NCBI RefSeq assembly: GCF_018326265.1
Contig: NZ_AP023360.1
Span: 846,501-910,500 of the forward strand
Length of the DNA stretch: 64,000 nt
Reading direction: 5' to 3'
Source: Catellatospora sp. IY07-71
Lineage (GTDB): Bacteria; Actinomycetota; Actinomycetes; Mycobacteriales; Micromonosporaceae
Shown here: piece by piece, positions 1 through 64,000 of the stretch
Layout: every line of letters begins with the position of its first letter
Position numbering within the stretch: position 1 is the stretch's first letter
Program-made: the position numbers and the translations under genes
The notes under the pieces: generated by a model
What the model saw: only the letters and a program-made list of their open reading frames with translations
What the model was told of the DNA's origin: nothing
Database searches by the model: none

Positions 1-1352
1 GCAGCGGGCACCGCGAGCACCAGCAGCGTGCCGCGCATGGCCCAGCCGGGCTCGTGCCCGTGCACGGCGGCGTCGCGCGCCGGGCCGAAGAAGGTGAGCA
101 GCCACAGCCGCGTCGAGTACCAGGCGGTCAGGACGACGCCGAGCAGCGCGGCCAGCCACAGCGCGGGCCGCTCGTGCAGCGCCGCGACCACGGCCTCCTT
201 GCTGAAGAACCCGGCGAACGGCGGCAGCCCGATCAGCGCGCCGAGGCCGATCGTCATGGTCCAGAACGTCACCGGCATCGAGCGGCGCAGCCCGCCCATG
301 TGCGACATGAGGTTGCTGCCCACGGCGTGGATCACCGAACCGGCGCAGAGGAACAGCAACGCCTTGAACGCGGCGTGCGCGAGCAGGTGGAACATGGCCG
401 CGTCGAGCGCCCCGGCGGACAGCGCCGCCATCATGTAGCCCAGCTGCGACACCGTCGACCAGGCCAGCACCCGCTTGATGTCGTCGGCGGCGGTCGCGGC
501 CAGCGCGCCGAGCAGCAGCGTCACCCCCGCCATCGCCGCCATCACGGCCAGCGCGGTCGGGGAAGCCGCGAAAACCGGGAAAAGGCGGGTCACCACGTAC
601 ACACCGGCGGCGACCATGGTGGCGGCGTGGATGAGCGCCGAGATCGGCGTCGGGCCGGCCATCGCGTCCGGCAACCAGGTGTGCAGCGGGAACTGGGCGC
701 TCTTGCCGGCCACCCCGGCCAGCAGCAGCAGCGCCGCGGTGGTGACCAGCGCCGGGCTCATCCCGGGCACCGCGTCCAGCACGTCCACGATGCGGAAGGT
801 GCCCGCCTGCACCCCGAGCAGCACGATGCCGAGCAGGAAGCCGACGTCGCCGACCCGGGTGACCAGGAACGCCTTCACCGCCGCGCGGGGCGCCTCGGGC
901 AGCGTGCGGTCGTGCGCGATGAGCAGGTACGAGCAGGCGCCCATCACCTCCCAGCCGATGAGCAGGGAGATGAGGTCGCCGGAGAACACCACGGTCAGCA
1001 TCGCGCCGGTGAAGATCGAGATCTGCGCGGCGTACGGGCCGTAGCGCCCGTCCCCGGCGAGATAACCGGTCGAATACACCTGCACGCACAGCGCGACCAC
1101 GGCCACCGCCAGCGCCATCAGCAGCGCCCGGGTGTCCACCAGCAGGGCGAACGACACGTCGAGGTCACCGAACCGCGCCAGCTGGTGGGCCCGGCCGCCG
1201 CGCTCCTCCCCGGCCAGCGCCAGCACCGTCAGCACCAGCGCGGCCGCCGCGCCGAAGATGCCCAGGGCACCCGCGGCCAGGCGGTTGCGCTGCGGCAGCA
1301 GCAGGCCGGCCAACCCGCACACCAGCGGGGTCAGCACCAGCGTCACGATCAT
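1..1352 (-). CDS. nuoL: NADH-quinone oxidoreductase subunit L (partial, 3' end outside window)
   Basis: Membrane antiporter-like, proton-pumping subunit of respiratory complex I. About 450 residues are visible from the ATG at 1352; the rest lies left of the window. The translation is strongly hydrophobic and carries family hallmarks: LIGWEVMGACSYLLI near residue 125, a conserved Lys segment (AAVKAFLVTRVGD) and the TPISALIHAATMVAAGVY stretch near residue 230. The start codon overlaps the nuoK stop as ATGA, so translation is probably coupled. It is the last gene in view of an I-J-K-L run; nuoM and nuoN would be expected next. No NADH-module gene (E, F, G) is seen nearby. Confidence 0.96.
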   Translation of the reverse strand, partial: MIVTLVLTPLVCGLAGLLLPQRNRLAAGALGIFGAAAALVLTVLALAGEERGGRAHQLARFGDLDVSFALLVDTRALLMALAVAVVALCVQVYSTGYLAGDGRYGPYAAQISIFTGAMLTVVFSGDLISLLIGWEVMGACSYLLIAHDRTLPEAPRAAVKAFLVTRVGDVGFLLGIVLLGVQAGTFRIVDVLDAVPGMSPALVTTAALLLLAGVAGKSAQFPLHTWLPDAMAGPTPISALIHAATMVAAGVYVVTRLFPVFAASPTALAVMAAMAGVTLLLGALAATAADDIKRVLAWSTVSQLGYMMAALSAGALDAAMFHLLAHAAFKALLFLCAGSVIHAVGSNLMSHMGGLRRSMPVTFWTMTIGLGALIGLPPFAGFFSKEAVVAALHERPALWLAALLGVVLTAWYSTRLWLLTFFGPARDAAVHGHEPGWAMRGTLLVLAVPA

Positions 1353-1699
1353 CGCAGCTCCCCGTCGAGCGCGGGTGCGGGCTCGGCGGGCGCCTCGGCA
1401 GCCTCGTCGAGCGGCACCTGGTCGGTGTTGATGTCCTGGCGCAGCCGGAACAGCCGCAGCACCAGCGCCAGGCCGACGCCCACCTCGGCCGCCGCCAGGA
1501 CGATCACGAACAGCGTGAAGACCTGGCCGGTGAGGCGCTCGCGCAGCGTGTCGCCGGTGACCAGGATCAGGTTCACCGCGTTGAGCATCAGCTCGACCGA
1601 CATCAGCACCAGCACCGCGTTGCGCCGCCGCAGCACGCCGTACACCCCGAGGCCGAACAGCAGCGCGGCGGTCACCAGCGGGATCACCGGACGGATCAT
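1349..1699 (-). CDS. nuoK: NADH-quinone oxidoreductase subunit K
   Basis: Small membrane subunit of complex I, 116 residues, with three predicted membrane helices. The middle of the protein has the conserved helix-two Glu in LMSVELMLNAVNLIL (about residue 36) and a second acidic residue in AAAEVGVGLALVL (about residue 72), both typical of MrpC/NuoK proteins. The C-terminal 20 residues are an acidic Pro/Ala tail, longer than in many homologues. The start overlaps the nuoJ stop by four bases and the stop overlaps the nuoL start, as expected in a tightly coupled nuo operon. Confidence 0.97.
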   Translation of the reverse strand: MIRPVIPLVTAALLFGLGVYGVLRRRNAVLVLMSVELMLNAVNLILVTGDTLRERLTGQVFTLFVIVLAAAEVGVGLALVLRLFRLRQDINTDQVPLDEAAEAPAEPAPALDGELR

Positions 1700-2202
1700 C
1701 GCGGCTCCTCCCCCGCCACCGCGGTCTCCCGGCGGGACAGCACGATCGCGCCCACCAGTGCGGCCAGCAGCAGCACCGACAGCACCTCGAACGGCAGCAC
1801 CCAGTCCTTGAACACGGTGTCGCCGATGCGCTCGGCGGTGCCCGGCACGGGCGGGTCCACCCGCAGCCGCCCGAAGACCACCACGAACAGCGCGGACAGG
1901 CCCAGCGCGGTGGCCGCGCCGAGCAGCACGGCGGGCAGCGCGGGCCGGTCCAGATCGGAGCTGCGCCCGATCGGCGCGCGGGTCAGCATCACCGCGAACA
2001 GCAGCAGCACCACCACCGCGCCGACGTAGATGAGCACCTGCACCCAGGCCGCGAACTCCGCGCCGAGCAGCAGGAACTCCACGGCGACCGCGCCCAGCGC
2101 GACGACGAGCCAGAGCCCGGCCCGGACCAGCTGCTTGGTGATGACCACCGCGGCCGCGCCCGCCACCGCGACCAGCCCGGTCACCGACAGCAGGACGTCC
2201 AT
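1696..2202 (-). CDS. nuoJ: NADH-quinone oxidoreductase subunit J
   Basis: Membrane subunit of complex I, 168 residues from ATG 2202, with about five hydrophobic helices. The motif WVQVLIYVGAVVVLLLFAVML (residues about 53-73) is the signature of the ND6/NuoJ family. A GTG at 2211, overlapping the nuoI stop as GTGA, is in the same frame and may be the real coupled start; it would add three residues. The stop overlaps the nuoK start. The C terminus (RRETAVAGEEPR) is hydrophilic. Confidence 0.95.
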   Translation of the reverse strand: MDVLLSVTGLVAVAGAAAVVITKQLVRAGLWLVVALGAVAVEFLLLGAEFAAWVQVLIYVGAVVVLLLFAVMLTRAPIGRSSDLDRPALPAVLLGAATALGLSALFVVVFGRLRVDPPVPGTAERIGDTVFKDWVLPFEVLSVLLLAALVGAIVLSRRETAVAGEEPR

Positions 2203-2207
2203 GAGCG

Positions 2208-2726
2208 TCACGAGGCGCTCGCGCGTTTGGCCACGGCGGTCTCCTCCTTCGACGGCTCGCCGTTCGGGTCGTGCGGGGGCGGCGGCGGCACCGTCGCCAT
2301 CCACTCCCCCAGCCGGTCCTTCTCGTGCATCAGGTCGCGGATGTCGTACTCGGCGTACTCGAACTCCGGCGACCAGTAGAGGGCGTCGAACGGGCACACC
2401 TCGATGCAGATGCCGCAGTACATGCACAGCGAGAAGTCGATGTCGAACCGGTCGAGGACGTTGCGCTGCCGCGGGCGCGCCGCGCCGGGCACCACGACCT
2501 CCTCCTTGTGCGAATCGATGTAGATGCACCAGTCCGGACACTCGCGCGAGCAGAGCATGCAGACCGTGCAGTTCTCCTCGCGCAGGGCGATCACGCCCCG
2601 CGAGCGCGGCGGCAGCTCGGGAGCCACATCCGGATACTGCTGCGTCGTCGACGGCGAGACGAGGGTCTTCAGCGTGACCGCCAGCCCCTTGCCCAGCCCC
2701 GCGCCGGGAATGCTCATGCGCACCAT
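2208..2726 (-). CDS. nuoI: NADH-quinone oxidoreductase subunit I (2x[4Fe-4S])
   Basis: Peripheral iron-sulfur subunit that carries clusters N6a and N6b and passes electrons towards NuoB. Two ferredoxin-type motifs are visible: C53-x2-C56-x2-C59-x3-C63 and C101-x2-C104-x2-C107-x3-C111, each followed by Pro. The 172-residue length uses ATG 2726, which has a GAGGGGG stretch five to six bases upstream; ATG 2717 (MSIPGAG) is an alternative. NuoI is the natural entry point for ferredoxin electrons in complexes without the NADH module, which matters because no nuoE, nuoF or nuoG is in this window. The gene is back to back with the secreted-protein array starting at 2833. Confidence 0.96.
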
Positions 2727-2795
2727 CCTGCCCCCTCACCGGGCGGTGCGCGAGTACCGGTACGCACGGAGGATTCCGCGCTGGGCAAGATCCGC

Positions 2796-2829
2796 TAGGG
2801 TGAGGCCGATTTCTCACGGGGAGGAACCC
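2796..2829 (+). promoter_or_regulatory. -10 hexamer, GTGAG/CTCAC inverted repeat and RBS before array gene 1
   Basis: TAGGGT at 2796-2801 fits an actinobacterial -10. It runs into GTGAG (2800-2804), eight bases, then CTCAC (2813-2817), then GGGGAGGAA before the ATG at 2833. The same arrangement recurs at 5497 and 8243 before the next two paralogues. No convincing -35 was seen. A shared regulator site or a short 5' hairpin are both possible. Confidence 0.5.
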
Positions 2830-2832
2830 GCC

Positions 2833-5397
2833 ATGCGCGCTCGCGCACTGGCCGCGCTGGCTCTGTCGTCCGCGGCCGTCGTGATCCCATCGTCCACCGC
2901 CCAGGCCGTCCCGCAGCAAGCCGCGCCCGCCGCCGCACCGGTGACGGCGCAGGCCGCCGCGCCGCTGACCGGCGTCATCACCGGCAAGGTCACCGACGGC
3001 GCCGGCGCGCCGCTGCCCGGCGCCTGCGTGACCGCGGTCGCCGCCAGCCTGCAGACCCTCGGCCGCGCCTGCGCCGGCGACGACGGCCGCTACCGCATCG
3101 ACAACGCCCGCAACAGCGTCATCTACCTGCGCGCCGACGCCGGCGGGCACACCACCTGGGCGCCGGACCGGCTGGACCGGGTCACCGCCACGCACATCGG
3201 GGTGACCACCGGCGAGACCGTGACCGTCGACCTCGTCGTCGAGCAGCGGCACGGCATGCTGCGCGGCACGGTCAGCCGCCAGGACGGCACGCCCGCCAAG
3301 TTCGCCAACGTCTCGCTGTACCGCGAGGGCGCTCCCGGGACCCGGATCGGCATGATGATCGCCCGGGACGGCGCCTTCACCTGGTCGCTGCCGGTCGGTC
3401 GCTATCTCGTCTCCTACGGCGGCAGCGGCTACAACACCACGGAATGGCACCCGGGCGTGCCGAACGTGGGTGCCGCGACGGCCGTCGAGATCACCGAGAA
3501 CGGCACCGTGGAGATCGCCGAGCGCTTCCTGCCGGCCGACCCTATGCCACCGGCGCCCACGGAACTGCTGCACCGCGGCTACATCACGGCCCAGCCCGAC
3601 GGCGCGCCGGTGGCCGGCGCCACGGTCAGCCTGTACAGCCAGTCGCTCGTCCACTGGGGCACCGTGCAGACCGCCGCCGACGGCGAGTGGCGGCTGCCGC
3701 TGCCGTCCGACCTGCGCCTGATCACCACGGTTTCGGCGCCCGGATACGCGACGGTCTGGGGATTCGACGATCCCGAGCCGATGATCGGGCAGGTCATGCT
3801 TCCGCCCACCCGCCTGCGGCCCGGCTCCGGCGGCCTGCGGGTGACGGTCCGGGACCATGACGGCGGGTCGCTCGTGCCCACCGCCACCGCTCTGCTCAAG
3901 ATGGTCGACACCGGCTACAGCTGGGACTACACCCTGCCGGTCCGGTTCGACGGGACGATCGACCTGCCGAACCTGCCGGCGGGGCGGTACAAGCTCAAGA
4001 TCACGCCGGCGGCCGACCCGATCCGGGCGACCCAGTGGTATCCGGCCGCGCTCGACGAGGCCTCCGCCGAGGTGATCACCGTCTCGGACGGGCAGACCAC
4101 CGAACTCGCCACCTCGCTGCTCGGCCCCGGCCGGGTCGAGGTGAAGGTGGTGGACGCGGTCACCGGCGCGCCCATCAAGGACGCCTGCATGTCCATCGCC
4201 GACGTGGACGCCTGCACCGACGCCGACGGCATCCGCCGCGCCGACGTCGGCTGGGAGGTCAAGAAGCATTCGCTCCAGGTCGAGCACCTGCCCTACCACT
4301 TCACCACGACCAGTTCCTTCGACGCCAAGCCGGGTCAGCTGGTCAAGGTCACGGTGCCCATGCAGCCGGGCGCGGTCGTGGCCGCGGCCTACGAGGACAA
4401 GACCGGGCATGACGGCTCGTCCGGGGTCTGCGTGGACGCCGTACGCGGCGTCTGGGGCGACGTGATCGCGGAGGACGACAAGGTCTGCGGATCGCTCACC
4501 CCCGGCAACAAGGTGCTGCTCGGCCCCTTCCACCCCGGCCGGGTCCAGCTCTTCGTGCACCCGACCGTCACGACGGGTGCGCAGTGGCTGGGTCACCTCG
4601 GCGGCACGGGCGACCGGCGCACGGCGGCAACACTGGACCTGCACGCCGGCTTCATCACCACCGCCCCGAACATCGTCGCGCTGGGCTACGGCCGGATCGA
4701 CGGCCGCATCCAGTTCCCGAACGGTGACGACGCCCTGTTCGGCTGCGCCGAGGTCGCGCCCCGGATGTCGTCCTGCGCCGAGGACGGGGGCTATTTCAGC
4801 ATCCCGTACCTCGGGCCCTACACCTGGACGCTCACCTACCAGGGCGGGGCCTTCTACCGCGTACGCACGGGCGAGGCCGGAGCGCCGGGCAACTTCACCG
4901 TGAAGGTCGGCCAGAGCACCCCCGCCTGGGTGAAGCTCATCCCGGGCACCTCGGTCTACAACATCGACAACGGCAACGTGAACAGCGAGATCGACGCGTT
5001 CGACGCGTACACCGGACGCCTGCTATACAGCACCAGCGGGGGCACGCTGGCGCTGCCGGCGAACCGGATCGTGGTCTTCCGGCTGCGGTATGGCAGCGCC
5101 CAGAACCCGCTCAGCTGCTGGGCGCACCTGTCCACCCGGAAGGGCAGCACGCCGTACTACATGGTCGGCACGGAGCCGCTCAGCCCGTTCCGCATCGACC
5201 CGGCCAAGAACTGCCTGAACCGGGAGCCGGTGCGGCTGACCGGGCCGGTCGCACCGCTGCCGGGTCCGGTGCCCGCCACGATGTTCGCCGCCGCCCCGGC
5301 CGGTTCGGCCGGCACGAGCACCGCGGTGACGGGTGGCGGGGCCGCCTCGCCGTGGGGTGTGCCCACGGCCGCCCGGCTTGCCCGGGTCAAGCCCTAG
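2833..5397 (+). CDS. Secreted CnaB/carboxypeptidase-regulatory-like repeat protein, array member 1
   Basis: 854 residues; function not known. A Sec signal peptide is likely (Arg at 2 and 4, hydrophobic 6-20, cleavage after AQA about residue 25). The mature part is a chain of beta-sandwich repeats of the form GxVTDGAGxPLPGACV...DGRYRI, as in carboxypeptidase-regulatory and CnaB domains, which are usually binding or stalk modules. Ten cysteines lie in five spaced pairs (GACV/RACA, DACM/DACT, GVCV/KVCG, FGCA/SSCA, SCWA/NCLN). The family motif QWLGxxGGTGxR is near residue 585. There is no LPXTG motif and no C-terminal membrane helix, so it is probably released. The C terminus SPWGVPTxARLARVK is shared with member 2. 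RBS GGGAGGA is seven bases before the ATG. Confidence 0.85.
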   Translation: MRARALAALALSSAAVVIPSSTAQAVPQQAAPAAAPVTAQAAAPLTGVITGKVTDGAGAPLPGACVTAVAASLQTLGRACAGDDGRYRIDNARNSVIYLRADAGGHTTWAPDRLDRVTATHIGVTTGETVTVDLVVEQRHGMLRGTVSRQDGTPAKFANVSLYREGAPGTRIGMMIARDGAFTWSLPVGRYLVSYGGSGYNTTEWHPGVPNVGAATAVEITENGTVEIAERFLPADPMPPAPTELLHRGYITAQPDGAPVAGATVSLYSQSLVHWGTVQTAADGEWRLPLPSDLRLITTVSAPGYATVWGFDDPEPMIGQVMLPPTRLRPGSGGLRVTVRDHDGGSLVPTATALLKMVDTGYSWDYTLPVRFDGTIDLPNLPAGRYKLKITPAADPIRATQWYPAALDEASAEVITVSDGQTTELATSLLGPGRVEVKVVDAVTGAPIKDACMSIADVDACTDADGIRRADVGWEVKKHSLQVEHLPYHFTTTSSFDAKPGQLVKVTVPMQPGAVVAAAYEDKTGHDGSSGVCVDAVRGVWGDVIAEDDKVCGSLTPGNKVLLGPFHPGRVQLFVHPTVTTGAQWLGHLGGTGDRRTAATLDLHAGFITTAPNIVALGYGRIDGRIQFPNGDDALFGCAEVAPRMSSCAEDGGYFSIPYLGPYTWTLTYQGGAFYRVRTGEAGAPGNFTVKVGQSTPAWVKLIPGTSVYNIDNGNVNSEIDAFDAYTGRLLYSTSGGTLALPANRIVVFRLRYGSAQNPLSCWAHLSTRKGSTPYYMVGTEPLSPFRIDPAKNCLNREPVRLTGPVAPLPGPVPATMFAAAPAGSAGTSTAVTGGGAASPWGVPTAARLARVKP

Positions 5398-5430
5398 AAC
5401 GGCACTGACCCGTCGCGGCGGGTCGAACCT

Positions 5431-5468
5431 GGGCCGTGCCGGTGCGCCTCGGTGCACCGGCACAGCCC
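5431..5468 (+). terminator. Stem-loop after array gene 1
   Basis: GTGCCGGTGC (5436-5445) pairs with GCACCGGCAC (5454-5463), extended by GGGC/GCCC outside one mismatch. There is no T run, as is common for GC-rich actinomycete terminators. Confidence 0.6.
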
Positions 5469-5496
5469 AACTGCTTCATGACCTGCGGCGACCCGC

Positions 5497-5523
5497 TAAG
5501 GTGAGCGCCGCTCACACGGGGAG
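5497..5523 (+). promoter_or_regulatory. -10 hexamer, GTGAG/CTCAC inverted repeat and RBS before array gene 2
   Basis: TAAGGT (5497-5502) is followed by GTGAG (5501-5505), five bases, CTCAC (5511-5515) and ACGGGGAGG before ATG 5529. It matches the element at 2796 in order and sequence although the spacer is shorter. Confidence 0.5.
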
Positions 5524-5528
5524 GCTCC

Positions 5529-8105
5529 ATGCGCAGAGCTGCGCTGGCGGCGCTGGCCATACTGGCCGCGGCCGTCGTGATTCCGGCATCGTCACAGGCG
5601 GCACCGTCACCCGCCGCCGCGGCACCGTCACCCGCCACGGCCGCGGCGCCGCGCGCCGCCGCGCCCGCCGCCGGCCGGATCAGCGGCCGGGTGACCGACG
5701 TCGCGACCGGCACGCCGATCGCGGGGGCCTGCGTCACGGCGTACTACTACACCGCCTACCAGGTGCACGGATACGCCTGCACCGACGCCGACGGCGGCTA
5801 CACTATGGACAACGTCCAAGGGGGCAACTTCTACCTGCAGGCCCGGCTCGGGGAGCAGACCCTGTGGTGGCCGGGTGTAATGGACCGGGCCTTCGCCTCC
5901 GGCGTCAGCACCTTCGGCACCGCCGTGGTCGCCGACTTCGCGATCGAGCGCCGCACGGGCACGGTGCGCGGCACCCTGACCCGCCAGGACGGCGGCGCGG
6001 CCTGGTACGGCGCGGTCCGCCTGTACCGGCCGGGCGCGACCCAGGCCGTCGTGGTCGTCACCACGCTCGACGGCGGCTCCTTCGTCCGAGCCGGCGTGCC
6101 CGCCGGGGAATACCAGGTCGCCTTCGGCGGCAGTGGTTACGCCACGCAGTGGTATCCCGGCAAGGCCGATCGTGCGGAGGCCGCCACCGTCACCGTCACC
6201 GAGGGCGGCACGGTCGAGCTCACGGAGCAGTTCCGCGCGGTGGACCCGATGCCCGCGCTGCCGGAGATGTCCACCGTCCACGGCACCGTCACCGCGGCGG
6301 GCACGCCCGTCGCGGACGCCCGGGTCGACCTGTTCGGTCTCGGCATGCTGCCGCTCGGCGGCACCAGGACCGACGGCGAGGGCCGCTACCAGATCCCGAA
6401 CGTCCGGACCGGCATCCCCGTGTGGACGCGGACGACAGCCCCCGGCTACGCCACGACGTGGAGCATCGACGACCCGGAGCCGTACACCCAGCGCACCGTG
6501 GGCTCCGCCGCACTCGACGTCAAGCTGGGCGCCAAGCCGGGGCGGCTGACCGTCCGGGTGGTCGACCACGACGGCGCGCTGCCCTTCCCGGGCACCACGC
6601 TGACCCTCACCGACCTCGCCGGCACCTGGACCTACACCATGCCGGTCCGCTTCGACGGGACCGCCGACCTGCCGGAGCTGCCGCAGGGCGAGTACCAGCT
6701 GAAGGTCCTCCCCCGGGTCCCCTCGGGCGTGTCCCGGCCCGCGCAGTGGTATCCGGGCAAGCTGACCGCCGCCGAGGCGCAGACCGTCACCGTCACCGGC
6801 GGCGCGACCACGGCGCTCACCGAGACCCTCGTCGGCCCGGCCGTCGTCGAGGTCACCCTGCTCGACGCGGTGACCGGCGCGCCCGTCTCCGGCGCGTGCG
6901 TGCAGATGGCCGACCGCGTCTGCGCCGATGACGGCGGCGTCTACCGCCTACGGGCGCAGGACCTGCAGAAGGGTCCCCGCCAGCTCTACGTGACGCACGA
7001 GCCGTACCACTACCCGATGCAGAGCTCGGCCGTCGCCGGACCGGGCGAGGTCGTCAAGGTGACCCTGCGGATCCAGCCCGGGGCGGTGATCACCACCACC
7101 TACCGCGACACGATCAACAAGACCGAGCTCCCGCCGGTGTGCGTGCACGCGGTGCGCGGGACGTGGGGCGACAAGCTCGCCGACAACCGCGTCTGCGCCC
7201 AGCCGGACGCCGACGGCAGGCTGCTGCTGGGGCCCTTCCAGCCGGGCCAGGTGCAGCTGTTCGTCGAGCCGCGCGATCTCATCGGCGCCCAGTGGCTCGG
7301 CCGCACCGGCGGCACCGGCGACCGGCACACCGCCGCCCTCCTCGACCTGAGGACGGGCGAGATCACCGACGCCCCGGAGATCGTCGTGCAGCGGGGCCGC
7401 GCGATCTCCGGCACCCTCCGCCGGGCCGAGAACGGCCAGCTCGCCACCACCGCCTGCGCGACGGCGGGGCCCGAGCTCTACAGCTGCCCCGGTGACGGGC
7501 TGTATCGGCTGGACAACCTCGGCCCGTACGACTGGAAGATCACCTACTCCGACGTGACCAGCCCGGCGATCCGCACCGGAGAGCAGGGCGCTCCCGCGCG
7601 CACCGACCTCACCGCGGCCTCGGTGTCCGGTGCGGACGCCTGGCTGAGCTACGGCACCTGGGTGCCGGTCGCCGTCGCCGGCGCGACGGCTCCCACGCAG
7701 ATCACGGCGTACGACGCGTACACCGGGATCACGCTCAGCGGCGCGTCCGGCGGCAGCGGCGTGCGTGTCCCGGCGAACCGGGCCGTGGTGCTCAGGGCGC
7801 AGCACGGCGACACCGTCTGCTGGGCCTACTTCGGACTGGGCAACCGGCGCACGCCGTACCTCGCGGTGGGCACCGAGCAGGTCAAGCAGATCACCCTCAC
7901 CATCGGGAAGAACTGCCTGGCCCGCGAGCCGTTCCGGAGCCCGGTCCGCATGCGGCCGCTGCCCGGCCCGGTCGTGGTCAAGACCTTCGCCGGGTCGCCC
8001 TGGCTGCGCGGGGTCACCGGGCGCGGCGTCGACACGAGCAGCCCCACGGTGTCCTCGCCGTGGGGCGTGCCGACGGACGCCCGCCTGGCCCGGGTGAAGA
8101 ACTGA
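5529..8105 (+). CDS. Secreted CnaB/carboxypeptidase-regulatory-like repeat protein, array member 2
   Basis: 858 residues, the closest paralogue of member 1 over its whole length. The signal peptide is residues 1-24 (cleavage after SQA), followed by an Ala/Pro linker. Repeats with GRVTDVATGTPIAGACV and DGGYTM motifs recur. Ten cysteines fall at the same relative places as in member 1. The QWLGRTGGTGDR motif lies near residue 590. Two QWYPGK motifs (about residues 208 and 408) echo the NTTEWHPG and TQWYPA segments of member 1. It ends SPWGVPTDARLARVKN without an anchor. RBS GGGGAGG is five bases before the ATG. Its ligand is unknown; a role in extracellular adhesion or polymer binding would only be a guess from the fold. 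Confidence 0.85.
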   Translation: MRRAALAALAILAAAVVIPASSQAAPSPAAAAPSPATAAAPRAAAPAAGRISGRVTDVATGTPIAGACVTAYYYTAYQVHGYACTDADGGYTMDNVQGGNFYLQARLGEQTLWWPGVMDRAFASGVSTFGTAVVADFAIERRTGTVRGTLTRQDGGAAWYGAVRLYRPGATQAVVVVTTLDGGSFVRAGVPAGEYQVAFGGSGYATQWYPGKADRAEAATVTVTEGGTVELTEQFRAVDPMPALPEMSTVHGTVTAAGTPVADARVDLFGLGMLPLGGTRTDGEGRYQIPNVRTGIPVWTRTTAPGYATTWSIDDPEPYTQRTVGSAALDVKLGAKPGRLTVRVVDHDGALPFPGTTLTLTDLAGTWTYTMPVRFDGTADLPELPQGEYQLKVLPRVPSGVSRPAQWYPGKLTAAEAQTVTVTGGATTALTETLVGPAVVEVTLLDAVTGAPVSGACVQMADRVCADDGGVYRLRAQDLQKGPRQLYVTHEPYHYPMQSSAVAGPGEVVKVTLRIQPGAVITTTYRDTINKTELPPVCVHAVRGTWGDKLADNRVCAQPDADGRLLLGPFQPGQVQLFVEPRDLIGAQWLGRTGGTGDRHTAALLDLRTGEITDAPEIVVQRGRAISGTLRRAENGQLATTACATAGPELYSCPGDGLYRLDNLGPYDWKITYSDVTSPAIRTGEQGAPARTDLTAASVSGADAWLSYGTWVPVAVAGATAPTQITAYDAYTGITLSGASGGSGVRVPANRAVVLRAQHGDTVCWAYFGLGNRRTPYLAVGTEQVKQITLTIGKNCLAREPFRSPVRMRPLPGPVVVKTFAGSPWLRGVTGRGVDTSSPTVSSPWGVPTDARLARVKN

Positions 8106-8146
8106 CCTAAAGCGAGCCGCCCGTGACGAGGGCTCCAAACGCGATC

Positions 8147-8176
8147 GTGCCCGGTGCGCCGCAGCGCACCGGGCAC
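8147..8176 (+). terminator. Perfect 13-bp stem-loop after array gene 2
   Basis: GTGCCCGGTGCGC (8147-8159) and GCGCACCGGGCAC (8164-8176) pair perfectly around a four-base loop, 41 bases after the stop. Confidence 0.8.
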
Positions 8177-8242
8177 CTCCATGTCACGCCTTATACAGCG
8201 CATCCTGGCCGTTTCGGTGATCCGTGTCGGTTCCCCGACAGC

Positions 8243-8277
8243 TAACGTGATCGCGATTCATCACGGGGAAAGAGGAT
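8243..8277 (+). promoter_or_regulatory. -10 hexamer, CGTGAT/ATCACG inverted repeat and RBS before array gene 3
   Basis: TAACGT (8243-8248) overlaps CGTGAT (8246-8251), which is mirrored by ATCACG (8260-8265) after eight bases, then GGGGAAAGAGGA before the TTG start at 8282. This is the third copy of the arrangement at 2796 and 5497; the arms differ in their outer base. Confidence 0.5.
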
Positions 8278-8281
8278 CATC

Positions 8282-10786
8282 TTGCGATTCCTGCTGCTTG
8301 AAAAAAGATCCAGGCTCGGTGCGGTGGCGGCGTCCGCCGCGCTGGTGAGCTCCCTGGCGGTGGCGCTGCCGGCGGCCGTCGGCGCGGCCGAGCCGCCCGC
8401 CCTGATGACCGGCCTCATCACCGACGCGGCCACCGGCCAGCCGGTGCCGGGCGCCTGCATGGAGCTGGAGCACCCCACCTTCCTGACCCTCGTCGCCAAG
8501 GCCTGCGCGGGCGCCGACGGCCGTTACACCATCCCGGGCAAGGCCGCCTCGCCGGTCAACGTGCGGACCCACGTGTACGCCGACGGCTACGGCGACCGGT
8601 GGCTCACCAAGGTGAGCCGCTACGAGTCGGTGGCGATGCCGCTCAAGGTCGGCACGACGACCGTGCGCGACGTCGCGCTCAGCCGGGCGTCCGGCACGCT
8701 GCACGGCACGCTCCGCTTCCCCGACGGCACGCCGGTGGGGCTCATCGCCGTATGGGTGTATCCGGAGGCCGCCGGGTCGCTGATGATCGCCGCGACGCGG
8801 ACCGCGCCCGACGGCACCTGGAGCGTGCCGAACCTGCCGCCGGGGGCGTACCGCCTCGCCGTCAGCAGTGGCGTCCTGGAGTCGACCGGGCCCTTCACGG
8901 TGACCGACGGCGGGAGCACCACCGCGGACGTGACCTACCCCGGTTCGGTGCTGGTCTGGCGCACGCTGCACGGCACGGTGCGCGACACCGGTGCCCAGCC
9001 GGTGGCCGGGGCCCGCGTCTCGCTGTGGTTCCCCGGATACGGCGAGGTCGGGTCGGTGAACACCGACGCGGCCGGCGGGTACAGCTTCCCGAAGGTCGCG
9101 AGCGGACTGCTGTACGAGCACCGGATCGTCGTCACCGCGCCGGGCCGCGCCGCGACGTGGAGCGGCGACCGCCCCCACCCGCAGTCGTCACCGCCCTTCC
9201 AGCAGCTGGGCACCTCCGACCTGTTCGACTTCACGCTCCGCCCGAGCGCGGCGACGGTGAGCGGCAGGCTCACCGACGGGACCGGTGACCCCGTGGTCAC
9301 CACGGTTCAGCTGCGGCAGAGCAACGGCTCGCTGCACAGCGAGTACAGCGCGCCCGACGGGACGTACCGCTTCCCCAACGTGTGGCCGGACCAGGTGACG
9401 CTGAACTACACGACCACCGGGCCGAAGCAGTTCGCCGCGCGGAAGCTGTCCGAAGCCGAGGCCGACAAGTACACCGTCGCCGCCGGGGCCGCCGTGACCG
9501 TCGACAACCAGCTGTTCGGGCCGACGGGCACCCTGGAGGTGCGGCTCGTCGACGCGGTCACCGGTGAGCTGCTCCCGAAGGCCTGTGCGCTCATGTCGGG
9601 CAACCAGCAGTGCGTGCCGGGCGGGATCCAGCGGTTCGAGGGCCTGCTGCCGGGGCCGCGTGCGGTGACCGGCCAGGCGTGGCCGGTGGCGGCGAACGCC
9701 ACCGACTCCGTGACGGTGAACCCCGACGGGGTCACCGTGCTGACCCTGCGCCTGGAGCCGCTGACGCACGCCGAGTTCCGGGTCGCCCGCGACACCGACG
9801 GCACCGCGCCCGGGTTCTGCGTACGGCTCGTCGCCGTGTACGGCACCCCGCAGCCGGCCAGCGTCCAGCAGATCTGCAACTACGCCAGCGGCACCGCGCC
9901 CGGCGACGGCATCATCACCACCGTGCCCGCCGGTCGCTACCAGGCGCTCGTCGAGCCGCAGGACACCACCCGCTACGGCCGTCAATGGCTGGGCGCGGAC
10001 GGCGGCACCGGACGGCGCGCCGAGGCTGCCGTGCTCGACTTCCGTCCTGGCAAGGGCGCCACGGCTCCCGTCATCAAGCTGGACGGCGCGGGCTCCATCC
10101 GCGGCCGCATCGACAGCGTGTTCAAGACCGAGACGCCGCGCTGCGTGCGGTACGCGCCGATGGCCGTGACCGGGTACCTGGGCTGCGCCGCGCCCGGCAG
10201 CGAGTACCAGCTCACCGGGCTCGGGCCGTACGCCTGGGAGCTGGAGGTCAGCGACGGGGAGGCGGCGGCGGTGTGGTCCGGCGGCGCGCCCGACCGGTCC
10301 AAGGCGACCGGTGTCGTGGTGACCGCCGGGCAGACCACGCGGTTCGACCACACCCTGAAGGTCGACGACTCGCGCATCAAGCTGCTCGTCGCGGACCCCT
10401 CGGCGAGGGTGACCGTGTACAGCGCCGTCACCGGTGACGAGCTCGGCACCACGCAGGGCAGCTCGATGCTGACGGGCCTGCCCGCCGGGCGGGTCTACCT
10501 GCACTACGACGGCAGCGTGGACTGCTGGTACGGCCAGCGGACGACCGCCACGCCCGACCGCGCGCAGCGGGTCGGCGGTGCGCTGAACCTGCCGGTGGCC
10601 GTGGCGGTCGGGCTCGACATCAAGCCCGGCGTCAACTGCTTCGCGGCCCGCCCGCAGCTGTGGAACCCGGCCGACCGGTTCCGCTTCTCCGTGGACGTGC
10701 AGGGTCAGGTCGCCACGGCGGTCGCCGCCGCGGTGGACACGCTGAGCCCGCGCACCGCCCAGCGGTCCGGCCGGGCCGCTTCCTGA
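8282..10786 (+). CDS. Secreted CnaB/carboxypeptidase-regulatory-like repeat protein, array member 3
   Basis: 834 residues from a TTG start preceded by AGAGGA at five bases. The N terminus (MRFLLLEKRSRLGAVAAS) and a long hydrophobic stretch to about residue 38 (VGAA) look like a Sec signal. Repeats read GLITDAATGQPVPGACM, GTVRDTGAQPVAGARVSLW and GRLTDGTGDPVVT. Members 3, 4 and 5 form a subgroup with a LTHAEFRVARDTDGT-CVRLVAVYGTPQ block and the motif YGRQWLGADGGTGRR. Ten cysteines are paired as in members 1 and 2. No sorting signal is visible. The product is probably released and multidomain; its function is unknown. Confidence 0.85.
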   Translation: MRFLLLEKRSRLGAVAASAALVSSLAVALPAAVGAAEPPALMTGLITDAATGQPVPGACMELEHPTFLTLVAKACAGADGRYTIPGKAASPVNVRTHVYADGYGDRWLTKVSRYESVAMPLKVGTTTVRDVALSRASGTLHGTLRFPDGTPVGLIAVWVYPEAAGSLMIAATRTAPDGTWSVPNLPPGAYRLAVSSGVLESTGPFTVTDGGSTTADVTYPGSVLVWRTLHGTVRDTGAQPVAGARVSLWFPGYGEVGSVNTDAAGGYSFPKVASGLLYEHRIVVTAPGRAATWSGDRPHPQSSPPFQQLGTSDLFDFTLRPSAATVSGRLTDGTGDPVVTTVQLRQSNGSLHSEYSAPDGTYRFPNVWPDQVTLNYTTTGPKQFAARKLSEAEADKYTVAAGAAVTVDNQLFGPTGTLEVRLVDAVTGELLPKACALMSGNQQCVPGGIQRFEGLLPGPRAVTGQAWPVAANATDSVTVNPDGVTVLTLRLEPLTHAEFRVARDTDGTAPGFCVRLVAVYGTPQPASVQQICNYASGTAPGDGIITTVPAGRYQALVEPQDTTRYGRQWLGADGGTGRRAEAAVLDFRPGKGATAPVIKLDGAGSIRGRIDSVFKTETPRCVRYAPMAVTGYLGCAAPGSEYQLTGLGPYAWELEVSDGEAAAVWSGGAPDRSKATGVVVTAGQTTRFDHTLKVDDSRIKLLVADPSARVTVYSAVTGDELGTTQGSSMLTGLPAGRVYLHYDGSVDCWYGQRTTATPDRAQRVGGALNLPVAVAVGLDIKPGVNCFAARPQLWNPADRFRFSVDVQGQVATAVAAAVDTLSPRTAQRSGRAAS

Positions 10787-10789
10787 CGG

Positions 10790-10827
10790 GACGGCGAGGA
10801 GCCCGCGACGCCGGGCTCCTCGCCGTC
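10790..10827 (+). terminator. Perfect 16-bp stem-loop after array gene 3
   Basis: GACGGCGAGGAGCCCG (10790-10805) and CGGGCTCCTCGCCGTC (10812-10827) form a 16-bp perfect stem with a six-base loop, beginning four bases after the stop codon. Confidence 0.85.
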
Positions 10828-10895
10828 GCAGGCCGTCACCGGCCTTCCACACCAAACTCCCCCTGCCTGGCACCTCCTCGGCTTGGAGATCCACC

Positions 10896-13442
10896 GTGCC
10901 CCACCGACTGTCCCGCGCCGCCGCGACGGCCGCCGCCACCCTGCTGGTGGCGTCGCTCGCGGTCGCCCCCACCGGAGCCGCCGCCGCGGATCCACCCCCG
11001 GTCCGCCTACAGGGCGTCGTCACGGATGCCGCCACCGGAGCGCCGGTCCCCGGCGCCTGCGTCGAGATCGTCCACGCGAGCTACCTGCACCGGCTGGCCG
11101 AGGTCTGCGCCGACGCCGAGGGCCGCTATGCGCTGCACACCTGGATGATGAGCAACTCGGTCAGCGTGTTCGCCCGCGCCCACGCCGCCGGGTACGCCGA
11201 CTCGTGGTCCGGCACGGTGCGCAACCGCAACGTCCTGCCCCCGCTGAGCCTCTCCTTCGCCAACGTGCCCACCCGCAACTTCCAGCTCGGCAGGCAGGCC
11301 GGGACGCTGCAGGGCCGGGTCACCTACCCGACGGGCTACCCGGTCGGCCTGAACCTGGTCACCGTGGTGCACGACGAGAACGTGTCGGTGCGGGCCGGGC
11401 AGGTCTACACGGCGCCCGACGGCACCTGGGCGCTGCCGAACCTGGCCCCGGGCCGGTACCGGGTGAGCGTGGGCACGGTCGTCCAGACCGGACCCTTCAC
11501 CGTCACCGACGGCGCCGCCACCATCGCCGACGTGGCGCTCAGCAGCCAGCCCCCGCGTGACCCCGTCGGGCTGGGCGGCACCGTACGCGACTCCGACGGC
11601 ACCCCCGTCACCGGCGCGCGGGTCTCGCTGTGGACGACGGGGTACGGCGACGTCGCCACCGTGTCCACCGACGGCGACGGCGCCTACCGGTTCCCCGCGC
11701 TGGTCTCCACGCCCAGCGTGATGCGCCTGGTGGCGCGCGCGCCCGGGTTCGCCGAGGAGTGGTCCGGCGGCAAGCCGCATCCCGCCTCGGCGACGCTGCT
11801 CACCAGCCTGCCGCAGGCGGAGAACGGATACACCGGCGACTTCACGCTGCGGCAGCTGACCGGCACGGTGGCCGGCAAGATCGTCGATGACGCCGGCCGG
11901 CCGATCCTGACCTCGGTCAGCATCATGAACGGCACGACGGTCGTACACACCGGGCACAGCGGACCGGACGGCCGTTACCGGTTCACCAACGTGCGGCCCG
12001 GCGAGTTCACCCTGAGCTTCGGCACCGGCGGCCCGACGCAGTACGCCTTCCACCGGCTCACCGCGGCCGAAGCCGACCGGTACAGCGTCGCGCCCGGCGC
12101 CGAGCTCACCGTGGACCAGGAGCTCTACGGCCGGACGGGGGTGCTGGAGGTGCGCACCGTCGACGCCGACAGCGGCGAGCCGGTCTCGGCCGGCTGCGTC
12201 CGGGCCGGTGGCTACACCCTGTGCGACGGCGCCCCGGTGCACACCGTGGAGCGGCTGTGGCCGGGTGTGCACGAGGTGTCGGTGGCCGCCGACACGTTCA
12301 CCCAGTCCGCGGTCGCGTCGGTGATGGTCGCGGCCACGGGCGTCACGGTGCTGACCGTGCCGGTGCGCGCGCAGACGCACGGCGAGCTGCGGGTGGCACG
12401 CGACACCGACGGCACCGTCCCGGCCGTCTGCCTGCGCTTCGTCGCGGTGTACGGCACCCCGCAGCCCGGTCCGATCCTGCAGTGCAACAACACGACCGGC
12501 ACCGCACAGGAGGTCGCCAGGTTCAGCATGCCGCTCGGGCGTTACCGGGCGTTCGTGTTCCCCGCCGACCAGACCCGCTACGGCAAGCAGTGGCTGGGCC
12601 CCAACGGCGGCACCGGCGAGCTGGACAAAGCCGCCGTGCTGACCTTCCGGAACGCGGCGCGGACCATGCTGCCCACGGTCAGGCTGGACGGCGTGGGCGC
12701 GCTGCACGGCTTCGTGCACAACGAGTTCGTCAAGGACGGCCTCACCGGCTGGCGGTCGGTCAGCTACCTGCCGCACGAGATCGACCAGGGCACGCTCGGC
12801 CTCGACGAGTACGCCGAGTACCAGATCACGGGGCTGGGCCCGTACGCCTGGCAGCTGGAGTTCAGCGGCTGGGGCGCCGCGACCACCTGGTCCGGCGGCG
12901 CGCCCGACCGCTCCACGGCGCTCGCCGTGCAGGTCACCGAGGGCGGCAGCACCCGCTACGACATCCGGCTCACGCGGCCGGAGTCCACGCTCACCACTAC
13001 CGTCACCACCGTCAACGGCAGCTCGCCGGGCACGGGCCGGACGACGGTCCACAGCGCCGTCACCGGTGACGCGGGCGCGGTCACCTCGACCACCGCCGGC
13101 TCCAGCGCCCGCAACCTCGCCCCCGGCCCGGTCTACCTGCACTACCAGGACGACTGGACCTCCTGCTGGGCACGGGTGCAGCCGCGACCCGGACACCCCG
13201 GCGCACGGTCACAGCTGGTCGGCGGCGCGCTCCAAATCGGCGTGGCACGGCAGCACCACTTCGTGATCAGACCGGGCGTCAACTGCCTGCCGGACGCGCC
13301 GCTGCTGTTGGCCGGCCGCGGGCTCGGCACGCGGCAGGACCTCCAGCTGCGGCTCGCCGACGCGGTCGCCACGGCGGCGGCGGCGGTGACCCGGCCGGCC
13401 GGGGCCGCACCGGGCCGCGCGACGGGGCCTGGCCGGCCGTGA
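10896..13442 (+). CDS. Secreted CnaB/carboxypeptidase-regulatory-like repeat protein, array member 4
   Basis: 848 residues from GTG 10896, with TTGGAGA seven bases upstream. Signal peptide 1-31 (cleavage after AAA|DPP). It has the same repeat order as members 3 and 5 (GVVTDAATGAPVPGACV; GTVRDSDGTPVTGARVSLW; GKIVDDAGRPILT; YGKQWLGPNGGTG). It has only eight cysteines: the pair that reads RCVRYA and GCAAP in member 3 is replaced together (WRSVSYLP and GTLGLDEY), which argues that the two are disulfide partners. It lacks the GTGAG/CTCAC element of members 1-3. Member 5 follows after 68 bases with no terminator, so 4 and 5 may be one transcript. Confidence 0.85.
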   Translation: MPHRLSRAAATAAATLLVASLAVAPTGAAAADPPPVRLQGVVTDAATGAPVPGACVEIVHASYLHRLAEVCADAEGRYALHTWMMSNSVSVFARAHAAGYADSWSGTVRNRNVLPPLSLSFANVPTRNFQLGRQAGTLQGRVTYPTGYPVGLNLVTVVHDENVSVRAGQVYTAPDGTWALPNLAPGRYRVSVGTVVQTGPFTVTDGAATIADVALSSQPPRDPVGLGGTVRDSDGTPVTGARVSLWTTGYGDVATVSTDGDGAYRFPALVSTPSVMRLVARAPGFAEEWSGGKPHPASATLLTSLPQAENGYTGDFTLRQLTGTVAGKIVDDAGRPILTSVSIMNGTTVVHTGHSGPDGRYRFTNVRPGEFTLSFGTGGPTQYAFHRLTAAEADRYSVAPGAELTVDQELYGRTGVLEVRTVDADSGEPVSAGCVRAGGYTLCDGAPVHTVERLWPGVHEVSVAADTFTQSAVASVMVAATGVTVLTVPVRAQTHGELRVARDTDGTVPAVCLRFVAVYGTPQPGPILQCNNTTGTAQEVARFSMPLGRYRAFVFPADQTRYGKQWLGPNGGTGELDKAAVLTFRNAARTMLPTVRLDGVGALHGFVHNEFVKDGLTGWRSVSYLPHEIDQGTLGLDEYAEYQITGLGPYAWQLEFSGWGAATTWSGGAPDRSTALAVQVTEGGSTRYDIRLTRPESTLTTTVTTVNGSSPGTGRTTVHSAVTGDAGAVTSTTAGSSARNLAPGPVYLHYQDDWTSCWARVQPRPGHPGARSQLVGGALQIGVARQHHFVIRPGVNCLPDAPLLLAGRGLGTRQDLQLRLADAVATAAAAVTRPAGAAPGRATGPGRP

Positions 13443-13510
13443 CCGTTTTCATGACCCCGACTCGCGGCCGCCGCCAGCCTGACTCGACCCCACGGCAAAC
13501 AGGAATGACC

Positions 13511-16030
13511 ATGGACCTTCGCAACCTGTCGCGGATGGCCGCGACCGGCCTCACCGCGCTGCTCGTCACCTCACTCGCCTACGCACCGGCCGCCGCCGTG
13601 GCCGAGCAGCCGCCCGCGCTGCTGGAGGGGCGCATCACCGACGCGGCCACCGGTGCCGGTCTCGCCGGCGCCTGCGTCGACCTGGAGAACACCACCTTCC
13701 TCGGCACGATCACGAGCGTGTGCGCGGGCGCCGACGGCCGGTACGCGCTCGACGCGCGGCTGGTGACCAACCTCAACGTGCGCACCCGCGCCCACGCGGA
13801 GGGCTACGCCGACGGGTGGGGCCTGGGCTACCGGCACCGCTTCGGCTCCGGCATCGCCGGCCTGGTGCCGGGTGCCACCGTCGTACGCGACTTCGCGCTG
13901 AGCCGCGAGGCGGGCGTGCTGCGGGGCACCCTGCGCTACCCGTCCGGCGACCCGGCGAGCCTGGTGACGCTGGAGATCCGCGCGAACGCCGACGGCACCC
14001 CGGCGGTCGCCCGCGTGCGCACCGGGCTCGACGGCACGTGGGAGCTGCCGAACACGGCCCCGGGCGGCTACCGCGTCACGTCCACCTTCAGCACCCCGGC
14101 GCTGGACGCCGGACCCTACGCGGTGACCGCCGGGGCCACCACGACCGCGGACCTGACCCTCGTCGACGACGCACCGGAGCTCGTGGAGCTGTCCGGCACC
14201 GTCCGTGATGCCGCGGGCGAGCCGGTGCCCGCCGCCCGGGTCACGCTGTGGCTGCTCGGATACGGCGACGTGTGGTCCGTCGAGGCCGACGCCGCGGGCC
14301 GTTACGCCTTCCCGCGGGTCCCCTACGACTACGTGGGTCAGCACTTCCTGGTGGCTCGCGCACCGGGCTTCGCCGACGTCTGGACCGGCGACAAGCCGCA
14401 CCCCCAGTCGGCGTACCGCCTGTGGGCGGTGCCGGAGCGTCCGGGCGGCTGGACGGTCGACTTCGTGCTGCGCCCTGCGCCGGGGACCGTCGTCGGCACG
14501 CTGACGGATGCCGCCGGCCTGCCCGCGATGGGCCAGGTCCAGCTCCGGCAGAGCACCGGCGGGGCGCTGCACACCGTCGTGAGCGGACCCGACGGCCGCT
14601 ACCGGATCCCGAACGTCCGTCCCGGGGAGGTCACGGCGCAGTACGTCACCGGCGGCCCGCTGCAGTACGCCGCCGGCAAGGTGACCCTGGCCGAGGCCGA
14701 CGTGTACCCGGTGGCCCCGGGCGCGACCGTCACCGTGGACAACCGGCTGCACGGCCGCACCGGCGTGCTGGAGGTCCGCACCGTCGACGCGGTCTCCGGC
14801 GCGCTGGTGGCGGCGTGCGTGTGGACCGACGGCACCCGCAAGTGCGATCCCTCCGGCGTGCACCGGTTCGACGGGCTGCTGCCCGGCACGCGCAGCGTCA
14901 CCGCCGACGCCTGGCCCGTCCACTCGGGCCTGGGCGAGAACGTCGTGGTGCGTCCCGACGGCGTCACCCCGATGACCCTCAAGCTGGGCCCGCTGACCCA
15001 CGCCGAGGCCCGGGTCGCCCGCGCCGCCGACGGCACGCTGCCGGCCGTCTGCGTGCGGCTGGTGGCGGTGTTCGGCACCGCGCAGTGGGCCCCCGACGCG
15101 AAGCACTTCTGCAACCACGACGGGGCCGGCGGCGAGGTGCGGGAGTCGTTCGGCACCACCGTGGAGCCGGGCCGCTTCCAGGCGTTCGTGGAGCCCCACG
15201 ACACGAGCCGCTTCGGCCGGCAGTGGCTGGGCGCGACCGGTGGCACCGGCCGCCGGGCCCAGGCCGCCGTCCTCGACTTCCGCCAGGGCAAGGGCAGTGC
15301 GCTGCCCACCATCACCGTGGACGGGTCCGGCGGCATCCACGGCCGGATCGACAGCCCTCTGCCAACCGAGGGCGCGCGCTGTGTGCGCTACGCGCCGAAG
15401 TTCCTCACCGGCGACGGGGCGTGCGCCGAGCCCGGCGCGGATTACTCGATCACCGGCCTGGGGCCGTACGAGTGGGAGCTGGAGATCAGCGACAAGCTCC
15501 ACCAAACGGCTTTGACCTGGTCCGGTGGGGCGAGCGACCGCACCACCGCGGCAGGTGTCAAGGTGACCGCGGGCCAGACCACCCGGTTCGACCAGACGCT
15601 GCGGGTCTGGGGCTCGCGGATCGTCGTCGGCGGCCCCGACGAGTGGGCCGTGATCACCGCGCACAGCGCGATCACCGGTGACGAGGTCGCGATGTCGGAT
15701 TCGCGCCAGGACTGGACCCTGTGGGGCCTGCCCGCCGGCCCGGTGTACCTGCACTTCGCCGGTGCGACCGACTGCTGGTATCGCGTCGGCGCCCGCCCGT
15801 CGGACGCGTGGGACCGTGCCCAGCGGGTCGGTGGAGCGCTGACCGTGCCGGCCGACGGGATCGCGTACATCACCGTCAAGCCCGGCGTGAACTGCTTCCC
15901 GCGCACGCCCACGCTGCTGTCCCCGGCGGGCGGGCCGAGCCTGTCCGGTGACCTGCGGGCCGAGGTGACCGCGGCCGTGACGACCGCGGTGCGCACGCTC
16001 ACCGCGGGCACGCGCCGCCCGGCACGGTGA
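13511..16030 (+). CDS. Secreted CnaB/carboxypeptidase-regulatory-like repeat protein, array member 5
   Basis: 839 residues from ATG 13511, chosen because AGGA lies six bases upstream and a signal peptide (MDLRNLSRMAATGLTALLVT, cleavage after about residue 34) follows at once; longer in-frame starts at 13505 and 13439 lack this fit. Repeats and the subgroup block LTHAEARVARAADGT-CVRLVAVFGTAQ match member 3 most closely, as does FGRQWLGATGGTGRR. All ten cysteines are kept. The C terminus is LTAGTRRPAR with no anchor. A strong two-way terminator follows and separates the array from nuoH on the other strand. Confidence 0.85.
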   Translation: MDLRNLSRMAATGLTALLVTSLAYAPAAAVAEQPPALLEGRITDAATGAGLAGACVDLENTTFLGTITSVCAGADGRYALDARLVTNLNVRTRAHAEGYADGWGLGYRHRFGSGIAGLVPGATVVRDFALSREAGVLRGTLRYPSGDPASLVTLEIRANADGTPAVARVRTGLDGTWELPNTAPGGYRVTSTFSTPALDAGPYAVTAGATTTADLTLVDDAPELVELSGTVRDAAGEPVPAARVTLWLLGYGDVWSVEADAAGRYAFPRVPYDYVGQHFLVARAPGFADVWTGDKPHPQSAYRLWAVPERPGGWTVDFVLRPAPGTVVGTLTDAAGLPAMGQVQLRQSTGGALHTVVSGPDGRYRIPNVRPGEVTAQYVTGGPLQYAAGKVTLAEADVYPVAPGATVTVDNRLHGRTGVLEVRTVDAVSGALVAACVWTDGTRKCDPSGVHRFDGLLPGTRSVTADAWPVHSGLGENVVVRPDGVTPMTLKLGPLTHAEARVARAADGTLPAVCVRLVAVFGTAQWAPDAKHFCNHDGAGGEVRESFGTTVEPGRFQAFVEPHDTSRFGRQWLGATGGTGRRAQAAVLDFRQGKGSALPTITVDGSGGIHGRIDSPLPTEGARCVRYAPKFLTGDGACAEPGADYSITGLGPYEWELEISDKLHQTALTWSGGASDRTTAAGVKVTAGQTTRFDQTLRVWGSRIVVGGPDEWAVITAHSAITGDEVAMSDSRQDWTLWGLPAGPVYLHFAGATDCWYRVGARPSDAWDRAQRVGGALTVPADGIAYITVKPGVNCFPRTPTLLSPAGGPSLSGDLRAEVTAAVTTAVRTLTAGTRRPAR

Positions 16031-16050
16031 CCTGCCGGGAATGACGATGA

Positions 16051-16090
16051 ACCGGGCCCGTCCCTGCCGCACGGCGGGGACGGGCCCGGT
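16051..16090. terminator. Stem-loop between convergent array gene 5 and nuoH
   Basis: ACCGGGCCCGTCCC (16051-16064) pairs perfectly with GGGACGGGCCCGGT (16077-16090). It lies between two genes that end towards each other and can serve both. Confidence 0.8.
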
Positions 16091-16097
16091 CCGCGTC

Positions 16098-17054
16098 TCA
16101 GGCCAGCGCCACCCGCACACCGGCGGTGAGGATCAGCTGGAACAGCGCCAGCGGCACCAGGACCAGCCAGCACAGCCGCTGCAGCTGGTCCTCGCGCAGC
16201 CGGGGCCAGGACACCCGGAGCCAGATCACCACGAACGCCACCAGGCCGGTCTTGAGCAGCATCCACAGCCAGCCCACGCTGTCCGCCCACGGGCCGTGCC
16301 AGCCGCCGAGGAACAGCGCCGCGGTCAGCGCGGAGATCACCACGATGCCGACGTACTCGGCGAGCAGGAAGAACGCGAAGCGCAGGCCGGTGTACTCGGT
16401 CATGTAGCCGAAGACCAGCTCCGAGTCGGCGATCGGCATGTCGAACGGGGGCCGCCGGATCTCGGCCAGCCCGGCGACGAAGAAGACCACCATCGCGGGC
16501 AGCTGCCACAGCAGCCACCACGGCTGCCAGGCGGCCACGATGCCGGGCAGGCTCAGCGTGCCGGCGGCCATCGCCACGCTGGCCGCGGCGAGCACGAACG
16601 GCAGCTCGTACCCGAGCAGCTGCGCCGCTGCCCGCAGGCCGCCGAGCAGCGAGTACTTGTTCGCCGAGGACCAGGCGGCCATCAGCACCGCGATCACGCC
16701 GATGCCGACCACGGCGAGCACGAAGAACAGGCCGACGTCGAGCTGCTGCCCGACCAGGTCGCCCGGCCCGAGCGGGATGACCAGCAGCACCAGCAGGTAC
16801 GGCAGCAGCGCCACCGCCGGGGCCAGCCGGAACACCGGCCCGTCGGCGTCGCGCGGGGTGATGTCCTCCTTCTGCGCGAACTTCACCCCGTCCGCGATGA
16901 GCTGCGCCCAGCCGTGGAACGCGCCCGCGTACATGGGCCCGAGCCGGGACTGCATGTGCGCCATCACCTTGTGCTCGGTCTGCCCGACCAGCAGCGGCAG
17001 CGTCAGGAACGCCACCGCCACCAGCGCCACTCTGAGAACGATCTCCCAGGTCAT
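16098..17054 (-). CDS. nuoH: NADH-quinone oxidoreductase subunit H
   Basis: 318-residue membrane subunit that joins the peripheral and membrane arms and helps form the quinone site. Eight or so helices are visible. Family motifs: RLGPMYAGAFHGWAQLIADGVKFAQKEDI (residues about 37-65), AAAQLLGYELPF (about 142-153) and RPPFDMPIADSELVFGYMTEYTG (about 200-222). The last differs from the more usual EAESELVAG, as in divergent second complex I copies. The start ATG overlaps, as ATGA, the end of a 24-codon mini-ORF that fills the gap to nuoC. The gene is 13 kb from nuoI, with the secreted-protein array between. Confidence 0.95.
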   Translation of the reverse strand: MTWEIVLRVALVAVAFLTLPLLVGQTEHKVMAHMQSRLGPMYAGAFHGWAQLIADGVKFAQKEDITPRDADGPVFRLAPAVALLPYLLVLLVIPLGPGDLVGQQLDVGLFFVLAVVGIGVIAVLMAAWSSANKYSLLGGLRAAAQLLGYELPFVLAAASVAMAAGTLSLPGIVAAWQPWWLLWQLPAMVVFFVAGLAEIRRPPFDMPIADSELVFGYMTEYTGLRFAFFLLAEYVGIVVISALTAALFLGGWHGPWADSVGWLWMLLKTGLVAFVVIWLRVSWPRLREDQLQRLCWLVLVPLALFQLILTAGVRVALA

Positions 17055-17125
17055 GCCGCCGCTCCGCTCCGCTGCGCGACGCCATGGCCACCGGCCGCCA
17101 AGATTCGCTCGCTGCGCTCGCTCAT
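17051..17125 (-). CDS. 24-codon mini-ORF filling the nuoC-nuoH gap (MSERSER type)
   Basis: ATG 17125 overlaps the nuoC stop as ATGA, and the stop at 17051-17053 overlaps the nuoH start as ATGA. The peptide is MSERSERILAAGGHGVAQRS plus GAAA, and the DNA contains GCGAGCGCAGCGAGCG direct repeats. It sits exactly where nuoD (and E, F, G) would normally be. It may only keep ribosomes moving from nuoC to nuoH, or may be an inserted short repeat; a functional peptide is not shown. Confidence 0.4.
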   Translation of the reverse strand: MSERSERILAAGGHGVAQRSGAAA

Positions 17126-17682
17126 GACTGCGGCCCCCACTCCCCCGGCGCGGGCACGCCCGGCGGGCGGATCGCCTGGCGCTTCGAGCCGGTCTCCGAC
17201 TCGCCCGGCTCCTTGGCCCCGGGCCACGGCTTGGCGACCCGGCTGGCCAGCACGAAGCTCTTGCGCAGCGGGTGGCCCTCGAACTCCGGCGGCAGCAGCA
17301 ACGGCTCCAGCGGGCCGGGGAAGCCGATGCCGAACATCTCGTACGTCTCCCGCTCGTGCCAGGCCGCGCCGGGGTAGACCGCCACGGCCGACGGCAGCGA
17401 CGCGCCCTCGGCAGGCACCCGGGTGCGCAGCAGCACGCCGTGCCGCTCGGTGGTGGACCACACGTGCGCCACCACGTCGTAGCCGGCGTCCAGCTCGTCC
17501 ACGGCGGACAGCCAGTCGAAGAAGTCGCAGGACAGCCCGTCCCGCGCGGCGGTCAACGCCGCGACCCACTGCTCGGCGGGCACGTCCACGGTGGCGCGGG
17601 CGTACGCCCCACCGCCGGACACTCCCGCCTGGGCGCCCGCCACCAGCTCGCTCAGGCGCGCCCCGATCTCCTCCGGCGTCAT
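17122..17682 (-). CDS. nuoC: NADH-quinone oxidoreductase subunit C (30-kDa subunit)
   Basis: Peripheral-arm subunit of complex I, 186 residues. The signature region AAWHERETYEMFGIGFPG (about residues 108-125) and the LLPPEFEGHPLRKSF segment are typical of the 30-kDa family. Start 17682 is chosen because TAGGAT lies seven bases upstream, fitting a leaderless transcript; ATG 17691 would add three residues. The C terminus is a hydrophilic tail after the conserved core. nuoD, the usual next gene, is absent. The ECF sigma gene on the plus strand diverges from this start. Confidence 0.94.
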   Translation of the reverse strand: MTPEEIGARLSELVAGAQAGVSGGGAYARATVDVPAEQWVAALTAARDGLSCDFFDWLSAVDELDAGYDVVAHVWSTTERHGVLLRTRVPAEGASLPSAVAVYPGAAWHERETYEMFGIGFPGPLEPLLLPPEFEGHPLRKSFVLASRVAKPWPGAKEPGESETGSKRQAIRPPGVPAPGEWGPQS

Positions 17683-17782
17683 GCCCGGCATCCTATGCCC
17701 GCGAGTGCCCGCCACGCCCCTGTCCGGCCGCGGCGGACGGCGGCGGACCGCCCGTGACCGTGCGGGCTGTGCTGCGCGGGCC

Positions 17783-17804
17783 AACGGCTCCGCCGGGTTT
17801 CGTT
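17783..17804 (+). promoter_or_regulatory. Possible ECF-type promoter before the sigma factor gene
   Basis: AAC (17783-17785), 15 bases, CGTT (17801-17804), 41 bases before the GTG start. AAC and CGTT are the usual cores of ECF -35 and -10 elements, so autoregulation is possible. The same AAC-N15-CGT spacing precedes the second sigma gene at 58939. A TATGCT at 17804 is an alternative vegetative -10. Confidence 0.35.
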
Positions 17805-17845
17805 ATGCTGCGGTCTCATCCCCTCTGGACCCTTCGGAGACGCCC

Positions 17846-18358
17846 GTGGCCGGACACCGCGATTTCGCGGAGTTCTACGCGGCCGCGTTCCACCCGCTGG
17901 CCACGCAGCTGTTCCTGCACACCGGGAGCGCCGCGGAGGCGCAGGACGTGGTGCAGGAGGCCATGTGCCGGGCCTACGACCGGTGGAGCAGCGTCGCCGA
18001 GCACGATGATCCGGTGGCCTGGGTGCGCCGCGTGGCGTGGAACCTGGCCACCAGCCGGTGGCGGCGGGTGCGCCGGGGGATCGAGCTGATCACCCGCGAC
18101 CGGCTGGTTGAATCGACGCCGGGCCCCAATCCCGACCGCATCGCCATCGCGACCGCGCTGGCGACCCTGCCCGCCCGGCAGCGGCAGGCGGTCATCCTGC
18201 ACTACCTCGAGGACCTGCCGATCGCCGAGATCGCGGCGCTCACCGGGGCCGCCGAGGGCACGGTCAAGTCGTGGCTGCACCGCGCGCGGCATACGCTGGC
18301 GTCCCGGCTCAGCGAGGCGCTACCGGCGGCGGAGGAGGAGGAGGTCGACCGTGTCTGA
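17846..18358 (+). CDS. ECF RNA polymerase sigma factor (SigE/SigM-like)
   Basis: 170 residues from GTG 17846 with CGGAGA about six bases upstream. Region 2 is residues 7-75 (FAEFYAAAFHPLATQL, DVVQEAMCRAYDRW, WVRRVAWNLATSRWRR); region 4 is 101-155 (ALATLPARQRQAVILHYLED, IAEIAALTGAAEGTVKSWLH), the latter the helix-turn-helix for -35 recognition. There is no region 3. The gene overlaps the next one by eight bases, so a membrane protein is made with it and is the likely regulator. The sigma pair separates nuoC from nuoB. Confidence 0.92.
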   Translation: MAGHRDFAEFYAAAFHPLATQLFLHTGSAAEAQDVVQEAMCRAYDRWSSVAEHDDPVAWVRRVAWNLATSRWRRVRRGIELITRDRLVESTPGPNPDRIAIATALATLPARQRQAVILHYLEDLPIAEIAALTGAAEGTVKSWLHRARHTLASRLSEALPAAEEEEVDRV

Positions 18359-19091
18359 GCTCGACCCCGTCCGGGACGCCTTCGGCGACGCCCGCAGCAG
18401 CCTCAAGGGCGCCTTCGTCCCGGCGGGCGTGGACGCGGTGCTGGGCACCGTGCGCCGACGCCGGATCCGCCGCCGGGCCGGGGCCGTCGCGGTGATCGCG
18501 GCGTTCGCGGCGCTCGCCGTGGCGGTCCCGTGGGCCAATCGCAGCACGCCCCCGGCGGTGCCCGGTCCCAGCCCGAGCGCGTCGCCCAGTGAGCTGCCGC
18601 AGCCCGCGCCCACGCCGACCGCCGAGGAGATCGACGGTGCCGGCGCCGGGCCCAAGCCCACCTGCCGGGCGAAGCCGGAGGCGTATGTCGAGGGCGCGGG
18701 CGCGGCCGGGGACCACGAGGTCACCATGGGGCTGACCGACGCGTCGACGTTCTGCGCGGGCAGGAAGGTCAAGATCTTCTGGGCGTCGTACGCGTGCCAG
18801 GCCGACGGCACCCAGGACCTCGTCGAGCACGAGACGTTCCAGCTGACGCCCGGCGACCGGTCGGTGACCACCACGGTGCGCTGGCCCGCCGATCCGGAGA
18901 ACCTGGGCGTCCGGGTCATCTACGTGGTCGGCGACCTGGCCGTGCTCTCGGAGATCCCGGTGGGCAAGCGGCAGCAGTATCCGTACTGGACCCGGGCCCG
19001 GGGCAGCGGCGCGTTCGCCAACCACACCATGGGCGACATGCGCTGCGGCCCGCCACCGTCGGCGACCCCGAGCGCGAGCCCGAGCGCCTGA
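18351..19091 (+). CDS. Single-pass membrane protein coupled to ECF sigma factor; candidate anti-sigma factor
   Basis: 246 residues from GTG 18351, which overlaps the sigma factor's last codons. An N-terminal cytoplasmic part of about 35 residues ends in RRRRIRRR, followed by a membrane helix (about 42-62), a Pro/Ser/Thr linker (to about 95) and an extracytoplasmic domain with four cysteines (TCRAK, TFCAG, ACQAD, RCGPP). No zinc-binding HxxxCxxC anti-sigma motif is present, so anti-sigma function is inferred only from position and topology. The C terminus is PSATPSASPSA. The fused protein at 58939 has the same order of parts in one chain. Confidence 0.75.
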   Translation: MSELDPVRDAFGDARSSLKGAFVPAGVDAVLGTVRRRRIRRRAGAVAVIAAFAALAVAVPWANRSTPPAVPGPSPSASPSELPQPAPTPTAEEIDGAGAGPKPTCRAKPEAYVEGAGAAGDHEVTMGLTDASTFCAGRKVKIFWASYACQADGTQDLVEHETFQLTPGDRSVTTTVRWPADPENLGVRVIYVVGDLAVLSEIPVGKRQQYPYWTRARGSGAFANHTMGDMRCGPPPSATPSASPSA

Positions 19092-19095
19092 GCGC

Positions 19096-20403
19096 TCACA
19101 CGCCGGGGATCGCGCCGTTGCGGAACAGGTCCACGAAGAGCTGGTGGTCGGCGCGGGCCTGGGCGCCGTACGCGTGCGCGAACTCCACCAGGCCGCCGGT
19201 GAAGCCCTGCTCGTCACGGTCCAGCTCGGCGACGATCGCCTCCTCGGTGGAGAAGTCGACCAGGTCGTGGCTGGACTCGTCGTCGGCGACCGAGTGCATG
19301 CGGGCCACCGCCCGGCCCAGCTCCCGCACCACGCTGACCAGCTCGTCCGGCTCGTTCACGTCGGCCCAGTCCAGGTCCGCGGCGTAGGGCGACACCTCGG
19401 CGACGAGCTGGCCGACCCCGTCCAGCTCGGTGTAGCCCAGCCAGGCGTCCGCCGCGGCCTGCAGCGCCCGCTGCGATTCGGCGGTCCGGTGCCCCTGGTG
19501 CAGGAAGTAGCCGCGCACCCGGGCGTCGTCGATGTAGCGGGAGACCGCCGGGGTCTGCGCCTGCTTCATGTAGACCACCACGTCGTTCTCCAGCGCCTGG
19601 GTGTGGCCCTCCAGCAGCAGGCTGTACGACGGCAGGCCCGCCGAGCCGATGCCCACCCCCTTGCGCAGCACCACGTCCTTGATCGTGCGCTCGATGCCGC
19701 GGTGACCGGCGTGCGCGTGGTGCGGGTTGAGCGTGCCCAGGTAGCCCCGGAACGCCTCCTCGACGGTGGCGCGGGTGGCCGCGTCGATGCGGTACACCCC
19801 GTCGCGCTCGGCGAAGCGCCGCTCGTACCCGTCGATCACGGTGAGCCCGTCCAGCAGCTCCACCCGCGTGTTGAGCCGCGCCTGCTGGAGCACCCGGTGC
19901 AGCGGCCCGGTGGTGGTGGACAGGGTCAGCGAGCCGATCGCGTCGTCGCCGCCCTGCGCGATGGCTCGCAGCTCGGCCAGGTACGCCCCCGCGAAGCTGC
20001 GCACCAGGTGGCCGATCATGTGGTCGGACAGCGCCTTGCCGTAGCCGAGCAGCGCGATGCTGGCGCACAGCCGCCGCAGGTCCCACAGGAACGGGCCGAC
20101 GTACGCCTCGTCGAAGTCGTTGACGTTGAAGACCAGCACCCCGTCGGCGTTCATGTAGGTGCCGAAGTTCTCCGCGTGCAGGTCGCCGTGGATCCACACC
20201 CGGCTGGTCGCCTCGGTGAGGAACGCGCCGTCGGCGTACTGCCCGGTCATGTCCGCGTAGAACAGCGCCGCGCTGCCGCGGTAGAACGCGAACGCGCTGG
20301 AGGCCATCTTGCGGAACTTGCGCCGGAACGCGGCCGGCTCGGCCGTCATCAGCGGCCCGAACTCGGTGACCAGCACGTCCAGGATCTGCTCGGAGCGCGT
20401 CAT
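19096..20403 (-). CDS. DUF2252 family protein (kinase-like fold)
   Basis: 435 residues. DUF2252 proteins share a phosphotransferase/kinase-like fold and their substrate is unknown. Here HGDLHAENFGTY (about residues 72-83) resembles the catalytic loop of aminoglycoside-phosphotransferase-type enzymes, and NVNDFDEAY (about 93-101) the metal-binding DFD segment. KQAQTPAVSRY and VRGYFLHQGHRTAESQRALQA are also family blocks. TAGCGT six bases before the ATG suggests a leaderless mRNA. It converges with the membrane-protein gene four bases away and lies between nuoC and nuoB, with no obvious link to respiration. Confidence 0.85.
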   Translation of the reverse strand: MTRSEQILDVLVTEFGPLMTAEPAAFRRKFRKMASSAFAFYRGSAALFYADMTGQYADGAFLTEATSRVWIHGDLHAENFGTYMNADGVLVFNVNDFDEAYVGPFLWDLRRLCASIALLGYGKALSDHMIGHLVRSFAGAYLAELRAIAQGGDDAIGSLTLSTTTGPLHRVLQQARLNTRVELLDGLTVIDGYERRFAERDGVYRIDAATRATVEEAFRGYLGTLNPHHAHAGHRGIERTIKDVVLRKGVGIGSAGLPSYSLLLEGHTQALENDVVVYMKQAQTPAVSRYIDDARVRGYFLHQGHRTAESQRALQAAADAWLGYTELDGVGQLVAEVSPYAADLDWADVNEPDELVSVVRELGRAVARMHSVADDESSHDLVDFSTEEAIVAELDRDEQGFTGGLVEFAHAYGAQARADHQLFVDLFRNGAIPGV

Positions 20404-20451
20404 GGGTGGACGCTAACCCGCCTCCGCAACCGCACGCTGCGGAAACCGGAC

Positions 20452-20973
20452 TCAGGCCGGCTTGTTCACCACCGGGGCCGACAGCGCCGCCGCGTCCGGG
20501 CGGTGCACGCCGCCGAAGCCGGACTTCTCCGCCGCGATCTTCTCCTGCAGGCGCAGGATGCCGTGCAGCAGCGCCTCGGGGCGGGGCGGGCAGCCGGGCA
20601 CGTACACGTCCACCGGGATGATCTGGTCCACGCCCTTGGTCACCGAGTAGGAGTCCCAGTACGGCCCGCCGCAGTTGCTGCACGCGCCGAACGAGATGAC
20701 GTACTTCGGCTCGGGCATCTGGTCGTAGAGGCGCTTGACCGCCGGGGCCATCTTGTCGGTGACCGTGCCGGACACCACCATCAGGTCGGCCTGGCGCGGC
20801 CCGTGCGCGAACGGGATGACGCCCAGCCGCATGAAGTCGTGCCGGCCCATGCTGCTGGCGATGAACTCGATCGCGCAGCAGGCCAGCCCGAAGTTGAACA
20901 CCCACAGCGAGTAGCGCCGACCCCAGTTCAGCACGAACTTGATCGGGTCCGGGAGCGCCGACGGCAGGGCCAT
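20452..20973 (-). CDS. nuoB: NADH-quinone oxidoreductase subunit B
   Basis: 173-residue peripheral subunit holding cluster N2, the last electron carrier before quinone. The four ligands are present: C32 and C33 (GLACCAIEF), C98 ([10 protein letters not shown]) and C128 (VPGCPPRPE). [16 protein letters not shown] and the Arg/Tyr-rich segment also match. TAGGCT lies seven bases before the ATG, so the mRNA may start at the ATG. NuoB normally lies between A and C; here nuoA is 38 kb to the right and nuoC 2.8 kb to the left, separated by unrelated genes. Because N2 and its partners are kept, the product is likely to be functional. Confidence 0.97.
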
Positions 20974-20983
20974 GCGAGCCAGC

Positions 20984-22009
20984 CTAGTCCGCCGAGGGCG
21001 GTGGAATGTAGCCCATCCAGGCGTCGACCTCCTGCTGCGTCAGGATCCGGTCCACCCGGACCTGCGCGGGGATCGGGAACCGCCGCCCCGGCCGCCAGTG
21101 CCGGCTGTACCGCGCCTCGTCCAGCACCAGCACCCGCGAGCCGCTCACCACCGCGATGTCGGCCGGACCGGCCTCGTTGCGCATGGTCGCGCCGGTGGCG
21201 TCGGTCAGGTGGAAGTAGTCGTCCACATGCTCCAGCTCGGTGCCGTCCGGCCCGTGCCGGAACGCGGCCACCCAGCGCTGGTCCGGCCGGTCGCCGGGCA
21301 CCAGGCCCGCGCCCACCAGCACGTCGGCCAGCAGTGTCTGCAGCTGGAAGTTGTCGGCCACTCCGCTGACGTACACCATCGCGCCGCGCCCGGTGGGGCG
21401 GTGCAGCACCAGCAGGTGCTCGTCGACGATGCGCAGCGCCAGGATCAGCCGCAGGAAGGCGGGTGCGGCCGAGTGCAGCGGGTCCACCTGGGCGGTCCAC
21501 GCGGCCCGGTCGCCGAGCTGTGCCCGCGCCTCGGGGTGGTGCAGGCAGGCCACCGCCGCCAGCGCCCAGTGCGGGGCGTCGCGCCAGGCCGCCAGCAGGG
21601 GCGTGGCCCGCTCGATGCCGACCGCGCCGGTCAGCACCGCGGTGGCGGCGGCCATGTCCAGCTGGTTGCGCTCCGGCAGCGGGCGGCCCCCGGCCGCCGC
21701 GAGCCATACGTCGATGAACGCGTGGGTGCCGGTCAGCGCGCTGCTCAGGCGCTCCAGCACGACGCGGGTCAGCGGGCCGGGCTGCCCGCCCAGCTCCACC
21801 AGCGCACCGGCGGCGGTCGCCGCGGTGGCCGCGACGAACGGCACCGGCGCCGCGCCGATCGCGGGCGCCAGGTGCGCCACGGCCGGGGTCAGCTCGTGCG
21901 GTGCCGCCTGCCGGGCCGCCTGCACCAGCGGCGCCACCGCGGCCAGGGCCGTGGTCGCGTCCCGGCCCAGGACGAGCTGGTGGAACTGCTGAACTCGTTG
22001 CGCGAACAT
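20984..22009 (-). CDS. Conserved hypothetical protein, Ala-rich helical
   Basis: 341 residues; not recognised. The N-terminal 200 residues are Ala/Leu-rich and probably all-helical, with HEAT-like spacing ([28 protein letters not shown]). The C-terminal 130 residues look mixed alpha/beta ([76 protein letters not shown]). There is no signal peptide or membrane helix. It ends 10 bases before the nuoB start on the same strand, so the nuoB promoter lies inside or very near its 3' end. A leader-type RBS (GGGGAGGG) is 12 bases upstream of the chosen ATG, a loose fit. Confidence 0.65.
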
Positions 22010-22057
22010 CCGGCGTGCACCCTCCCCAACAGGCCTGATACGCGCACGCGGTGCTGG

Positions 22058-23443
22058 TCAGCGCGCGGGCGCGGGCTCCGGCAGCGGTGCGGACTCCGTG
22101 CTCGCCGGGTCCCCGCCGAGGTCGTACCCCCGCAGCAGCACCAGTGCGATGCCCACGATAAGGCCCGGCACCACGGTGAAGCCGAGCAGCACTCCCGTCT
22201 TCGCCAGATCGCTCTGCGCCACCGTCTCCCCCGCCGTGGTGGAGATGTAGCCGAACAGCTGGAGCACGATGCCGAAGATGAACGGGCCGAGCGCGAGGCC
22301 CAGCGCCTCGCCCGCGGTCCACACGCCGGTGAACACGCCCGCCTGGCGCTTACCGGTGCGCGCGGTGTCGTAGGCGATGCAGTCGGGCAGCATGGCCAGG
22401 CCGAACAGCTGCTGCCCGGCGTAGCCGAAGCCGATCACCGCGATGATCGCGTACACCGCGAAGTGGGGCAGCACCGGCGCGGCGGCCAGCGCGAACGTCG
22501 CCACGGTGAGCGTAATCGAGGCGATCACGTAGCCCTTCAGCTTGCCCAGCCGCTCGCCGACCCGGCGCCACACCGGCATCACGAACAGGGCCGGGCTGAC
22601 CACGACCGCGAACAGCGCCGTGGTGGTGCTCGCGTCACCCAGCACGTGCTTGGCGAAGTACTCGACACCGCCGAGCATGCAGGCCACTCCGGTCGCCTGC
22701 ACCACGAAGCAGGCCACCAGCACCCGGAACGGCCGGTTCGCGCCGACCACCTTCAGCTGGGCGCGCAGCGACGGCTCGCTGGCGGTGATGGTGCCGGTCG
22801 GGGCGGAGCGGGTGCTCACGAAGACGATCAGGGTGCCCGCCACCATGATCGCGGCGACGAACACCGCCATCCAGCGGTAACCGGGGATGCCGCCGCCGGC
22901 CGCGTCCCGGATGATCGGCGCCATCGCGCCGGAGACCAGGATCGAGGTGGCCAGCAGCGCCACCCGCCAGGTCATCAGCCGGGTCCGCTCGGACGGGGAG
23001 GAGGTCATCTCGGCGGGCATGGCCACGTACGGCACCTGGAAGAACGCGAATGCGGTGGCCGTGAGCAGGAACATCACCGCGACGTAGAGGCCGGCTGCGT
23101 CGTTGATCCCGAACGGAGCCGCGAACAGGCCCGCGAACAGGGTGGCCATGGCCAGACCGGCGAACAGCAGGTACGGCCGGCGGGCGCCCCAGCGGGTCTG
23201 GGTCCGGTCCGAGATCCGGCCCGCCAGCGGGTTGAGCATGACGTCCCAGGCCTTGGGCAGCAGCACCAGCAGGCCCGCCAGGCCCGCGGCGACGCCCAGG
23301 GTGTCGGTCAGGTACGGCAGCAGCAACAGCCCCGGCACGGTGCCGAACGCACCGGTGACCAGGGAGCCGAGCGAATATCCGACCCGCACGCGAGTGGGAA
23401 GCGCTTCGTCCGGGGCCTCCATCACCTCCACACTGGATGTCAT
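22058..23443 (-). CDS. GPH-type sugar:cation symporter (MFS)
   Basis: 461-residue, 12-helix transporter. The cytoplasmic loop WDVMLNPLAGRISDRTQTRWGARRPYLL (about residues 55-82) is the signature of the glycoside-pentoside-hexuronide (MelB-like) family, and FQVPYVAMPAEMT plus AYDTARTGKRQAGVFTG also match. The substrate cannot be told. ATG 23443 has TACCAT eight bases upstream (leaderless pattern); an ATG at 23422 is possible. The gene diverges from a gamma-glutamyltransferase relative only 28 bases away, so the two may share a control region. Confidence 0.88.
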   Translation of the reverse strand: MTSSVEVMEAPDEALPTRVRVGYSLGSLVTGAFGTVPGLLLLPYLTDTLGVAAGLAGLLVLLPKAWDVMLNPLAGRISDRTQTRWGARRPYLLFAGLAMATLFAGLFAAPFGINDAAGLYVAVMFLLTATAFAFFQVPYVAMPAEMTSSPSERTRLMTWRVALLATSILVSGAMAPIIRDAAGGGIPGYRWMAVFVAAIMVAGTLIVFVSTRSAPTGTITASEPSLRAQLKVVGANRPFRVLVACFVVQATGVACMLGGVEYFAKHVLGDASTTTALFAVVVSPALFVMPVWRRVGERLGKLKGYVIASITLTVATFALAAAPVLPHFAVYAIIAVIGFGYAGQQLFGLAMLPDCIAYDTARTGKRQAGVFTGVWTAGEALGLALGPFIFGIVLQLFGYISTTAGETVAQSDLAKTGVLLGFTVVPGLIVGIALVLLRGYDLGGDPASTESAPLPEPAPAR

Positions 23444-23471
23444 GAGCGCGGATGGTACGGGAGGCAGTTGA

Positions 23472-24881
23472 ATGCGGGTACCTGCCGGTGTGGCAGCAGG
23501 CCATCCGGCCACCGCCGAAGTAGGCCTTCGGGTACTGGAATCGGGCGGAACGGCCGCCGACGCGGGGGTCGCGGCGGTGCTCGCCGCCTGCGTCGCGGAG
23601 ACCATCTTCACCGGCCTGGGCGGTGGCGGCTACGCCACCTACTTCGAAGCTTCGACAGGACGCGTGACCTGCCTCGACTTCTTCGTCGCGGCACCGGGGC
23701 TGGACGGTGATCGCAAGGCGGAGCCGATGACCCCGATCGCGGTGCGGTTCGGCGACGTCCCGCTGCCGTACGAGATCGGCGGGGCCTCCGTGGCGGTGCC
23801 CGGGGTGCCGGCCGGGTGTGGCGAGATTCACGCCCGCTGGGGCAGGCTGCCCTGGGCCGAGGTCGTCGCGCCCGCCGTCGAGCTGGCCCGCACCGGCACC
23901 GCCATGCCGCAGGCGCACGCCGTCACGCTGCCCGCGCTCGTCGAGGCCATGCTGCCCGGCGACGGCGGGCCCGCGTACGCCCCCGGCGGCCGGCTGCTGC
24001 GCGGCGGCGACCGGCTGCACCATCCCGGGCTCGCCGACGCGCTCGCGATCATCGCCGAGGAGGGCCCCGGCACCTGCTACACCGGCAAGATCGGCGCGTC
24101 GATCGTGGAGTCGGTGCGGGCCGACGGCGGCGCGCTCGGCCCGCTCGACCTGTCCGCGTACCGCGTCGCCGAACGCGAGGTCACCACCGCCCCGCTCGCC
24201 GGGCGTACCGTGCTCGGCCGCGCCGACCTCAACCGCACCGTGGAGACCCTCCGCGGCCTGCCCCCCGAGCTGCCCGGACTCTCCCACCCCGAACGCGCCG
24301 TGGTGCTCGCCAACGCCCTCGACGTGCGCGGCCCCGACGACCGGCTCGGCGACACCACCAACGTCACCGCCGTCGACCCGGCCGGCAACGCCTGCGTCAT
24401 CACCACCACGCTCGGCCTCGGCTCCGGGGTGTGGCTGCCCGGCCTGGGCGTACACCTCAACTCCATGCTCGGCGAGGGCGAGCTCTACTCCGGCGACCTG
24501 CCCCCCGGCGAGCGCCTCGCCTCGATGATGTGCCCCCTGGTGGTGCTGGACCCCACCGGCGCACTGCACCTGGCGGTCGGCTCCGCGGGCGCCTCCCGCA
24601 TCCGCTCCGCCCTCCTCACCACCCTGGTCGGCATCCTCATCGACGACCTGCCCACCTCGGACGCCGTATGCGCCCCCCGCCTCCACCCGGTGGACGACGT
24701 CGTCCACGTCGAACCCCACTACCCCCTCCCCGACGAGATGGCCCTCACCGAGGCGGGATACGCGGTCAACCGCTGGCCCACCCGCAGCCACTACTTCGGC
24801 GGCGTCTCCGCCATCGGCACCGCCGGCGCCGCCGGCGACCCCCGCCGCGGCGGCACCTCCCGCCTCCTGCCCACCCCTTGA
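23472..24881 (+). CDS. Gamma-glutamyltransferase-family protein, short and without signal peptide
   Basis: 469 residues; typical enzymes are 540-580. It is an Ntn-hydrolase that normally cleaves itself before a catalytic Thr. The N-terminal subunit motifs AGHPATAEVGLRVLESGGTAADA and GLGGGGYATY are clear, and the autocleavage site reads GDTTNVTAVDPAGNA (Thr about residue 296). GSGVWLPGLGVHLNSMLGEGE also matches. The region between DLSAYR and the cleavage Thr is only about 75 residues and lacks the usual PPSSGG substrate loop, so specificity may differ. It has no export signal. GGGAGG is seven bases before ATG 23472. It may act on an imported gamma-glutamyl compound; this is not shown. Confidence 0.85.
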   Translation: MRVPAGVAAGHPATAEVGLRVLESGGTAADAGVAAVLAACVAETIFTGLGGGGYATYFEASTGRVTCLDFFVAAPGLDGDRKAEPMTPIAVRFGDVPLPYEIGGASVAVPGVPAGCGEIHARWGRLPWAEVVAPAVELARTGTAMPQAHAVTLPALVEAMLPGDGGPAYAPGGRLLRGGDRLHHPGLADALAIIAEEGPGTCYTGKIGASIVESVRADGGALGPLDLSAYRVAEREVTTAPLAGRTVLGRADLNRTVETLRGLPPELPGLSHPERAVVLANALDVRGPDDRLGDTTNVTAVDPAGNACVITTTLGLGSGVWLPGLGVHLNSMLGEGELYSGDLPPGERLASMMCPLVVLDPTGALHLAVGSAGASRIRSALLTTLVGILIDDLPTSDAVCAPRLHPVDDVVHVEPHYPLPDEMALTEAGYAVNRWPTRSHYFGGVSAIGTAGAAGDPRRGGTSRLLPTP

Positions 24882-24887
24882 ACCGCG

Positions 24888-24945
24888 TTGATCATGAACT
24901 TGTGGACGTGTTCGACGGCGTGTCCCGACCCTGACACCGTGATCA
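24888..24945 (+). repeat. 58-bp dispersed repeat (family TGATCA), copy 1
   Basis: Begins TTGATCATGAACTTGTGG and ends CACCGTGATCA. It is nearly identical to the inverted copy at 25288-25345 on the other side of the alkyltransferase-like gene, and a third, more diverged copy is at 30391-30448. It starts seven bases after the stop codon of the gamma-glutamyltransferase gene. Confidence 0.85.
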
Positions 24946-24979
24946 CCGCCAGACGGCGGGAGGCCGGCGGGCGGCGGGG

Positions 24980-25273
24980 TCAGTTGATGGCGGAGGGGGC
25001 GACGCGGTCGCCGCGGAAGGGGACGCCCTCGGCGGTGAGGCGGCGGCGGGCCTCGTTCTCGTGGCCGGGAGGCAGGCGGCCGCCCGCGCCGACGACGCGA
25101 TGCCAGGGGACACCGCCGCCGTGGCGCGCCATGATCGTGCCGACCCGGCGGGCCGAGTTGCGCCCGGACTCGTCCGCCAAGGCGTCCGCGATCGCCCCGT
25201 AGGTCATCACCCGCCCGGATGGGATCCGCTCGACCATCCGCAGCACCGCTTCGGTGTACTCCTCCGGCGTCAT
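24980..25273 (-). CDS. Alkyltransferase-like (ATL) protein, Cys-to-Trp
   Basis: 97 residues, matching the C-terminal DNA-binding domain of O6-alkylguanine-DNA alkyltransferase. The active-site PCHR is replaced by PWHRVV (W57), the mark of ATL proteins, which bind O6-alkylguanine and pass the lesion to nucleotide excision repair but cannot transfer the alkyl group. The recognition helix SARRVGTIMARHGGG and the Tyr in RVMTYGAIADAL (residue 25) are intact. TAGCGT six bases before the ATG suggests a leaderless transcript. The gene is enclosed by inverted 58-bp repeats at 24888 and 25288. Confidence 0.9.
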   Translation of the reverse strand: MTPEEYTEAVLRMVERIPSGRVMTYGAIADALADESGRNSARRVGTIMARHGGGVPWHRVVGAGGRLPPGHENEARRRLTAEGVPFRGDRVAPSAIN

Positions 25274-25287
25274 GCGGCCACGCTAGT

Positions 25288-25345
25288 TGACCACGGCGCC
25301 AGGGTGGGGACACGCCGTCGAACACGTCCACAAGTTCATGATCAA
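25288..25345 (-). repeat. 58-bp dispersed repeat (family TGATCA), copy 2, inverted
   Basis: Reverse complement of the copy at 24888-24945 with about five mismatches. It ends CATGATCAA on the plus strand. With copy 1 it makes an inverted pair around a 294-bp gene. Confidence 0.85.
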
Positions 25346-25404
25346 CCGCCTGAAGGGTGGGATGGCGCGGGGGCGGCGGGGGTGGGGGCGGGCAGAATGG
25401 GCGG

Positions 25405-26520
25405 ATGCGTGCGGTAGTCACCCGGGCTCGGCGGGTGGTGGTGAAGGTGGGGTCGTCGTCGTTGACGACCGCTGCCGGGGGGTTGGATCCGGAGCGGCTG
25501 GCGGCGCTCGTGGGGGCGCTGTGTGCCGTGGGTGAGCGGGACGGGCAGCGGGAGGTCGTGCTGGTGTCGTCCGGGGCGATCGCGGCGGGGCTGGCTCCGC
25601 TGGGGTTGTCGAAGCGGCCGCGTGATCTGGCCACGCAGCAGGCGGCGGCCAGCGTGGGCCAGGGGCGGCTGATGCACGCGTACACCGAGGAGTTCAGCCG
25701 GCACGGCCGCACGGTCGGGCAGGTGCTGCTGACCGTGGACGACGTGACCCGGCGCAAGCACTACCGCAACGCGTACCGGACGCTGCGCAAGCTGCTGGAC
25801 ATGCGGGCCGTGCCGATCATCAACGAGAACGACACCGTCGCCACCGAGGAGATCCGGTTCGGCGACAACGACCGGCTGGCGGCGCTGGTCGCCGCGCTGG
25901 TCCAGGCGGACCTGCTGGTGCTGCTGTCGGACGTGGACGCCCTCTACACCGGGCACCCGTCCCAGCCGGACTCGCGCCGGGTCACCGAGGTGACCGACTT
26001 CGCGCAGCTCGCGAGCGTGTCGGTGAGCGGGGCGGGCAGCGCAGGAGTCGGCACCGGCGGCATGGTCACCAAGGTCGAGGCGGCCCGGATCGCGTCCGAC
26101 GCGGGCATCCCGGTGGTGCTGACCGCCGCCCCCCTTGCGGCGGCCGCCCTGTCCGGCGACGACGTCGGCACGCTGTTCCATGCGGCGGGGGTACGCGCGA
26201 CCGCCCGCCTGCACTGGCTCGCCCACGCCACCACGGCGCGCGGCCGCCTGCACCTCGACGAGGGCGCCGTGGCCGCCGTGGTGGGCCGCCGCGCCTCCCT
26301 GCTCCCGGCCGGCATCACCCGCGTCGACGGCGCCTTCACCGCCGGCGACCCGGTGGACCTGGTCGACGTCGCGGGCCGCGCGGTGGCCCGCGGCCTGGTC
26401 AACTACGACGCCCTGGAACTGCCCACCCTGCTCGGCCGCTCCACGATCGAGCTGGCCGCAACCTTGGGCCCCGCCTACGAGCGCGAGGTCATCCACCGCG
26501 ACGACCTCGTGCTGCTGTAA
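25405..26520 (+). CDS. proB: Glutamate 5-kinase
   Basis: 371 residues; phosphorylates glutamate, the first step of proline synthesis, and works with ProA encoded just downstream. The amino-acid kinase domain is residues 5-255 (VVVKVGSSSLT; LVSSGAIAAGL; PIINENDTVATEEIRFGDNDRLAALVAAL; LLSDVDALYTG; GTGGMVTKVEAARIASDAGIPVV) and the C-terminal PUA domain is about 275-365. ATG 25405 is chosen because CAGAAT lies six bases upstream (leaderless pattern); the longer frame starts in a Gly run. The stop codon abuts a GGAAGGGCACCTTC repeat, after which proA begins. Confidence 0.96.
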   Translation: MRAVVTRARRVVVKVGSSSLTTAAGGLDPERLAALVGALCAVGERDGQREVVLVSSGAIAAGLAPLGLSKRPRDLATQQAAASVGQGRLMHAYTEEFSRHGRTVGQVLLTVDDVTRRKHYRNAYRTLRKLLDMRAVPIINENDTVATEEIRFGDNDRLAALVAALVQADLLVLLSDVDALYTGHPSQPDSRRVTEVTDFAQLASVSVSGAGSAGVGTGGMVTKVEAARIASDAGIPVVLTAAPLAAAALSGDDVGTLFHAAGVRATARLHWLAHATTARGRLHLDEGAVAAVVGRRASLLPAGITRVDGAFTAGDPVDLVDVAGRAVARGLVNYDALELPTLLGRSTIELAATLGPAYEREVIHRDDLVLL

Positions 26521-26566
26521 GGAAGGGCACCTTCTTATCGTTTTCCGTAGAGGAAGGGCACCTTCC
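26521..26566 (+). repeat. GGAAGGGCACCTTC repeat, copy A (parallel-arm variant)
   Basis: Two GGAAGGGCACCTTC units (26521-26534 and 26552-26565) flank TTATCGTTTTCCGTAG. Other copies have the second unit inverted; here both read the same way, although each unit is itself near-palindromic (GGAAGG/CCTTCC). It lies directly after the proB stop and 22 bases before proA. Confidence 0.8.
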
Positions 26567-26588
26567 TAACCCTCGGAGAGGTTGAGAC

Positions 26589-27833
26589 ATGAGCGTCATC
26601 GAGCAGGCGACGCGGGCGCGCGAGGCGGCGACGGTGCTGGCCACGGCTTCCCGGAAGGCCAAGGACGCCGGGCTGCTGGCGATGGCCGACGCGCTCGCCG
26701 CGCGTACCCCCGAGATCCTGGAGGCCAACGCCCTGGATGTGGCGGCGGCCCGGGAGCAGGGGACGCCTGAGTCCACCGTGGACCGGCTCGCGCTGAACCC
26801 GGCCCGGCTGGCGGGGATGGCCGACGGGCTGCGCCAGATCGCGGGGCTGCCCGACCCGGTGGGCGAGGTGGTCCGCGGCGGCACGCTGCCCAACGGGCTG
26901 CAGGTGCGCCAGCTGCGCGTCCCGTTCGGCGTGGTCGGCATCATCTACGAGGCCCGGCCCAACGTGACCGCCGACGCCGCCGGGCTGACCCTGAAGTCGG
27001 GCAACGCGGTGCTGTTGCGCGGCTCGGGTTCGGCGGCCCGGTCCAACGCGGCGATCGTGACGGTGCTGCGCGACGCGCTGGCCGCGTCCGGCCTGCCCGC
27101 CGACGCGGTGCAGCTGGTCGACTCGGCCACCCGGGACACGGTCAAGGAGCTGATGCGCGCCCGCGGACTGGTCGACGTGCTGATCCCGCGTGGCGGCGCG
27201 TCGCTGATCCGCACCGTGGTCGAGGAGTCGTCGGTGCCGGTGATCGAGACCGGCGTCGGCAACTGCCACCTCTACGTCGACGAGACCGCCGACCTGGACA
27301 TGGCGCTGACCATCCTACTGAACGCGAAGGTGCAGCGGCCGTCGGTGTGCAACGCGGCCGAGTCGCTGCTGGTGCACGCGGCGGTCGCGGACGCGTTCCT
27401 GCCCCGGGCGCTGGCCGCGCTGCGCGAGCAGGGCGTGACGGTGCACGGCTCGCCGGAGGTCGCCGCGTACGCCGACGACGTCGTGCCCGCCGTCGAGGCG
27501 GACTGGGGCACCGAGTACCTGGCACTGGAGCTGTCGGCACGCGTGGTGCCGTCGCTGGACGAGGCGGTCGCGCACATCCGCCGCCACGGCTCCGGGCACT
27601 CCGAGGCGATCATCACGGGCTCGCTGCAGGCCGCGAACCGGTTCACCGCGCAGGTGGACGCGGCCGCGGTGCTGGTGAACGCGTCGACCCGCTTCGTCGA
27701 CGGCGGCGAGCTGGGCTTCGGCGCCGAGATCGGCATCTCCACCCAGAAGCTGCACGCCCGCGGCCCCATGGGCCTGCCCGAACTGACCAGCACCAAGTAC
27801 GTCATCACCGGCGACGGCCACACCCGCGCCTGA
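26589..27833 (+). CDS. proA: Glutamate-5-semialdehyde dehydrogenase (gamma-glutamyl phosphate reductase)
   Basis: 414 residues, the usual length. It reduces gamma-glutamyl phosphate with NADPH, the second step of proline synthesis. Motifs: [34 protein letters not shown] (about 116-149), the catalytic Cys in [15 protein letters not shown] (about 255) and [24 protein letters not shown] near the end. GAGAGG is the RBS. It follows proB with only the GGAAGGGCACCTTC repeat between, so the pair is probably one operon whose repeat may lower readthrough. It converges with the cyclase-repeat gene, 17 bases away. Confidence 0.97.
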
Positions 27834-27850
27834 CCCGCGACCCGCCGAGG

Positions 27851-28717
27851 TCAGCCGAGGAGGCTGGCCTTGCCGGGGGGCGTGGTGGCCTCGTAGCAGG
27901 CGCGGATGACGTTCAGCGTGAGGTTCACGTCGAAGGTCTCGCCCTCCTCGGAGTCCCAGCCGCCGTCGGTGCGCTGGGTCTCCGCGAGGCGGCGCTTGGC
28001 CGCGATCATGGTCCAGTCGTCGCCGGACATGCCGACCCGGCGCATCGTGGCGGCCATCGCGGCGGCGTCGGCGGGCGCCATGGACGGCAGCCGCTCGCCG
28101 AGCACCGCCTGCATGCGCGCGGCCTCGTAGAACATGTCCTGCCGGTACATCACGGCCGCGCCGAGCCAGCCGGTGACCAGGTACGACGGCCAGGTGCCGT
28201 CGTCGTTGAGGCTGCTCTTGATGAACTCGGCGCCCCGGGTGGCGGCGTCGGCGTACGGGATCGGCGTGGGGTCGCCGTACGGCAGCGCGGAGCGCACGTC
28301 GAGGCCCATCACGGTGAGCCAGAACGTCGCGTTGGCGGTCAGGTACAGCGTGGCCTCGGGGTCGCCGGGCTGGGCCCACTCGGGCGCCTCGGCGGCCAGC
28401 TCCTTGGCCTCCTGCCAGCTGCCGTCGGCCGCCTGCCGCCCGGCGAGCCAGTCGAACGCGCGCTTGACGCCGGGCCGGGCGAGCGCACCGAGGTCGTCGA
28501 GCTGGGCGAGCCGGAAGCAGGTGATGTCCACGGAGGGCACCTTGCTGCGGGGGGTGGCGAACCAGCCGCCGCCGTCGGCCTGGCCGGACTCCGCCGCGGC
28601 GAGGATCTCCTCGGCGGGCGTCGCGCCGGTACGCAGGTACGACAGGCGCGCGCGATCGACCGGGTCGCCCTTCTTCACCACGAAACCGATAGCCGCGTCG
28701 AGATCCACCACGGTCAT
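27851..28717 (-). CDS. Prenyltransferase/squalene-cyclase repeat protein
   Basis: 288 residues, far shorter than a squalene-hopene cyclase (over 600). Repeats of the alpha/alpha-barrel type are visible as QW-like motifs: GQADGGGWFAT (about 45), GRQAADGSWQEA (about 92), LNDDGTWPSYLVTGWLGAA (about 168) and QRTDGGWDSEEG (about 248). The DxDD catalytic motif of class II cyclases is not seen. It may be a single barrel that binds a prenyl or peptide ligand, or a protein-protein module; the role is unknown. The ATG lies only two bases after TACCCT, so the true start could be slightly downstream. Confidence 0.75.
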   Translation of the reverse strand: MTVVDLDAAIGFVVKKGDPVDRARLSYLRTGATPAEEILAAAESGQADGGGWFATPRSKVPSVDITCFRLAQLDDLGALARPGVKRAFDWLAGRQAADGSWQEAKELAAEAPEWAQPGDPEATLYLTANATFWLTVMGLDVRSALPYGDPTPIPYADAATRGAEFIKSSLNDDGTWPSYLVTGWLGAAVMYRQDMFYEAARMQAVLGERLPSMAPADAAAMAATMRRVGMSGDDWTMIAAKRRLAETQRTDGGWDSEEGETFDVNLTLNVIRACYEATTPPGKASLLG

Positions 28718-29120
28718 CGAGGGTACGGGTTCCGCTACCGTCCGGCCTCATCAGGTTGGCCAAGGTCAACAGTCTGGGAGGCTGAAATAGTTTCTGAACA
28801 ACTTCTTTCGGACCCGTTCAGCGCCCTGCAAGCGGGACGTTTGGCCAATCGGGCCGAGACTGTCAGATATGGACAGTGGTCGAAGTCACATGACTGAATC
28901 CGAGAGATCTTCGTAACGCGCCAGCCCAGCGGGTGTTCAGGCGCCGGGCGGGCACCAAGATCGCAGTCTCGTGTCCAAACCTTGGGCCAGAGCACACCTT
29001 TCGACACGAGACAGCGATCTTGCCCACCCGCCCACCCGACTCAGCCAGACCGGGAGGCGGAAACGCCGAACGCCGGCCGGGGCGGACCCGGCCGGCGTTC
29101 GGCGTCTGCGCTGGGTTGGA
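28718..29120. other. 403-bp intergenic region
   Basis: No supported gene. The first 230 bases contain the least GC-rich DNA in the window (AAATAGTTTCTGAACAACTT) and probably the promoter of the cyclase-repeat gene; a TTGACC is visible on the minus strand near 28769. A palindromic repeat follows at 28956-29022, then about 100 bases after which moeZ ends. Confidence 0.6.
28956..29022. repeat. GATCGC-TCGTGTC palindromic repeat, copy 1
   Basis: CAAGATCGCAGTCTCGTGTC (28956-28975) and GACACGAGACAGCGATCTTG (29003-29022) pair at 19 of 20 positions around 27 bases. A second copy is at 51538-51600. It lies 98 bases beyond the moeZ stop. Confidence 0.8.
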
Positions 29121-30302
29121 TCAGTAGCTGGGCAGGGACGGGTCCACCGTCTTCACCCAGGCAAGCACGCCGCCCTGCACGTGCACGGCGTCCTTGAACC
29201 CGGCCGCCTTCAGCGCGGCGAGCGCCTCGGCCGAGCGCACGCCCGACTTGCAGTGCAGCACGATCTGCTTGTCCTGCGGCAGCTTCGACAGCGCCTCGCC
29301 GGACAGGATGTCGCCCTTCGGGATCAGCACGCTGCCCGGGATGCGCACGATCTCGAACTCGGCGGGCTCGCGCACGTCCACGAGCAGGAAGTCCTTGTCG
29401 GCGTCCTGCCAGTCCTTCAGCTCCTTGGCGGTGATGGTCGCGTCGACCACCGCCTCCTGCGCCTCGACCGAGACCGCGCCGCAGAAGTCCTCGTAGTCCT
29501 CCAGCAGCTCGGTGACGCTCGGGTTCTCGCCGCAGAGCACGCAGGACGGGTCCTTGCGAACCTTGATCTTGCGGTACGACATCTCCAGGGCGTCGTACAC
29601 CATCAGCTTGCCGACCAGCGGCTCGCCGATGCCGGCCAGCAGCTTGATGGCCTCGTTGACCTGGATCGAGCCGATGCTGGCGCACAGCACGCCGAGCACG
29701 CCGCCCTCGGCGCACGACGGGACCATGCCGGGCGGCGGCGGCTCGGGGTAGAGGCACCGGTAGCAGGGGCCGTGCTCGGCCCAGAAGACGCTGGCCTGGC
29801 CGTCGAACCGGTAGATCGAGCCCCACACGTACGGCTTGCCGAGCAGCACGGCGGCGTCGTTCACCAGGTAACGGGTGGCGAAGTTGTCCGTGCCGTCGAC
29901 GATCAGGTCGTACTGGCCGAAGATCTCGAAGACGTTGTCCCGGTCCAGCGCGGTGTCGTGGATGACCACGTTCACCAGCGGGTTGATCTCCCGGATGCTG
30001 TTCGCGGCCGACTCGGCCTTCGGCCGCCCGATGTCGGACTGGCCGTGAATGATCTGGCGCTGCAGGTTCGACTCGTCGACGGTGTCGAACTCGACGATGC
30101 CCAGCGTGCCGACCCCGGCCGCGGCCAGGTACATCAGCGCGGGCGAGCCGAGCCCTCCGGCGCCGACGCACAGCACCTTGGCGTTCTTGAGCCGCTTCTG
30201 CCCGTCCATCCCGACGTCCGGGATGATCAGGTGGCGGCTGTAGCGGCGGACCTCGTCCACCGAGAGCGACTCGGCGGGCTCCACGAGCGGCGGCAACGAC
30301 AT
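29121..30302 (-). CDS. moeZ: Adenylyltransferase/sulfurtransferase MoeZ (ThiF-rhodanese)
   Basis: 393 residues from ATG 30302. It adenylates the C terminus of small sulfur-carrier proteins and then transfers sulfur to make the thiocarboxylate used in molybdopterin, thioamide or cysteine pathways. The ThiF/E1 domain is residues 20-250 (CVGAGGLGSPALMYLAAAGVG, DESNLQRQ, VDGTDNFATRYLVND). Zinc pairs CYRC (about 180) and CVLC (about 260) are both present. The rhodanese domain is about 285-385 with active site HCKSGVRS. GAGAAT six bases before this ATG supports the start; 30338 and TTG 30347 are in-frame alternatives. No carrier-protein gene is nearby. Confidence 0.95.
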   Translation of the reverse strand: MSLPPLVEPAESLSVDEVRRYSRHLIIPDVGMDGQKRLKNAKVLCVGAGGLGSPALMYLAAAGVGTLGIVEFDTVDESNLQRQIIHGQSDIGRPKAESAANSIREINPLVNVVIHDTALDRDNVFEIFGQYDLIVDGTDNFATRYLVNDAAVLLGKPYVWGSIYRFDGQASVFWAEHGPCYRCLYPEPPPPGMVPSCAEGGVLGVLCASIGSIQVNEAIKLLAGIGEPLVGKLMVYDALEMSYRKIKVRKDPSCVLCGENPSVTELLEDYEDFCGAVSVEAQEAVVDATITAKELKDWQDADKDFLLVDVREPAEFEIVRIPGSVLIPKGDILSGEALSKLPQDKQIVLHCKSGVRSAEALAALKAAGFKDAVHVQGGVLAWVKTVDPSLPSY

Positions 30303-30390
30303 GACCACATTCTCGCTCGCCAGGGTAGGGAATGCCATGATCTCCAACCCCGTGGGATGCGAATTGCATCACGGGCCGCATCGGGAATTT

Positions 30391-30448
30391 CGATCACGGT
30401 CCCGGGGTCGCGACACGCCGCCGACCACGTCCCTAAGTTCATGATCAA
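30391..30448 (-). repeat. 58-bp dispersed repeat (family TGATCA), copy 3
   Basis: Read on the minus strand it starts TTGATCATGAACTTAGGGAC and ends GACCGTGATCG. It has the same length as copies 1 and 2 but about ten differences. It sits upstream of moeZ and 24 bases past the end of the DUF3152 gene. Confidence 0.75.
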
Positions 30449-30471
30449 CGGGGTAAGGCGCGGGGGAGGGG

Positions 30472-31374
30472 TCAGGGGATGGCGGGGCCGCGGTAGAGGG
30501 TGGGGGTGGCGGGGGCCTGGGGGTAGGGCCAGGGGTTGGGGGTGCAGCCTCGGCGGTCGGTGGACTGCTGTTGCATGACGGGGGCGGGCTGGCCTGCCGC
30601 GGGGCAGGCTTCGTGGCCGTAGCCGATCTGGTGGCCGAGTTCGTGGTTGAGGGCGAAGGCGCGGTAGTCGTCGAGGGGGGCGCCGTAGTCGGGGACGGCC
30701 TGCTGCCAGCGGTCCAGGTTGAGGATGAGCTGGCCGGGCAGGCGGCAGGAGTGGTAGCCCTCGGTGTGCAGGCCGCCCGCGGCGCACAGCTTCTGCGAGG
30801 TGCCCGCGGTGGCCAGGAAGACCGTGAAGTCGTAGGACCCCTTTTCGGCGACGCGCTGGAAGCGCAGCGTGCCGCCCGCGGTCCAGCCGCGCGGTTCGGT
30901 GAGGATGCGCTCCACCTCGGCGGCGAAGGCGGCCGGCTGCGGGCCGGCGCCCTTCTCCACGGCGATGCGGTAGCGCTTGAGGGTGCCCTTCGCGCCGAGG
31001 GTCTTGCCGGTGCCGGTGGCGTACGCGAACGAGCCGCTGCCCGCGGCCGGGGCGGAGCCCTCGGGGGCGGGGGTGCTCTCCTCGCGGGGCCGACCGGACG
31101 CGCCGGGTTCGGCGGCGGCCTCGGTCGGCGAGGTCTCGCCGGAGGCGGCGGGGGCGGCGGGGCCGTCGAGCAGCAGGCCCTCCGAGCCGCGGGCCAGGTC
31201 GATCCCGGCCAGCAGCACGATGACGCCGAGCGCGCCGAGCACGATGCGGCGGTTACGGCGGCGGCGTGCCTCGATCACGGCGCGGCGGCGGGCCCGGAAG
31301 CCGGGGCGGTCGCCGCCGGAGGCGCGGTCGCCGTGCTCGCGCCGCGGTTCGAACAGCTCCAGCTCGGTGCTCAT
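30472..31374 (-). CDS. DUF3152 secreted/membrane-anchored metalloprotease-like protein, copy 2 of pair
   Basis: 300 residues. The cytoplasmic N terminus is Arg-rich (RARRRAVIEARRRRNRR), followed by one membrane helix (about 43-60), a Pro/Ser/Glu linker to about 110 and an extracytoplasmic DUF3152 domain. The zinc-protease motif HELGHQIGYGHE (about 242-253) fits HExxHxxxxxH, with a following Met in PAPVMQQQ like the Met-turn of metzincins. Cysteines in KLCAAG, HSCRL, EACP and RGCTP suggest disulfides. Its start overlaps the stop of its paralogue as TGATG, so the two are made together. The substrate is unknown. Confidence 0.82.
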   Translation of the reverse strand: MSTELELFEPRREHGDRASGGDRPGFRARRRAVIEARRRRNRRIVLGALGVIVLLAGIDLARGSEGLLLDGPAAPAASGETSPTEAAAEPGASGRPREESTPAPEGSAPAAGSGSFAYATGTGKTLGAKGTLKRYRIAVEKGAGPQPAAFAAEVERILTEPRGWTAGGTLRFQRVAEKGSYDFTVFLATAGTSQKLCAAGGLHTEGYHSCRLPGQLILNLDRWQQAVPDYGAPLDDYRAFALNHELGHQIGYGHEACPAAGQPAPVMQQQSTDRRGCTPNPWPYPQAPATPTLYRGPAIP

Positions 31375-32288
31375 CAGGCCACCGGCGGCCCGGTGTAGCG
31401 CTTGCCGTCCACGTACGGCCACGGGTTGGCCTTGCAGCCCTTGAGGCCGTACGTCTGCTGCTGCATGACCGGGGCGGGCTTGCCCTTGCCGGGGCAGCCC
31501 TCGTGGTTGCGGCCCAGCTCGTGGCCCACCTCGTGATTGATCACGTAGGTGCGGTAGATCGTCAGATCGATCTTGCCGTTGACGTAGTCGGGCACCGACA
31601 GCCGCCACCGGTTGAGGTTGATCACGACCCGGCCGGGCAGGCGGCAGGAGGTGTACGAGACGCCGTTCATGCGCGTGTCCATGCCGCCGGTGGCGCACAT
31701 CCGGCGCGTGGTCTCGCCCGTGGCCAGGTAGACGGTGAAGTTGTACGACGACCCGCTGGGCACCCGCTGCAACCGGTACTGCCTGCCCGCGATCCAGCTG
31801 CGCGGGTCGCCCAGCGCCTGGTCGATCATCTCGGTGAAGGTGTCCAGCTCCTCGTCCGCGATGTTCTTCTCGGCCGCCACCCGGAACCGCCTGGTGCTGC
31901 CCGCGGTGCCCAGCACGTCGCCCTTGCCGGCGGCGTACGTCCAGGTGCCCGGTCCGGAGGCGGGGATGTCCCCGGGGATCTGGTAGACCGGCTCGGGGCT
32001 GGGCGACGGCGACGGCGCCGCCGAGGGCGACGGCTCGGCGCTGGGCTCCGCGCTCTCGGTCACCGGCGGCGTGGAGGCCACGCGGCTGGTCGGCACGGTC
32101 TCCTGCGGCGCGCCGCGCAGCAGGTCGATGCCGACGAGCAGGGCCGCGCCGAGCAGCACGAACGCCGCTGCCGTACGGCGGCGTCGCTGCCGGGCACGGG
32201 CACGGGCGAGCCGTCCGGACTCGACCCGGGACGACCGGACGGGGGCGTCCCGATCGGCTCGGCGCGTCGGTGCGGGGGCGGTGCGCAT
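31374..32288 (-). CDS. DUF3152 secreted/membrane-anchored metalloprotease-like protein, copy 1 of pair
   Basis: 304 residues from ATG 32288. Order of parts: Arg-rich cytoplasmic segment, membrane helix (about 38-56, AAAFVLLGAALLVGIDLL), Pro/Ser linker, then the DUF3152 domain with HEVGHELGRNHE (about 244-255) and PAPVMQQQTYGLKGC. It is a paralogue of the next gene, with the same cysteine spacing and the same C-terminal NPWPY motif. CAGGCT six bases before the ATG may be a -10, giving a leaderless mRNA. The large Pro-rich protein gene ends 20 bases upstream on the same strand. Confidence 0.82.
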   Translation of the reverse strand: MRTAPAPTRRADRDAPVRSSRVESGRLARARARQRRRRTAAAFVLLGAALLVGIDLLRGAPQETVPTSRVASTPPVTESAEPSAEPSPSAAPSPSPSPEPVYQIPGDIPASGPGTWTYAAGKGDVLGTAGSTRRFRVAAEKNIADEELDTFTEMIDQALGDPRSWIAGRQYRLQRVPSGSSYNFTVYLATGETTRRMCATGGMDTRMNGVSYTSCRLPGRVVINLNRWRLSVPDYVNGKIDLTIYRTYVINHEVGHELGRNHEGCPGKGKPAPVMQQQTYGLKGCKANPWPYVDGKRYTGPPVA

Positions 32289-32308
32289 CGACACAGCCTG
32301 CCACATCC

Positions 32309-34705
32309 CTACGGAAGTAACGCCGCTAGCCGCCTGTTCACCGCGCTGAGAGTCGCCCGCACCACAGCCCGGCGGGGATCGCCGGCCACGAGCGCGGACC
32401 CGGCGAGCTGCTCCACCCAACCGCCGCAGACCAGCAACACCACCACGACGGCGACCTCGCAGCTGCCCATCGGCACGATGGTGGCCTGCTCGACGAAGCA
32501 GCGGCCGGACTCGCCGGTGGTGGTGCCCTCGCGCAGCAGATCGTCGATGGCCACGGCGGTGGCCGCGGCGCACAGCCGCAGCACGTACGCGTCGACCGCG
32601 GGCCCGCTGGCCACCCCGACGGCCTGCCGGTCGCCGGTGTTCAGCCGCACCTCCACCGTGGCGTCGAGCCCGAACGTGCTGGTCTGCACGTGCTCGATGA
32701 TCGCCCGGGGGCCCTGGTCGCGTTCGGTCGGCAGCGGCGGCGGCGACGCGGCGGCGGGCAGCTCCGGCTCGGTGTTCACCGAGCGCAGCGCCGCGACCCG
32801 GTCCCGCAGCTCGCCCGGCCCGCGCAGCTCACCCGGGGCGCGCCGGGGCACGTTGACCGGGTGGCGGCGGCGCGGCTCCCGCGGCAGCGTGTCGGACAGC
32901 GGATCGGGTTGCAGGCCGGGCGGCGGCGCGGCGCCCGCGCCGGAGCGCGGGGCGGGCAGGGTCGCGGTGGGCGGGGGCCCGTCGGACGCGGGGGCGGGCT
33001 TCGGCACGGCCGGTCCGGCCGGCGCGGCGTCGATGCCCATCTGCTCCTGCAGCATGCGGGCCACCATCCGGCTGATCGCCGCCGGGTCGGCCCCCTCCGC
33101 GAGGTCGAGCCGCAGGTGATGAGCGCCGGTGGGGGTGGTGCGCAGCGCCGCGTCGCGTACGCCGGCCACGCCGCGCACGGCGCGCAGCACCGCGTCGACG
33201 TCGAACCCGTCGGGCCGCTCGTCGGTCTCGTCGTCGTCGTTGCGGCGCAGGTGCGAGGCGATGCGGTCGAGCTGCGGCGTGGCCGCGACGGTCGACTCCG
33301 CCTCCGCGACCGGGTGGATGGTCGGCGGCACGTCCGGCACGGCGGGCACCCGCTGCGGCAGGTGCTCGGCACCGGCCTCGGCCGGGGTGTCGCCCCGCTC
33401 GGCCGCGGCCGGCACGTGCTCGGCCGCCCGTTCCGCGGCGGGGGTGCCGCTCTGCGGGTGCGGGATGCGGGCCTGGTGCGGCGGGGGCGGGGCGGGCGGG
33501 ATGTACGGCCGCGGCTGCGCCACGAACGAGGGCTGCCCCGGGAACGACGCCGAGGGCGCGCCCTCGGGGCGCGGTGCGGGCTCCTGGCGCCCGGAGCCGC
33601 CGGACGCCTGCGCGACCTCCTGCCCGGCCCGGCCGCCGCGTACGGCGTCGGCGACCTGGCGGCCGATCTGCTCGGGCCCGGACGGGCGCCGCCCGCCGCC
33701 GTCAGCCGGCTCACCGGGCCGCGCGGCCTCCGGGTGGTCCAGCACAGGACGGGCGAACTCGTGGGTGGCGTCCGGCGCCCGTCCCGGCCCGTCGTGCTCC
33801 GGAGCGCGCGCGGCGGGCGCCCGATCGGCCGGGCCCGGCTGCGTACGGTCCGGCGGCGCGGGCTGGCGCGAGGGGCGCACGGGCAGCGGCGGCTCGGCGA
33901 ACGCCATGCCGAACCGCGCACCGAGCGAGAGCTGGTCGTCCGCCTCCGGCGCGGCCGCGGCGGGCGGCTCCTCGCGTTCCCTGGTCAACGGCATGGACAT
34001 GCGGGCCTCCTGGACCGGCGGCACGGCACGGGTGGCGGCGGCGGCCGCGGCGGCCAGCGGCGCGTCGGCCGCGGGCAGCGCGGGCACCGGCCCGGTCAGC
34101 TCGGCGGGCAGCGAGGGCCGCAGGCCGGGCGGCGGCACCGGGTAGCCGCCCGTGGGCACGGTCAGCGCCGGGTTGGCGCCCGTGGGCAGCGGCGGCATGA
34201 CGGGGATCGGGACCACCTCCGGCGGGGCGACCGGCTCCGGGTGGAACGGGGTGAAGACCGGCGGGGCGGGGTCGGCGGACAGGCGGGGCGAGCCGTGGCT
34301 GGGGGTGGGCTCGTCGAGCGCCGCGTGCCGGGCGAACTCGGCCGAGCTCTGCGCCAGCTCGTCCGCGTACGGGTCCTCGCCGGGAGAGGAGGGCTCCGGC
34401 AGGGGACGCTGGTCGGCGTACTGGCGGTGCTGGCCGTTCACGGCGGGTGGGGCGGCCTCGGGTGAGCGCAGCAGGGTCGCGGTCAGCGGGTCGGCGCCGG
34501 ACAGCGCCTCGATGCCGCGGCGGTCGGCCACCTGGGCGTGCCAGGGGGTCAACGGCTCGAATCCCGGTTCGAGCGCGGCACCGGCACTCGACCACCCTCC
34601 CGTACGCTCGTCGGCCCATCCTCCGGGCTTACGCCCGTTCGCCGTCGAACCGTTACCTGGTTCGTCGGGTCCCGTCGTACTGTCGGTCTGCCCTGTTACG
34701 TCCAC
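32309..34705 (-). CDS. Large Pro/Ala-rich low-complexity protein with conserved C-terminal domains
   Basis: 798 residues from GTG 34705, chosen for the GGAGGAG RBS six to seven bases upstream. Function not recognised. Residues about 1-450 are Pro/Ala/Glu-rich and probably disordered. Two folded segments follow: about 490-555 (FDVDAVLRAVRGVAGVRDAALR; HHLRLDLAEGADPAAISRMVARML), which looks like a beta-alpha-beta fold, and about 680-798 (IIEHVQTSTFGLDATVEVRLNTGDRQAVG; DAYVLRLCAAATAVAIDDLL). No signal peptide is present. It diverges from the TetR gene at 34825, which may control it. Confidence 0.7.
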   Translation of the reverse strand: MDVTGQTDSTTGPDEPGNGSTANGRKPGGWADERTGGWSSAGAALEPGFEPLTPWHAQVADRRGIEALSGADPLTATLLRSPEAAPPAVNGQHRQYADQRPLPEPSSPGEDPYADELAQSSAEFARHAALDEPTPSHGSPRLSADPAPPVFTPFHPEPVAPPEVVPIPVMPPLPTGANPALTVPTGGYPVPPPGLRPSLPAELTGPVPALPAADAPLAAAAAAATRAVPPVQEARMSMPLTREREEPPAAAAPEADDQLSLGARFGMAFAEPPLPVRPSRQPAPPDRTQPGPADRAPAARAPEHDGPGRAPDATHEFARPVLDHPEAARPGEPADGGGRRPSGPEQIGRQVADAVRGGRAGQEVAQASGGSGRQEPAPRPEGAPSASFPGQPSFVAQPRPYIPPAPPPPHQARIPHPQSGTPAAERAAEHVPAAAERGDTPAEAGAEHLPQRVPAVPDVPPTIHPVAEAESTVAATPQLDRIASHLRRNDDDETDERPDGFDVDAVLRAVRGVAGVRDAALRTTPTGAHHLRLDLAEGADPAAISRMVARMLQEQMGIDAAPAGPAVPKPAPASDGPPPTATLPAPRSGAGAAPPPGLQPDPLSDTLPREPRRRHPVNVPRRAPGELRGPGELRDRVAALRSVNTEPELPAAASPPPLPTERDQGPRAIIEHVQTSTFGLDATVEVRLNTGDRQAVGVASGPAVDAYVLRLCAAATAVAIDDLLREGTTTGESGRCFVEQATIVPMGSCEVAVVVVLLVCGGWVEQLAGSALVAGDPRRAVVRATLSAVNRRLAALLP

Positions 34706-34824
34706 CGTGCGCTCCTCCGTCGCCCACGCTGAGGCTACCGTGAACGGCGAATGACGATAAGTTGCAACGACGGGCCAGTTTGCAAGATCCGTCGAAGGAT
34801 CCGTCCGCAGGGTGAGGAGATTCC

Positions 34825-35478
34825 ATGACCGCGGCCACCAGTGGCGCCAACCCGAACGGCTCCACAGCCACGGGCCGGCCGACCCGGCTGCCCCGGTCGG
34901 CACGACGCAAGCAGCTGCTCGCCGCGGCTCAGGACGTCTTCGTCGCCCAGGGCTACCACTCCGCCGCGATGGACGACATCGCCGAGCGCGCCGGGGTGTC
35001 CAAACCGGTCCTCTACCAGCACTTCCCCGGCAAACTCGAGCTCTATCTCGCGCTGCTCGACACGCACTGCGACGCGTTCGCCGAGCGCATCCGGTCGGCG
35101 ATGGCGGCGACCACGGACAACAAGGAACGTGTCCGCGGGGCGATGCGCGCCTACTTCGACTTCGTCTCCCACGAGAGCGAGGCCTACCGCCTGGTCTTCG
35201 AGTCCGACCTGCGCAACGACCCGGCGGTCGCCGAGCGGGTGGACCGGATGGAGCGCCTGTCCGTCGAGGCGATAACCGAGACCATCATGGCCGACACCGG
35301 CGTCAGCCGCGCCCGCGCCGAGGTCCTCGCGGCGGGCCTGTGCGGCGCCGCCCAGGTCTCCGCCCGCTGGTGGCTGGCCGGGGGCCGGATCGTGGCCCAG
35401 GACGAGGCCGAGCAGCTCATCACCACCCTCTCCTGGCGCGGCATCAGCAGTTTCCCCCTCACCGGCACCGAGCACTGA
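34825..35478 (+). CDS. TetR-family transcriptional regulator
   Basis: 217 residues. The N-terminal DNA-binding domain spans about residues 23-70 (RRKQLLAAAQDVFVAQGYHSAAMDDIAERAGVSKPVLYQHFPGKLELYLALL) with a clear helix-turn-helix. The ligand-binding helices cover the rest. A 20-residue flexible Ser/Thr-rich stretch precedes the domain. The RBS GTGAGGAGA is about six bases before ATG 34825. It diverges from the large Pro-rich protein gene, with 119 bases between the start codons; regulation of that gene or of itself is plausible. Confidence 0.93.
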   Translation: MTAATSGANPNGSTATGRPTRLPRSARRKQLLAAAQDVFVAQGYHSAAMDDIAERAGVSKPVLYQHFPGKLELYLALLDTHCDAFAERIRSAMAATTDNKERVRGAMRAYFDFVSHESEAYRLVFESDLRNDPAVAERVDRMERLSVEAITETIMADTGVSRARAEVLAAGLCGAAQVSARWWLAGGRIVAQDEAEQLITTLSWRGISSFPLTGTEH

Positions 35479-35563
35479 CGCAAGATCGATGAGAGCGGCC
35501 GGGCCGCCACGCCATCGTCCAGCCCGGACGGCGGTAGGCTCGGGGACGAGCCGAGGAGGTTGT

Positions 35564-35791
35564 GTGGAGGTCAAGATCGGTGTGCAGTTCGCCCCCCGCG
35601 AGTTGGTGGTGGACAGCGCGCAGACGCCCGCCGAGGTCGAGCAACTGGTCGCCGACGCGCTCGCGTCGAAGTCCCAGGTGCTGACCCTGGTCGACGAGAA
35701 GGGCCGCCGGGTCGTCGTACCGGCGGACAAGATCGCTTATGTGGAGATCGCGGAAGCCTCGACGCGCAGCGTGGGCTTCACCGCCCGCTGA
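35564..35791 (+). CDS. DUF3107 family protein
   Basis: 75 residues from GTG 35564, with GAGGAGG four bases upstream. It is a small conserved actinobacterial protein of unknown function: EVKIGVQFAPRELVVDSAQT at the N terminus, then QVLTLVDEKGRRVVVPADKIAYVEI. It is predicted to be alpha/beta and cytoplasmic, with no cysteines. It follows the TetR gene and precedes a ferritin-like gene on the same strand. Confidence 0.9.
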   Translation: MEVKIGVQFAPRELVVDSAQTPAEVEQLVADALASKSQVLTLVDEKGRRVVVPADKIAYVEIAEASTRSVGFTAR

Positions 35792-35862
35792 GGCACTTCC
35801 TTTGACGGACGGCACGGCGCGCGCGCCGTGCCGTCCGTGCGTCCGGCCGGTATCCTGCGCAC

Positions 35863-36519
35863 GTGTCCGCTGACCCGGGTGTGATCGATCTTCTGGGCAT
35901 GCTCGCCTACGGCGAGCTGCTGGCCTTCGACCGGATGGCGGCCGACGCGCGCCTCGCCCCGGACCTGTCCCGCCAGGCAGCGCTGGCCGAGATGGCGGCG
36001 GCGGAGATGGGCAACTACCGGCGGCTGGCGGACCGCCTGGGCGAGCTGGGCGCCGAGCCCGAGGAGGCGATGCGCCCCTTCGTCGCGGCGCTGCGCAGCT
36101 TCCACGACAACACCGAGCCGGGCGACTGGCTGGAGGCGCTGACCAAGGCGTACGTCGGCGAGGGCATCTCGGACGACTTCTTCCGGGAGGTGGCCCGGGT
36201 GCTGCCGCCGGGCAGCCTGGCCGACGCCGACCGGGCGCTGGTGCTGGACGTGCTGCACGACGACGGCTACGCGGGCTTCGCGGCGGCCGAGATCAAGGCG
36301 GCGATCGCGGCGGACCCGAAGGTCGCCAACCGGCTGTCGATGTGGGCACGCCGGCTCACCGGCGAAGCGCTGTCGCAGGCGCAGCAGGTGGCGCTGGAGC
36401 GCACGCCGCTCACCGCGCTGGTGCTGTCGGGCATCGACGGCGGCTCGCTGGAGGAGCTTTTCGGGCGGTTGACGGCCGCGCACACGGCCCGGATGAGCGC
36501 GGTGGGCCTCAATAACTGA
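35863..36519 (+). CDS. Ferritin-like fold protein
   Basis: 218 residues, helical. The spacing of acidic residues fits a four-helix di-iron carboxylate bundle: E18 (LAYGELLAFDRM), E43 and E48 (LAEMAAAEMGNYRRL), and further Glu/Asp/His in LRSFHDNTEPGDW and VLHDDGY. It is annotated in related bacteria as a ferritin-like or MiaE-like protein; which reaction it performs, if any, is not clear. The GTG start is six bases after TATCCT, so a leaderless transcript is likely. The neighbours DUF3107 and the DEAD-box helicase lie on the same strand. Confidence 0.78.
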   Translation: MSADPGVIDLLGMLAYGELLAFDRMAADARLAPDLSRQAALAEMAAAEMGNYRRLADRLGELGAEPEEAMRPFVAALRSFHDNTEPGDWLEALTKAYVGEGISDDFFREVARVLPPGSLADADRALVLDVLHDDGYAGFAAAEIKAAIAADPKVANRLSMWARRLTGEALSQAQQVALERTPLTALVLSGIDGGSLEELFGRLTAAHTARMSAVGLNN

Positions 36520-36817
36520 CCGATTTGCGTGGCATATCCCACTAACAGCCGGGAATTCGCCACACACCTGGTGACCAGACGGCCACTACGCCGTACGATG
36601 GACCACGTTGACATGGGCCCGATGCCCATGTCGTCGCGTGTGCGGCGCCGCGATCCCCCGGATCGCGAACCGCGACGGGGAACTGATCCGCTGTCGCGCC
36701 GCGCCCCGCGCCGAGACTACATATACGCCCTTCGATGAAACTGGGCGTACCGACATCCGCAGGGCAACCCCCAGGGTCCGCCGTATGCGGATCACTGAGA
36801 GGGCACCCCAGAACTCC
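36520..36817 (+). other. 298-bp leader region upstream of the helicase gene
   Basis: No supported gene. TACGAT at 36593-36598 may be a -10. If so, the helicase mRNA has a 5' leader of about 210 bases, as is common for cold- or stress-responsive DEAD-box helicase genes. An in-frame ATG at 36785 could extend the protein by 11 residues. Confidence 0.45.
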
Positions 36818-38539
<1,722 letters not shown>

Positions 38540-38551
38540 CGAAAGCACCCG

Positions 38552-38595
38552 AAGGGGCGTCCCGCGCTGTGGAAACACAGCATGGGGCGCCCCTT
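38552..38595 (+). terminator. Terminator after the helicase gene
   Basis: AAGGGGCG...GCTGTG pairs with CACAGC...CGCCCCTT around a GAAA loop, with an internal mismatch region, followed by TTT. Confidence 0.8.
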
Positions 38596-38608
38596 TCCCA
38601 ACTAAAGT

Positions 38609-38640
38609 TTGAGGTTAGGGTGCCCTTACTCGCGTACGGT
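38609..38640 (+). promoter_or_regulatory. Heme oxygenase promoter with possible IdeR/DtxR iron box
   Basis: GAGGTTAGGGTGCCCTTACT (38611-38630) is an imperfect palindrome around TTAGGGTGCCCTTA and resembles the iron box TTAGGTTAGGCTAACCTAA in its left half. TACGGT (38635-38640) lies seven bases before the ATG. Iron control would suit a heme oxygenase, but the match is partial. Confidence 0.4.
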
Positions 38641-38647
38641 GCTGCGC

Positions 38648-39586
38648 ATGAGTGAGCCCTTCTCCGCCCGCCTGCGCGCCGCGACCTGGACCGACCACAG
38701 TTCGGCCGAGCAGACGACGTTCCTCGACGACCTCACCCGGGGCCGACTCACCGTCGCCGCCCACGCCGCGCTGACCGCCCAGCACTACCTGATCTACGAG
38801 GTGCTGGAGGAGGCCGCCGCGCACTGGAGCGGGGACCCGGTCGCCGGAGGCTTCCACACCGAGGCGCTCACCCGGCTGCCCGCGCTCGCCGCGGACCTCG
38901 CCTTCCTGCTCGGCCCGGCCTGGCGCGACTCGCTCACGCCCACCCCCGCCACCGCCGAGTACGCCGCCCGCCTGCGCGAGATCGCGTTCACCTGGCCGGC
39001 CGGCTACGTGGCCCACCACTACAACCGCTACCTGGGCGACCTGTCCGGCGGGCAGTACGTGGCCCGCGCCCTCGCCCGCGCGTACGGGCTCACCCTCGGC
39101 GGCGACGGCCTGCGCTTCTACGCCTTCGACGGCGTCGCCGACCTCGACGGGTTCAAGAACGCGTACCGCGCCCGGCTGGACGCCGCGCCGTGGGACGCGG
39201 CCGAGCAGGTCCGGGTCATCGACGAGGTGAAGCTCGCCTACCGGCTCAACACCGACGTGCTGGCCGACCTGGGCAGGCTGCACCCGAACCCGTTCCCGCC
39301 CGAGGTCGTCGCCCAGATCATGAAGCACATGAACGACGACCACGCCGGCGACTCGCTGCTGATCTGCCGCGCCGCGCTGCCCGAGGGCACCCGCCCGGCG
39401 GCGACCGCGGCGGCCATGTCCGGCATGGACAATCAGGCGATCGAGTTCCGGGCCGTGATCGACGGCGTGGAGACGGCGATCCGGGTGCCGTGGTCACACC
39501 GGCTCACCGAGCGCGCCCAGGTCCGCGTCGAGGTCACCCGGCTCTACCGGGAGGCGTGCGCGCTGCTCGGGGTGCCTTCCCGCTGA
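38648..39586 (+). CDS. Biliverdin-producing heme oxygenase fused to DUF2470
   Basis: 312 residues. The heme oxygenase domain (residues 1-205) would open heme to biliverdin, iron and CO; the proximal His is in TWTDHSSAEQTTF (about residue 16) and the distal helix has the YLGDLSGGQYVAR motif (about 128-140). Residues about 225-308 form a DUF2470 domain (VVAQIMKHMNDDHAGDSLLICRAAL; MSGMDNQAIEFRAV; WSHRLTERAQVRVEVTRLYREA), a fold linked to FMN-barrel heme-handling proteins such as HugZ. The fusion may couple heme binding to ring opening. The start at ATG 38648 follows TACGGT by seven bases. Confidence 0.92.
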   Translation: MSEPFSARLRAATWTDHSSAEQTTFLDDLTRGRLTVAAHAALTAQHYLIYEVLEEAAAHWSGDPVAGGFHTEALTRLPALAADLAFLLGPAWRDSLTPTPATAEYAARLREIAFTWPAGYVAHHYNRYLGDLSGGQYVARALARAYGLTLGGDGLRFYAFDGVADLDGFKNAYRARLDAAPWDAAEQVRVIDEVKLAYRLNTDVLADLGRLHPNPFPPEVVAQIMKHMNDDHAGDSLLICRAALPEGTRPAATAAAMSGMDNQAIEFRAVIDGVETAIRVPWSHRLTERAQVRVEVTRLYREACALLGVPSR

Positions 39587-39611
39587 GCCCGTACGTGGAA
39601 CACTGACCCGT

Positions 39612-40634
39612 GTGAAGACGGCGCACGAGGTGCTCATCGCGCTCGCCGGGCGGTACTCCTTTGCCGACGTGGCCGCCCTGGCCGCGCAGGGCGCGGGCGG
39701 CCTCACCCCGGCGCGGGTGGCCCACGTGCAGCGGCTGTGCGCCTTCGGGCAGCGCCTGATGGACCTCGATGCCGAGGACTTCGGCGAGCGCAACGCCGCG
39801 TACGAGGCCAACACCGAGCACGCCGTCGCCGATCGGGTGCCGGGCGACAGCGTGCCCGAGGAGCTGCGTGAGCGGGCGCTGGCCTGCCGGATGCCGCAGG
39901 CTCCCCGCGAGGCGCACCGCGGCGCGCTGGGCAGCATGCGCCCGGCGTTCCGGCTGCTGCTGGAGGTGCTCGCCGCGCGCTTCCGGCGCGGAGAGACCAA
40001 CGCGGTGGTCGCGGTGGTGCACATCGCCAGCGAGTACGGCCCGCTGCTGGTCTGGGAGCGGGTGCTCGGGCACGCGGCCGACCCGGTGCGGCTGCCCGCG
40101 GCGGTCGGCGGCGACGGCAGCGCCTGGGGCGACTTCGAGGACCGCGAGTGCCCCCACACCAAGCCGGAGAAGTCGGCCGCCCGCCGCGCGCTGACCGTGG
40201 CCCACGAGAACAACGCCGGCTGGCGGGCCTACCTGGACCGCCAGCACTCCAACACCGCGCAGGCGCTGTCCGTGTGCGCGACGTCCTGCCTCCGCCGCTG
40301 CAGCGTCTACAGCCGCCTCGACCCCCGCCGCGCCGAGCAGATCACCCACGGCTGCCGCCTGGCCGCCACCCTCACCGACTCGGCCGTGGTCCGCCTGCGC
40401 CACAGCGCCCCCGTCGGCCACGGCTTCGGTGTCCCCTCCCGCCGCGAACTCCTCGACGCCTGGTCCCGCACCCGAGCCTCCCTGGCCAAACAGGAACCCG
40501 CCATCGCCACCGACGACGGCTTCCCCCTCCCCGGCTTCCCCACCCTGGTCTCCACCCTCGCCGGCACCCCCCTCCCCCAGGACACGTTGCTCGCCGACAC
40601 CGCCACCGCCCTAACCCACGCCCTCACCCCCTAA
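39612..40634 (+). CDS. Conserved hypothetical protein
   Basis: 340 residues from GTG 39612; not recognised. It is predicted cytoplasmic and mainly helical, with no membrane helix. Blocks that look conserved: NAVVAVVHIASEYGPLLVWERVLGHAADP (about 135-163), WGDFEDRECPHTKPEKSAARRALTVAHENNAGWRAYLDRQHSN (about 178-220) and SVCATSCLRRCSVYSRLDP with four cysteines. There is no good RBS; AACACT seven bases before the GTG may be a -10. Codon use becomes very C-rich in the last 60 codons. It follows the heme oxygenase after 25 bases and may be co-transcribed. Confidence 0.65.
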   Translation: MKTAHEVLIALAGRYSFADVAALAAQGAGGLTPARVAHVQRLCAFGQRLMDLDAEDFGERNAAYEANTEHAVADRVPGDSVPEELRERALACRMPQAPREAHRGALGSMRPAFRLLLEVLAARFRRGETNAVVAVVHIASEYGPLLVWERVLGHAADPVRLPAAVGGDGSAWGDFEDRECPHTKPEKSAARRALTVAHENNAGWRAYLDRQHSNTAQALSVCATSCLRRCSVYSRLDPRRAEQITHGCRLAATLTDSAVVRLRHSAPVGHGFGVPSRRELLDAWSRTRASLAKQEPAIATDDGFPLPGFPTLVSTLAGTPLPQDTLLADTATALTHALTP

Positions 40635-40658
40635 CCCCACCGCCCCCCTCTACCGCGC

Positions 40659-40727
40659 CGATCTTGCGCGGACTGTGGGTGCGACACGCCCAAATCGGGC
40701 ATATGGGCAACACTTCGCGCAAGATCG
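40659..40727. repeat. CGATCTTGCGCG palindromic element
   Basis: CGATCTTGCGCG (40659-40670) and CGCGCAAGATCG (40716-40727) are perfect 12-base inverted arms around 45 bases, which include a GCCC/GGGC mini-hairpin. It lies between two genes that converge (39612 plus, 40771 minus) and may end both transcripts. Only one copy of this sequence is in the window, but its design resembles the repeats at 28956 and 51538. Confidence 0.65.
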
Positions 40728-40770
40728 ACGTGATCTTGGCGGGCGACGGGGTCAGGGGCTGGCGGGGTGG

Positions 40771-41907
40771 TCAGCTGGGGAGGAGGGTGGCGAGGTGGGG
40801 GGTGATGCGCCACTCGGCGAGGAGGGCGGCCAGTTCGGCGCGCTCCTCCGCGGCGGGTGTGCGGCCGGTACGCCGGGCGCGGATCATCGCGTTGCGCGGG
40901 GTGTGCGCGGAGTCGATGAACTCGACGACCTCGACGGCGTAGCCGTGCTCGCGGAGCAGCGCCGCGCGCACCGTGTCGGTGAGCACGTCGGCGAAGCGCT
41001 CACGCAGGATGCCGTACGCGGTGAGCAGGCCCGCCGGCCCGGTGGGCGGCTGGCGGCGCAGCTGGCGGGACAGGTCCTTGTGGCAGCACGGCGCGGCCAG
41101 GATCCACTGCGCGTCCCACGCCAGGGCCCGGGCCAGCGCGTCGTCGGTGGCGGTGTCGCAGGCGTGCAGCGCGAGCACCACGTCCGCGGCTGGCACCGGC
41201 GCGTCGGCGATGGTCCCGGCCACGAACGTCACGTGCTCGGCCCAGCCGAGCCGCTCGGCCAGCGCCGTGTTGCGCTCGCGCTGGTCGGCCCGCACGTCCA
41301 CGCCGATGAGGCGTACGTCCACACCCCGGCCGGACAGGTACCGGTACGCCGCGAAGGTCAGGTACGCGTTGCCGCAGCCCAGGTCGACCACGTGCAGCGG
41401 GCTGGGCAGCTGCGCCGGGTCGGGCAGCGTCGCGTCCAGCGCGCGCAGGAACGCGTCGACCTGGCGGCGCTTGGCCGCGTCCCCGCCGATCACGGCGTAC
41501 AGCGGGTCGCCCGGGTCGATCAGGTGCTCCTTGGCCCGGTCGTGCCCGGTGTCGGCGGCCGGGGCCGCCCCCGCCGAGCGGTGCAGCACCGCGCCCTTCT
41601 TCGTCGCCTGCAGCCGCAGCGTGCCGCGCCCGGTCTCCACCACCCAGCTGCCGAAGGGCTCGTCCAGCAGCTCGTCGACCCGGCTCGCCAGCTCGGCGCC
41701 GGGCGCCAGGTTGACCGTGGTGGGCCGCTGCCCGTCCTCGGTGACCAGTTGCACCCGCTGCCCCGCCTTGAGGGTGACCGGGCGCAGCGTGGCGCTGACC
41801 AGCGACGGGGTCCCGCCCCGGCGCTGCCCGCCCGCGGTCGCCCGGACCAGGTCGGGTGCCAGCAGGAGTTCGCGTACCTCGGCGAGGGCTTCAGGAAGTG
41901 CGGCCAT
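40771..41907 (-). CDS. SAM-dependent methyltransferase (Methyltransf_32/TRM13-like)
   Basis: 378 residues. The C-terminal half has a class I SAM site (HVVDLGCGNAYLTFAAYRYL, about 164-183), a second acidic motif (VRLIGVDVRADQRER) and LALHACDTATDDALARAL followed by ILAAPCCHKDLSRQL; the PCCH motif marks the family that includes tRNA 2'-O-methyltransferase TRM13 and related enzymes of unknown target. The N-terminal 150 residues are a separate beta-rich domain (LRPVTLKAGQRVQLVTEDGQRPTT). CATCCT six bases before the ATG suggests a leaderless mRNA. The methyl acceptor is unknown. Confidence 0.85.
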   Translation of the reverse strand: MAALPEALAEVRELLLAPDLVRATAGGQRRGGTPSLVSATLRPVTLKAGQRVQLVTEDGQRPTTVNLAPGAELASRVDELLDEPFGSWVVETGRGTLRLQATKKGAVLHRSAGAAPAADTGHDRAKEHLIDPGDPLYAVIGGDAAKRRQVDAFLRALDATLPDPAQLPSPLHVVDLGCGNAYLTFAAYRYLSGRGVDVRLIGVDVRADQRERNTALAERLGWAEHVTFVAGTIADAPVPAADVVLALHACDTATDDALARALAWDAQWILAAPCCHKDLSRQLRRQPPTGPAGLLTAYGILRERFADVLTDTVRAALLREHGYAVEVVEFIDSAHTPRNAMIRARRTGRTPAAEERAELAALLAEWRITPHLATLLPS

Positions 41908-41940
41908 ACGTCAAGGATGCGTGATCGCCCGCGCGGGCCG

Positions 41941-42384
41941 TCAGAAGGTGTCCGCCGGGACCGCCGTCGGCGGCGCGTCCATGCTGTGCAGCACCAGCGC
42001 CACGATGACGACGAGCCACATCAGGGCCAGGCCGGTGGACACCCAGCCGATGATGATGCCGGCCAGCGCCATGCCGTCGCCCTCCTCGCCCGTGGTCCGG
42101 ATGCGGCGCCGGGTGACATGGCCCATGATCGCCCCGACCGGCCCGAGCACGATCGTGGGCAGGCCGTACATGCAGATCGAGGCCAGGGCCAGCAGCGAGG
42201 TGACCATGGCCGCGATGGCCATGCCGTTGGTACGCCGCCCGATCGCGTACGGGTGCACCGCGTAGACCTGCTGCGGATAGCCGTACGGCGCGTACGCCGG
42301 GTGCATGCCGGGCGGGGGTGCCGCCTGGTACGGGTTCGGCGCGGGGGCGGCCACGCCGGGCGGCGGCGCGGAGGGGTCGGTCAT
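41941..42384 (-). CDS. DUF4190-type two-helix membrane protein
   Basis: 147 residues from ATG 42384, with GGAGC five bases upstream. The N-terminal 55 residues are Pro/Ala/Tyr-rich (PSAPPPGVAAPAPNPYQAAPPPG). Two membrane segments follow: NGMAIAAMVTSLLALASICMYGLPTIVLGPVGAIMGHV and GDGMALAGIIIGWVSTGLALMWLVVIVALVL. GxA-type small-residue packing is typical of DUF4190. Function unknown. It lies 33 bases upstream of the methyltransferase gene on the same strand and diverges from the SDR gene. Confidence 0.82.
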   Translation of the reverse strand: MTDPSAPPPGVAAPAPNPYQAAPPPGMHPAYAPYGYPQQVYAVHPYAIGRRTNGMAIAAMVTSLLALASICMYGLPTIVLGPVGAIMGHVTRRRIRTTGEEGDGMALAGIIIGWVSTGLALMWLVVIVALVLHSMDAPPTAVPADTF

Positions 42385-42473
42385 CGCTGCTCCGTCCACG
42401 TCTGGGAGTGACGCTCAGCGTAAGCGGCGGCCCCCTACTGGCGTCAGCCCGGACAAACCGGCAGGATCGAGCC

Positions 42474-43241
42474 ATGAACGAGCGGATGGATCTCTTCCGG
42501 CTGGACGGCCGGGTCGCACTCGTCACCGGTGCGGGCAGCCCCCATGGCATCGGCTTCGCCACCGCTCGCCAGCTGGCCGCCCTCGGCGCGAAGGTCGCCG
42601 TGGTCTCCACCACCCGGCGCATCCATGAGCGCGCGGGCGAGCTGGGCGTGCTCGGCTTCGTGGCGGACCTCACGCTGGAGGCGGAGGTAGGCGCCCTGGC
42701 GGACGCGGTCACCGAGCAGCTCGGCGACGTCGACATCCTGGTCAACAACGCCGGCCTGACCAGCCGGGCCAGCGTGGAGGTGATCCGGCCGGTCGCGCAG
42801 CTCACCTTCGAGGAGTGGCACGCCGAGATCGACCGCAACCTCACCACCGCGTTCCTGTGCAGCCGGGCGTTCCTCGGCGGCATGTCCGAGCGCGGCTGGG
42901 GCCGCATCGTGAACCTGTCGGCCACGGCCGGCCCGGTGAACGCGCTGCCCGCCGAGGCCGGCTACGCCGCCGCCAAGGCGGGTGTGCTGGGCCTGACCCG
43001 GGCGCTGGCGATGGAGCTGGTGGCCGACGGCATCACCGTCAACGCGGTCGCCCCCGGCACCATCCACACCTCGGCCTCCACCCTCGCCGAGCTGAAGCAG
43101 GGCTACGACACCCCGATGGGCCGCCCCGGCACCCCGGACGAGGTCGCCGCCACCATCGCCTTCCTCTGCTCCCCCGCCGCGGGTTACATCACCGGCCAGA
43201 TGCTCGTCATCGACGGCGGCCAGTCCATCCGCCAGGGCTGA
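42474..43241 (+). CDS. Short-chain dehydrogenase/reductase
   Basis: 255 residues. NAD(P)-dependent Rossmann enzyme: cofactor motif TGAGSPHGIGFATARQL (about 18-34), NNAG (about 88), catalytic Ser in NLSATAGPVNALPAEAGYAAAKAG with the YxxxK (Tyr about 162, Lys about 166), and C-terminal YITGQMLVIDGGQSI typical of FabG-like members. The Ser-His insertion in the Gly motif is slightly unusual. The start ATG 42474 follows AGGATCGAGCC, which may be an RBS or a -10. The substrate is not identifiable. A GGAAGGGCACCTTC repeat starts two bases after the stop. Confidence 0.92.
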   Translation: MNERMDLFRLDGRVALVTGAGSPHGIGFATARQLAALGAKVAVVSTTRRIHERAGELGVLGFVADLTLEAEVGALADAVTEQLGDVDILVNNAGLTSRASVEVIRPVAQLTFEEWHAEIDRNLTTAFLCSRAFLGGMSERGWGRIVNLSATAGPVNALPAEAGYAAAKAGVLGLTRALAMELVADGITVNAVAPGTIHTSASTLAELKQGYDTPMGRPGTPDEVAATIAFLCSPAAGYITGQMLVIDGGQSIRQG

Positions 43242-43243
43242 AA

Positions 43244-43321
43244 GGAAGGGCACCTTCGTCGGCTCGCGTCAGCGAGACGAGCAGCAGCTCGGCACGCTAT
43301 GCGTTGTAGAAGGTGCCCTTC
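43244..43321. repeat. GGAAGGGCACCTTC repeat, copy B (long-loop variant)
   Basis: GGAAGGGCACCTTC (43244-43257) and GAAGGTGCCCTTC (43309-43321) are perfect inverted arms. The 51-base interior differs from the other copies and contains GCTCGCGTCAGCGAGACGAGC-type self-complementary DNA. It lies between the convergent SDR and HAD genes. Confidence 0.8.
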
Positions 43322-43330
43322 TTGACACCT

Positions 43331-43392
43331 CGCAGGTCAGGGGCGCCTTAACGCTTCGCGGGTCAGTGGCGCCGAGCCGTCTCGCGGGTCAG
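43331..43392. repeat. Three 26-bp-spaced imperfect direct repeats at the 3' end of the HAD gene
   Basis: CGCAGGTCAG (43331), CGCGGGTCAG (43357) and CGCGGGTCAG (43383) recur exactly 26 bases apart, each followed by a partly similar GGCGCC or ACGGCG. The last copy contains the stop codon of the HAD gene. Confidence 0.65.
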
Positions 43393-44084
43393 ACGGCGAC
43401 CGCCTGGGCGGCCGTGGCCAGCACTGCCGCCTCGGCCAGGCTCGCCGCCGTCTCGCCCGTGAAGGCGTCGTCGCTCGCGTACTGCAGATGCTCGGCGAGA
43501 TCCGGCGCGGCCAGCCGGATCGCCCGCATGCCGAGCGCCTGCGCGCCGGTCAGCTCCCGCGAGCCGCCGTCCCCGACGAACACGGACTCAGCCGGCTCGA
43601 CCCCGAGCCGCTCGCACGCGGTGAGGTACATCCGGGGGTGCGGCTTGCTCTGCCCCACGTGCACCGAGTACACCTTCACGTCGATCAGGTGGTCGATGGG
43701 CAGCGCCCGCATGATCTCGGGCAGCTCCCAGGCGCAGTCGCTGACGACCGCGAGGCGCACCCCGGTCCGGCGCAGCGCCCAGAGCACGGGCACGGCCTCC
43801 GGCCGCAGGCGGGTGTCGGCGCGAACGGCCGTCAGCCGGGCCGCCTGGGCCGCCCGCAGCCGCCCCGGCGTGACGCGTACACCCAGCTCATCGGCCACCC
43901 AGCGCATGGTCTCCAGCGCGTCGCCGTAAGTCCCCCGGCACCGGGGGTAGAACGAGGTCTCCAGCACTGCGAAGTACTCGGCGGGGTCGCAGCCCAGCAG
44001 CCGGGGCACTCTCGCGTGCGCGGGCCCACGAGTGCAGGCCGAGGTCAGCGTGCCGTAGAAATCGAAGAGGATCGCGCGCGGCAC
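43389..44084 (-). CDS. HAD-superfamily hydrolase
   Basis: 231 residues from GTG 44084. Haloacid-dehalogenase-type hydrolase, usually a phosphatase: motif I LFDFYGTLTS (nucleophile Asp about residue 8; the general-acid Asp is replaced by Tyr, as in some HAD-like dehalogenases), motif II AVVSDCAWE, motif III Lys in GQSKPHPRMY, motif IV VFVGDGGSRELTGA. GTG 44084 is chosen because TATCCT is five bases upstream, like the leaderless start at 35863; ATG 44114 would add ten residues. The stop lies in the third unit of a 26-bp direct repeat. Substrate unknown. Confidence 0.87.
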   Translation of the reverse strand: MPRAILFDFYGTLTSACTRGPAHARVPRLLGCDPAEYFAVLETSFYPRCRGTYGDALETMRWVADELGVRVTPGRLRAAQAARLTAVRADTRLRPEAVPVLWALRRTGVRLAVVSDCAWELPEIMRALPIDHLIDVKVYSVHVGQSKPHPRMYLTACERLGVEPAESVFVGDGGSRELTGAQALGMRAIRLAAPDLAEHLQYASDDAFTGETAASLAEAAVLATAAQAVAV

Positions 44085-44243
44085 GGCGCAGGATAACGAG
44101 GGTTCTGAATCCATTCGCGGAAGGGTAATCAGGCGATCACGTGAAGTACATAGGATGATCGCGTTCAGTACGTGCCTGATTCCAAGGCGTAGATGTCGAT
44201 CTGCCGACGCCGCCCTGAGCTGCACCTGGCAGGATCGGGCCTC

Positions 44244-45179
44244 ATGCGCCCCCGGCTCGACTCGCTCACCATCGCCGCCGTCACCGTGGCGATCATCGCC
44301 GTCTCGTCCTCCGGGGCCCTCATCGCGTACGCCGCCGCGCCGGCGCTGGCCATCGCGTTCTGGCGCAACGCCCTCGCCGTGGGCGTGCTCGCCCCGGTCA
44401 CCCTCACCCGCCGCCGCGGCGAGCTGCTCGGCCTGCGCGAGGGCCATGCCTGGCGGTGGAGCGTGCTGGCCGGCGTGGCGCTCGCCGCGCACTTCGCCAC
44501 CTGGGTGCCCAGCGTCAAGATGACCACCGTGGCGACCGCGACCGCGCTGGTGGCCACCCAGCCGATCTGGGCCGGGCTCATCGCGCTCGGCCAGGGCCGC
44601 CGCCTCGGCCGCTGGACCTGGCTGGGCATCGGCACCGCGGTGGTGGGCGCCGCGATCGCCACCGGGGCCGACTTCACCCGTGGGGGTACGGCGGTGGCCG
44701 GTGACCTGCTCGCGGTGGCCGGAGGACTGCTCGCGGCGGTGTACACGGCGCTCGGCGAGAAGGCGCGGGAGCGGACGACCACGACGACGTACACGACGGT
44801 CTGCTACTCGGTGTGCGCCGTGGTCCTGCTCGGGGTCTGCCTGCTGTTCGGCGTACGGCTCACCGGCTTCGACGACCAGACCTGGCTGGCCATCATCGCG
44901 CTGACGGCGGGCGCGCAGCTGCTCGGGCACTCGATGTTCAACTACGCGCTGCACAAGATCTCGGCGACCACGATCAGCGTGCTGATCCTGCTGGAGGTGC
45001 CCGGCGCGGCCCTGCTCGGCTGGGCCTGGCTGGACCAGGTCCCGCCCACGGCCGCCTGGCCCGGCATCGCCCTGCTCACCGGCGGCGTCGCCCTGGTCAT
45101 CCTCGACGCCCGCCGCCCCGCCGCCCTGCCCACCCCCGATCCGGTGGACGTCGACCTGCCCGTGCCCGGCAAGCGTTAG
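44244..45179 (+). CDS. EamA/DMT-family transporter
   Basis: 311 residues with ten predicted helices in two EamA repeats (about 10-140 and 150-285). ATALVATQPIWAGLIALGQGRRLGRWTWLGIGTAVVGAA is typical of the end of the first repeat, and ISVLILLEVPGAALLGWAWLDQVPP of the second. It is a drug/metabolite exporter of unknown substrate. ATG 44244 follows CAGGAT by eight bases. The stop codon TAG overlaps the first base of a GGAAGGGCACCTTC repeat. Confidence 0.9.
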   Translation: MRPRLDSLTIAAVTVAIIAVSSSGALIAYAAAPALAIAFWRNALAVGVLAPVTLTRRRGELLGLREGHAWRWSVLAGVALAAHFATWVPSVKMTTVATATALVATQPIWAGLIALGQGRRLGRWTWLGIGTAVVGAAIATGADFTRGGTAVAGDLLAVAGGLLAAVYTALGEKARERTTTTTYTTVCYSVCAVVLLGVCLLFGVRLTGFDDQTWLAIIALTAGAQLLGHSMFNYALHKISATTISVLILLEVPGAALLGWAWLDQVPPTAAWPGIALLTGGVALVILDARRPAALPTPDPVDVDLPVPGKR

Positions 45180-45224
45180 GAAGGGCACCTTCTACTACGG
45201 AAAACGATAAGAAGGTGCCCTTCC
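45179..45224. repeat. GGAAGGGCACCTTC repeat, copy C (inverted arms)
   Basis: GGAAGGGCACCTTC (45179-45192) and GAAGGTGCCCTTCC (45211-45224) are perfect 14-base inverted arms around TACTACGGAAAACGATAA. The interior matches copies A and D. The first base is the last base of the EamA stop codon. Confidence 0.9.
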
Positions 45225-45247
45225 TTTCGTGGGGGAGAATGGGCGGC

Positions 45248-45724
45248 ATGACGTATCCGTTGGTGGAGGAGGCCGCGAAGAAGGCGGCGGTCGCGTGGGT
45301 GTCGGTCGGCGGGCCGGCGTACGCGGTCTGGTGCCTGCCGCTGGAGGGCCGGCTGCACGTGGTGGTCGGGCCCGGGGAGCAGGAGCTGCCGGGTCTCGCC
45401 GAGGCGGAGCGGGCCACGGTGACGCTGCGCGGGGATCACGGCGGGGCGGTGGTCACCTACCCGGCGACCGTCGAGCGGGTCGAGCCGGGTGGCGAGCGGT
45501 GGGAGGCGGTCGCGGTGCCCATGGCGGGCAAGCGGCTCAACGCCCCCGGCACCGCCGAGGCGCTGGCCGAGCGCTGGGCCCGGGAGTGTGTGCTGGTCGC
45601 GCTGTCGCCCGCGGGTGAGCCGGAGCCGCGCGGCGACGCGTCCGGCAGCGCCGAGCCGCGCCCGACCCCGGCCGCCAACGCGACCCGCAAGCCGTTCCGG
45701 CTGCACCGGGTACGCCGCCGGTAA
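45248..45724 (+). CDS. Pyridoxamine-phosphate-oxidase-like (FMN split-barrel) protein
   Basis: 158 residues from ATG 45248; an ATG at 45239 is in frame. The first 115 residues read like a split beta-barrel of the PNPOx-like family (AVAWVSVGGPAYAVWCLPLEGRLHVVVGPGEQELPGL; ATVTLRGDHGGAVVTYPATVERVEPG), which often binds FMN, F420 or heme. The C-terminal 40 residues are disordered and basic (TRKPFRLHRVRRR). GAGAAT lies upstream as a possible -10. Enzyme activity cannot be assigned. It follows repeat copy C. Confidence 0.7.
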   Translation: MTYPLVEEAAKKAAVAWVSVGGPAYAVWCLPLEGRLHVVVGPGEQELPGLAEAERATVTLRGDHGGAVVTYPATVERVEPGGERWEAVAVPMAGKRLNAPGTAEALAERWARECVLVALSPAGEPEPRGDASGSAEPRPTPAANATRKPFRLHRVRRR

Positions 45725-45763
45725 CACCCCACCGGGCCGGATAAATACGCATACCATGCCAAT

Positions 45764-47014
45764 ATGGCCACGCTGACCAGGGTCTTCGTCGCCCGGCTCG
45801 CGGGGCTGCCCGTCTTCGACCCGAACGGCGACCAGGTGGGCCGGGTCCGCGACGCCGTGGCCCGGCTGCGCTCCGACGGCCCGCCCGCGGTGGTCGGCCT
45901 GATGGCCGAGATGCCGATGCGGCGGCAGATCTTCCTGCCCATCGGCCGGGTCACCTCGATCGACGCCGACAGCGTCGTGCTCGGCTCGGGCACCATCAAC
46001 CTGCGCCGCTTCCAGAAGGGCCCGGCCGAGCTGCTCGTGCTGGCCGACCTGCTGGACCGGCGGATCACCACCCCCAACGGCACCCCGGCCGCCGTGGTCG
46101 ACGTGGCCATGGAGTCCGACCGCGCCGGGCAGTGGAACCTGGGCCGGGTCGCGGTACGGGACATCGCCAGCCGCCTCGGACGGCGCGGCCAGCTGCACCA
46201 GTTCGAGTGGGACGAGCTGACCGGGCTCGTCGACTCGGCCGCCGTACAGGGCACCGCGTCGCTGCTCACCGTGCTGGAGAAGATGCGCCCGGCCGACCTG
46301 GCCAGCGCCCTGCAGGAGCTGCCCGACCAGCGGCGGCACGCGGTCGCCGCGGCGCTGGACGACGAGCGCCTCGCCGACGTGCTGGAGGAGCTGCCCGAGC
46401 ACGACCAGGTCGACATCCTGGCCCGGCTGGACCGCGAGCGCGCCGCCGACGTGCTGGAGGAGATGGACGCCGACGACGCCGCGGACCTGCTGGCCGAGCT
46501 GCCGCCCAGCGAGCGGGCGCTGCTGCTGGACCTGATGGAGCCGGAGGAGTCCGCGCCGGTCCGCGCCCTGATGCACTACCGGCCCAACACCGCCGGCGCG
46601 CTGATGACCAGCGAGCCGGTGATCCTCACCCCCGACGCCACCGTCGCCGACGCGCTGGCCCGCATCCGGGAGAAGCACCTGTCCCCCGCGCTGGCCGCGC
46701 AGGTCTTCGTATGCCGCGCGCCGATCGACACGCCGACCGGCCGCTACCTGGGCGTGGTGCACTTCCAGCGGCTGCTGCGCGAACCGCCCGGCGATTTGCT
46801 CGGCGGCGTGCTGGAGCGTGACATCCAGCCGCTGCCGCCCAGCCTGCCGCTCGCCGAGATCACCCGGCGGATGGCGACGTACAACCTGGTCGCGATCGCG
46901 GTGGTGGACTCCAACGACCGGCTGGTCGGCGCGGTGACCGTGGACGACGTGCTCGACCACCTGCTGCCGCGCGACTGGCGGGAGCGCAGCCCGGGCCCGG
47001 AAACGGCGTCATGA
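45764..47014 (+). CDS. PRC-barrel/MgtE N-terminal/CBS domain protein
   Basis: 416 residues. Order of parts: PRC-barrel-like segment (about 5-130, VFVARLAGLPVFDPNGDQVGRVRD), MgtE intracellular N domain of helical repeats (about 160-265, LQELPDQRRHAVAAALDDERLADVLEELPEHD; DVLEEMDADDAADLLAELPPSERALLLDLM) and two CBS domains (about 275-400, MTSEPVILTPDATVADALARIRE; LVAIAVVDSNDRLVGAVTVDDVLDHLLP). The magnesium-channel membrane domain of true MgtE is absent, so it is probably a soluble sensor. TACCAT six bases before ATG 45764 suggests a leaderless mRNA. DUF1003 follows after 25 bases. Confidence 0.9.
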   Translation: MATLTRVFVARLAGLPVFDPNGDQVGRVRDAVARLRSDGPPAVVGLMAEMPMRRQIFLPIGRVTSIDADSVVLGSGTINLRRFQKGPAELLVLADLLDRRITTPNGTPAAVVDVAMESDRAGQWNLGRVAVRDIASRLGRRGQLHQFEWDELTGLVDSAAVQGTASLLTVLEKMRPADLASALQELPDQRRHAVAAALDDERLADVLEELPEHDQVDILARLDRERAADVLEEMDADDAADLLAELPPSERALLLDLMEPEESAPVRALMHYRPNTAGALMTSEPVILTPDATVADALARIREKHLSPALAAQVFVCRAPIDTPTGRYLGVVHFQRLLREPPGDLLGGVLERDIQPLPPSLPLAEITRRMATYNLVAIAVVDSNDRLVGAVTVDDVLDHLLPRDWRERSPGPETAS

Positions 47015-47039
47015 GCCGCGCCGGGCGGGAGGCGGGCCG

Positions 47040-47582
47040 GTGAGCGACCGTCTCGACCAGCCCCGGGAGCCCCGCGCGGTGCGCCTGCCGCAGTGGAACC
47101 CGGAGGCGTTCGGCGCCTTCGCGGAGAAGTTCGCCCGGTTCATGGGCACCGCGAAGTTCATCGTCTACATGACGATCTTCGTGATCGTCTGGATCCTGCT
47201 CAACCTGATCGGCGTGTTCGGGATGAAGTGGGACCCGTACCCGTTCATCCTGCTCAACCTGTTCTTCAGCACCCAGGCGTCGTACGCCGCGCCGCTGATC
47301 CTGCTCGCCCAGAACCGCCAGGCCGACCGGGACCGGCTGACCCTGGACGAAGACCGCCGCCGCGCCCAGGCGCAGAAGGCCGATACCGAGTATCTGGCGC
47401 GGGAGATCGCCTCGCTGCGGATGGCCCTCAACGAGGTTGCCACCCGCGACTACATCCGCTCCGAGCTGGCCAAGCTCGCCGAGGAGCTGGACGACGCGGC
47501 CGAGCGCCGCCACCAGCAGGAGAAGGCCGCGCGCAAGGAGGCGAAGGCGGACAGGAAAAGCCGCGCGTCGCAAGGGGCATGA
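47040..47582 (+). CDS. DUF1003 membrane protein
   Basis: 180 residues from GTG 47040, with GGAGG seven bases upstream. Two membrane helices (about 40-60 FIVYMTIFVIVWILLNLIG and 72-93 PFILLNLFFSTQASYAAPLILL) are followed by a long charged coiled-coil tail (QNRQADRDRLTLDEDRRRAQAQKADTEYLAREIASLR). WDPYPFILLNLFFS is the DUF1003 signature. In related bacteria it is often next to the MgtE-N/CBS gene, as here, so the two may act together in ion handling; no function is proven. Confidence 0.9.
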   Translation: MSDRLDQPREPRAVRLPQWNPEAFGAFAEKFARFMGTAKFIVYMTIFVIVWILLNLIGVFGMKWDPYPFILLNLFFSTQASYAAPLILLAQNRQADRDRLTLDEDRRRAQAQKADTEYLAREIASLRMALNEVATRDYIRSELAKLAEELDDAAERRHQQEKAARKEAKADRKSRASQGA

Positions 47583-47626
47583 CGCGCGGCTTCAACTCCT
47601 TCGATGGTCCCACGATCGGGCGAGCA

Positions 47627-47680
47627 CGGGCAATGGGTCGCGAGAATGTTGCGCGTACCACCCGCCGCACGCATTGCCCG
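47627..47680. repeat. CGGGCAATG/CATTGCCCG inverted repeat
   Basis: CGGGCAATG (47627-47635) and CATTGCCCG (47672-47680) are perfect nine-base arms around 36 bases, between the DUF1003 gene and mrp. No second copy was seen. The outer sequence again carries GATC (GATCGGGC; CCCGATCATGATC). Confidence 0.5.
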
Positions 47681-47712
47681 ATCATGATCTGTGCCGCGGG
47701 TAGCATGGCCCC

Positions 47713-48855
47713 ATGTCCACCGCTGTGCACGCCGACGAGCAGGCCGTTCTCGCCGCACTCGCCTCCGTCAACGACCCGGAGATCAAGCGACCCATCACCG
47801 AACTCGGCATGGTCGAGTCGGTGAAGGTCGACGCGGGCGTGGCCCACGTCCGCATCCTGCTGACCGTCGCCGGCTGCCCGCTCAAGGACACCCTGCGCAC
47901 CGACATCACCGCCGCCGCGACCACGGTCGACGGCATCACCGCCGTCGAGATCGACTTCGGCGTGATGAGCCCCGACCAGCGCCAGGACCTGCAGAAGAAG
48001 CTGCGCGGCGGCGCCGCGGCCGAGCCCGTGATCCCGTTCGCGCAGCCCGGCAGCCGCACCCGCGTGTACGCCGTCGCCTCCGGCAAGGGCGGCGTCGGCA
48101 AGTCCAGCGTCACCGTCAACCTGGCCGCCGCGCTGGCCGCCCGGGGCCTGTCCGTCGGCGTGGTCGACGCCGACATCTACGGCCACTCGGTGCCCCGCAT
48201 GCTCGGCGTCGAGGGCCGCCCCACCCAGGTCGAGGACATGATCATGCCGCCGCAGGCGCACGGCGTGAAGGTCATCTCGATCGGCATGTTCACCAGCGGC
48301 AACGCCGCGGTGGTGTGGCGCGGGCCGATGCTGCACCGCGCGCTGCAGCAGTTCCTCGCCGACGTGTACTGGGGCGACCTGGACGTGCTGCTGCTCGACC
48401 TGCCGCCGGGCACCGGCGACATCGCCATCTCGCTGGCCCAGCTGCTGCCCACCGCCGAGATCCTGGTGGTCACCACGCCGCAGGCCGCGGCCGCCGAGGT
48501 CGCCGAGCGGGCCGGCGCGATCGCCCTGCAGACCCACCAGCGCCTGGTCGGCGTCGTGGAGAACATGTCCTGGCTCCAGCTGCCCGACGGCAGCCGGATG
48601 GAGGTCTTCGGCGCGGGCGGCGGGCAGACCGTCGCGGACTCGCTGACCCGCCTCACCGGCGCGTCGGTCCCGCTGCTCGGCCAGATCCCGCTGGACACCG
48701 GCGTACGCGAGGCCGGCGACGAGGGCACCCCCGTGGTGCTCGGCGCCCCCGACTCCCCCGCCGGCAGCGCCCTCAACGCGGTCGCCGACCGCCTGGCCGT
48801 CCGCCGCGAATCCCTGGTCGGCCGCTCCCTCGGCCTCTCCCCCGCCAAGCGCTGA
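47713..48855 (+). CDS. mrp: Mrp/ApbC-type iron-sulfur cluster carrier ATPase
   Basis: 380 residues. An N-terminal DUF59/MIP18 domain (about 8-85, VLAALASVNDPEIKRPITELGMVESVKV) is joined to a deviant-Walker P-loop NTPase: ASGKGGVGKSSVTVNLA (about 118-134), DADIYGHSVPRMLG and LDLPPGTGDIAISLAQ. It carries or helps insert Fe-S clusters. The CxxC pair that follows ENMS in many Mrp proteins is missing here (VVENMSWLQLPDGSRMEVFG), as is usual in actinobacterial Mrp. TAGCAT six bases before the ATG points to a leaderless transcript. Confidence 0.95.
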   Translation: MSTAVHADEQAVLAALASVNDPEIKRPITELGMVESVKVDAGVAHVRILLTVAGCPLKDTLRTDITAAATTVDGITAVEIDFGVMSPDQRQDLQKKLRGGAAAEPVIPFAQPGSRTRVYAVASGKGGVGKSSVTVNLAAALAARGLSVGVVDADIYGHSVPRMLGVEGRPTQVEDMIMPPQAHGVKVISIGMFTSGNAAVVWRGPMLHRALQQFLADVYWGDLDVLLLDLPPGTGDIAISLAQLLPTAEILVVTTPQAAAAEVAERAGAIALQTHQRLVGVVENMSWLQLPDGSRMEVFGAGGGQTVADSLTRLTGASVPLLGQIPLDTGVREAGDEGTPVVLGAPDSPAGSALNAVADRLAVRRESLVGRSLGLSPAKR

Positions 48856-48867
48856 CCGTGCGCCACC

Positions 48868-48901
48868 ATGGCCCGCGCCTCCCTCCCGGAGGCCGGGCCA
48901 T
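48868..48901 (+). terminator. Terminator after mrp
   Basis: ATGGCCCG-x-GCCTCC pairs with GGAGGC-CGGGCCAT around CTCCC, with one bulged base; it begins 13 bases after the stop. Confidence 0.8.
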
Positions 48902-48925
48902 GATCGTCCCCGGGGCCCCGGCCAT

Positions 48926-49000
48926 GATCGTCCGACTTGCCTGGCACCCGGGCGTATCTTGGGCACGCTTTCGCCCACCTGCCTGGCAAGTTGGATGATC
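48926..49000. repeat. 75-bp GATC-ended palindromic repeat, copy 1
   Basis: GATCGTCCGACTTGCCTGGC at the left is mirrored by GCCTGGCAAGTTGGATGATC at the right; the interior has GGGCG and CGCCC. The copy at 57246-57320 has the same 75-base length and aligns throughout in inverted orientation. It lies between convergent mrp and tatB. Confidence 0.85.
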
Positions 49001-49046
49001 TAGCGCGCCGGGGCGGCGTGACCGCGCCGGGGCGGCGGGGTGCGGG

Positions 49047-49466
49047 TCAGGTGGCGTCGTCGAAGCGGGCGGCGGACGGGGCCGGGGACGCGGTGGACGA
49101 CGTCGCGCCGCCGGGGGTGGCGGCCATGGCGTTGACGTTGGCCTTGGCGTCGGCGCCGAGCTTGTTCACCGTGTTCAGCTCCCCCTTGAGGTCGTCGTAG
49201 AGGCCGGTCAGCGGCTTGCGCAGGGCCGCCTCGTCCTCCTCGCTGAGCAGGTGCTTGCGTACGAACGCCTTGGGGTTGAGGTCTTCCAGCTTGATGTCGG
49301 TGCCCAGCTCGCGGCTCAGGTCGCCGGTGGCATTGGTGGCCATGGCGCGCAGGTTGCGCAGCATCCGCATGCCGTCGCTGATCACCTTGGGCAGCCGCTC
49401 TCCGAAGATCAACAGTGCGAGCAGCAGGAGCGCGATGAACTCCCAGCTGTTCAGATTCTCAAACAC
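49047..49466 (-). CDS. tatB: Sec-independent protein translocase subunit TatB
   Basis: 139 residues from GTG 49466, RBS GGGAGG. One N-terminal membrane helix (WEFIALLLLALLIFG, about 8-22) and an amphipathic helix (ERLPKVISDGMRMLRNLRAM) form the Tat receptor-channel subunit for folded proteins with twin-Arg signals. The tail is charged and disordered (residues 60-139). It follows htrA on the same strand after 65 bases, an arrangement known from other actinobacteria; tatA and tatC are not in the window. Confidence 0.95.
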   Translation of the reverse strand: MFENLNSWEFIALLLLALLIFGERLPKVISDGMRMLRNLRAMATNATGDLSRELGTDIKLEDLNPKAFVRKHLLSEEDEAALRKPLTGLYDDLKGELNTVNKLGADAKANVNAMAATPGGATSSTASPAPSAARFDDAT

Positions 49467-49531
49467 CGCTGCCTCCCGAGGTGTGCCCGACGTCGCAAGG
49501 GTACGTGCGGCACCGCCGGACAGGCCACCCC

Positions 49532-50803
49532 TCAGTCGGCGTCAGCGACGAGTGTCACGGACGCGTTATGGCTGGTAGGACCGCGTTTGTAGGCCACCTG
49601 GACCACCTCACCCGGTGCAGTTTTCCGCACAAGTGCGATGAGGTCCGTGGGCTCGCTGAGCGGCCGTCCGCCGAAGCTCGTCACCACGTCACCCTGGCGC
49701 AGGCCCGCCTCGGCCGCCGGCCCGGCGGCCACCACCTCGCCCAGCCGCACCCCGCCCGCGGGCCCGCGGAACGCCTCCTCGACCTCCGCGCCGATCACGG
49801 TACGGTGCGCCCGGCCGTCCGAGATGATCTCATCGGCGACGCGCCGGGCGTGGTTGATCGGGATCGCGAAGGCCAGGCCGATGTTGCCCGCCGACTCCTC
49901 GCTGCCGCCCATCGACTTGATGACGGCGTTGATCCCGACGACCTGCCCCGCGGCGTCCACGAGCGGCCCGCCGGAGTTGCCGTGGTTGACCGCCGCGTCG
50001 GTCTGGATCGCGGCGTAGTACCTGTTCCCGCCGTCGTCGGTGTTGGTGGCGATGGGCCGGTCCAGGGCGCTGACGATGCCCGCGGTGACCGTGCCGCGCA
50101 GCGCCAGCGGCGAGCCGACCGCGACGACCGGGTCGCCGACCACGACCGCGTCGGAGTCGCCGAGCAGCGCCGGGCGTACGCCCTTGCGCTGCACCTGCAG
50201 CACCGCCACGTCCGACTCCGGGTCGGCGCCGATCACCTTCGCGGGCGAGCTGGTGCCGTCGTCGAATATGACGCTCGCCACTCCGGACCCGCCGGACACG
50301 ACGTGGTCGTTGGTGATGATGTGCCCCTCGGCGCTGGCCACGAAGCCCGAGCCGAGCGACACGCTGCCCTCCACCGGGACCCGGATGGTGACCACGCTGG
50401 GCAGCACCATCCTGGCCACGGCGGCCAGCGAATCGGGGGCGCGCTGCGGGGTCGCGGCGGCCTGGCCGAGAACGGAGGGGGCGACGGCCCGGTCGTCGCT
50501 GAAGCGCACCCCCATCGCCCCGCCGAGGACCCCGGCCAGTACGCCCGCGAGGACGGCCACTCCGGCGACTGTCCACAACGTACGACGTCGGGTAGGGTCG
50601 GGCTCGGCCAACGGCTCCGGCACGGGTGCGGACACGCGCTCGGCGGGTGGCACGAGCGCCACCGGCGAGTGCGGATCGCGCCACGGATCGTTGAGCGCAT
50701 CGGACCACCAAAACGACGCCGGCGGTGCGACGGCCGGCGGCGTCTGCTGCGTCGCCGTCCAGTCGTCGTCATCCGGCCGGCGATAACCCCAGCCGTCGGT
50801 CAC
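49532..50803 (-). CDS. htrA: HtrA/DegP-type membrane serine protease with PDZ domain
   Basis: 423 residues from GTG 50803. The cytoplasmic N terminus is about 75 residues and acidic/Pro-rich, then a membrane helix (about 78-100, LWTVAGVAVLAGVLAGVLGGAMG). The trypsin-like domain has the triad His in IITNDHVVSG (about 172), Asp in GADPESDVAVLQV (about 202) and Ser in AVNHGNSGGPLVD (about 283). A PDZ domain covers about 325-420 (GGVRLGEVVAAGPAAEAGLRQGDVVTSFGG). It degrades or refolds damaged exported proteins. A longer ATG at 50851 lacks support. In mycobacteria sigE and rseA sit beside htrA-tatB; they are missing here. Confidence 0.95.
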   Translation of the reverse strand: MTDGWGYRRPDDDDWTATQQTPPAVAPPASFWWSDALNDPWRDPHSPVALVPPAERVSAPVPEPLAEPDPTRRRTLWTVAGVAVLAGVLAGVLGGAMGVRFSDDRAVAPSVLGQAAATPQRAPDSLAAVARMVLPSVVTIRVPVEGSVSLGSGFVASAEGHIITNDHVVSGGSGVASVIFDDGTSSPAKVIGADPESDVAVLQVQRKGVRPALLGDSDAVVVGDPVVAVGSPLALRGTVTAGIVSALDRPIATNTDDGGNRYYAAIQTDAAVNHGNSGGPLVDAAGQVVGINAVIKSMGGSEESAGNIGLAFAIPINHARRVADEIISDGRAHRTVIGAEVEEAFRGPAGGVRLGEVVAAGPAAEAGLRQGDVVTSFGGRPLSEPTDLIALVRKTAPGEVVQVAYKRGPTSHNASVTLVADAD

Positions 50804-50884
50804 TGACCTGCCCTCCGTCCGTTCCCCGGCTTCAGGATGGCACGGTTTCAACGTGAGAATTCACTGTTCACGGAAGGTGCATCA

Positions 50885-51499
50885 ATGACGACGCTGCATC
50901 GGCAGGCCGGCAGCGCGGGCGACTTCGTCGCGACGTTCGTCCCCGAGGATGTGATCGCGCAAACCGCGCGCGGACTGGCCGTCGAGGTGGGCCTGCACCC
51001 CGTCGCGCCGTCGGCCGGCGCGGCCCTGCGCATGCTGGCCGCCGCCTGCGGGGCGAAGGCGGTCGTCGAGATCGGCACGGGCACCGGGGTCAGCGGGCTG
51101 TGGCTGCTGCGCGGCATGCGCCCCGACGGCGTGCTCACCACGATCGACCTGGAGGCCGAGCACCAGCGCATGGCCCGGCGGCTGTTCGTCGAGGCCGGTT
51201 TCTCCAGCTCGCGGGCCCGGGTGATCACCGGGCGGGCGCTGGAGGTGCTGCCCCGGCTGGCCGACGGGGCGTACGACCTGATCTTCGTCGACGCCGATGC
51301 GACCGAGTACGCCGCGTTCGTCGACGCCGCCGCGCGGCTGCTGCGGCCCGGCGGCCTGGTGGTGCTGCACGGCGTGCTGACCAGCGGGCGCGATGTGTTC
51401 ACGGTGCGCGAGCTGGCGCAGAGCGTGCGCGACAGCGAGCTGTGGCAGCCCGCGGTGCTGCCCCTGGGCGAGGGCCTCCTGGCCGCCGTCCGGGTCTGA
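50885..51499 (+). CDS. SAM-dependent O-methyltransferase
   Basis: 204 residues from ATG 50885 with GGAAGG upstream. It belongs to the catechol/caffeoyl-CoA-type family: VVEIGTGTGVSGLWLLRGMRPDGVLTTIDLE (about 59-89) is the SAM site, and YDLIFVDADATEYAAFVDAAARLLRPGGLVVLHGVL (about 136-171) holds the metal-binding Asp and substrate region. It is the counterpart of the methyltransferase that lies beside sigE-rseA-htrA in mycobacteria. The acceptor is unknown. It diverges from htrA with 81 bases between starts. Confidence 0.9.
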   Translation: MTTLHRQAGSAGDFVATFVPEDVIAQTARGLAVEVGLHPVAPSAGAALRMLAAACGAKAVVEIGTGTGVSGLWLLRGMRPDGVLTTIDLEAEHQRMARRLFVEAGFSSSRARVITGRALEVLPRLADGAYDLIFVDADATEYAAFVDAAARLLRPGGLVVLHGVLTSGRDVFTVRELAQSVRDSELWQPAVLPLGEGLLAAVRV

Positions 51500-51537
51500 G
51501 CCGCTCCCGCCGCTGCGGCCTGCGGCCTGCGGCCTGA

Positions 51538-51600
51538 TGATCGCTGTTTCGTGTCGAGAAATGCGGTCTGAGCAGAGGTTTTGACACGAAACCGCGATCA
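51538..51600. repeat. GATCGC-TCGTGTC palindromic repeat, copy 2
   Basis: TGATCGCTGTTTCGTGTC (51538-51555) and GACACGAAACCGCGATCA (51583-51600) pair at 17 of 18 positions. The arms match those of the copy at 28956 in most bases, and the loop length is the same (27). It lies 39 bases after the O-methyltransferase stop. Confidence 0.8.
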
Positions 51601-51660
51601 TGGCGAGATCGCCAACCCCCGACCCGCCGAATCCGGCGCCACCGCCCCGGCGGACGTTAA

Positions 51661-51705
51661 GAAGGGCACCTTCCTCTACGGAAAACGATAAGAAGGTGCC
51701 CTTCC
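51661..51705. repeat. GGAAGGGCACCTTC repeat, copy D (inverted arms)
   Basis: GAAGGGCACCTTCC (51661-51674) and GAAGGTGCCCTTCC (51692-51705) flank TCTACGGAAAACGATAA. It ends four bases before the pepA stop codon and lies between convergent genes. Confidence 0.9.
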
Positions 51706-51709
51706 TTCG

Positions 51710-53161
51710 TCAGAGGGTGGTGAGCCAGCGGGTGAGGGTACGCACGCCCCAGCCGGTGGCGCCCTTGGCCAGCTCGGCGTCGGGGGCGGCGGACCAGGCC
51801 GGCGAGGACATGTCGATGTGGATCCAGCGGTCCCGCCGGTCGCCGGCGAACTCGCGCAGGTAGAGCGCGGCGGTGATGGTGCCGGGGTTGCCGGCCGCGT
51901 TGTCCAGGTCGGCGAGGTCCGACTTGACGTCGGCGGCGTACTCGTCGGCCAGCGGCAGGCGCCACACCTGCTCGCCCGCGTCCGCTGCGGCCGCGCTGAG
52001 CGCCGCGACCAGCTCGTCGTCGGCGCCGAACAGGGCGGCGGTCTTCTTGCCCAGCGCGATGCGGGACGCCCCGGTCAGCGTGGCGAGGTCGACGAGCAGG
52101 TCCGGGGAGAGGTTCTTGACCGCGTACGCCATCGCGTCGCCGAGCACGACCCGGCCCTCGGCGTCGGTGCTGCGCACCTCGGAGGTGAGGCCGCCGTAGT
52201 GGGTGACGACGTCGCCCTGCCGCCAGGACGAGCCGGAGACCATGTTCTCGGCCAGCGGGGCCAGCGCGGTGACCTTGACCGGCAGCTTCAGCTCGGCGAC
52301 GGCGAGCAGGGTGCCGACGACCGCGGCCGCGCCGCCCATGTCCTTGCGCATCAGCTGCATCGCCTCGGTGGGCTTGATGTCGATGCCGCCGGTGTCGTAC
52401 GTGATGCCCTTGCCGACCAGCACCACGTGCCGGGTCGCGCCCTCCGGCGCCCAGGTCAGCTCCAGCAGGCGCGGCTCGTTGACGGAGCCGCCGCCGACGG
52501 CGAGGATGCCGCCGAAGCCCTCGGCCGCCAGCTGCGCCTGTTCGCGCACGGTCACCGTGACGCCGTCCCCGGCCCGCTCGCGCACCTGGCGTACGAACCA
52601 TTCGGGCGTCTTGACCACCGACGGGGTGTTGGTGAGGTCGCGGGCGAAGCGGGTGTGGCCGGCCACGATGCGCGCGGCGGCCAGCGCCGCCTCCCGCTCG
52701 GGCCTGGCGTCCAGCGCCACCACGACCTCGGCCAGCTTCGGCGCGGCCTCGGCCTTCTCCTCGGTCAGGGCGAACCGGTAGGACGCGAGCCACAGGCCCT
52801 CGGCGAGCCCGCGCAGCGCGGCCTCGGACAGGTCGGCGGGCACGGGCACGGTCAGCGCCGGCTCCTTGGCGGCGGCACGCGCCAGCGCCGCGCCGGCCGC
52901 GCGCCAGCCCGCCTCGTCGCCCGCACCGACGCCCACGAGCAGCACCTTCGCCGGCTCGCGCAGCGGGCGGGGCAGCGTCTGGACCGTGCCGGGCGCGCCC
53001 TTGTGCTCGGTGGCGGCAAGGTACGCCTCGACCTCGGCGCGGATCTCGGCGGGCAGCACGGCCAGCGGCGTGCCCAGCGGGCTGTCGCCCTCGGCGGCGC
53101 CCACCGGGCACGCGACGGTTCCGGCCGCGCTCGCCGCGCCGTCCAGACGAATCGAGATCAT
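51710..53161 (-). CDS. pepA: Leucyl aminopeptidase (M17)
   Basis: 483 residues from ATG 53161. Two-metal cytosolic aminopeptidase that releases N-terminal residues from peptides. Metal and active-site motifs: VGKGITYDTGGIDIKP (about 255-270), KDMGGAAAVVGTLLAVAEL and STDAEGRVVLGDAMAYA (about 336-352; the usual Asn is Ser). The N-terminal 150 residues form the less conserved hexamerisation domain. GTG 53176 is an alternative start with a poorer RBS. Repeat copy D ends four bases beyond its stop. Confidence 0.95.
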   Translation of the reverse strand: MISIRLDGAASAAGTVACPVGAAEGDSPLGTPLAVLPAEIRAEVEAYLAATEHKGAPGTVQTLPRPLREPAKVLLVGVGAGDEAGWRAAGAALARAAAKEPALTVPVPADLSEAALRGLAEGLWLASYRFALTEEKAEAAPKLAEVVVALDARPEREAALAAARIVAGHTRFARDLTNTPSVVKTPEWFVRQVRERAGDGVTVTVREQAQLAAEGFGGILAVGGGSVNEPRLLELTWAPEGATRHVVLVGKGITYDTGGIDIKPTEAMQLMRKDMGGAAAVVGTLLAVAELKLPVKVTALAPLAENMVSGSSWRQGDVVTHYGGLTSEVRSTDAEGRVVLGDAMAYAVKNLSPDLLVDLATLTGASRIALGKKTAALFGADDELVAALSAAAADAGEQVWRLPLADEYAADVKSDLADLDNAAGNPGTITAALYLREFAGDRRDRWIHIDMSSPAWSAAPDAELAKGATGWGVRTLTRWLTTL

Positions 53162-53501
53162 TACCTGCCCCTTCACAGCCTGTACCGAGGGCGTTCACAC
53201 CGCCGACCGCCTGACCCTATCGCGCCGCCCCCGGCGCCGGCCGCGACGGAGGCAGGTGTGCGCGCCCCGTCCCGCGGGGGTTCGCCGTGGCCGCGGCGGA
53301 ATCGGGACGGGGATGGTTCCCGCTGGTCAGGAGGGTGTTACTGCGGGGGGTGTGAACGGCGAGGCGTCCGCGCCGGGCGAGGACGCCGTGCCGGGGAGGG
53401 GTGGGTCGGGTTCGGCCGGGTGGGGCCAGTGGAACGCCTGGCGGCCGTCGCGGAGACGGGCCGCCGGCGGGCGCACCACCGGCGCCGGCCGGTCCCGTTT
53501 G
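53162..53501. other. 340-bp intergenic region
   Basis: Very GC-rich; no ORF here has a plausible start, RBS or recognisable product. It must contain the pepA promoter and the 3' region of the DUF3117 gene. No clear repeat or strong hairpin was found by eye. Confidence 0.5.
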
Positions 53502-53669
53502 TCAGCCGACGGCCAGCTTGAGCGCCTCGCCAAGGGCAGTGGCCTCGTCTGGTGTCATCTCCACCACAAGCCGCCCGCCGCCTTCCAGCGGCACGCGCAT
53601 GACGATTCCCCGGCCCTCTTTCGTGACCTCCAGCGGACCGTCGCCCGTCCGCGGCTTCATCGCCGCCAT
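53502..53669 (-). CDS. DUF3117 family small protein
   Basis: 55 residues from ATG 53669 with GGGGAG about six to seven bases upstream. The peptide starts MAAMKPRTGDGPLEVTKEGR and continues with GIVMRVPLEGGG and LVVEMTPDEATALGEALK; this very conserved small actinobacterial protein has no known function. It has no cysteines and no membrane helix. The TGA at 53502 is followed by the empty 340-bp region before pepA. Confidence 0.93.
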   Translation of the reverse strand: MAAMKPRTGDGPLEVTKEGRGIVMRVPLEGGGRLVVEMTPDEATALGEALKLAVG

Positions 53670-53906
53670 GTGTGTCTCCCCTCAGACTTGCCAGTTCTGC
53701 ACCCGGGATGGAATGCAAGACTCGGCGGGTCTCCCCGCCTGCTCGACCGCCGAAACATCGCGGGGCCGCGTTTCCACGGCCGGTCACGACGCGTCACCGG
53801 TGTACGCCTTCCGGCACCCCGCGTGGTTGGGTGGGACCACACGTTCGGGTGCCGACCAATGATTTTCCCTGATGGACTCCGTTAAGCCCAAACCGGGCCG
53901 GTCACG

Positions 53907-53948
53907 TTGTGACATCATCTCGCCAGCGCAGTTCACATCTGTCACAAT
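53907..53948 (+). promoter_or_regulatory. Possible operator of the PaaX-like gene
   Basis: TTGTGACA (53907-53914) and TGTCACAA (53940-53947) are perfect inverted eight-mers, 33 bases centre to centre. The right arm overlaps CACAAT, a possible -10 eight bases before the ATG, so binding there would block transcription. Confidence 0.45.
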
Positions 53949-53956
53949 CACCCCTC

Positions 53957-54748
53957 ATGCAGGCCCGTTCCGCACTATTCGACCTCTACGGCGATCACCT
54001 GCGGCAACGCGGCGGCCGGGCCACCATCGCGGCCCTCATCCGGCTGCTCGCGCCGCTCGGCATCGCCGCACCGGCGGTGCGTACGGCGGTGTCCCGCATG
54101 GTGCGACAGGGCTGGCTCGCCCCGGTGCGTCTGGAGGCCGGACCCGGCTACCAGCTCACCCCGCGTGCGGTGCGCCGGCTCGACGAGGCCGCCGCGCGCA
54201 TCTACCGCACCGGTCGCAGCTCCTGGGACGGCCACTTCGACCTGCTGGTGGTCACCCCGCCCGAGGCGCGGGCCGAGCGCGACCGGCTCTCCGCCGACCT
54301 GACGTTCCTCGGGTACGGCCGGCTGGAGACCGGGGTGTGGCTCGCCGCCCGCCCCGCCGGTGAGACGGACCAGCTGCTCACCGACGCCGGAGTCCGCTTC
54401 GAGCGCTTCTCCGCCGCGCACGTCGGCGGGGAGACGGGCGCCCGGCGGCTGATCATGAGAGCGTGGAACGTGTCCGCGGTCGGTGCCGCGTACGCCGGGT
54501 TCGTCGCCCAGCTAAGCCCGGTGGTGAGCGCGGTGACCCGACTGACCGACGACCGCACCGCGTACGCCGCCCGGTGCGCCCTCGTGCACGCCTGGCGGGC
54601 GTTCCTCTTCCGCGACCCGCAGCTGCCCGCCTCGCTGCTGCCCCCCGACTGGCCCGGCACCGCCGCGGCCGCGTTCTTCGACCGGCAGGCCGCCCGGCTG
54701 CGGCCCGCCGCCGACCGTTTCGTCGATCACTGCCTCAGGGAGAGCTGA
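53957..54748 (+). CDS. PaaX-family transcriptional regulator
   Basis: 263 residues. The N-terminal winged helix (about 5-75: ALFDLYGDHLRQRGGRATIAALIRLLAPLGIAAPAVRTAVSRMVRQGWLAP) and the central PaaX domain (WDGHFDLLVVTPPEARAERDRLSADLTFLGYGRLETGVWLAARP) are clear. PaaX proteins repress phenylacetate or related CoA-ester pathways and respond to an acyl-CoA. It overlaps the enoyl-CoA hydratase start by one base (TGATG), so the two are co-translated. An inverted repeat lies at its promoter. Confidence 0.92.
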   Translation: MQARSALFDLYGDHLRQRGGRATIAALIRLLAPLGIAAPAVRTAVSRMVRQGWLAPVRLEAGPGYQLTPRAVRRLDEAAARIYRTGRSSWDGHFDLLVVTPPEARAERDRLSADLTFLGYGRLETGVWLAARPAGETDQLLTDAGVRFERFSAAHVGGETGARRLIMRAWNVSAVGAAYAGFVAQLSPVVSAVTRLTDDRTAYAARCALVHAWRAFLFRDPQLPASLLPPDWPGTAAAAFFDRQAARLRPAADRFVDHCLRES

Positions 54749-55533
54749 TGTCCGCACCGCTGCTCGTCGACCGCGCCGAGGGCGTCGTCACCGTCACGAT
54801 GAACCGTCCCGAGTCGCTGAACTCGCTGGACGTCGCGCTCAAGGAGGCGCTGCGGGAGACCTTCCTGGAGCTGGCCGCCGACGCCGGCTGCCGGGCCGTG
54901 GTGCTGACCGGCGCCGGCCGCGCCTTCTGTGTCGGGCAGGACCTGCGCGAGCACGTCGCCGCGCTGGGCGGGGACGCTCCGCTGGACACCGTCGAGAAGC
55001 ACTACAACCCGCTCGCGCTGGCCCTGGCCGAGCTACCCAAGCCGGTGGTCGCCGCGGTGCGCGGCGCGGCCGCGGGCGCCGGCGCGGGCCTGGCGTTCCT
55101 GTCCGACCTGCGCATCGGCGGCCCGTCGACGTCGTACCTGATGGCCTTCGCCCGGGTCGGCCTGGCCGCCGACACCGCCGTCTCGTGGACGCTGCCCCGC
55201 ATGGTGGGCAGCGCCAAGGCCGCCGAGCTGCTGCTGCTCGCCGAGCCGGTGCCCGCCGCCGAGGCCGCCCGGCTGGGCCTGCTGACCCGGCTGGTCGAGG
55301 ACGACGAGCAGGTGCTGCCCACCGCGCAGGAGCTGGCCGCCCGCCTCGCGGCCGGGCCCACCGTGGCGTACGGCCAGATCAAACGCGAGCTGCTGCACGG
55401 CGCCACCGGCACCCTCGCCGACGCGCTCGACATCGAACTCGCCGCGCAGACCGTCGCCGGCCGCACCGCCGACCACCGCGACAGCACCCACGCCTTCGTC
55501 GGCAAGCAGAAGCCCGTCTTCCACGGCGCCTGA
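54748..55533 (+). CDS. Enoyl-CoA hydratase/isomerase (PaaG-like)
   Basis: 261 residues, crotonase fold. Motifs: NRPESLNSLDVALKEAL (about 20-36), RAVVLTGAGRAFCVGQDLREH (about 49-69), KPVVAAVRGAAAGAGAGLAFLSDLRIG (about 97-124) with the oxyanion-hole Gly residues, and AFARVGLAADTAVSWTLPRMVG. An Asp in GQDL is kept as in PaaG-type ring-opening isomerases. With the PaaX-like regulator upstream, a role in aromatic acyl-CoA degradation is likely; other paa genes are not in the window. RBS GGGAGA is four bases before the ATG. Confidence 0.9.
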   Translation: MSAPLLVDRAEGVVTVTMNRPESLNSLDVALKEALRETFLELAADAGCRAVVLTGAGRAFCVGQDLREHVAALGGDAPLDTVEKHYNPLALALAELPKPVVAAVRGAAAGAGAGLAFLSDLRIGGPSTSYLMAFARVGLAADTAVSWTLPRMVGSAKAAELLLLAEPVPAAEAARLGLLTRLVEDDEQVLPTAQELAARLAAGPTVAYGQIKRELLHGATGTLADALDIELAAQTVAGRTADHRDSTHAFVGKQKPVFHGA

Positions 55534-55557
55534 GCCCTGTCCCGCAGCCGTCGCGGT

Positions 55558-55758
55558 TCAGTCCTCTTCGGGGTCCAGGGGCGCGACGCCGTCGGTGACG
55601 TACGCGGTCATCCGCAGTTCGTCACCGGCGGGCCAGACGTAGGCGGGCAGCTCGTCCGGGCCCAGCTCGGTGACGTACCGCCAGTATTCCCGGACGGCCT
55701 CCTCCGGGGACTCCGCCTCGATCGGCAACGCGACGCTGACCAGCCACTCCCTACGCAC
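55558..55758 (-). CDS. Small hypothetical protein
   Basis: 66 residues from GTG 55758; not recognised. The sequence MRREWLVSVALPIEAESPEEAVREYWRYVTELGPDE is acidic and probably alpha/beta, without cysteine or a membrane helix. It follows tag on the same strand after 12 bases and may be co-transcribed. It converges with the enoyl-CoA hydratase gene, 24 bases away. No clear RBS was seen. Confidence 0.65.
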   Translation of the reverse strand: MRREWLVSVALPIEAESPEEAVREYWRYVTELGPDELPAYVWPAGDELRMTAYVTDGVAPLDPEED

Positions 55759-55770
55759 CCGTTCATCCCA

Positions 55771-56352
55771 TCACAGGCGTTTCGCGGCGACGTGGCAGCC
55801 CGCCAGATGATCGTCGACCATGCCGGTGGCCTGCATCAGCGCGTACGCGGTGGTGGGCCCGACGAAACGCAGGCCGCGCTTCTTCAGGTCCTTGGCCATG
55901 GCGGTCGACTCGGCCGTGACGGCGGGCACGTCGGCCCGGGTGGCCGGGCGCGGCCGCCGCGCCGGATCGGGGGCGTACGACCACAGCAGCGCGCTCAGCC
56001 CGCCGGGCAGCCCCAGCACCACCCGCGCGTTGTGCAGCGTCGCCTCGATCTTGGAGCGGTTGCGCACGATGCCCGCGTCGGCGAGCAGCCGGTCCACATC
56101 GGCGGACCCGAACCCGGCCACGGTCTCGATATGGAACCCGGCGAACGCCGCCCGGAACGCGGGCCGCTTGCGCAGGATCGTGATCCAGGACAGGCCGGAC
56201 TGGAACGCCTCCAGGCTCACCCGCTCGAACAGGGCGTCGTCGCCGCGCAGCGGCGTGCCCCACTCCTCGTCGTGATACGTCCGGTACTCCGGAGCGCTCG
56301 CCGCCCACGCGCAGCGGGCCCTGCCGTCCTCGCCGACGATGAGGTCGTTCAC
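55771..56352 (-). CDS. tag: DNA-3-methyladenine glycosylase I
   Basis: 193 residues from GTG 56352. It removes 3-methyladenine from alkylated DNA. Family motifs: ARCAWAASAPEYRTYHDEEWGTPLRGDDALFERVSLEAFQSGLSWITILRKRPAFRAAFAGF (residues 12-73), GIVRNRSKIEATLHNA and, at the end, FVGPTTAYALMQATGMVDDHLAGCHV, with Cys/His zinc ligands at both termini. No RBS is strong. It is the second alkylation-repair-related gene here besides the ATL at 24980. The fatty-acid-hydroxylase-family gene diverges 42 bases away. Confidence 0.95.
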   Translation of the reverse strand: MNDLIVGEDGRARCAWAASAPEYRTYHDEEWGTPLRGDDALFERVSLEAFQSGLSWITILRKRPAFRAAFAGFHIETVAGFGSADVDRLLADAGIVRNRSKIEATLHNARVVLGLPGGLSALLWSYAPDPARRPRPATRADVPAVTAESTAMAKDLKKRGLRFVGPTTAYALMQATGMVDDHLAGCHVAAKRL

Positions 56353-56394
56353 CCTCTTGCCCCCTTACCCGAACGCGAATAGCCTTCGGAACCC

Positions 56395-57246
56395 ATGACG
56401 CTCCCGGACTTCCCACCTGTGGTGCTGTACTCGGTGCCGCTGTTCATTCTGCTCATGGTCCTCGAACGGGTGTCCTACTGGTTCCACCCCGACGAGGACG
56501 AGATCGGGTACGGGCTGAAGGACAGCGCCACGAGCATCGGCATGGGCCTGGGCAGCCTCGGCTGGGACGTCCTGTGGGGACTGGGCATCGGCCTGGCCAA
56601 CGCGGCGGTCTTCGAGCTGACCCCGCTGCGCATCCCGTTCGCCTGGTGGGCGCTGCCGCTGTTCCTGATCGCGCAGGACTTCTGCTACTACTGGTCGCAC
56701 CGCGGCCACCACGTCATCCGCCTGCTGTGGGCCTCGCATGTGGTGCACCACTCGTCCCGGGCGTTCAACCTGTCCACGGCGCTGCGTCAGTCCTGGACCG
56801 GCTTCACCGGCTTCATGTTCTACCTGCCGCTGGTCGCGGTCGGCGTCGACCCGCTCATCGTCGGCTTCTGCGGCGGCATCAACCTGCTGTACCAGTTCTG
56901 GATCCACACCGAGCGCATCGACCGGATGTGGCGGCCGTTCGAGTTCGTGTTCAACACGCCCTCGCACCACCGCGTGCACCACGCCTCACAGGGCAGCTAC
57001 CTGGACCGCAACTACGGCGGCATCCTGATCATCTGGGACCGCATGTTCGGCTCGTTCGCCCCGGAGACGGTGCGCCCGGTGTACGGCCTCACCAAGAACA
57101 TCGAGACCCACAACCCGCTGCGCGTGGCCTACCACGAGTACGCCGCCATCCTCCGCGACCTGCGCCACCGCCGCGTCACCCAGTGGCCCGCCACCCTGCT
57201 CCGCGGCCCCGGCTGGTCCCCGGCCGACCCGGAGCGCCCCGCCTAG
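56395..57246 (+). CDS. Sterol desaturase/fatty acid hydroxylase family membrane protein
   Basis: 283 residues with four or five membrane helices and the di-iron His boxes HRGHH (about 101-105), HVVHH (about 115-119) and HHRVHHA (about 189-195). These enzymes use O2 to hydroxylate or desaturate lipids such as carotenoids, sterols or fatty acids; the substrate is not known. WSHRGHHVIRLLWASHVVHHSS and PSHHRVHHASQGSYLDRNYGGILIIWDRMFGSF match the family well. TAGCCT is nine bases before the ATG. The stop TAG overlaps the first base of a 75-bp repeat. Confidence 0.93.
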   Translation: MTLPDFPPVVLYSVPLFILLMVLERVSYWFHPDEDEIGYGLKDSATSIGMGLGSLGWDVLWGLGIGLANAAVFELTPLRIPFAWWALPLFLIAQDFCYYWSHRGHHVIRLLWASHVVHHSSRAFNLSTALRQSWTGFTGFMFYLPLVAVGVDPLIVGFCGGINLLYQFWIHTERIDRMWRPFEFVFNTPSHHRVHHASQGSYLDRNYGGILIIWDRMFGSFAPETVRPVYGLTKNIETHNPLRVAYHEYAAILRDLRHRRVTQWPATLLRGPGWSPADPERPA

Positions 57247-57320
57247 ATCCCTCGACTTGCCAGGCACATGGGCGAAAGGGCGTCGAAGATACGCCCATGT
57301 GCCGGGCAAGTCGGACGATC
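57246..57320. repeat. 75-bp GATC-ended palindromic repeat, copy 2
   Basis: Left arm CGACTTGCCAGGCACATGGG (57253-57272) is mirrored by CCCATGTGCCGGGCAAGTCG (57294-57313) with one mismatch. It is the inverse of copy 1 at 48926 over all 75 bases. It lies between the convergent desaturase-family and SRPBCC genes and shares a base with the upstream stop codon. Confidence 0.9.
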
Positions 57321-57341
57321 AAGGGCGGGATCCGCGGGGCG

Positions 57342-57818
57342 TCACGGGAGGCGGCCGGACTCCACCAGGCGGGCGAAGCGCTTCAGGGCCTGCTTCAGGC
57401 TGACCTTGGAGCCGGGCCAGAGCAGGGGCCAGGCCATCTTGCCGGCGACCCCGCCGGGCAGGTGGAACCACTCGTGCCAGACCACCTGGGTGCGGTCGCC
57501 GCCCATCGGGGTGCAGCGCATGACGCCCGGCCCGCGCAGCACCCGGCCCTGGTGCACGACGCGCACCTCGTACGGCGGGTCCAGCTTGACGACGCGCATC
57601 TCGTCGCGCAGCACCGCCGGGCCGGCCACGGTGACCGCCTCGATGACGGTGCCCTCGCCGCCGTCGCCCTCGACCACGCGCACCTTGGTCAGCGGGATCC
57701 AGTCGCCCTGCCGCTCCCAGGCGGTGAAGGCGGCGAACACCCGCTCGGCGGGCGCGGCGACGATCACCGTGGCGGTGACCTCTCCCGCGCCCGGGGCCGC
57801 TGGGTCGGGCGCCGTCAC
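57342..57818 (-). CDS. SRPBCC (START/polyketide-cyclase-like) protein
   Basis: 158 residues from GTG 57818. Helix-grip fold: VTATVIVAAPAERVFAAFTAWERQGDWIPLTKVRVVEGDG at the N terminus, then RVVKLDPPYEVRVVHQGRVLRGPGVMRCTPMGGDRTQVVWHEWFHLP and a long C-terminal helix (SLKQALKRFARLVES). It probably binds a hydrophobic ligand; no catalytic residues can be pointed to. The start overlaps the stop of the DivIVA-domain gene as GTGA, so the two are co-translated. Confidence 0.87.
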   Translation of the reverse strand: MTAPDPAAPGAGEVTATVIVAAPAERVFAAFTAWERQGDWIPLTKVRVVEGDGGEGTVIEAVTVAGPAVLRDEMRVVKLDPPYEVRVVHQGRVLRGPGVMRCTPMGGDRTQVVWHEWFHLPGGVAGKMAWPLLWPGSKVSLKQALKRFARLVESGRLP

Positions 57819-58372
57819 CGCCGGACCGGCTCGCCGGCCGCCGCCGGGTCGGTGCTGGTGGCCTCGGGGGTGTCCGTGTCGTGCTCGGGCTCGTCCGCGG
57901 GCGGCTCGGCCGCATCCGCCTCAGCGGCGGGCCTGATCTCGGCGGGCTCGCCTTCGGTGTCGCCGGCCGCGGCGGGCTCGCCGGCGGGGGCGGCCGTGAC
58001 GCCGGTGACCTGGCCGAGCGCGCTGGCGCGGGCGCGGGAGAGCGTGTCGGCGTCGTCGAGGCGGCCCTCGCGCAGCGCGGTGACCTCGGCCTCCAGCACC
58101 TGGATCAGCTCGCTCTTGTAGCCGATGTCGTACGCCAGCCGGCGCAGCGTCTGGTCGACCTGCGCCATGCGGTAGCCGCGCCAGGTCGGGTCGAAAGTCA
58201 CCCGGGACACGTCGCCCTCAACGAGCGGGCGGTCGGCGGGCAACGGTGTGGCCCGTTCGTCCGGCTCGGCCGGCGCCAGGCCCGGGTCACCCCCGGTGAC
58301 CAGCGTCATCACCCCGAACACCACGGCGCCCACGGTGAGCGCGACGACGATCAGCAACAGCACGTTGTCCAC
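57815..58372 (-). CDS. DivIVA-domain membrane protein
   Basis: 185 residues from GTG 58372. One N-terminal membrane helix (LLLIVVALTVGAVVFGVMTL), then a DivIVA-like core at about 55-105 (VTFDPTWRGYRMAQVDQTLRRLAYDIGYKSELIQVLEAEVTALREG) with the RGYxxxQVD motif and a short coiled coil. The C terminus is an acidic Ala/Glu/Pro tail. It may sit at the cell pole or septum; that is family-level inference. CACGAT is seven bases before the GTG. It is followed, with overlap, by the SRPBCC gene. Confidence 0.87.
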   Translation of the reverse strand: MDNVLLLIVVALTVGAVVFGVMTLVTGGDPGLAPAEPDERATPLPADRPLVEGDVSRVTFDPTWRGYRMAQVDQTLRRLAYDIGYKSELIQVLEAEVTALREGRLDDADTLSRARASALGQVTGVTAAPAGEPAAAGDTEGEPAEIRPAAEADAAEPPADEPEHDTDTPEATSTDPAAAGEPVRR

Positions 58373-58491
58373 GCCCCCGATCGTGGCACGAGTGGCGCTT
58401 TAGCGCGACCCTGCCACCCGAGCTGTCCGGCCGGTGACACGCGGGCTGTCCGGCTCATTACTCACCGGTAAGCACCGGCCCCGAGCGGGGG

Positions 58492-58863
58492 TCAGAGCCA
58501 CCGGAGCGCGTTCTTGCGCCAGGCGTAGAGCAGGCCCAACGCCAGCACGGCGACGAAAATCGCCATCTCGACGACGACGGCGAGGCCCGACCGGACGTAC
58601 ACGACGGCCCACGGGAACAGGAACACGGCCTCGACCGCGAACAGCACGTACAGGTAGGCGTAGATGTAATAACGAATCTGCATCTGTGCCCAGCCGCCCT
58701 CGACCGGGTCGAGGCCGCACTCGTACGTGTCGTGCTTGCCCGCGGCCGGGTTGGGCCGGGACGGGCGCAGCAGCCGGTTGGCCCCGAACGCGCCGCCGAT
58801 GATCAGAACGCCCACCAGCAGCAGCAGCGCCACCGTCGCGTACGCGTCGAGGTAACCGTCCAC
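58492..58863 (-). CDS. nuoA: NADH-quinone oxidoreductase subunit A
   Basis: 123-residue membrane subunit with three helices. The second-loop motif KHDTYECGLDPVEGGWAQMQIRYYIYAYLYVLFAVEAVFLFPWA (about 43-86) is diagnostic, including the conserved Cys of the quinone-site loop and the Glu of helix two. TAGGCT six bases before GTG 58863 suggests a leaderless transcript. nuoA lies 38 kb from nuoB, alone among non-respiratory genes, but on the same strand and in the standard order. It diverges from the membrane-tethered sigma factor gene, 75 bases away. Confidence 0.96.
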   Translation of the reverse strand: MDGYLDAYATVALLLLVGVLIIGGAFGANRLLRPSRPNPAAGKHDTYECGLDPVEGGWAQMQIRYYIYAYLYVLFAVEAVFLFPWAVVYVRSGLAVVVEMAIFVAVLALGLLYAWRKNALRWL

Positions 58864-58905
58864 GATGGCAGCCTAACCGCCGGCGATAACGGTTGGGATT
58901 CATGC

Positions 58906-58927
58906 AACCGCCCGGCGGGGCATCGTG
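58906..58927 (+). promoter_or_regulatory. Possible ECF-type promoter before the fused sigma factor gene
   Basis: AAC (58906-58908), 15 bases, CGTG (58924-58927), 11 bases before the ATG. This is the same spacing as the AAC-N15-CGTT motif at 17783 before the other sigma gene. The -10 has G instead of T at its last base. Confidence 0.35.
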
Positions 58928-58938
58928 TGTGACCCTGC

Positions 58939-60708
58939 ATGACGATGCCCGCCCCGCAACCCGCCCTGCCGCTGCGGGCGCCCCGGCCCGCCGGCCGCCG
59001 GGCGCTCGCCGCCGCCGACTTCGACTCGTTCTACCGGGCGAACTACGCCGGCACCGTGGCCGTCGCGTTCGGGCTCACCGGTGACCGGGGCGAGGCGCAG
59101 GACCTCGCGCAGGAGGCGTACTGCCGGGCCTGGCAGCGCTGGGCGGAGATCTCCGCGTACGACAACCCGGGCGCGTGGGTGTACCGGGTGACGGTCAACC
59201 TGGCCCGCTCCCGCTGGCGCAACCTGCGCACGGCTGCCGCGCACCTGATCCGGATGCGCCCGGTGGACGTGGCCCCGGCCGACGCGGAGCACGTGGCGCT
59301 GGTGGCCGCGCTGCGGGCGCTGCCGATGGACCAGCGGCAGGCGATCGTGCTGCACCACCTGGTCGACCTGCCGGTGAACGAGGTGGCCCGCGAGATGGGC
59401 GTGCCCGCGGGCACCGTGAAGTCCTGGCTGCACCGCGGGCGCACCGAGCTGGCCGCGCTGCTGGGCGAGCACTCCCGAGGCGGCGAGCCGGTGCCGCCGG
59501 ACAGCGTGCGGCAGCGCGGCGACCGGCGCCGCCGGGTCCGCAACGGCACGCTGGCCGCCGCGGCAGCGGCCGTGTGCGCCCTGGTAGCCGTGTTCGCGAT
59601 CCGGGTCGTCGGCCCGGTGTGGCCCGGCCCGACGCCGCCCGCGCAGACGCCGAGCCCCAGCCCGAGCGCCGCTCCCTCGGGCACCCCGCTGCCGAGCGCG
59701 CCGCCGCCCAGCCCCGCGCCGGTGACCACGGTGAACGCGGGCGACCCGATCCTGAAGACGGACTGGCGGCGCGCGACGATCACCGTGCCCGCCGCCCCGG
59801 ACTGCCCCTCCGGGCAGCTGACGTTCCGCACCCGCCCGGCGCGGGTGCCCGACGGCGTCCAGCCCGTGGCCGCCCCGGCCGGTTATCCGCGCATCACCAT
59901 CGACGTCGGCGACGTCGTCTACGGGGACCTGACCGGCGACGGCGCGGCCGAGGCCGTGCTCGGGGCGGCGTGCTGGGACAGCGAGGAGGACAGCGGGGAC
60001 GGCAAGTCGCACCTGCTGGTGGTCACCCGGGAGGCGGGCGGGCGGCTGCGCGCCCTGGGCTGGGCCGGCGACCGCGGCGCCAGCTACCCGGGCACGTGGA
60101 TCGCCGACCAGGTCCTCTACGTCGAGAACCACCCGTGGCACGGCAGGATCACCGACTACCGGATCGGGATGGTGTACGGCTTCCGGTGGACCGGGAAGGC
60201 GTTCGCGCCGGTGGACGTGTCGGCCGCGTACCCGCCGGTGCTGCCGACCGTGGAGGGCCGCCGCCTGGACCTGACCCCCGTCGCCGGGGACCTGCGGTGC
60301 AACGACCTGCCGCCGCCCGTCGGCGAGGTGCGCCCGGTGTTCGACGCGGACGGCATCGCCGACGGTGGGGACCGCGAGTGGACGCTGATGCCGGGGGCGC
60401 CGTCGAACGGCCCGTACCTGGTGCGGCTCGATCCGGCCCGGCCGCCCTACCTGCTGCTGCGGGTGGCGTGCGCGGTCGACGACACCCCGGGAGCCACGGC
60501 CGACGTGCAACCCAGCGAGAACCTGGTGCTGTTCGGCCTGGCACCGGACGGCTGGCGGGCGCTGGCCCGGGTGCCCACCCCGCCGGAGGACTACCTCGTC
60601 AGCTACTGGCGGGTGGTCGCGGGCGGCCTGAGCGTGGACCACGGACGGCTGAATGAGCTGAACCGGACGACCACGTTCCGGTGGAACGGGACCTCATTCA
60701 CGAGTTAG
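58939..60708 (+). CDS. ECF sigma factor fused to a membrane helix and extracytoplasmic domain
   Basis: 589 residues. Region 2 is about 27-95 (FDSFYRANYAGTVAVAF; DLAQEAYCRAWQRWAEI; WVYRVTVNLARSRWRNL), region 4 about 121-175 (ALRALPMDQRQAIVLHHLVDLPVNEVAREMGVPAGTVKSWLHRGRTELAALL). A basic segment (RRRR) and one membrane helix (about 202-225) follow, then a Pro/Ser linker to 260 and a 330-residue exported domain. That domain has a calcium-type DLTGDGAAEAV loop (about 328) and cysteines that could pair. The sigma part would be held at the membrane and perhaps freed by proteolysis. The pair at 17846/18351 has the same parts in two genes. ATG 58945 is an alternative start. Confidence 0.9.
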   Translation: MTMPAPQPALPLRAPRPAGRRALAAADFDSFYRANYAGTVAVAFGLTGDRGEAQDLAQEAYCRAWQRWAEISAYDNPGAWVYRVTVNLARSRWRNLRTAAAHLIRMRPVDVAPADAEHVALVAALRALPMDQRQAIVLHHLVDLPVNEVAREMGVPAGTVKSWLHRGRTELAALLGEHSRGGEPVPPDSVRQRGDRRRRVRNGTLAAAAAAVCALVAVFAIRVVGPVWPGPTPPAQTPSPSPSAAPSGTPLPSAPPPSPAPVTTVNAGDPILKTDWRRATITVPAAPDCPSGQLTFRTRPARVPDGVQPVAAPAGYPRITIDVGDVVYGDLTGDGAAEAVLGAACWDSEEDSGDGKSHLLVVTREAGGRLRALGWAGDRGASYPGTWIADQVLYVENHPWHGRITDYRIGMVYGFRWTGKAFAPVDVSAAYPPVLPTVEGRRLDLTPVAGDLRCNDLPPPVGEVRPVFDADGIADGGDREWTLMPGAPSNGPYLVRLDPARPPYLLLRVACAVDDTPGATADVQPSENLVLFGLAPDGWRALARVPTPPEDYLVSYWRVVAGGLSVDHGRLNELNRTTTFRWNGTSFTS

Positions 60709-60727
60709 CGCCGGTGTGCCACTTTGT

Positions 60728-60759
60728 GGGACGGGTCAGTGATGTACGCGACCCGTCCC
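60728..60759 (+). terminator. Terminator after the fused sigma factor gene
   Basis: GGGACGGGTC (60728-60737) and GACCCGTCCC (60750-60759) form a perfect 10-bp stem with a 12-base loop. Confidence 0.7.
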
Positions 60760-60838
60760 CCTGGGTGCTGTCGTGTTTATCACGTTCAGCACGGTTTCGC
60801 TGGGGGGGCCGTGTCACCCCGATTCCCTACCTCCGACG

Positions 60839-60844
60839 TAGGCT
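60839..60844 (+). promoter_or_regulatory. -10 hexamer of korAB
   Basis: TAGGCT lies 52 bases before the korA GTG, in a region that follows a terminator; no good -35 is visible. It would give a leader of about 45 bases with AGGAGG at its end. Confidence 0.45.
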
Positions 60845-60896
60845 GACCTTAATCGAGAAGTGACAGCACACCACCCCAAGCAGGAGGTCGCGTCCA

Positions 60897-62798
60897 GTGG
60901 CCGAACATCGTGAGGGCACCGGCCCCGCCGGTCAGCTCAGCGAGCCCGGGCATCCCGCAAAGGAGATCCACCAGCTCGACCGGGTGGTGATCCGCTTCGC
61001 GGGTGACTCGGGCGACGGCATGCAGCTCACCGGCGACAGGTTCACGTCGGAGACCGCCCAGCTCGGCAACGACATCTCCACGTTGCCGAACTTCCCGGCG
61101 GAGATCCGCGCGCCTGCCGGCACGCTGCCCGGCGTCTCCAGCTTCCAGGTGGCCTTCGCCGACTACGACATCCTCACGCCCGGCGACGCGCCGAACGTGC
61201 TGGTCGCGATGAACCCGGCGGCGCTCAAGGCGAACCTCGCCGACCTGCCCAAGGGCGGCACGATCATCGTCAACACCGACGAGTTCACCAAGCGCAACCT
61301 GCAGAAGGTCGGCTACGACGGCAACCCGCTCGAGGACGGCTCGCTCGCCGGCTGGGACGTGCACAAGGTCGGGCTGACCAGCATGACCGTGGGTGCGCTG
61401 GCCGACCACGCGGTCAGCAAGAAGGACGCCGAGCGCGCCAAGAACATGTTCGCCCTCGGCCTGCTGAGCTGGCTCTACTCGCGGCCGCACGCGTCGACCA
61501 TGGCGTTCCTGGAGCGCAAGTTCGCCGCCCGGCCCGAGCTGGTCGCCGCCAACAAGGCCGCCTTCGAGGCGGGCTGGAGCTTCGGCGAGACCACCGAGAG
61601 CTTCGCGGTGCGCTACGAGGTGCCCCCGGCGCAGATGGCGCCCGGCAACTACCGCAACATCACCGGCAACACGGCGCTCGCGCTGGGCCTGGTGGCCGCG
61701 GGCGTGCGGGCCCAGCTACCGGTCGTGCTCGGGGCATACCCGATCACCCCGGCCTCGGACATCCTGCACGAGCTGAGCAAGCACAAGAAGTTCGGCGTGA
61801 CCACGGTGCAGGCCGAGGACGAGATCGCCGCGGTCGGCGTCGCGCTGGGCGCGTCGTACGGCGGCGCGCTGGGCGTGACCAGCACCAGCGGTCCCGGCGT
61901 GGCGCTCAAGAGCGAGACCATCTCGCTGGCGGTGGCGCTGGAGCTGCCGCTGGTGGTCGTGGACGTGCAGCGGGCCGGGCCGTCCACCGGTCTGCCCACC
62001 AAGACCGAGCAGGCCGACCTGAGCATGGCGCTGCACGGCCGGCACGGCGAGGCGCCGGTCGCGGTGGTGGCCGCGCAGTCGCCGGTCGACTGCTTCCACG
62101 CCGCGATCGAGGCCTGCCGCATCGCGCTGACCTACCGCACCCCGGTCATCCTGCTGTCCGACGGTTACGTCGCCAACGGCTCCGAGCCGTGGCTGCTGCC
62201 GGAGATCAGCGACCTGCCGGACCTGCGGGTCGAGTTCGCGTCCGGCCCCAACGGCGAGGACGGCAAGTTCTACCCGTACCTGCGCGATCCGCAGACGCTG
62301 GCCCGCCCGTGGGCCGTGCCGGGCACGCCGGGCCTGGAGCACCGCATCGGCGGCCTGGAGAAGGCCGACAAGACCGGTGACATCTCCTACGACCCGGCCA
62401 ACCACGACTTCATGGTGCGCACCCGGGCCGCCCGCATCGAGGCGATCGACGTGCCGGACGTGGTGGTCGAGGACCCGTCGGGCGAGGCGAAGGTGCTGGT
62501 GCTGGGCTGGGGCTCGACCTACGGCCCGATCGGCGCCGCGGCGCGTGCGCTGCGCCAGCGCGGGGTGCACGTCGCGCAGGCCCACCTGCGGCACCTCAAC
62601 CCGCTGCCGAAGAACCTGGGCGAGGTGCTGGCGGCGTACGACAAGGTGGTCCTGCCCGAGATGAACCTGGGCCAGCTCGCGCAGGTGCTCCGGGCGCGCT
62701 ACCTGGTCGACATCGTGAGCTACAACCAGGTCCGTGGTCTTCCCTTCACCTCCACCCAGCTGGAGACCATGCTCGAGGAAGTGATCAAGAATGTCTAA
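60897..62798 (+). CDS. korA: 2-oxoacid:ferredoxin oxidoreductase, alpha (gamma-alpha fused) subunit
   Basis: 633 residues from GTG 60897, RBS AGGAGG nine bases upstream. With KorB it oxidises a 2-oxoacid, probably 2-oxoglutarate, to the acyl-CoA and reduces ferredoxin. The gamma domain is about 22-195 (RVVIRFAGDSGDGMQLTGDRF; VLVAMNPAALKANLADLPKGGTIIVNTDEF) and the alpha/pyrimidine-binding domain about 245-630 (GAYPITPASDILHELSKHKKFGVTTVQAEDEIAAVGVALGASYGGALGVTSTSGPGVALKSE; DVQRAGPSTGLPTKTEQADL). The stop overlaps korB by eight bases. Likely partner: the ferredoxin-fed complex I suggested by the nuo genes. Confidence 0.95.
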   Translation: MAEHREGTGPAGQLSEPGHPAKEIHQLDRVVIRFAGDSGDGMQLTGDRFTSETAQLGNDISTLPNFPAEIRAPAGTLPGVSSFQVAFADYDILTPGDAPNVLVAMNPAALKANLADLPKGGTIIVNTDEFTKRNLQKVGYDGNPLEDGSLAGWDVHKVGLTSMTVGALADHAVSKKDAERAKNMFALGLLSWLYSRPHASTMAFLERKFAARPELVAANKAAFEAGWSFGETTESFAVRYEVPPAQMAPGNYRNITGNTALALGLVAAGVRAQLPVVLGAYPITPASDILHELSKHKKFGVTTVQAEDEIAAVGVALGASYGGALGVTSTSGPGVALKSETISLAVALELPLVVVDVQRAGPSTGLPTKTEQADLSMALHGRHGEAPVAVVAAQSPVDCFHAAIEACRIALTYRTPVILLSDGYVANGSEPWLLPEISDLPDLRVEFASGPNGEDGKFYPYLRDPQTLARPWAVPGTPGLEHRIGGLEKADKTGDISYDPANHDFMVRTRAARIEAIDVPDVVVEDPSGEAKVLVLGWGSTYGPIGAAARALRQRGVHVAQAHLRHLNPLPKNLGEVLAAYDKVVLPEMNLGQLAQVLRARYLVDIVSYNQVRGLPFTSTQLETMLEEVIKNV

Positions 62799-63822
62799 CG
62801 CGGTGCCGGTCCAGCTGTCGGCGAAGGACTTCAAGTCCGACCAGGAGGTGCGCTGGTGCCCCGGGTGCGGGGACTACGCGATCCTGGCCGCGATGCAGAC
62901 CTTCCTGCCCGAGCTGGGCATCCCTCGCGAGCGCACGGTCTTCGTCTCCGGCATCGGCTGCTCCTCGCGCTTCCCGTACTACCTGAACACGTACGGCATG
63001 CACTCGATCCACGGCCGCGCCCCGGCGATCGCCACCGGCCTGTCGGTGTCGCGCCCGGACCTGACCGTGTGGGTGGTGACCGGTGACGGCGACGCGCTGT
63101 CCATCGGCGGCAACCACCTGATCCACGCGCTGCGCCGGAACGTCAACCTGAAGATCCTGCTGTTCAACAACAAGATCTACGGCCTGACCAAGGGGCAGTA
63201 CTCGCCCACCAGCGAGCTTGGCAAGATCACGAAGTCGACGCCGGGCGGCTCGTCCGACGCGCCGTTCAACCCGATCTCGCTGGCGCTGGGCGCCGAGGCC
63301 TCGTTCGTGGCCCGCACCATCGACTCCGACCGCAAGCACCTGCAGTCGGTGCTGCGCCAGGCCGCCGAGCACCAGGGCTCCGCCTTCGTGGAGATCTACC
63401 AGAACTGCAACATCTTCAACGACGGCGCGTTCGAGGTGCTCAAGGACCCGGAGACCCGCGACGCGCACCTGATCCGGCTGGAGCACGGGCAGCCGATCAC
63501 GCTCGGCAACGACGGCTCGCACGTGGTGACCCACCCGGCGGGCAGCTTCGGGCTGGCCGTGCGGGAGAAGGCCGACGTCGACCCGGCCGAGGTGCTGGTG
63601 CACGACGCCCACGCCGAGGACCCGGCGTACGCGTTCGCGCTGTCCCGGCTGGCCGGGCCGGACCTGCGGCACACCCCGGTGGGCGTGTTCCGCTCGGTGC
63701 GCCGCCCGTCGTACGACGAGCTGGTGCGCAACCAGCTCGACGCGGCCAAGGCCAAGGCCGGCGAGCCCGAGGCCGACCTCGCCGCCCTGCTCAACTCCGG
63801 CGACACCTGGACGATCCTCTGA
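62791..63822 (+). CDS. korB: 2-oxoacid:ferredoxin oxidoreductase, beta (TPP-binding) subunit
   Basis: 343 residues. It binds thiamine diphosphate and a [4Fe-4S] cluster: Cys ligands in RWCPGCGDYAI (about 23 and 26), GIGCSSRFPYY (about 54) and IYQNCNIFND (about 206). The TPP motif is VVTGDGDALSIGGNHLIHALRRNVNLKILLFNN (about 95-127). IYGLTKGQYSPTSELGKITKSTPGGS is typical of the 2-oxoglutarate branch. The start overlaps korA, giving equal synthesis. A perfect terminator follows. Confidence 0.96.
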   Translation: MSNAVPVQLSAKDFKSDQEVRWCPGCGDYAILAAMQTFLPELGIPRERTVFVSGIGCSSRFPYYLNTYGMHSIHGRAPAIATGLSVSRPDLTVWVVTGDGDALSIGGNHLIHALRRNVNLKILLFNNKIYGLTKGQYSPTSELGKITKSTPGGSSDAPFNPISLALGAEASFVARTIDSDRKHLQSVLRQAAEHQGSAFVEIYQNCNIFNDGAFEVLKDPETRDAHLIRLEHGQPITLGNDGSHVVTHPAGSFGLAVREKADVDPAEVLVHDAHAEDPAYAFALSRLAGPDLRHTPVGVFRSVRRPSYDELVRNQLDAAKAKAGEPEADLAALLNSGDTWTIL

Positions 63823-63843
63823 CCGCCCGGCACGTTCGCTGAG

Positions 63844-63873
63844 AAAGGCCCCGCTCTCCTGAGCGGGGCCTTT
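63844..63873. terminator. Perfect 13-bp terminator after korB
   Basis: AAAGGCCCCGCTC (63844-63856) and GAGCGGGGCCTTT (63861-63873) pair around TCCT. The A and T runs on either side make it usable by korB and by the convergent gene at 63889. Confidence 0.92.
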
Positions 63874-63888
63874 CCGTACCGCAGCCTG

Positions 63889-64000
63889 TCAGTCCTCGGG
63901 CTCGAGGCGGGTCTCGAGCTGGGCCCGATCGCCGGCGAACTTGTCCTTCACCTCGTCGGCCTTCTTCTGGTAGTAGATGATCGCGCCCTGGCTGCCGCCG
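63889..64000 (-). CDS. C-terminal end of an unidentified protein (partial)
   Basis: The last 36 or so codons of a minus-strand gene that starts beyond the right edge. The readable end is GAIIYYQKKADEVKDKFAGD followed by RAQLETRLEPED, charged and probably helical. It is too little to identify. It converges with korB across the terminator. Confidence 0.55.
   Translation of the reverse strand, partial: GGSQGAIIYYQKKADEVKDKFAGDRAQLETRLEPED

Follow-up and report, generated by a model that had tools for sequence, protein, structure and literature searches.

What are five large exported proteins doing inside an incomplete complex I cluster? The question is raised by the window analyzed here, a stretch of 64,000 nucleotides from Catellatospora sp. 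IY07-71, whose genome is an 8.6 Mb contig. It contains a second, incomplete nuo cluster (nuo2), in which five + strand paralogues of 834-858 aa occupy the space from nuoI to nuoH and are oriented opposite to the nuo2 genes. The latter lie on the − strand: nuoJ (1696-2211), nuoI (2208-2726), which flanks the array as the divergent neighbor of its first gene, nuoH (16098-17054), which flanks it as the convergent neighbor of its last gene, nuoC (17122-17784), and nuoB (20452-20973). The array opens with P1 (2833-5397, 854 aa), a secreted CarboxypepD_reg repeat protein ending in PTAARLARVKP, and P2 (5529-8105, 858 aa), ending in PTDARLARVKN; these two form subgroup alpha. Subgroup beta comprises P3 (8282-10786, 834 aa, TTG start), P4 (10896-13442, 848 aa, GTG start), and P5 (13505-16030, 841 aa, or 839 aa if the ATG at 13511 is used). 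The genes are separated by 131, 176, 109, and 62 bp. The starts of P1 and P5 are our choice, the mechanical open reading frames being longer.

Other genes share the neighborhood. Inside nuo2, the interval between nuoC and a DUF2252 gene holds an ECF sigma factor gene recognized by Pfam (17846-18355) and then a gene with no Pfam match (18345-19088). The DUF2252 gene (19096-20403) stands beside nuo2 and, by sequence appearance, is also present in loci of the genera labeled g4 and g54 (the genus of the array is g1, and its genome G000). Similar-looking ECF genes occur at nuoB in Micromonospora loci (L126, L047).

To which family do the five proteins belong? Their strongest Pfam match is in every case CarboxypepD_reg (PF13620), with 109-123 bits against a cut-off of 32.3 and four to five stretches in each protein; CarbopepD_reg_2 exceeds its own Pfam cut-off in P1, P2, and P4. 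The original prediction described the proteins as CnaB-like, and this holds for the fold and for relatives of that domain, since SpaA passes in P2 (29.6 vs 23.1) and SdrD_B in P3 and P4 (34.3 and 42.6 vs 29.7), but not for Pfam CnaB itself, which is not listed up to an E-value of 1 for any of the five. Against solved structures, a sequence profile matched SdrD best (3.6e-9) and also NOMO2 (1.2e-7). Nothing in NCBIfam reaches a cut-off in the five proteins, and the Kustd1514 family S-layer glycoprotein profile (NF052345) gives 18.3-36.2 bits vs a cut-off of 1400, so they are not members. Membership among the alpha-2-macroglobulins is not supported either: bMG3, listed for four of the proteins, scores 14.6-28.9 bits vs 34.9, and no thioester domain is listed.

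The absence of a recognizable enzyme domain, noted beforehand, agrees with the Pfam and NCBIfam results. The one match that passes, Dioxygenase_C in P4 (30.7 vs 27.3; under the cut-off in P3 and P5), falls on the 33 residues 216-248 and spans 33 of 182 profile positions; the identification of P4 as an intradiol dioxygenase was rejected, and the match is read as a stray one to a single beta-sandwich bead. A competition system, also proposed, finds no backing, as none of the five proteins matches an anti-phage defence (PADLOC) or phage (PHROGs) profile at E 0.01 and no toxin family appears in their Pfam or NCBIfam lists. In the libraries searched, the proteins were placed in no characterized family with a known role, just as the original prediction had been unable to match them to a described system; among the titles and beginnings of abstracts covered, mostly of freely available papers, nothing was found on the array protein family.

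More can be said about shape. AlphaFold models of P2 and P3, built on 14 sequences, consist of nearly all strands (mean pLDDT 76.2 and pTM 0.60 for P2, 80.1 and 0.61 for P3). The predicted mature protein is a string of beta-sandwich beads, about eight by our count from the strand order, locked by disulfides. Foldseek ranked the TIE protein first, followed by alpha-2-macroglobulins, pilins (PitA, BcpA), and SdrD, with S-layer chains lower; the TM-scores over the query are 0.06-0.16, so that beads match and whole chains do not, and such matches support the fold class and no function. An extracellular layer or the binding of a polymer, both suggested at the outset, would fit the predicted bead-chain fold.

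How would these chains leave the cell, and what could hold them there? The N-termini of all five are hydrophobic with AxA-type sites, features from which signal peptides were called without a predictor, and to this extent the proteins look secreted, as expected. The expectation that wall and membrane anchors are lacking was also supported: no LPxTG-like motif occurs in the last 80 residues of the five proteins, and there is no C-terminal membrane segment, the maximum 19-residue hydropathy being 1.3 within the last 120 residues (an internal stretch of P4, at 472, reaches 1.97). The motif reported as QWLGxxGGTGxR stands in all five as QWLGxxGGTG, but its final R fails in P4, which continues EL; it is one form of a Trp element (e.g., QWYPG, QWLG) that recurs along P1 and P2 and in the family.

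Cysteines are the other regular feature, with 10 in P1, P2, P3, and P5 and 8 in P4, that is, five presumed pairs per protein and four in P4, where both members of one pair are missing. In the family alignment, tolerating a shift of one or two columns, both cysteines, one, or none were counted at columns 510/530 in 67, 2, and 0 of 69 proteins, at 431/440 in 51, 1, and 14, at 55/70 in 19, 0, and 2, at 616/630 in 31, 5, and 33, and at 754/789 in 30, 6, and 27. This co-occurrence as pairs speaks for disulfides. The alignment of the five proteins contains no invariant Lys column, so that a conserved isopeptide bond is not indicated.

Is the position inside nuo2 an accident of this genome? With profile A2 at E 1e-30 and six candidates scored per genome, at least 69 of 150 genomes of the Micromonosporaceae have a family member, and at least 146 have the nuoI of nuo2. 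At least 17 of the member-bearing genomes, from five genera (g1, g61, g4, g54, g10), carry one in or beside nuo2. By-eye reading of the family and nuoI match lists puts a member at most 15 kb from nuoI, with both on one contig, in at least 16 of them (G000, G002, G003, and G007; G072, G093, G111, and G124; G013, G113, and G173; G065, G090, G133, and G147; G019); the 17th is G156, where nuoI is on a separate contig and the member is flanked by nuoB and the DUF2252 gene. A calculation by hand (150 listed members × 30 kb over ~8.5 Mb) gives about 0.5 genomes within 15 kb by chance.

The spots occupied differ. Members stand between nuoH and nuoI in three genera: in g1, in g61 (three in G072, one of them reversed, three in G093, one in G124), and in the genus of G173 (two). 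The interval between nuoB and DUF2252 is occupied in G013, G113, G156, G133, and G065. In G147 the member has nuoB on one side and a dehydrogenase-like gene on the other, and that of G090 adjoins DUF2252. The G111 member, which matches less strongly (7.7e-53), separates nuoC from nuoH, and in G019, whose nuo2 is rearranged, the member is found some 4 kb past nuoH. All four g61 genomes examined have a linked member. The location in the nuo region is as first described, but it is no insertion peculiar to this genome, being old and common to other genera. The association of array and nuo2 is established for their positions on the chromosome, and putative for what they do. A further tandem trio of the family, adjoining a response-regulator-like gene, was seen in genome G138 (L136:425-6710).

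How did the array grow? Pairwise identity is 45% for P1-P2, 53% for P3-P5, and 46% for both P3-P4 and P4-P5; against P1, it falls to 31% (P3), 27% (P4), and 29% (P5). A midpoint-rooted FastTree of the core region, with 68 of the 72 family proteins (four were left out for short cover), recovers the two subgroups originally proposed. Its clade A unites all g1 and most g61 array genes, both G173 genes, the G019 gene, and two unlinked G000 paralogues (inner supports 0.57-1.0); clade B holds the g4 and g54 genes and the reversed G072 gene (support 0.997), and the G111 member falls outside both. Alpha and beta each contain g1 and g61 sequences, with join supports of 0.93-0.96 and 0.61, respectively, so that the first duplication, separating P1-2 from P3-5, is probably older than the split of the two genera; the stepwise duplication foreseen for the array is borne out in this form. 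The gene order is also that of G072, where alpha adjoins nuoI and beta adjoins nuoH.

The family is variable, as suspected. Among 11 genomes of the genus, the gap holds five copies in G000, three in G002, one each in G003 and G007, and none in seven, where 36-156 bp separate the matched ends of nuoH and nuoI. A nuoC-H-I tree places three empty genomes with G000 and G002 (support 100) and the other four with G003 and G007 (97, the inner nodes of this group being weak); with empty genomes in both groups, a single gain of the array would have to be followed by two or more losses. Its absence from seven of ten related genomes marks it as dispensable. Between G000 and G002, dN/dS is 0.40 for P1, 0.41 for P3, and 0.53 for P5, compared with 0.12 for nuoH and 0 for nuoI (few changes); for the G003-G007 pair it is 0.67. 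The array proteins evolve fast, if under constraint, next to conserved nuo genes. Silent-site difference is 0.375 for P5, 0.12 for P1, and 0.075 for nuoH, and given this higher divergence P5 and its G002 partner may not be orthologous in the strict sense. Among the five copies, recent duplication or gene conversion was rejected, the longest exact match between any two being 23 bases, and so was a mobile element in the array, for which gaps of 62-176 bp leave no space. Phage records contain nothing that matches P2 at 1e-5, and plasmid records contain nine matches to P3, all below 60% identity and none covering more than 80% of its length. The array is also a clear bacterial example of secreted-protein genes in tandem that evolve by birth and death.

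Elsewhere in the genome, a short reading frame at L108:8286-8957, a paralogue remnant ending PTPARIALVKP, lies just before a full paralogue (L108:9074-11179) that has a 13-base inverted repeat upstream, seen by eye; the remnant has a 76-aa counterpart in G002 (L114). The C-terminal tail PTxxR(L/I)A(L/R)VK(P/N) was considered as a sorting tag and rejected, occurring in 6 of 72 family proteins and being absent from P3-P5. A search of the 11 genus and 150 family genomes, with a pattern that covers some codon choices, gave seven distinct stop-ended matches, all in G000, G002, and G019; six are in family-profile genes, and the seventh (G002, L114) ends the 76-aa frame, which does not match the profile and resembles the remnant. 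Three further matches (G001, G034, G121) read TGG instead of the stop.

What controls these genes? Immediately upstream of the start of P1, P2, and P3, and of their counterparts in G002, G003, and G007, stands an element of the form TAxxGTGA...ACGGGGA. For P1 (2796-2822, +) it reads TAGGGTGA...CTCACGGGGA, a −10-like box and then a ribosome-binding site, and for P3 (8243-8269, +) the same element reads TAACGTGA...TCACGGGGA; that of P2 (5497-5524, +) is of the same kind by eye, with one base less between the halves, and falls outside a stricter pattern. With up to one mismatch, this pattern has two sites in the genome, those of P1 and P3, and no control matches. The element was not seen upstream of P4 and P5. 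A consensus scan found no sigma-70 promoter, and terminator-like sites number four vs a shuffled mean of 2.0 (sd 1.5).

A second signal is the word GATC(A/T)T. At 41-101 bases ahead of the start it occurs in 16 of 33 family genes, compared with 31 of 292 further genes from these loci (Fisher 6e-7), or 18 of 134 when the background is confined to genes with free upstream space (4e-5); these p-values are optimistic given the relatedness of the genes, the chosen starts, and the post hoc word. We selected the 33 genes from 72, together with their starts; they are related and some share an upstream region, the background includes one remnant gene, and the word was chosen after viewing the sequences. 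It is missing upstream in the other 17, including P2 to P5 and all g54 genes. An earlier word, GATCATC/GATGATC, was present in 12 of 33 family upstream regions, in three only or partly at −7 by the start, and in 12 of 291 other genes, at least three of which are themselves family or remnant genes. In Streptomyces, Gbn binds GATC followed by (A/T)T, and nuo2 is upregulated in the gbn mutant of S. coelicolor (PMC9239103). The words near the starts suggest control by a candidate Gbn-like chromosome protein. Control by an ECF sigma factor was also considered, ECF genes lying near nuoC and behind a distant paralogue; it was suggestive only, and was dropped. That paralogue (L107:7677-10317) ends in PTAARLALVKP and is followed after 16 bp by an ECF gene 60% identical to that of the window, the second of 34 non-self genome matches.

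What, then, is the array for? The reading preferred here, to which we give a probability of roughly 45%, is that an actinobacterial family of exported proteins with no recognizable anchor has expanded locally into the five genes, whose products form extracellular adhesive or matrix fibers, evolve by birth and death, and are perhaps expressed with nuo2. Its parts differ in strength: export, the bead-chain build, the disulfides, and diversification are well supported by the sequences and predicted models, and a role in adhesion or matrix assembly is what we infer from them. P1, P2, and P3 would each use their own start element, with P4 and P5 probably on the P3 transcript. The proteins would exit by the Sec pathway, lodge in the cell-wall matrix or surround hyphae or spores, and serve as fibers toward other surfaces or polymers, while shifting copy number and fast sequence change would diversify their binding targets.

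Could the chains instead be soluble or wall-associated carbohydrate-binding proteins that retain a polymer, whether a substrate or the cell's own glycan, so that it can be taken up or degraded, the beads serving as spacers and binding modules? Related beta-sandwich modules are frequently found with glycan-active proteins, the Trp element is repeated along P1 and P2, and PF14686 (polysaccharide lyase family 4 domain II) gives a weak match, under its cut-off. However, none of the five proteins has a carbohydrate-binding or glycan-active family at cut-off, and the array contains no other gene, its neighbor being nuo2; we consider this reading unlikely, though it comes closest to the preferred one. 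The neighbor itself invites another thought, that array and nuo2 are one module in which exported proteins and orphan NADH-dehydrogenase subunits are made together and act together at the envelope. Members at several nuo2 spots in five genera (nuoH/nuoI, nuoC/nuoH, nuoB/DUF2252, nuoB/dehydrogenase-like gene, 4 kb past nuoH), where chance gives about 0.5 genomes, speak for it, as does the effect on nuo2 expression in S. coelicolor of Gbn, which binds GATC(A/T)T (PMC9239103). Yet most nuo2 clusters have no member (nuoI in at least 146 of 150 genomes, the family in at least 69), the array genes are oriented against nuo, and shared descent from one or two old loci accounts for much of the linkage, which makes such a module improbable.

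The same geography could reflect a tolerant insertion site, as the nuoH-nuoI gap of other genera (L047:15136-16869; L126:10544-12674) holds unrelated genes that we take to be glutathionyl-hydroquinone-reductase-like, SnoaL-like, and Uma2-like. The array would then be an old passenger of a neutral, gene-collecting junction, duplicating and decaying, and the seven empty genomes of 11 agree with this. On the other hand, dN/dS below 1 in the compared pairs and five intact frames of five indicate genes under selection, and the order of alpha near nuoI and beta near nuoH is kept in G072; neutrality seems no more probable than the joint module. Slightly less probable again, and offered as speculation, is that the nuo2 of Micromonosporaceae is an envelope-development locus, in which an orphan membrane arm and diversifying exported bead-chain proteins stay together, in more than one place within the cluster, because both are produced and active at the same stage (e.g., building of the spore or aerial surface) under a GATC(A/T)T-binding protein.

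What the analysis supplies for an exported protein set of no known role is a location, a definition of the family, and a record of copy number. Moreover, the recurrence of its genes in nuo2, whose function is called unclear in print (PMC9239103), offers a testable handle on why actinomycetes retain a second, incomplete complex I cluster.

How do the locus and its proteins compare with known systems? The Streptomyces nuo2, described as an incomplete NADH-dehydrogenase cluster, lacks NuoCDEFG and L (PMC9239103); the nuo2 found here appears to correspond to it, with the differences that nuoB and nuoC are present and that secreted-protein genes split the cluster. The likeness to the Kustd1514 family S-layer glycoprotein (NF052345) is a weak profile match over the repeat domains (18-36 bits). 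Gram-positive pilins and MSCRAMM adhesins (PitA, BcpA, SpaC, SdrD) are among the best fold matches, with SdrD also the best sequence match among solved structures; unlike these sortase-anchored proteins, those of the array have no LPXTG, C-terminal membrane segment, or invariant Lys, and have cysteine pairs instead. Another comparison is with the CarboxypepD_reg (PF13620) repeat proteins, a Pfam name that carries no role, whose curated cut-off all five pass and with which they share beta-sandwich beads in a row; what sets the array proteins apart is their set architecture, their co-occurring cysteine pairs, their QWxGxxGGTG and GLGPYxW elements, and their home in nuo2.
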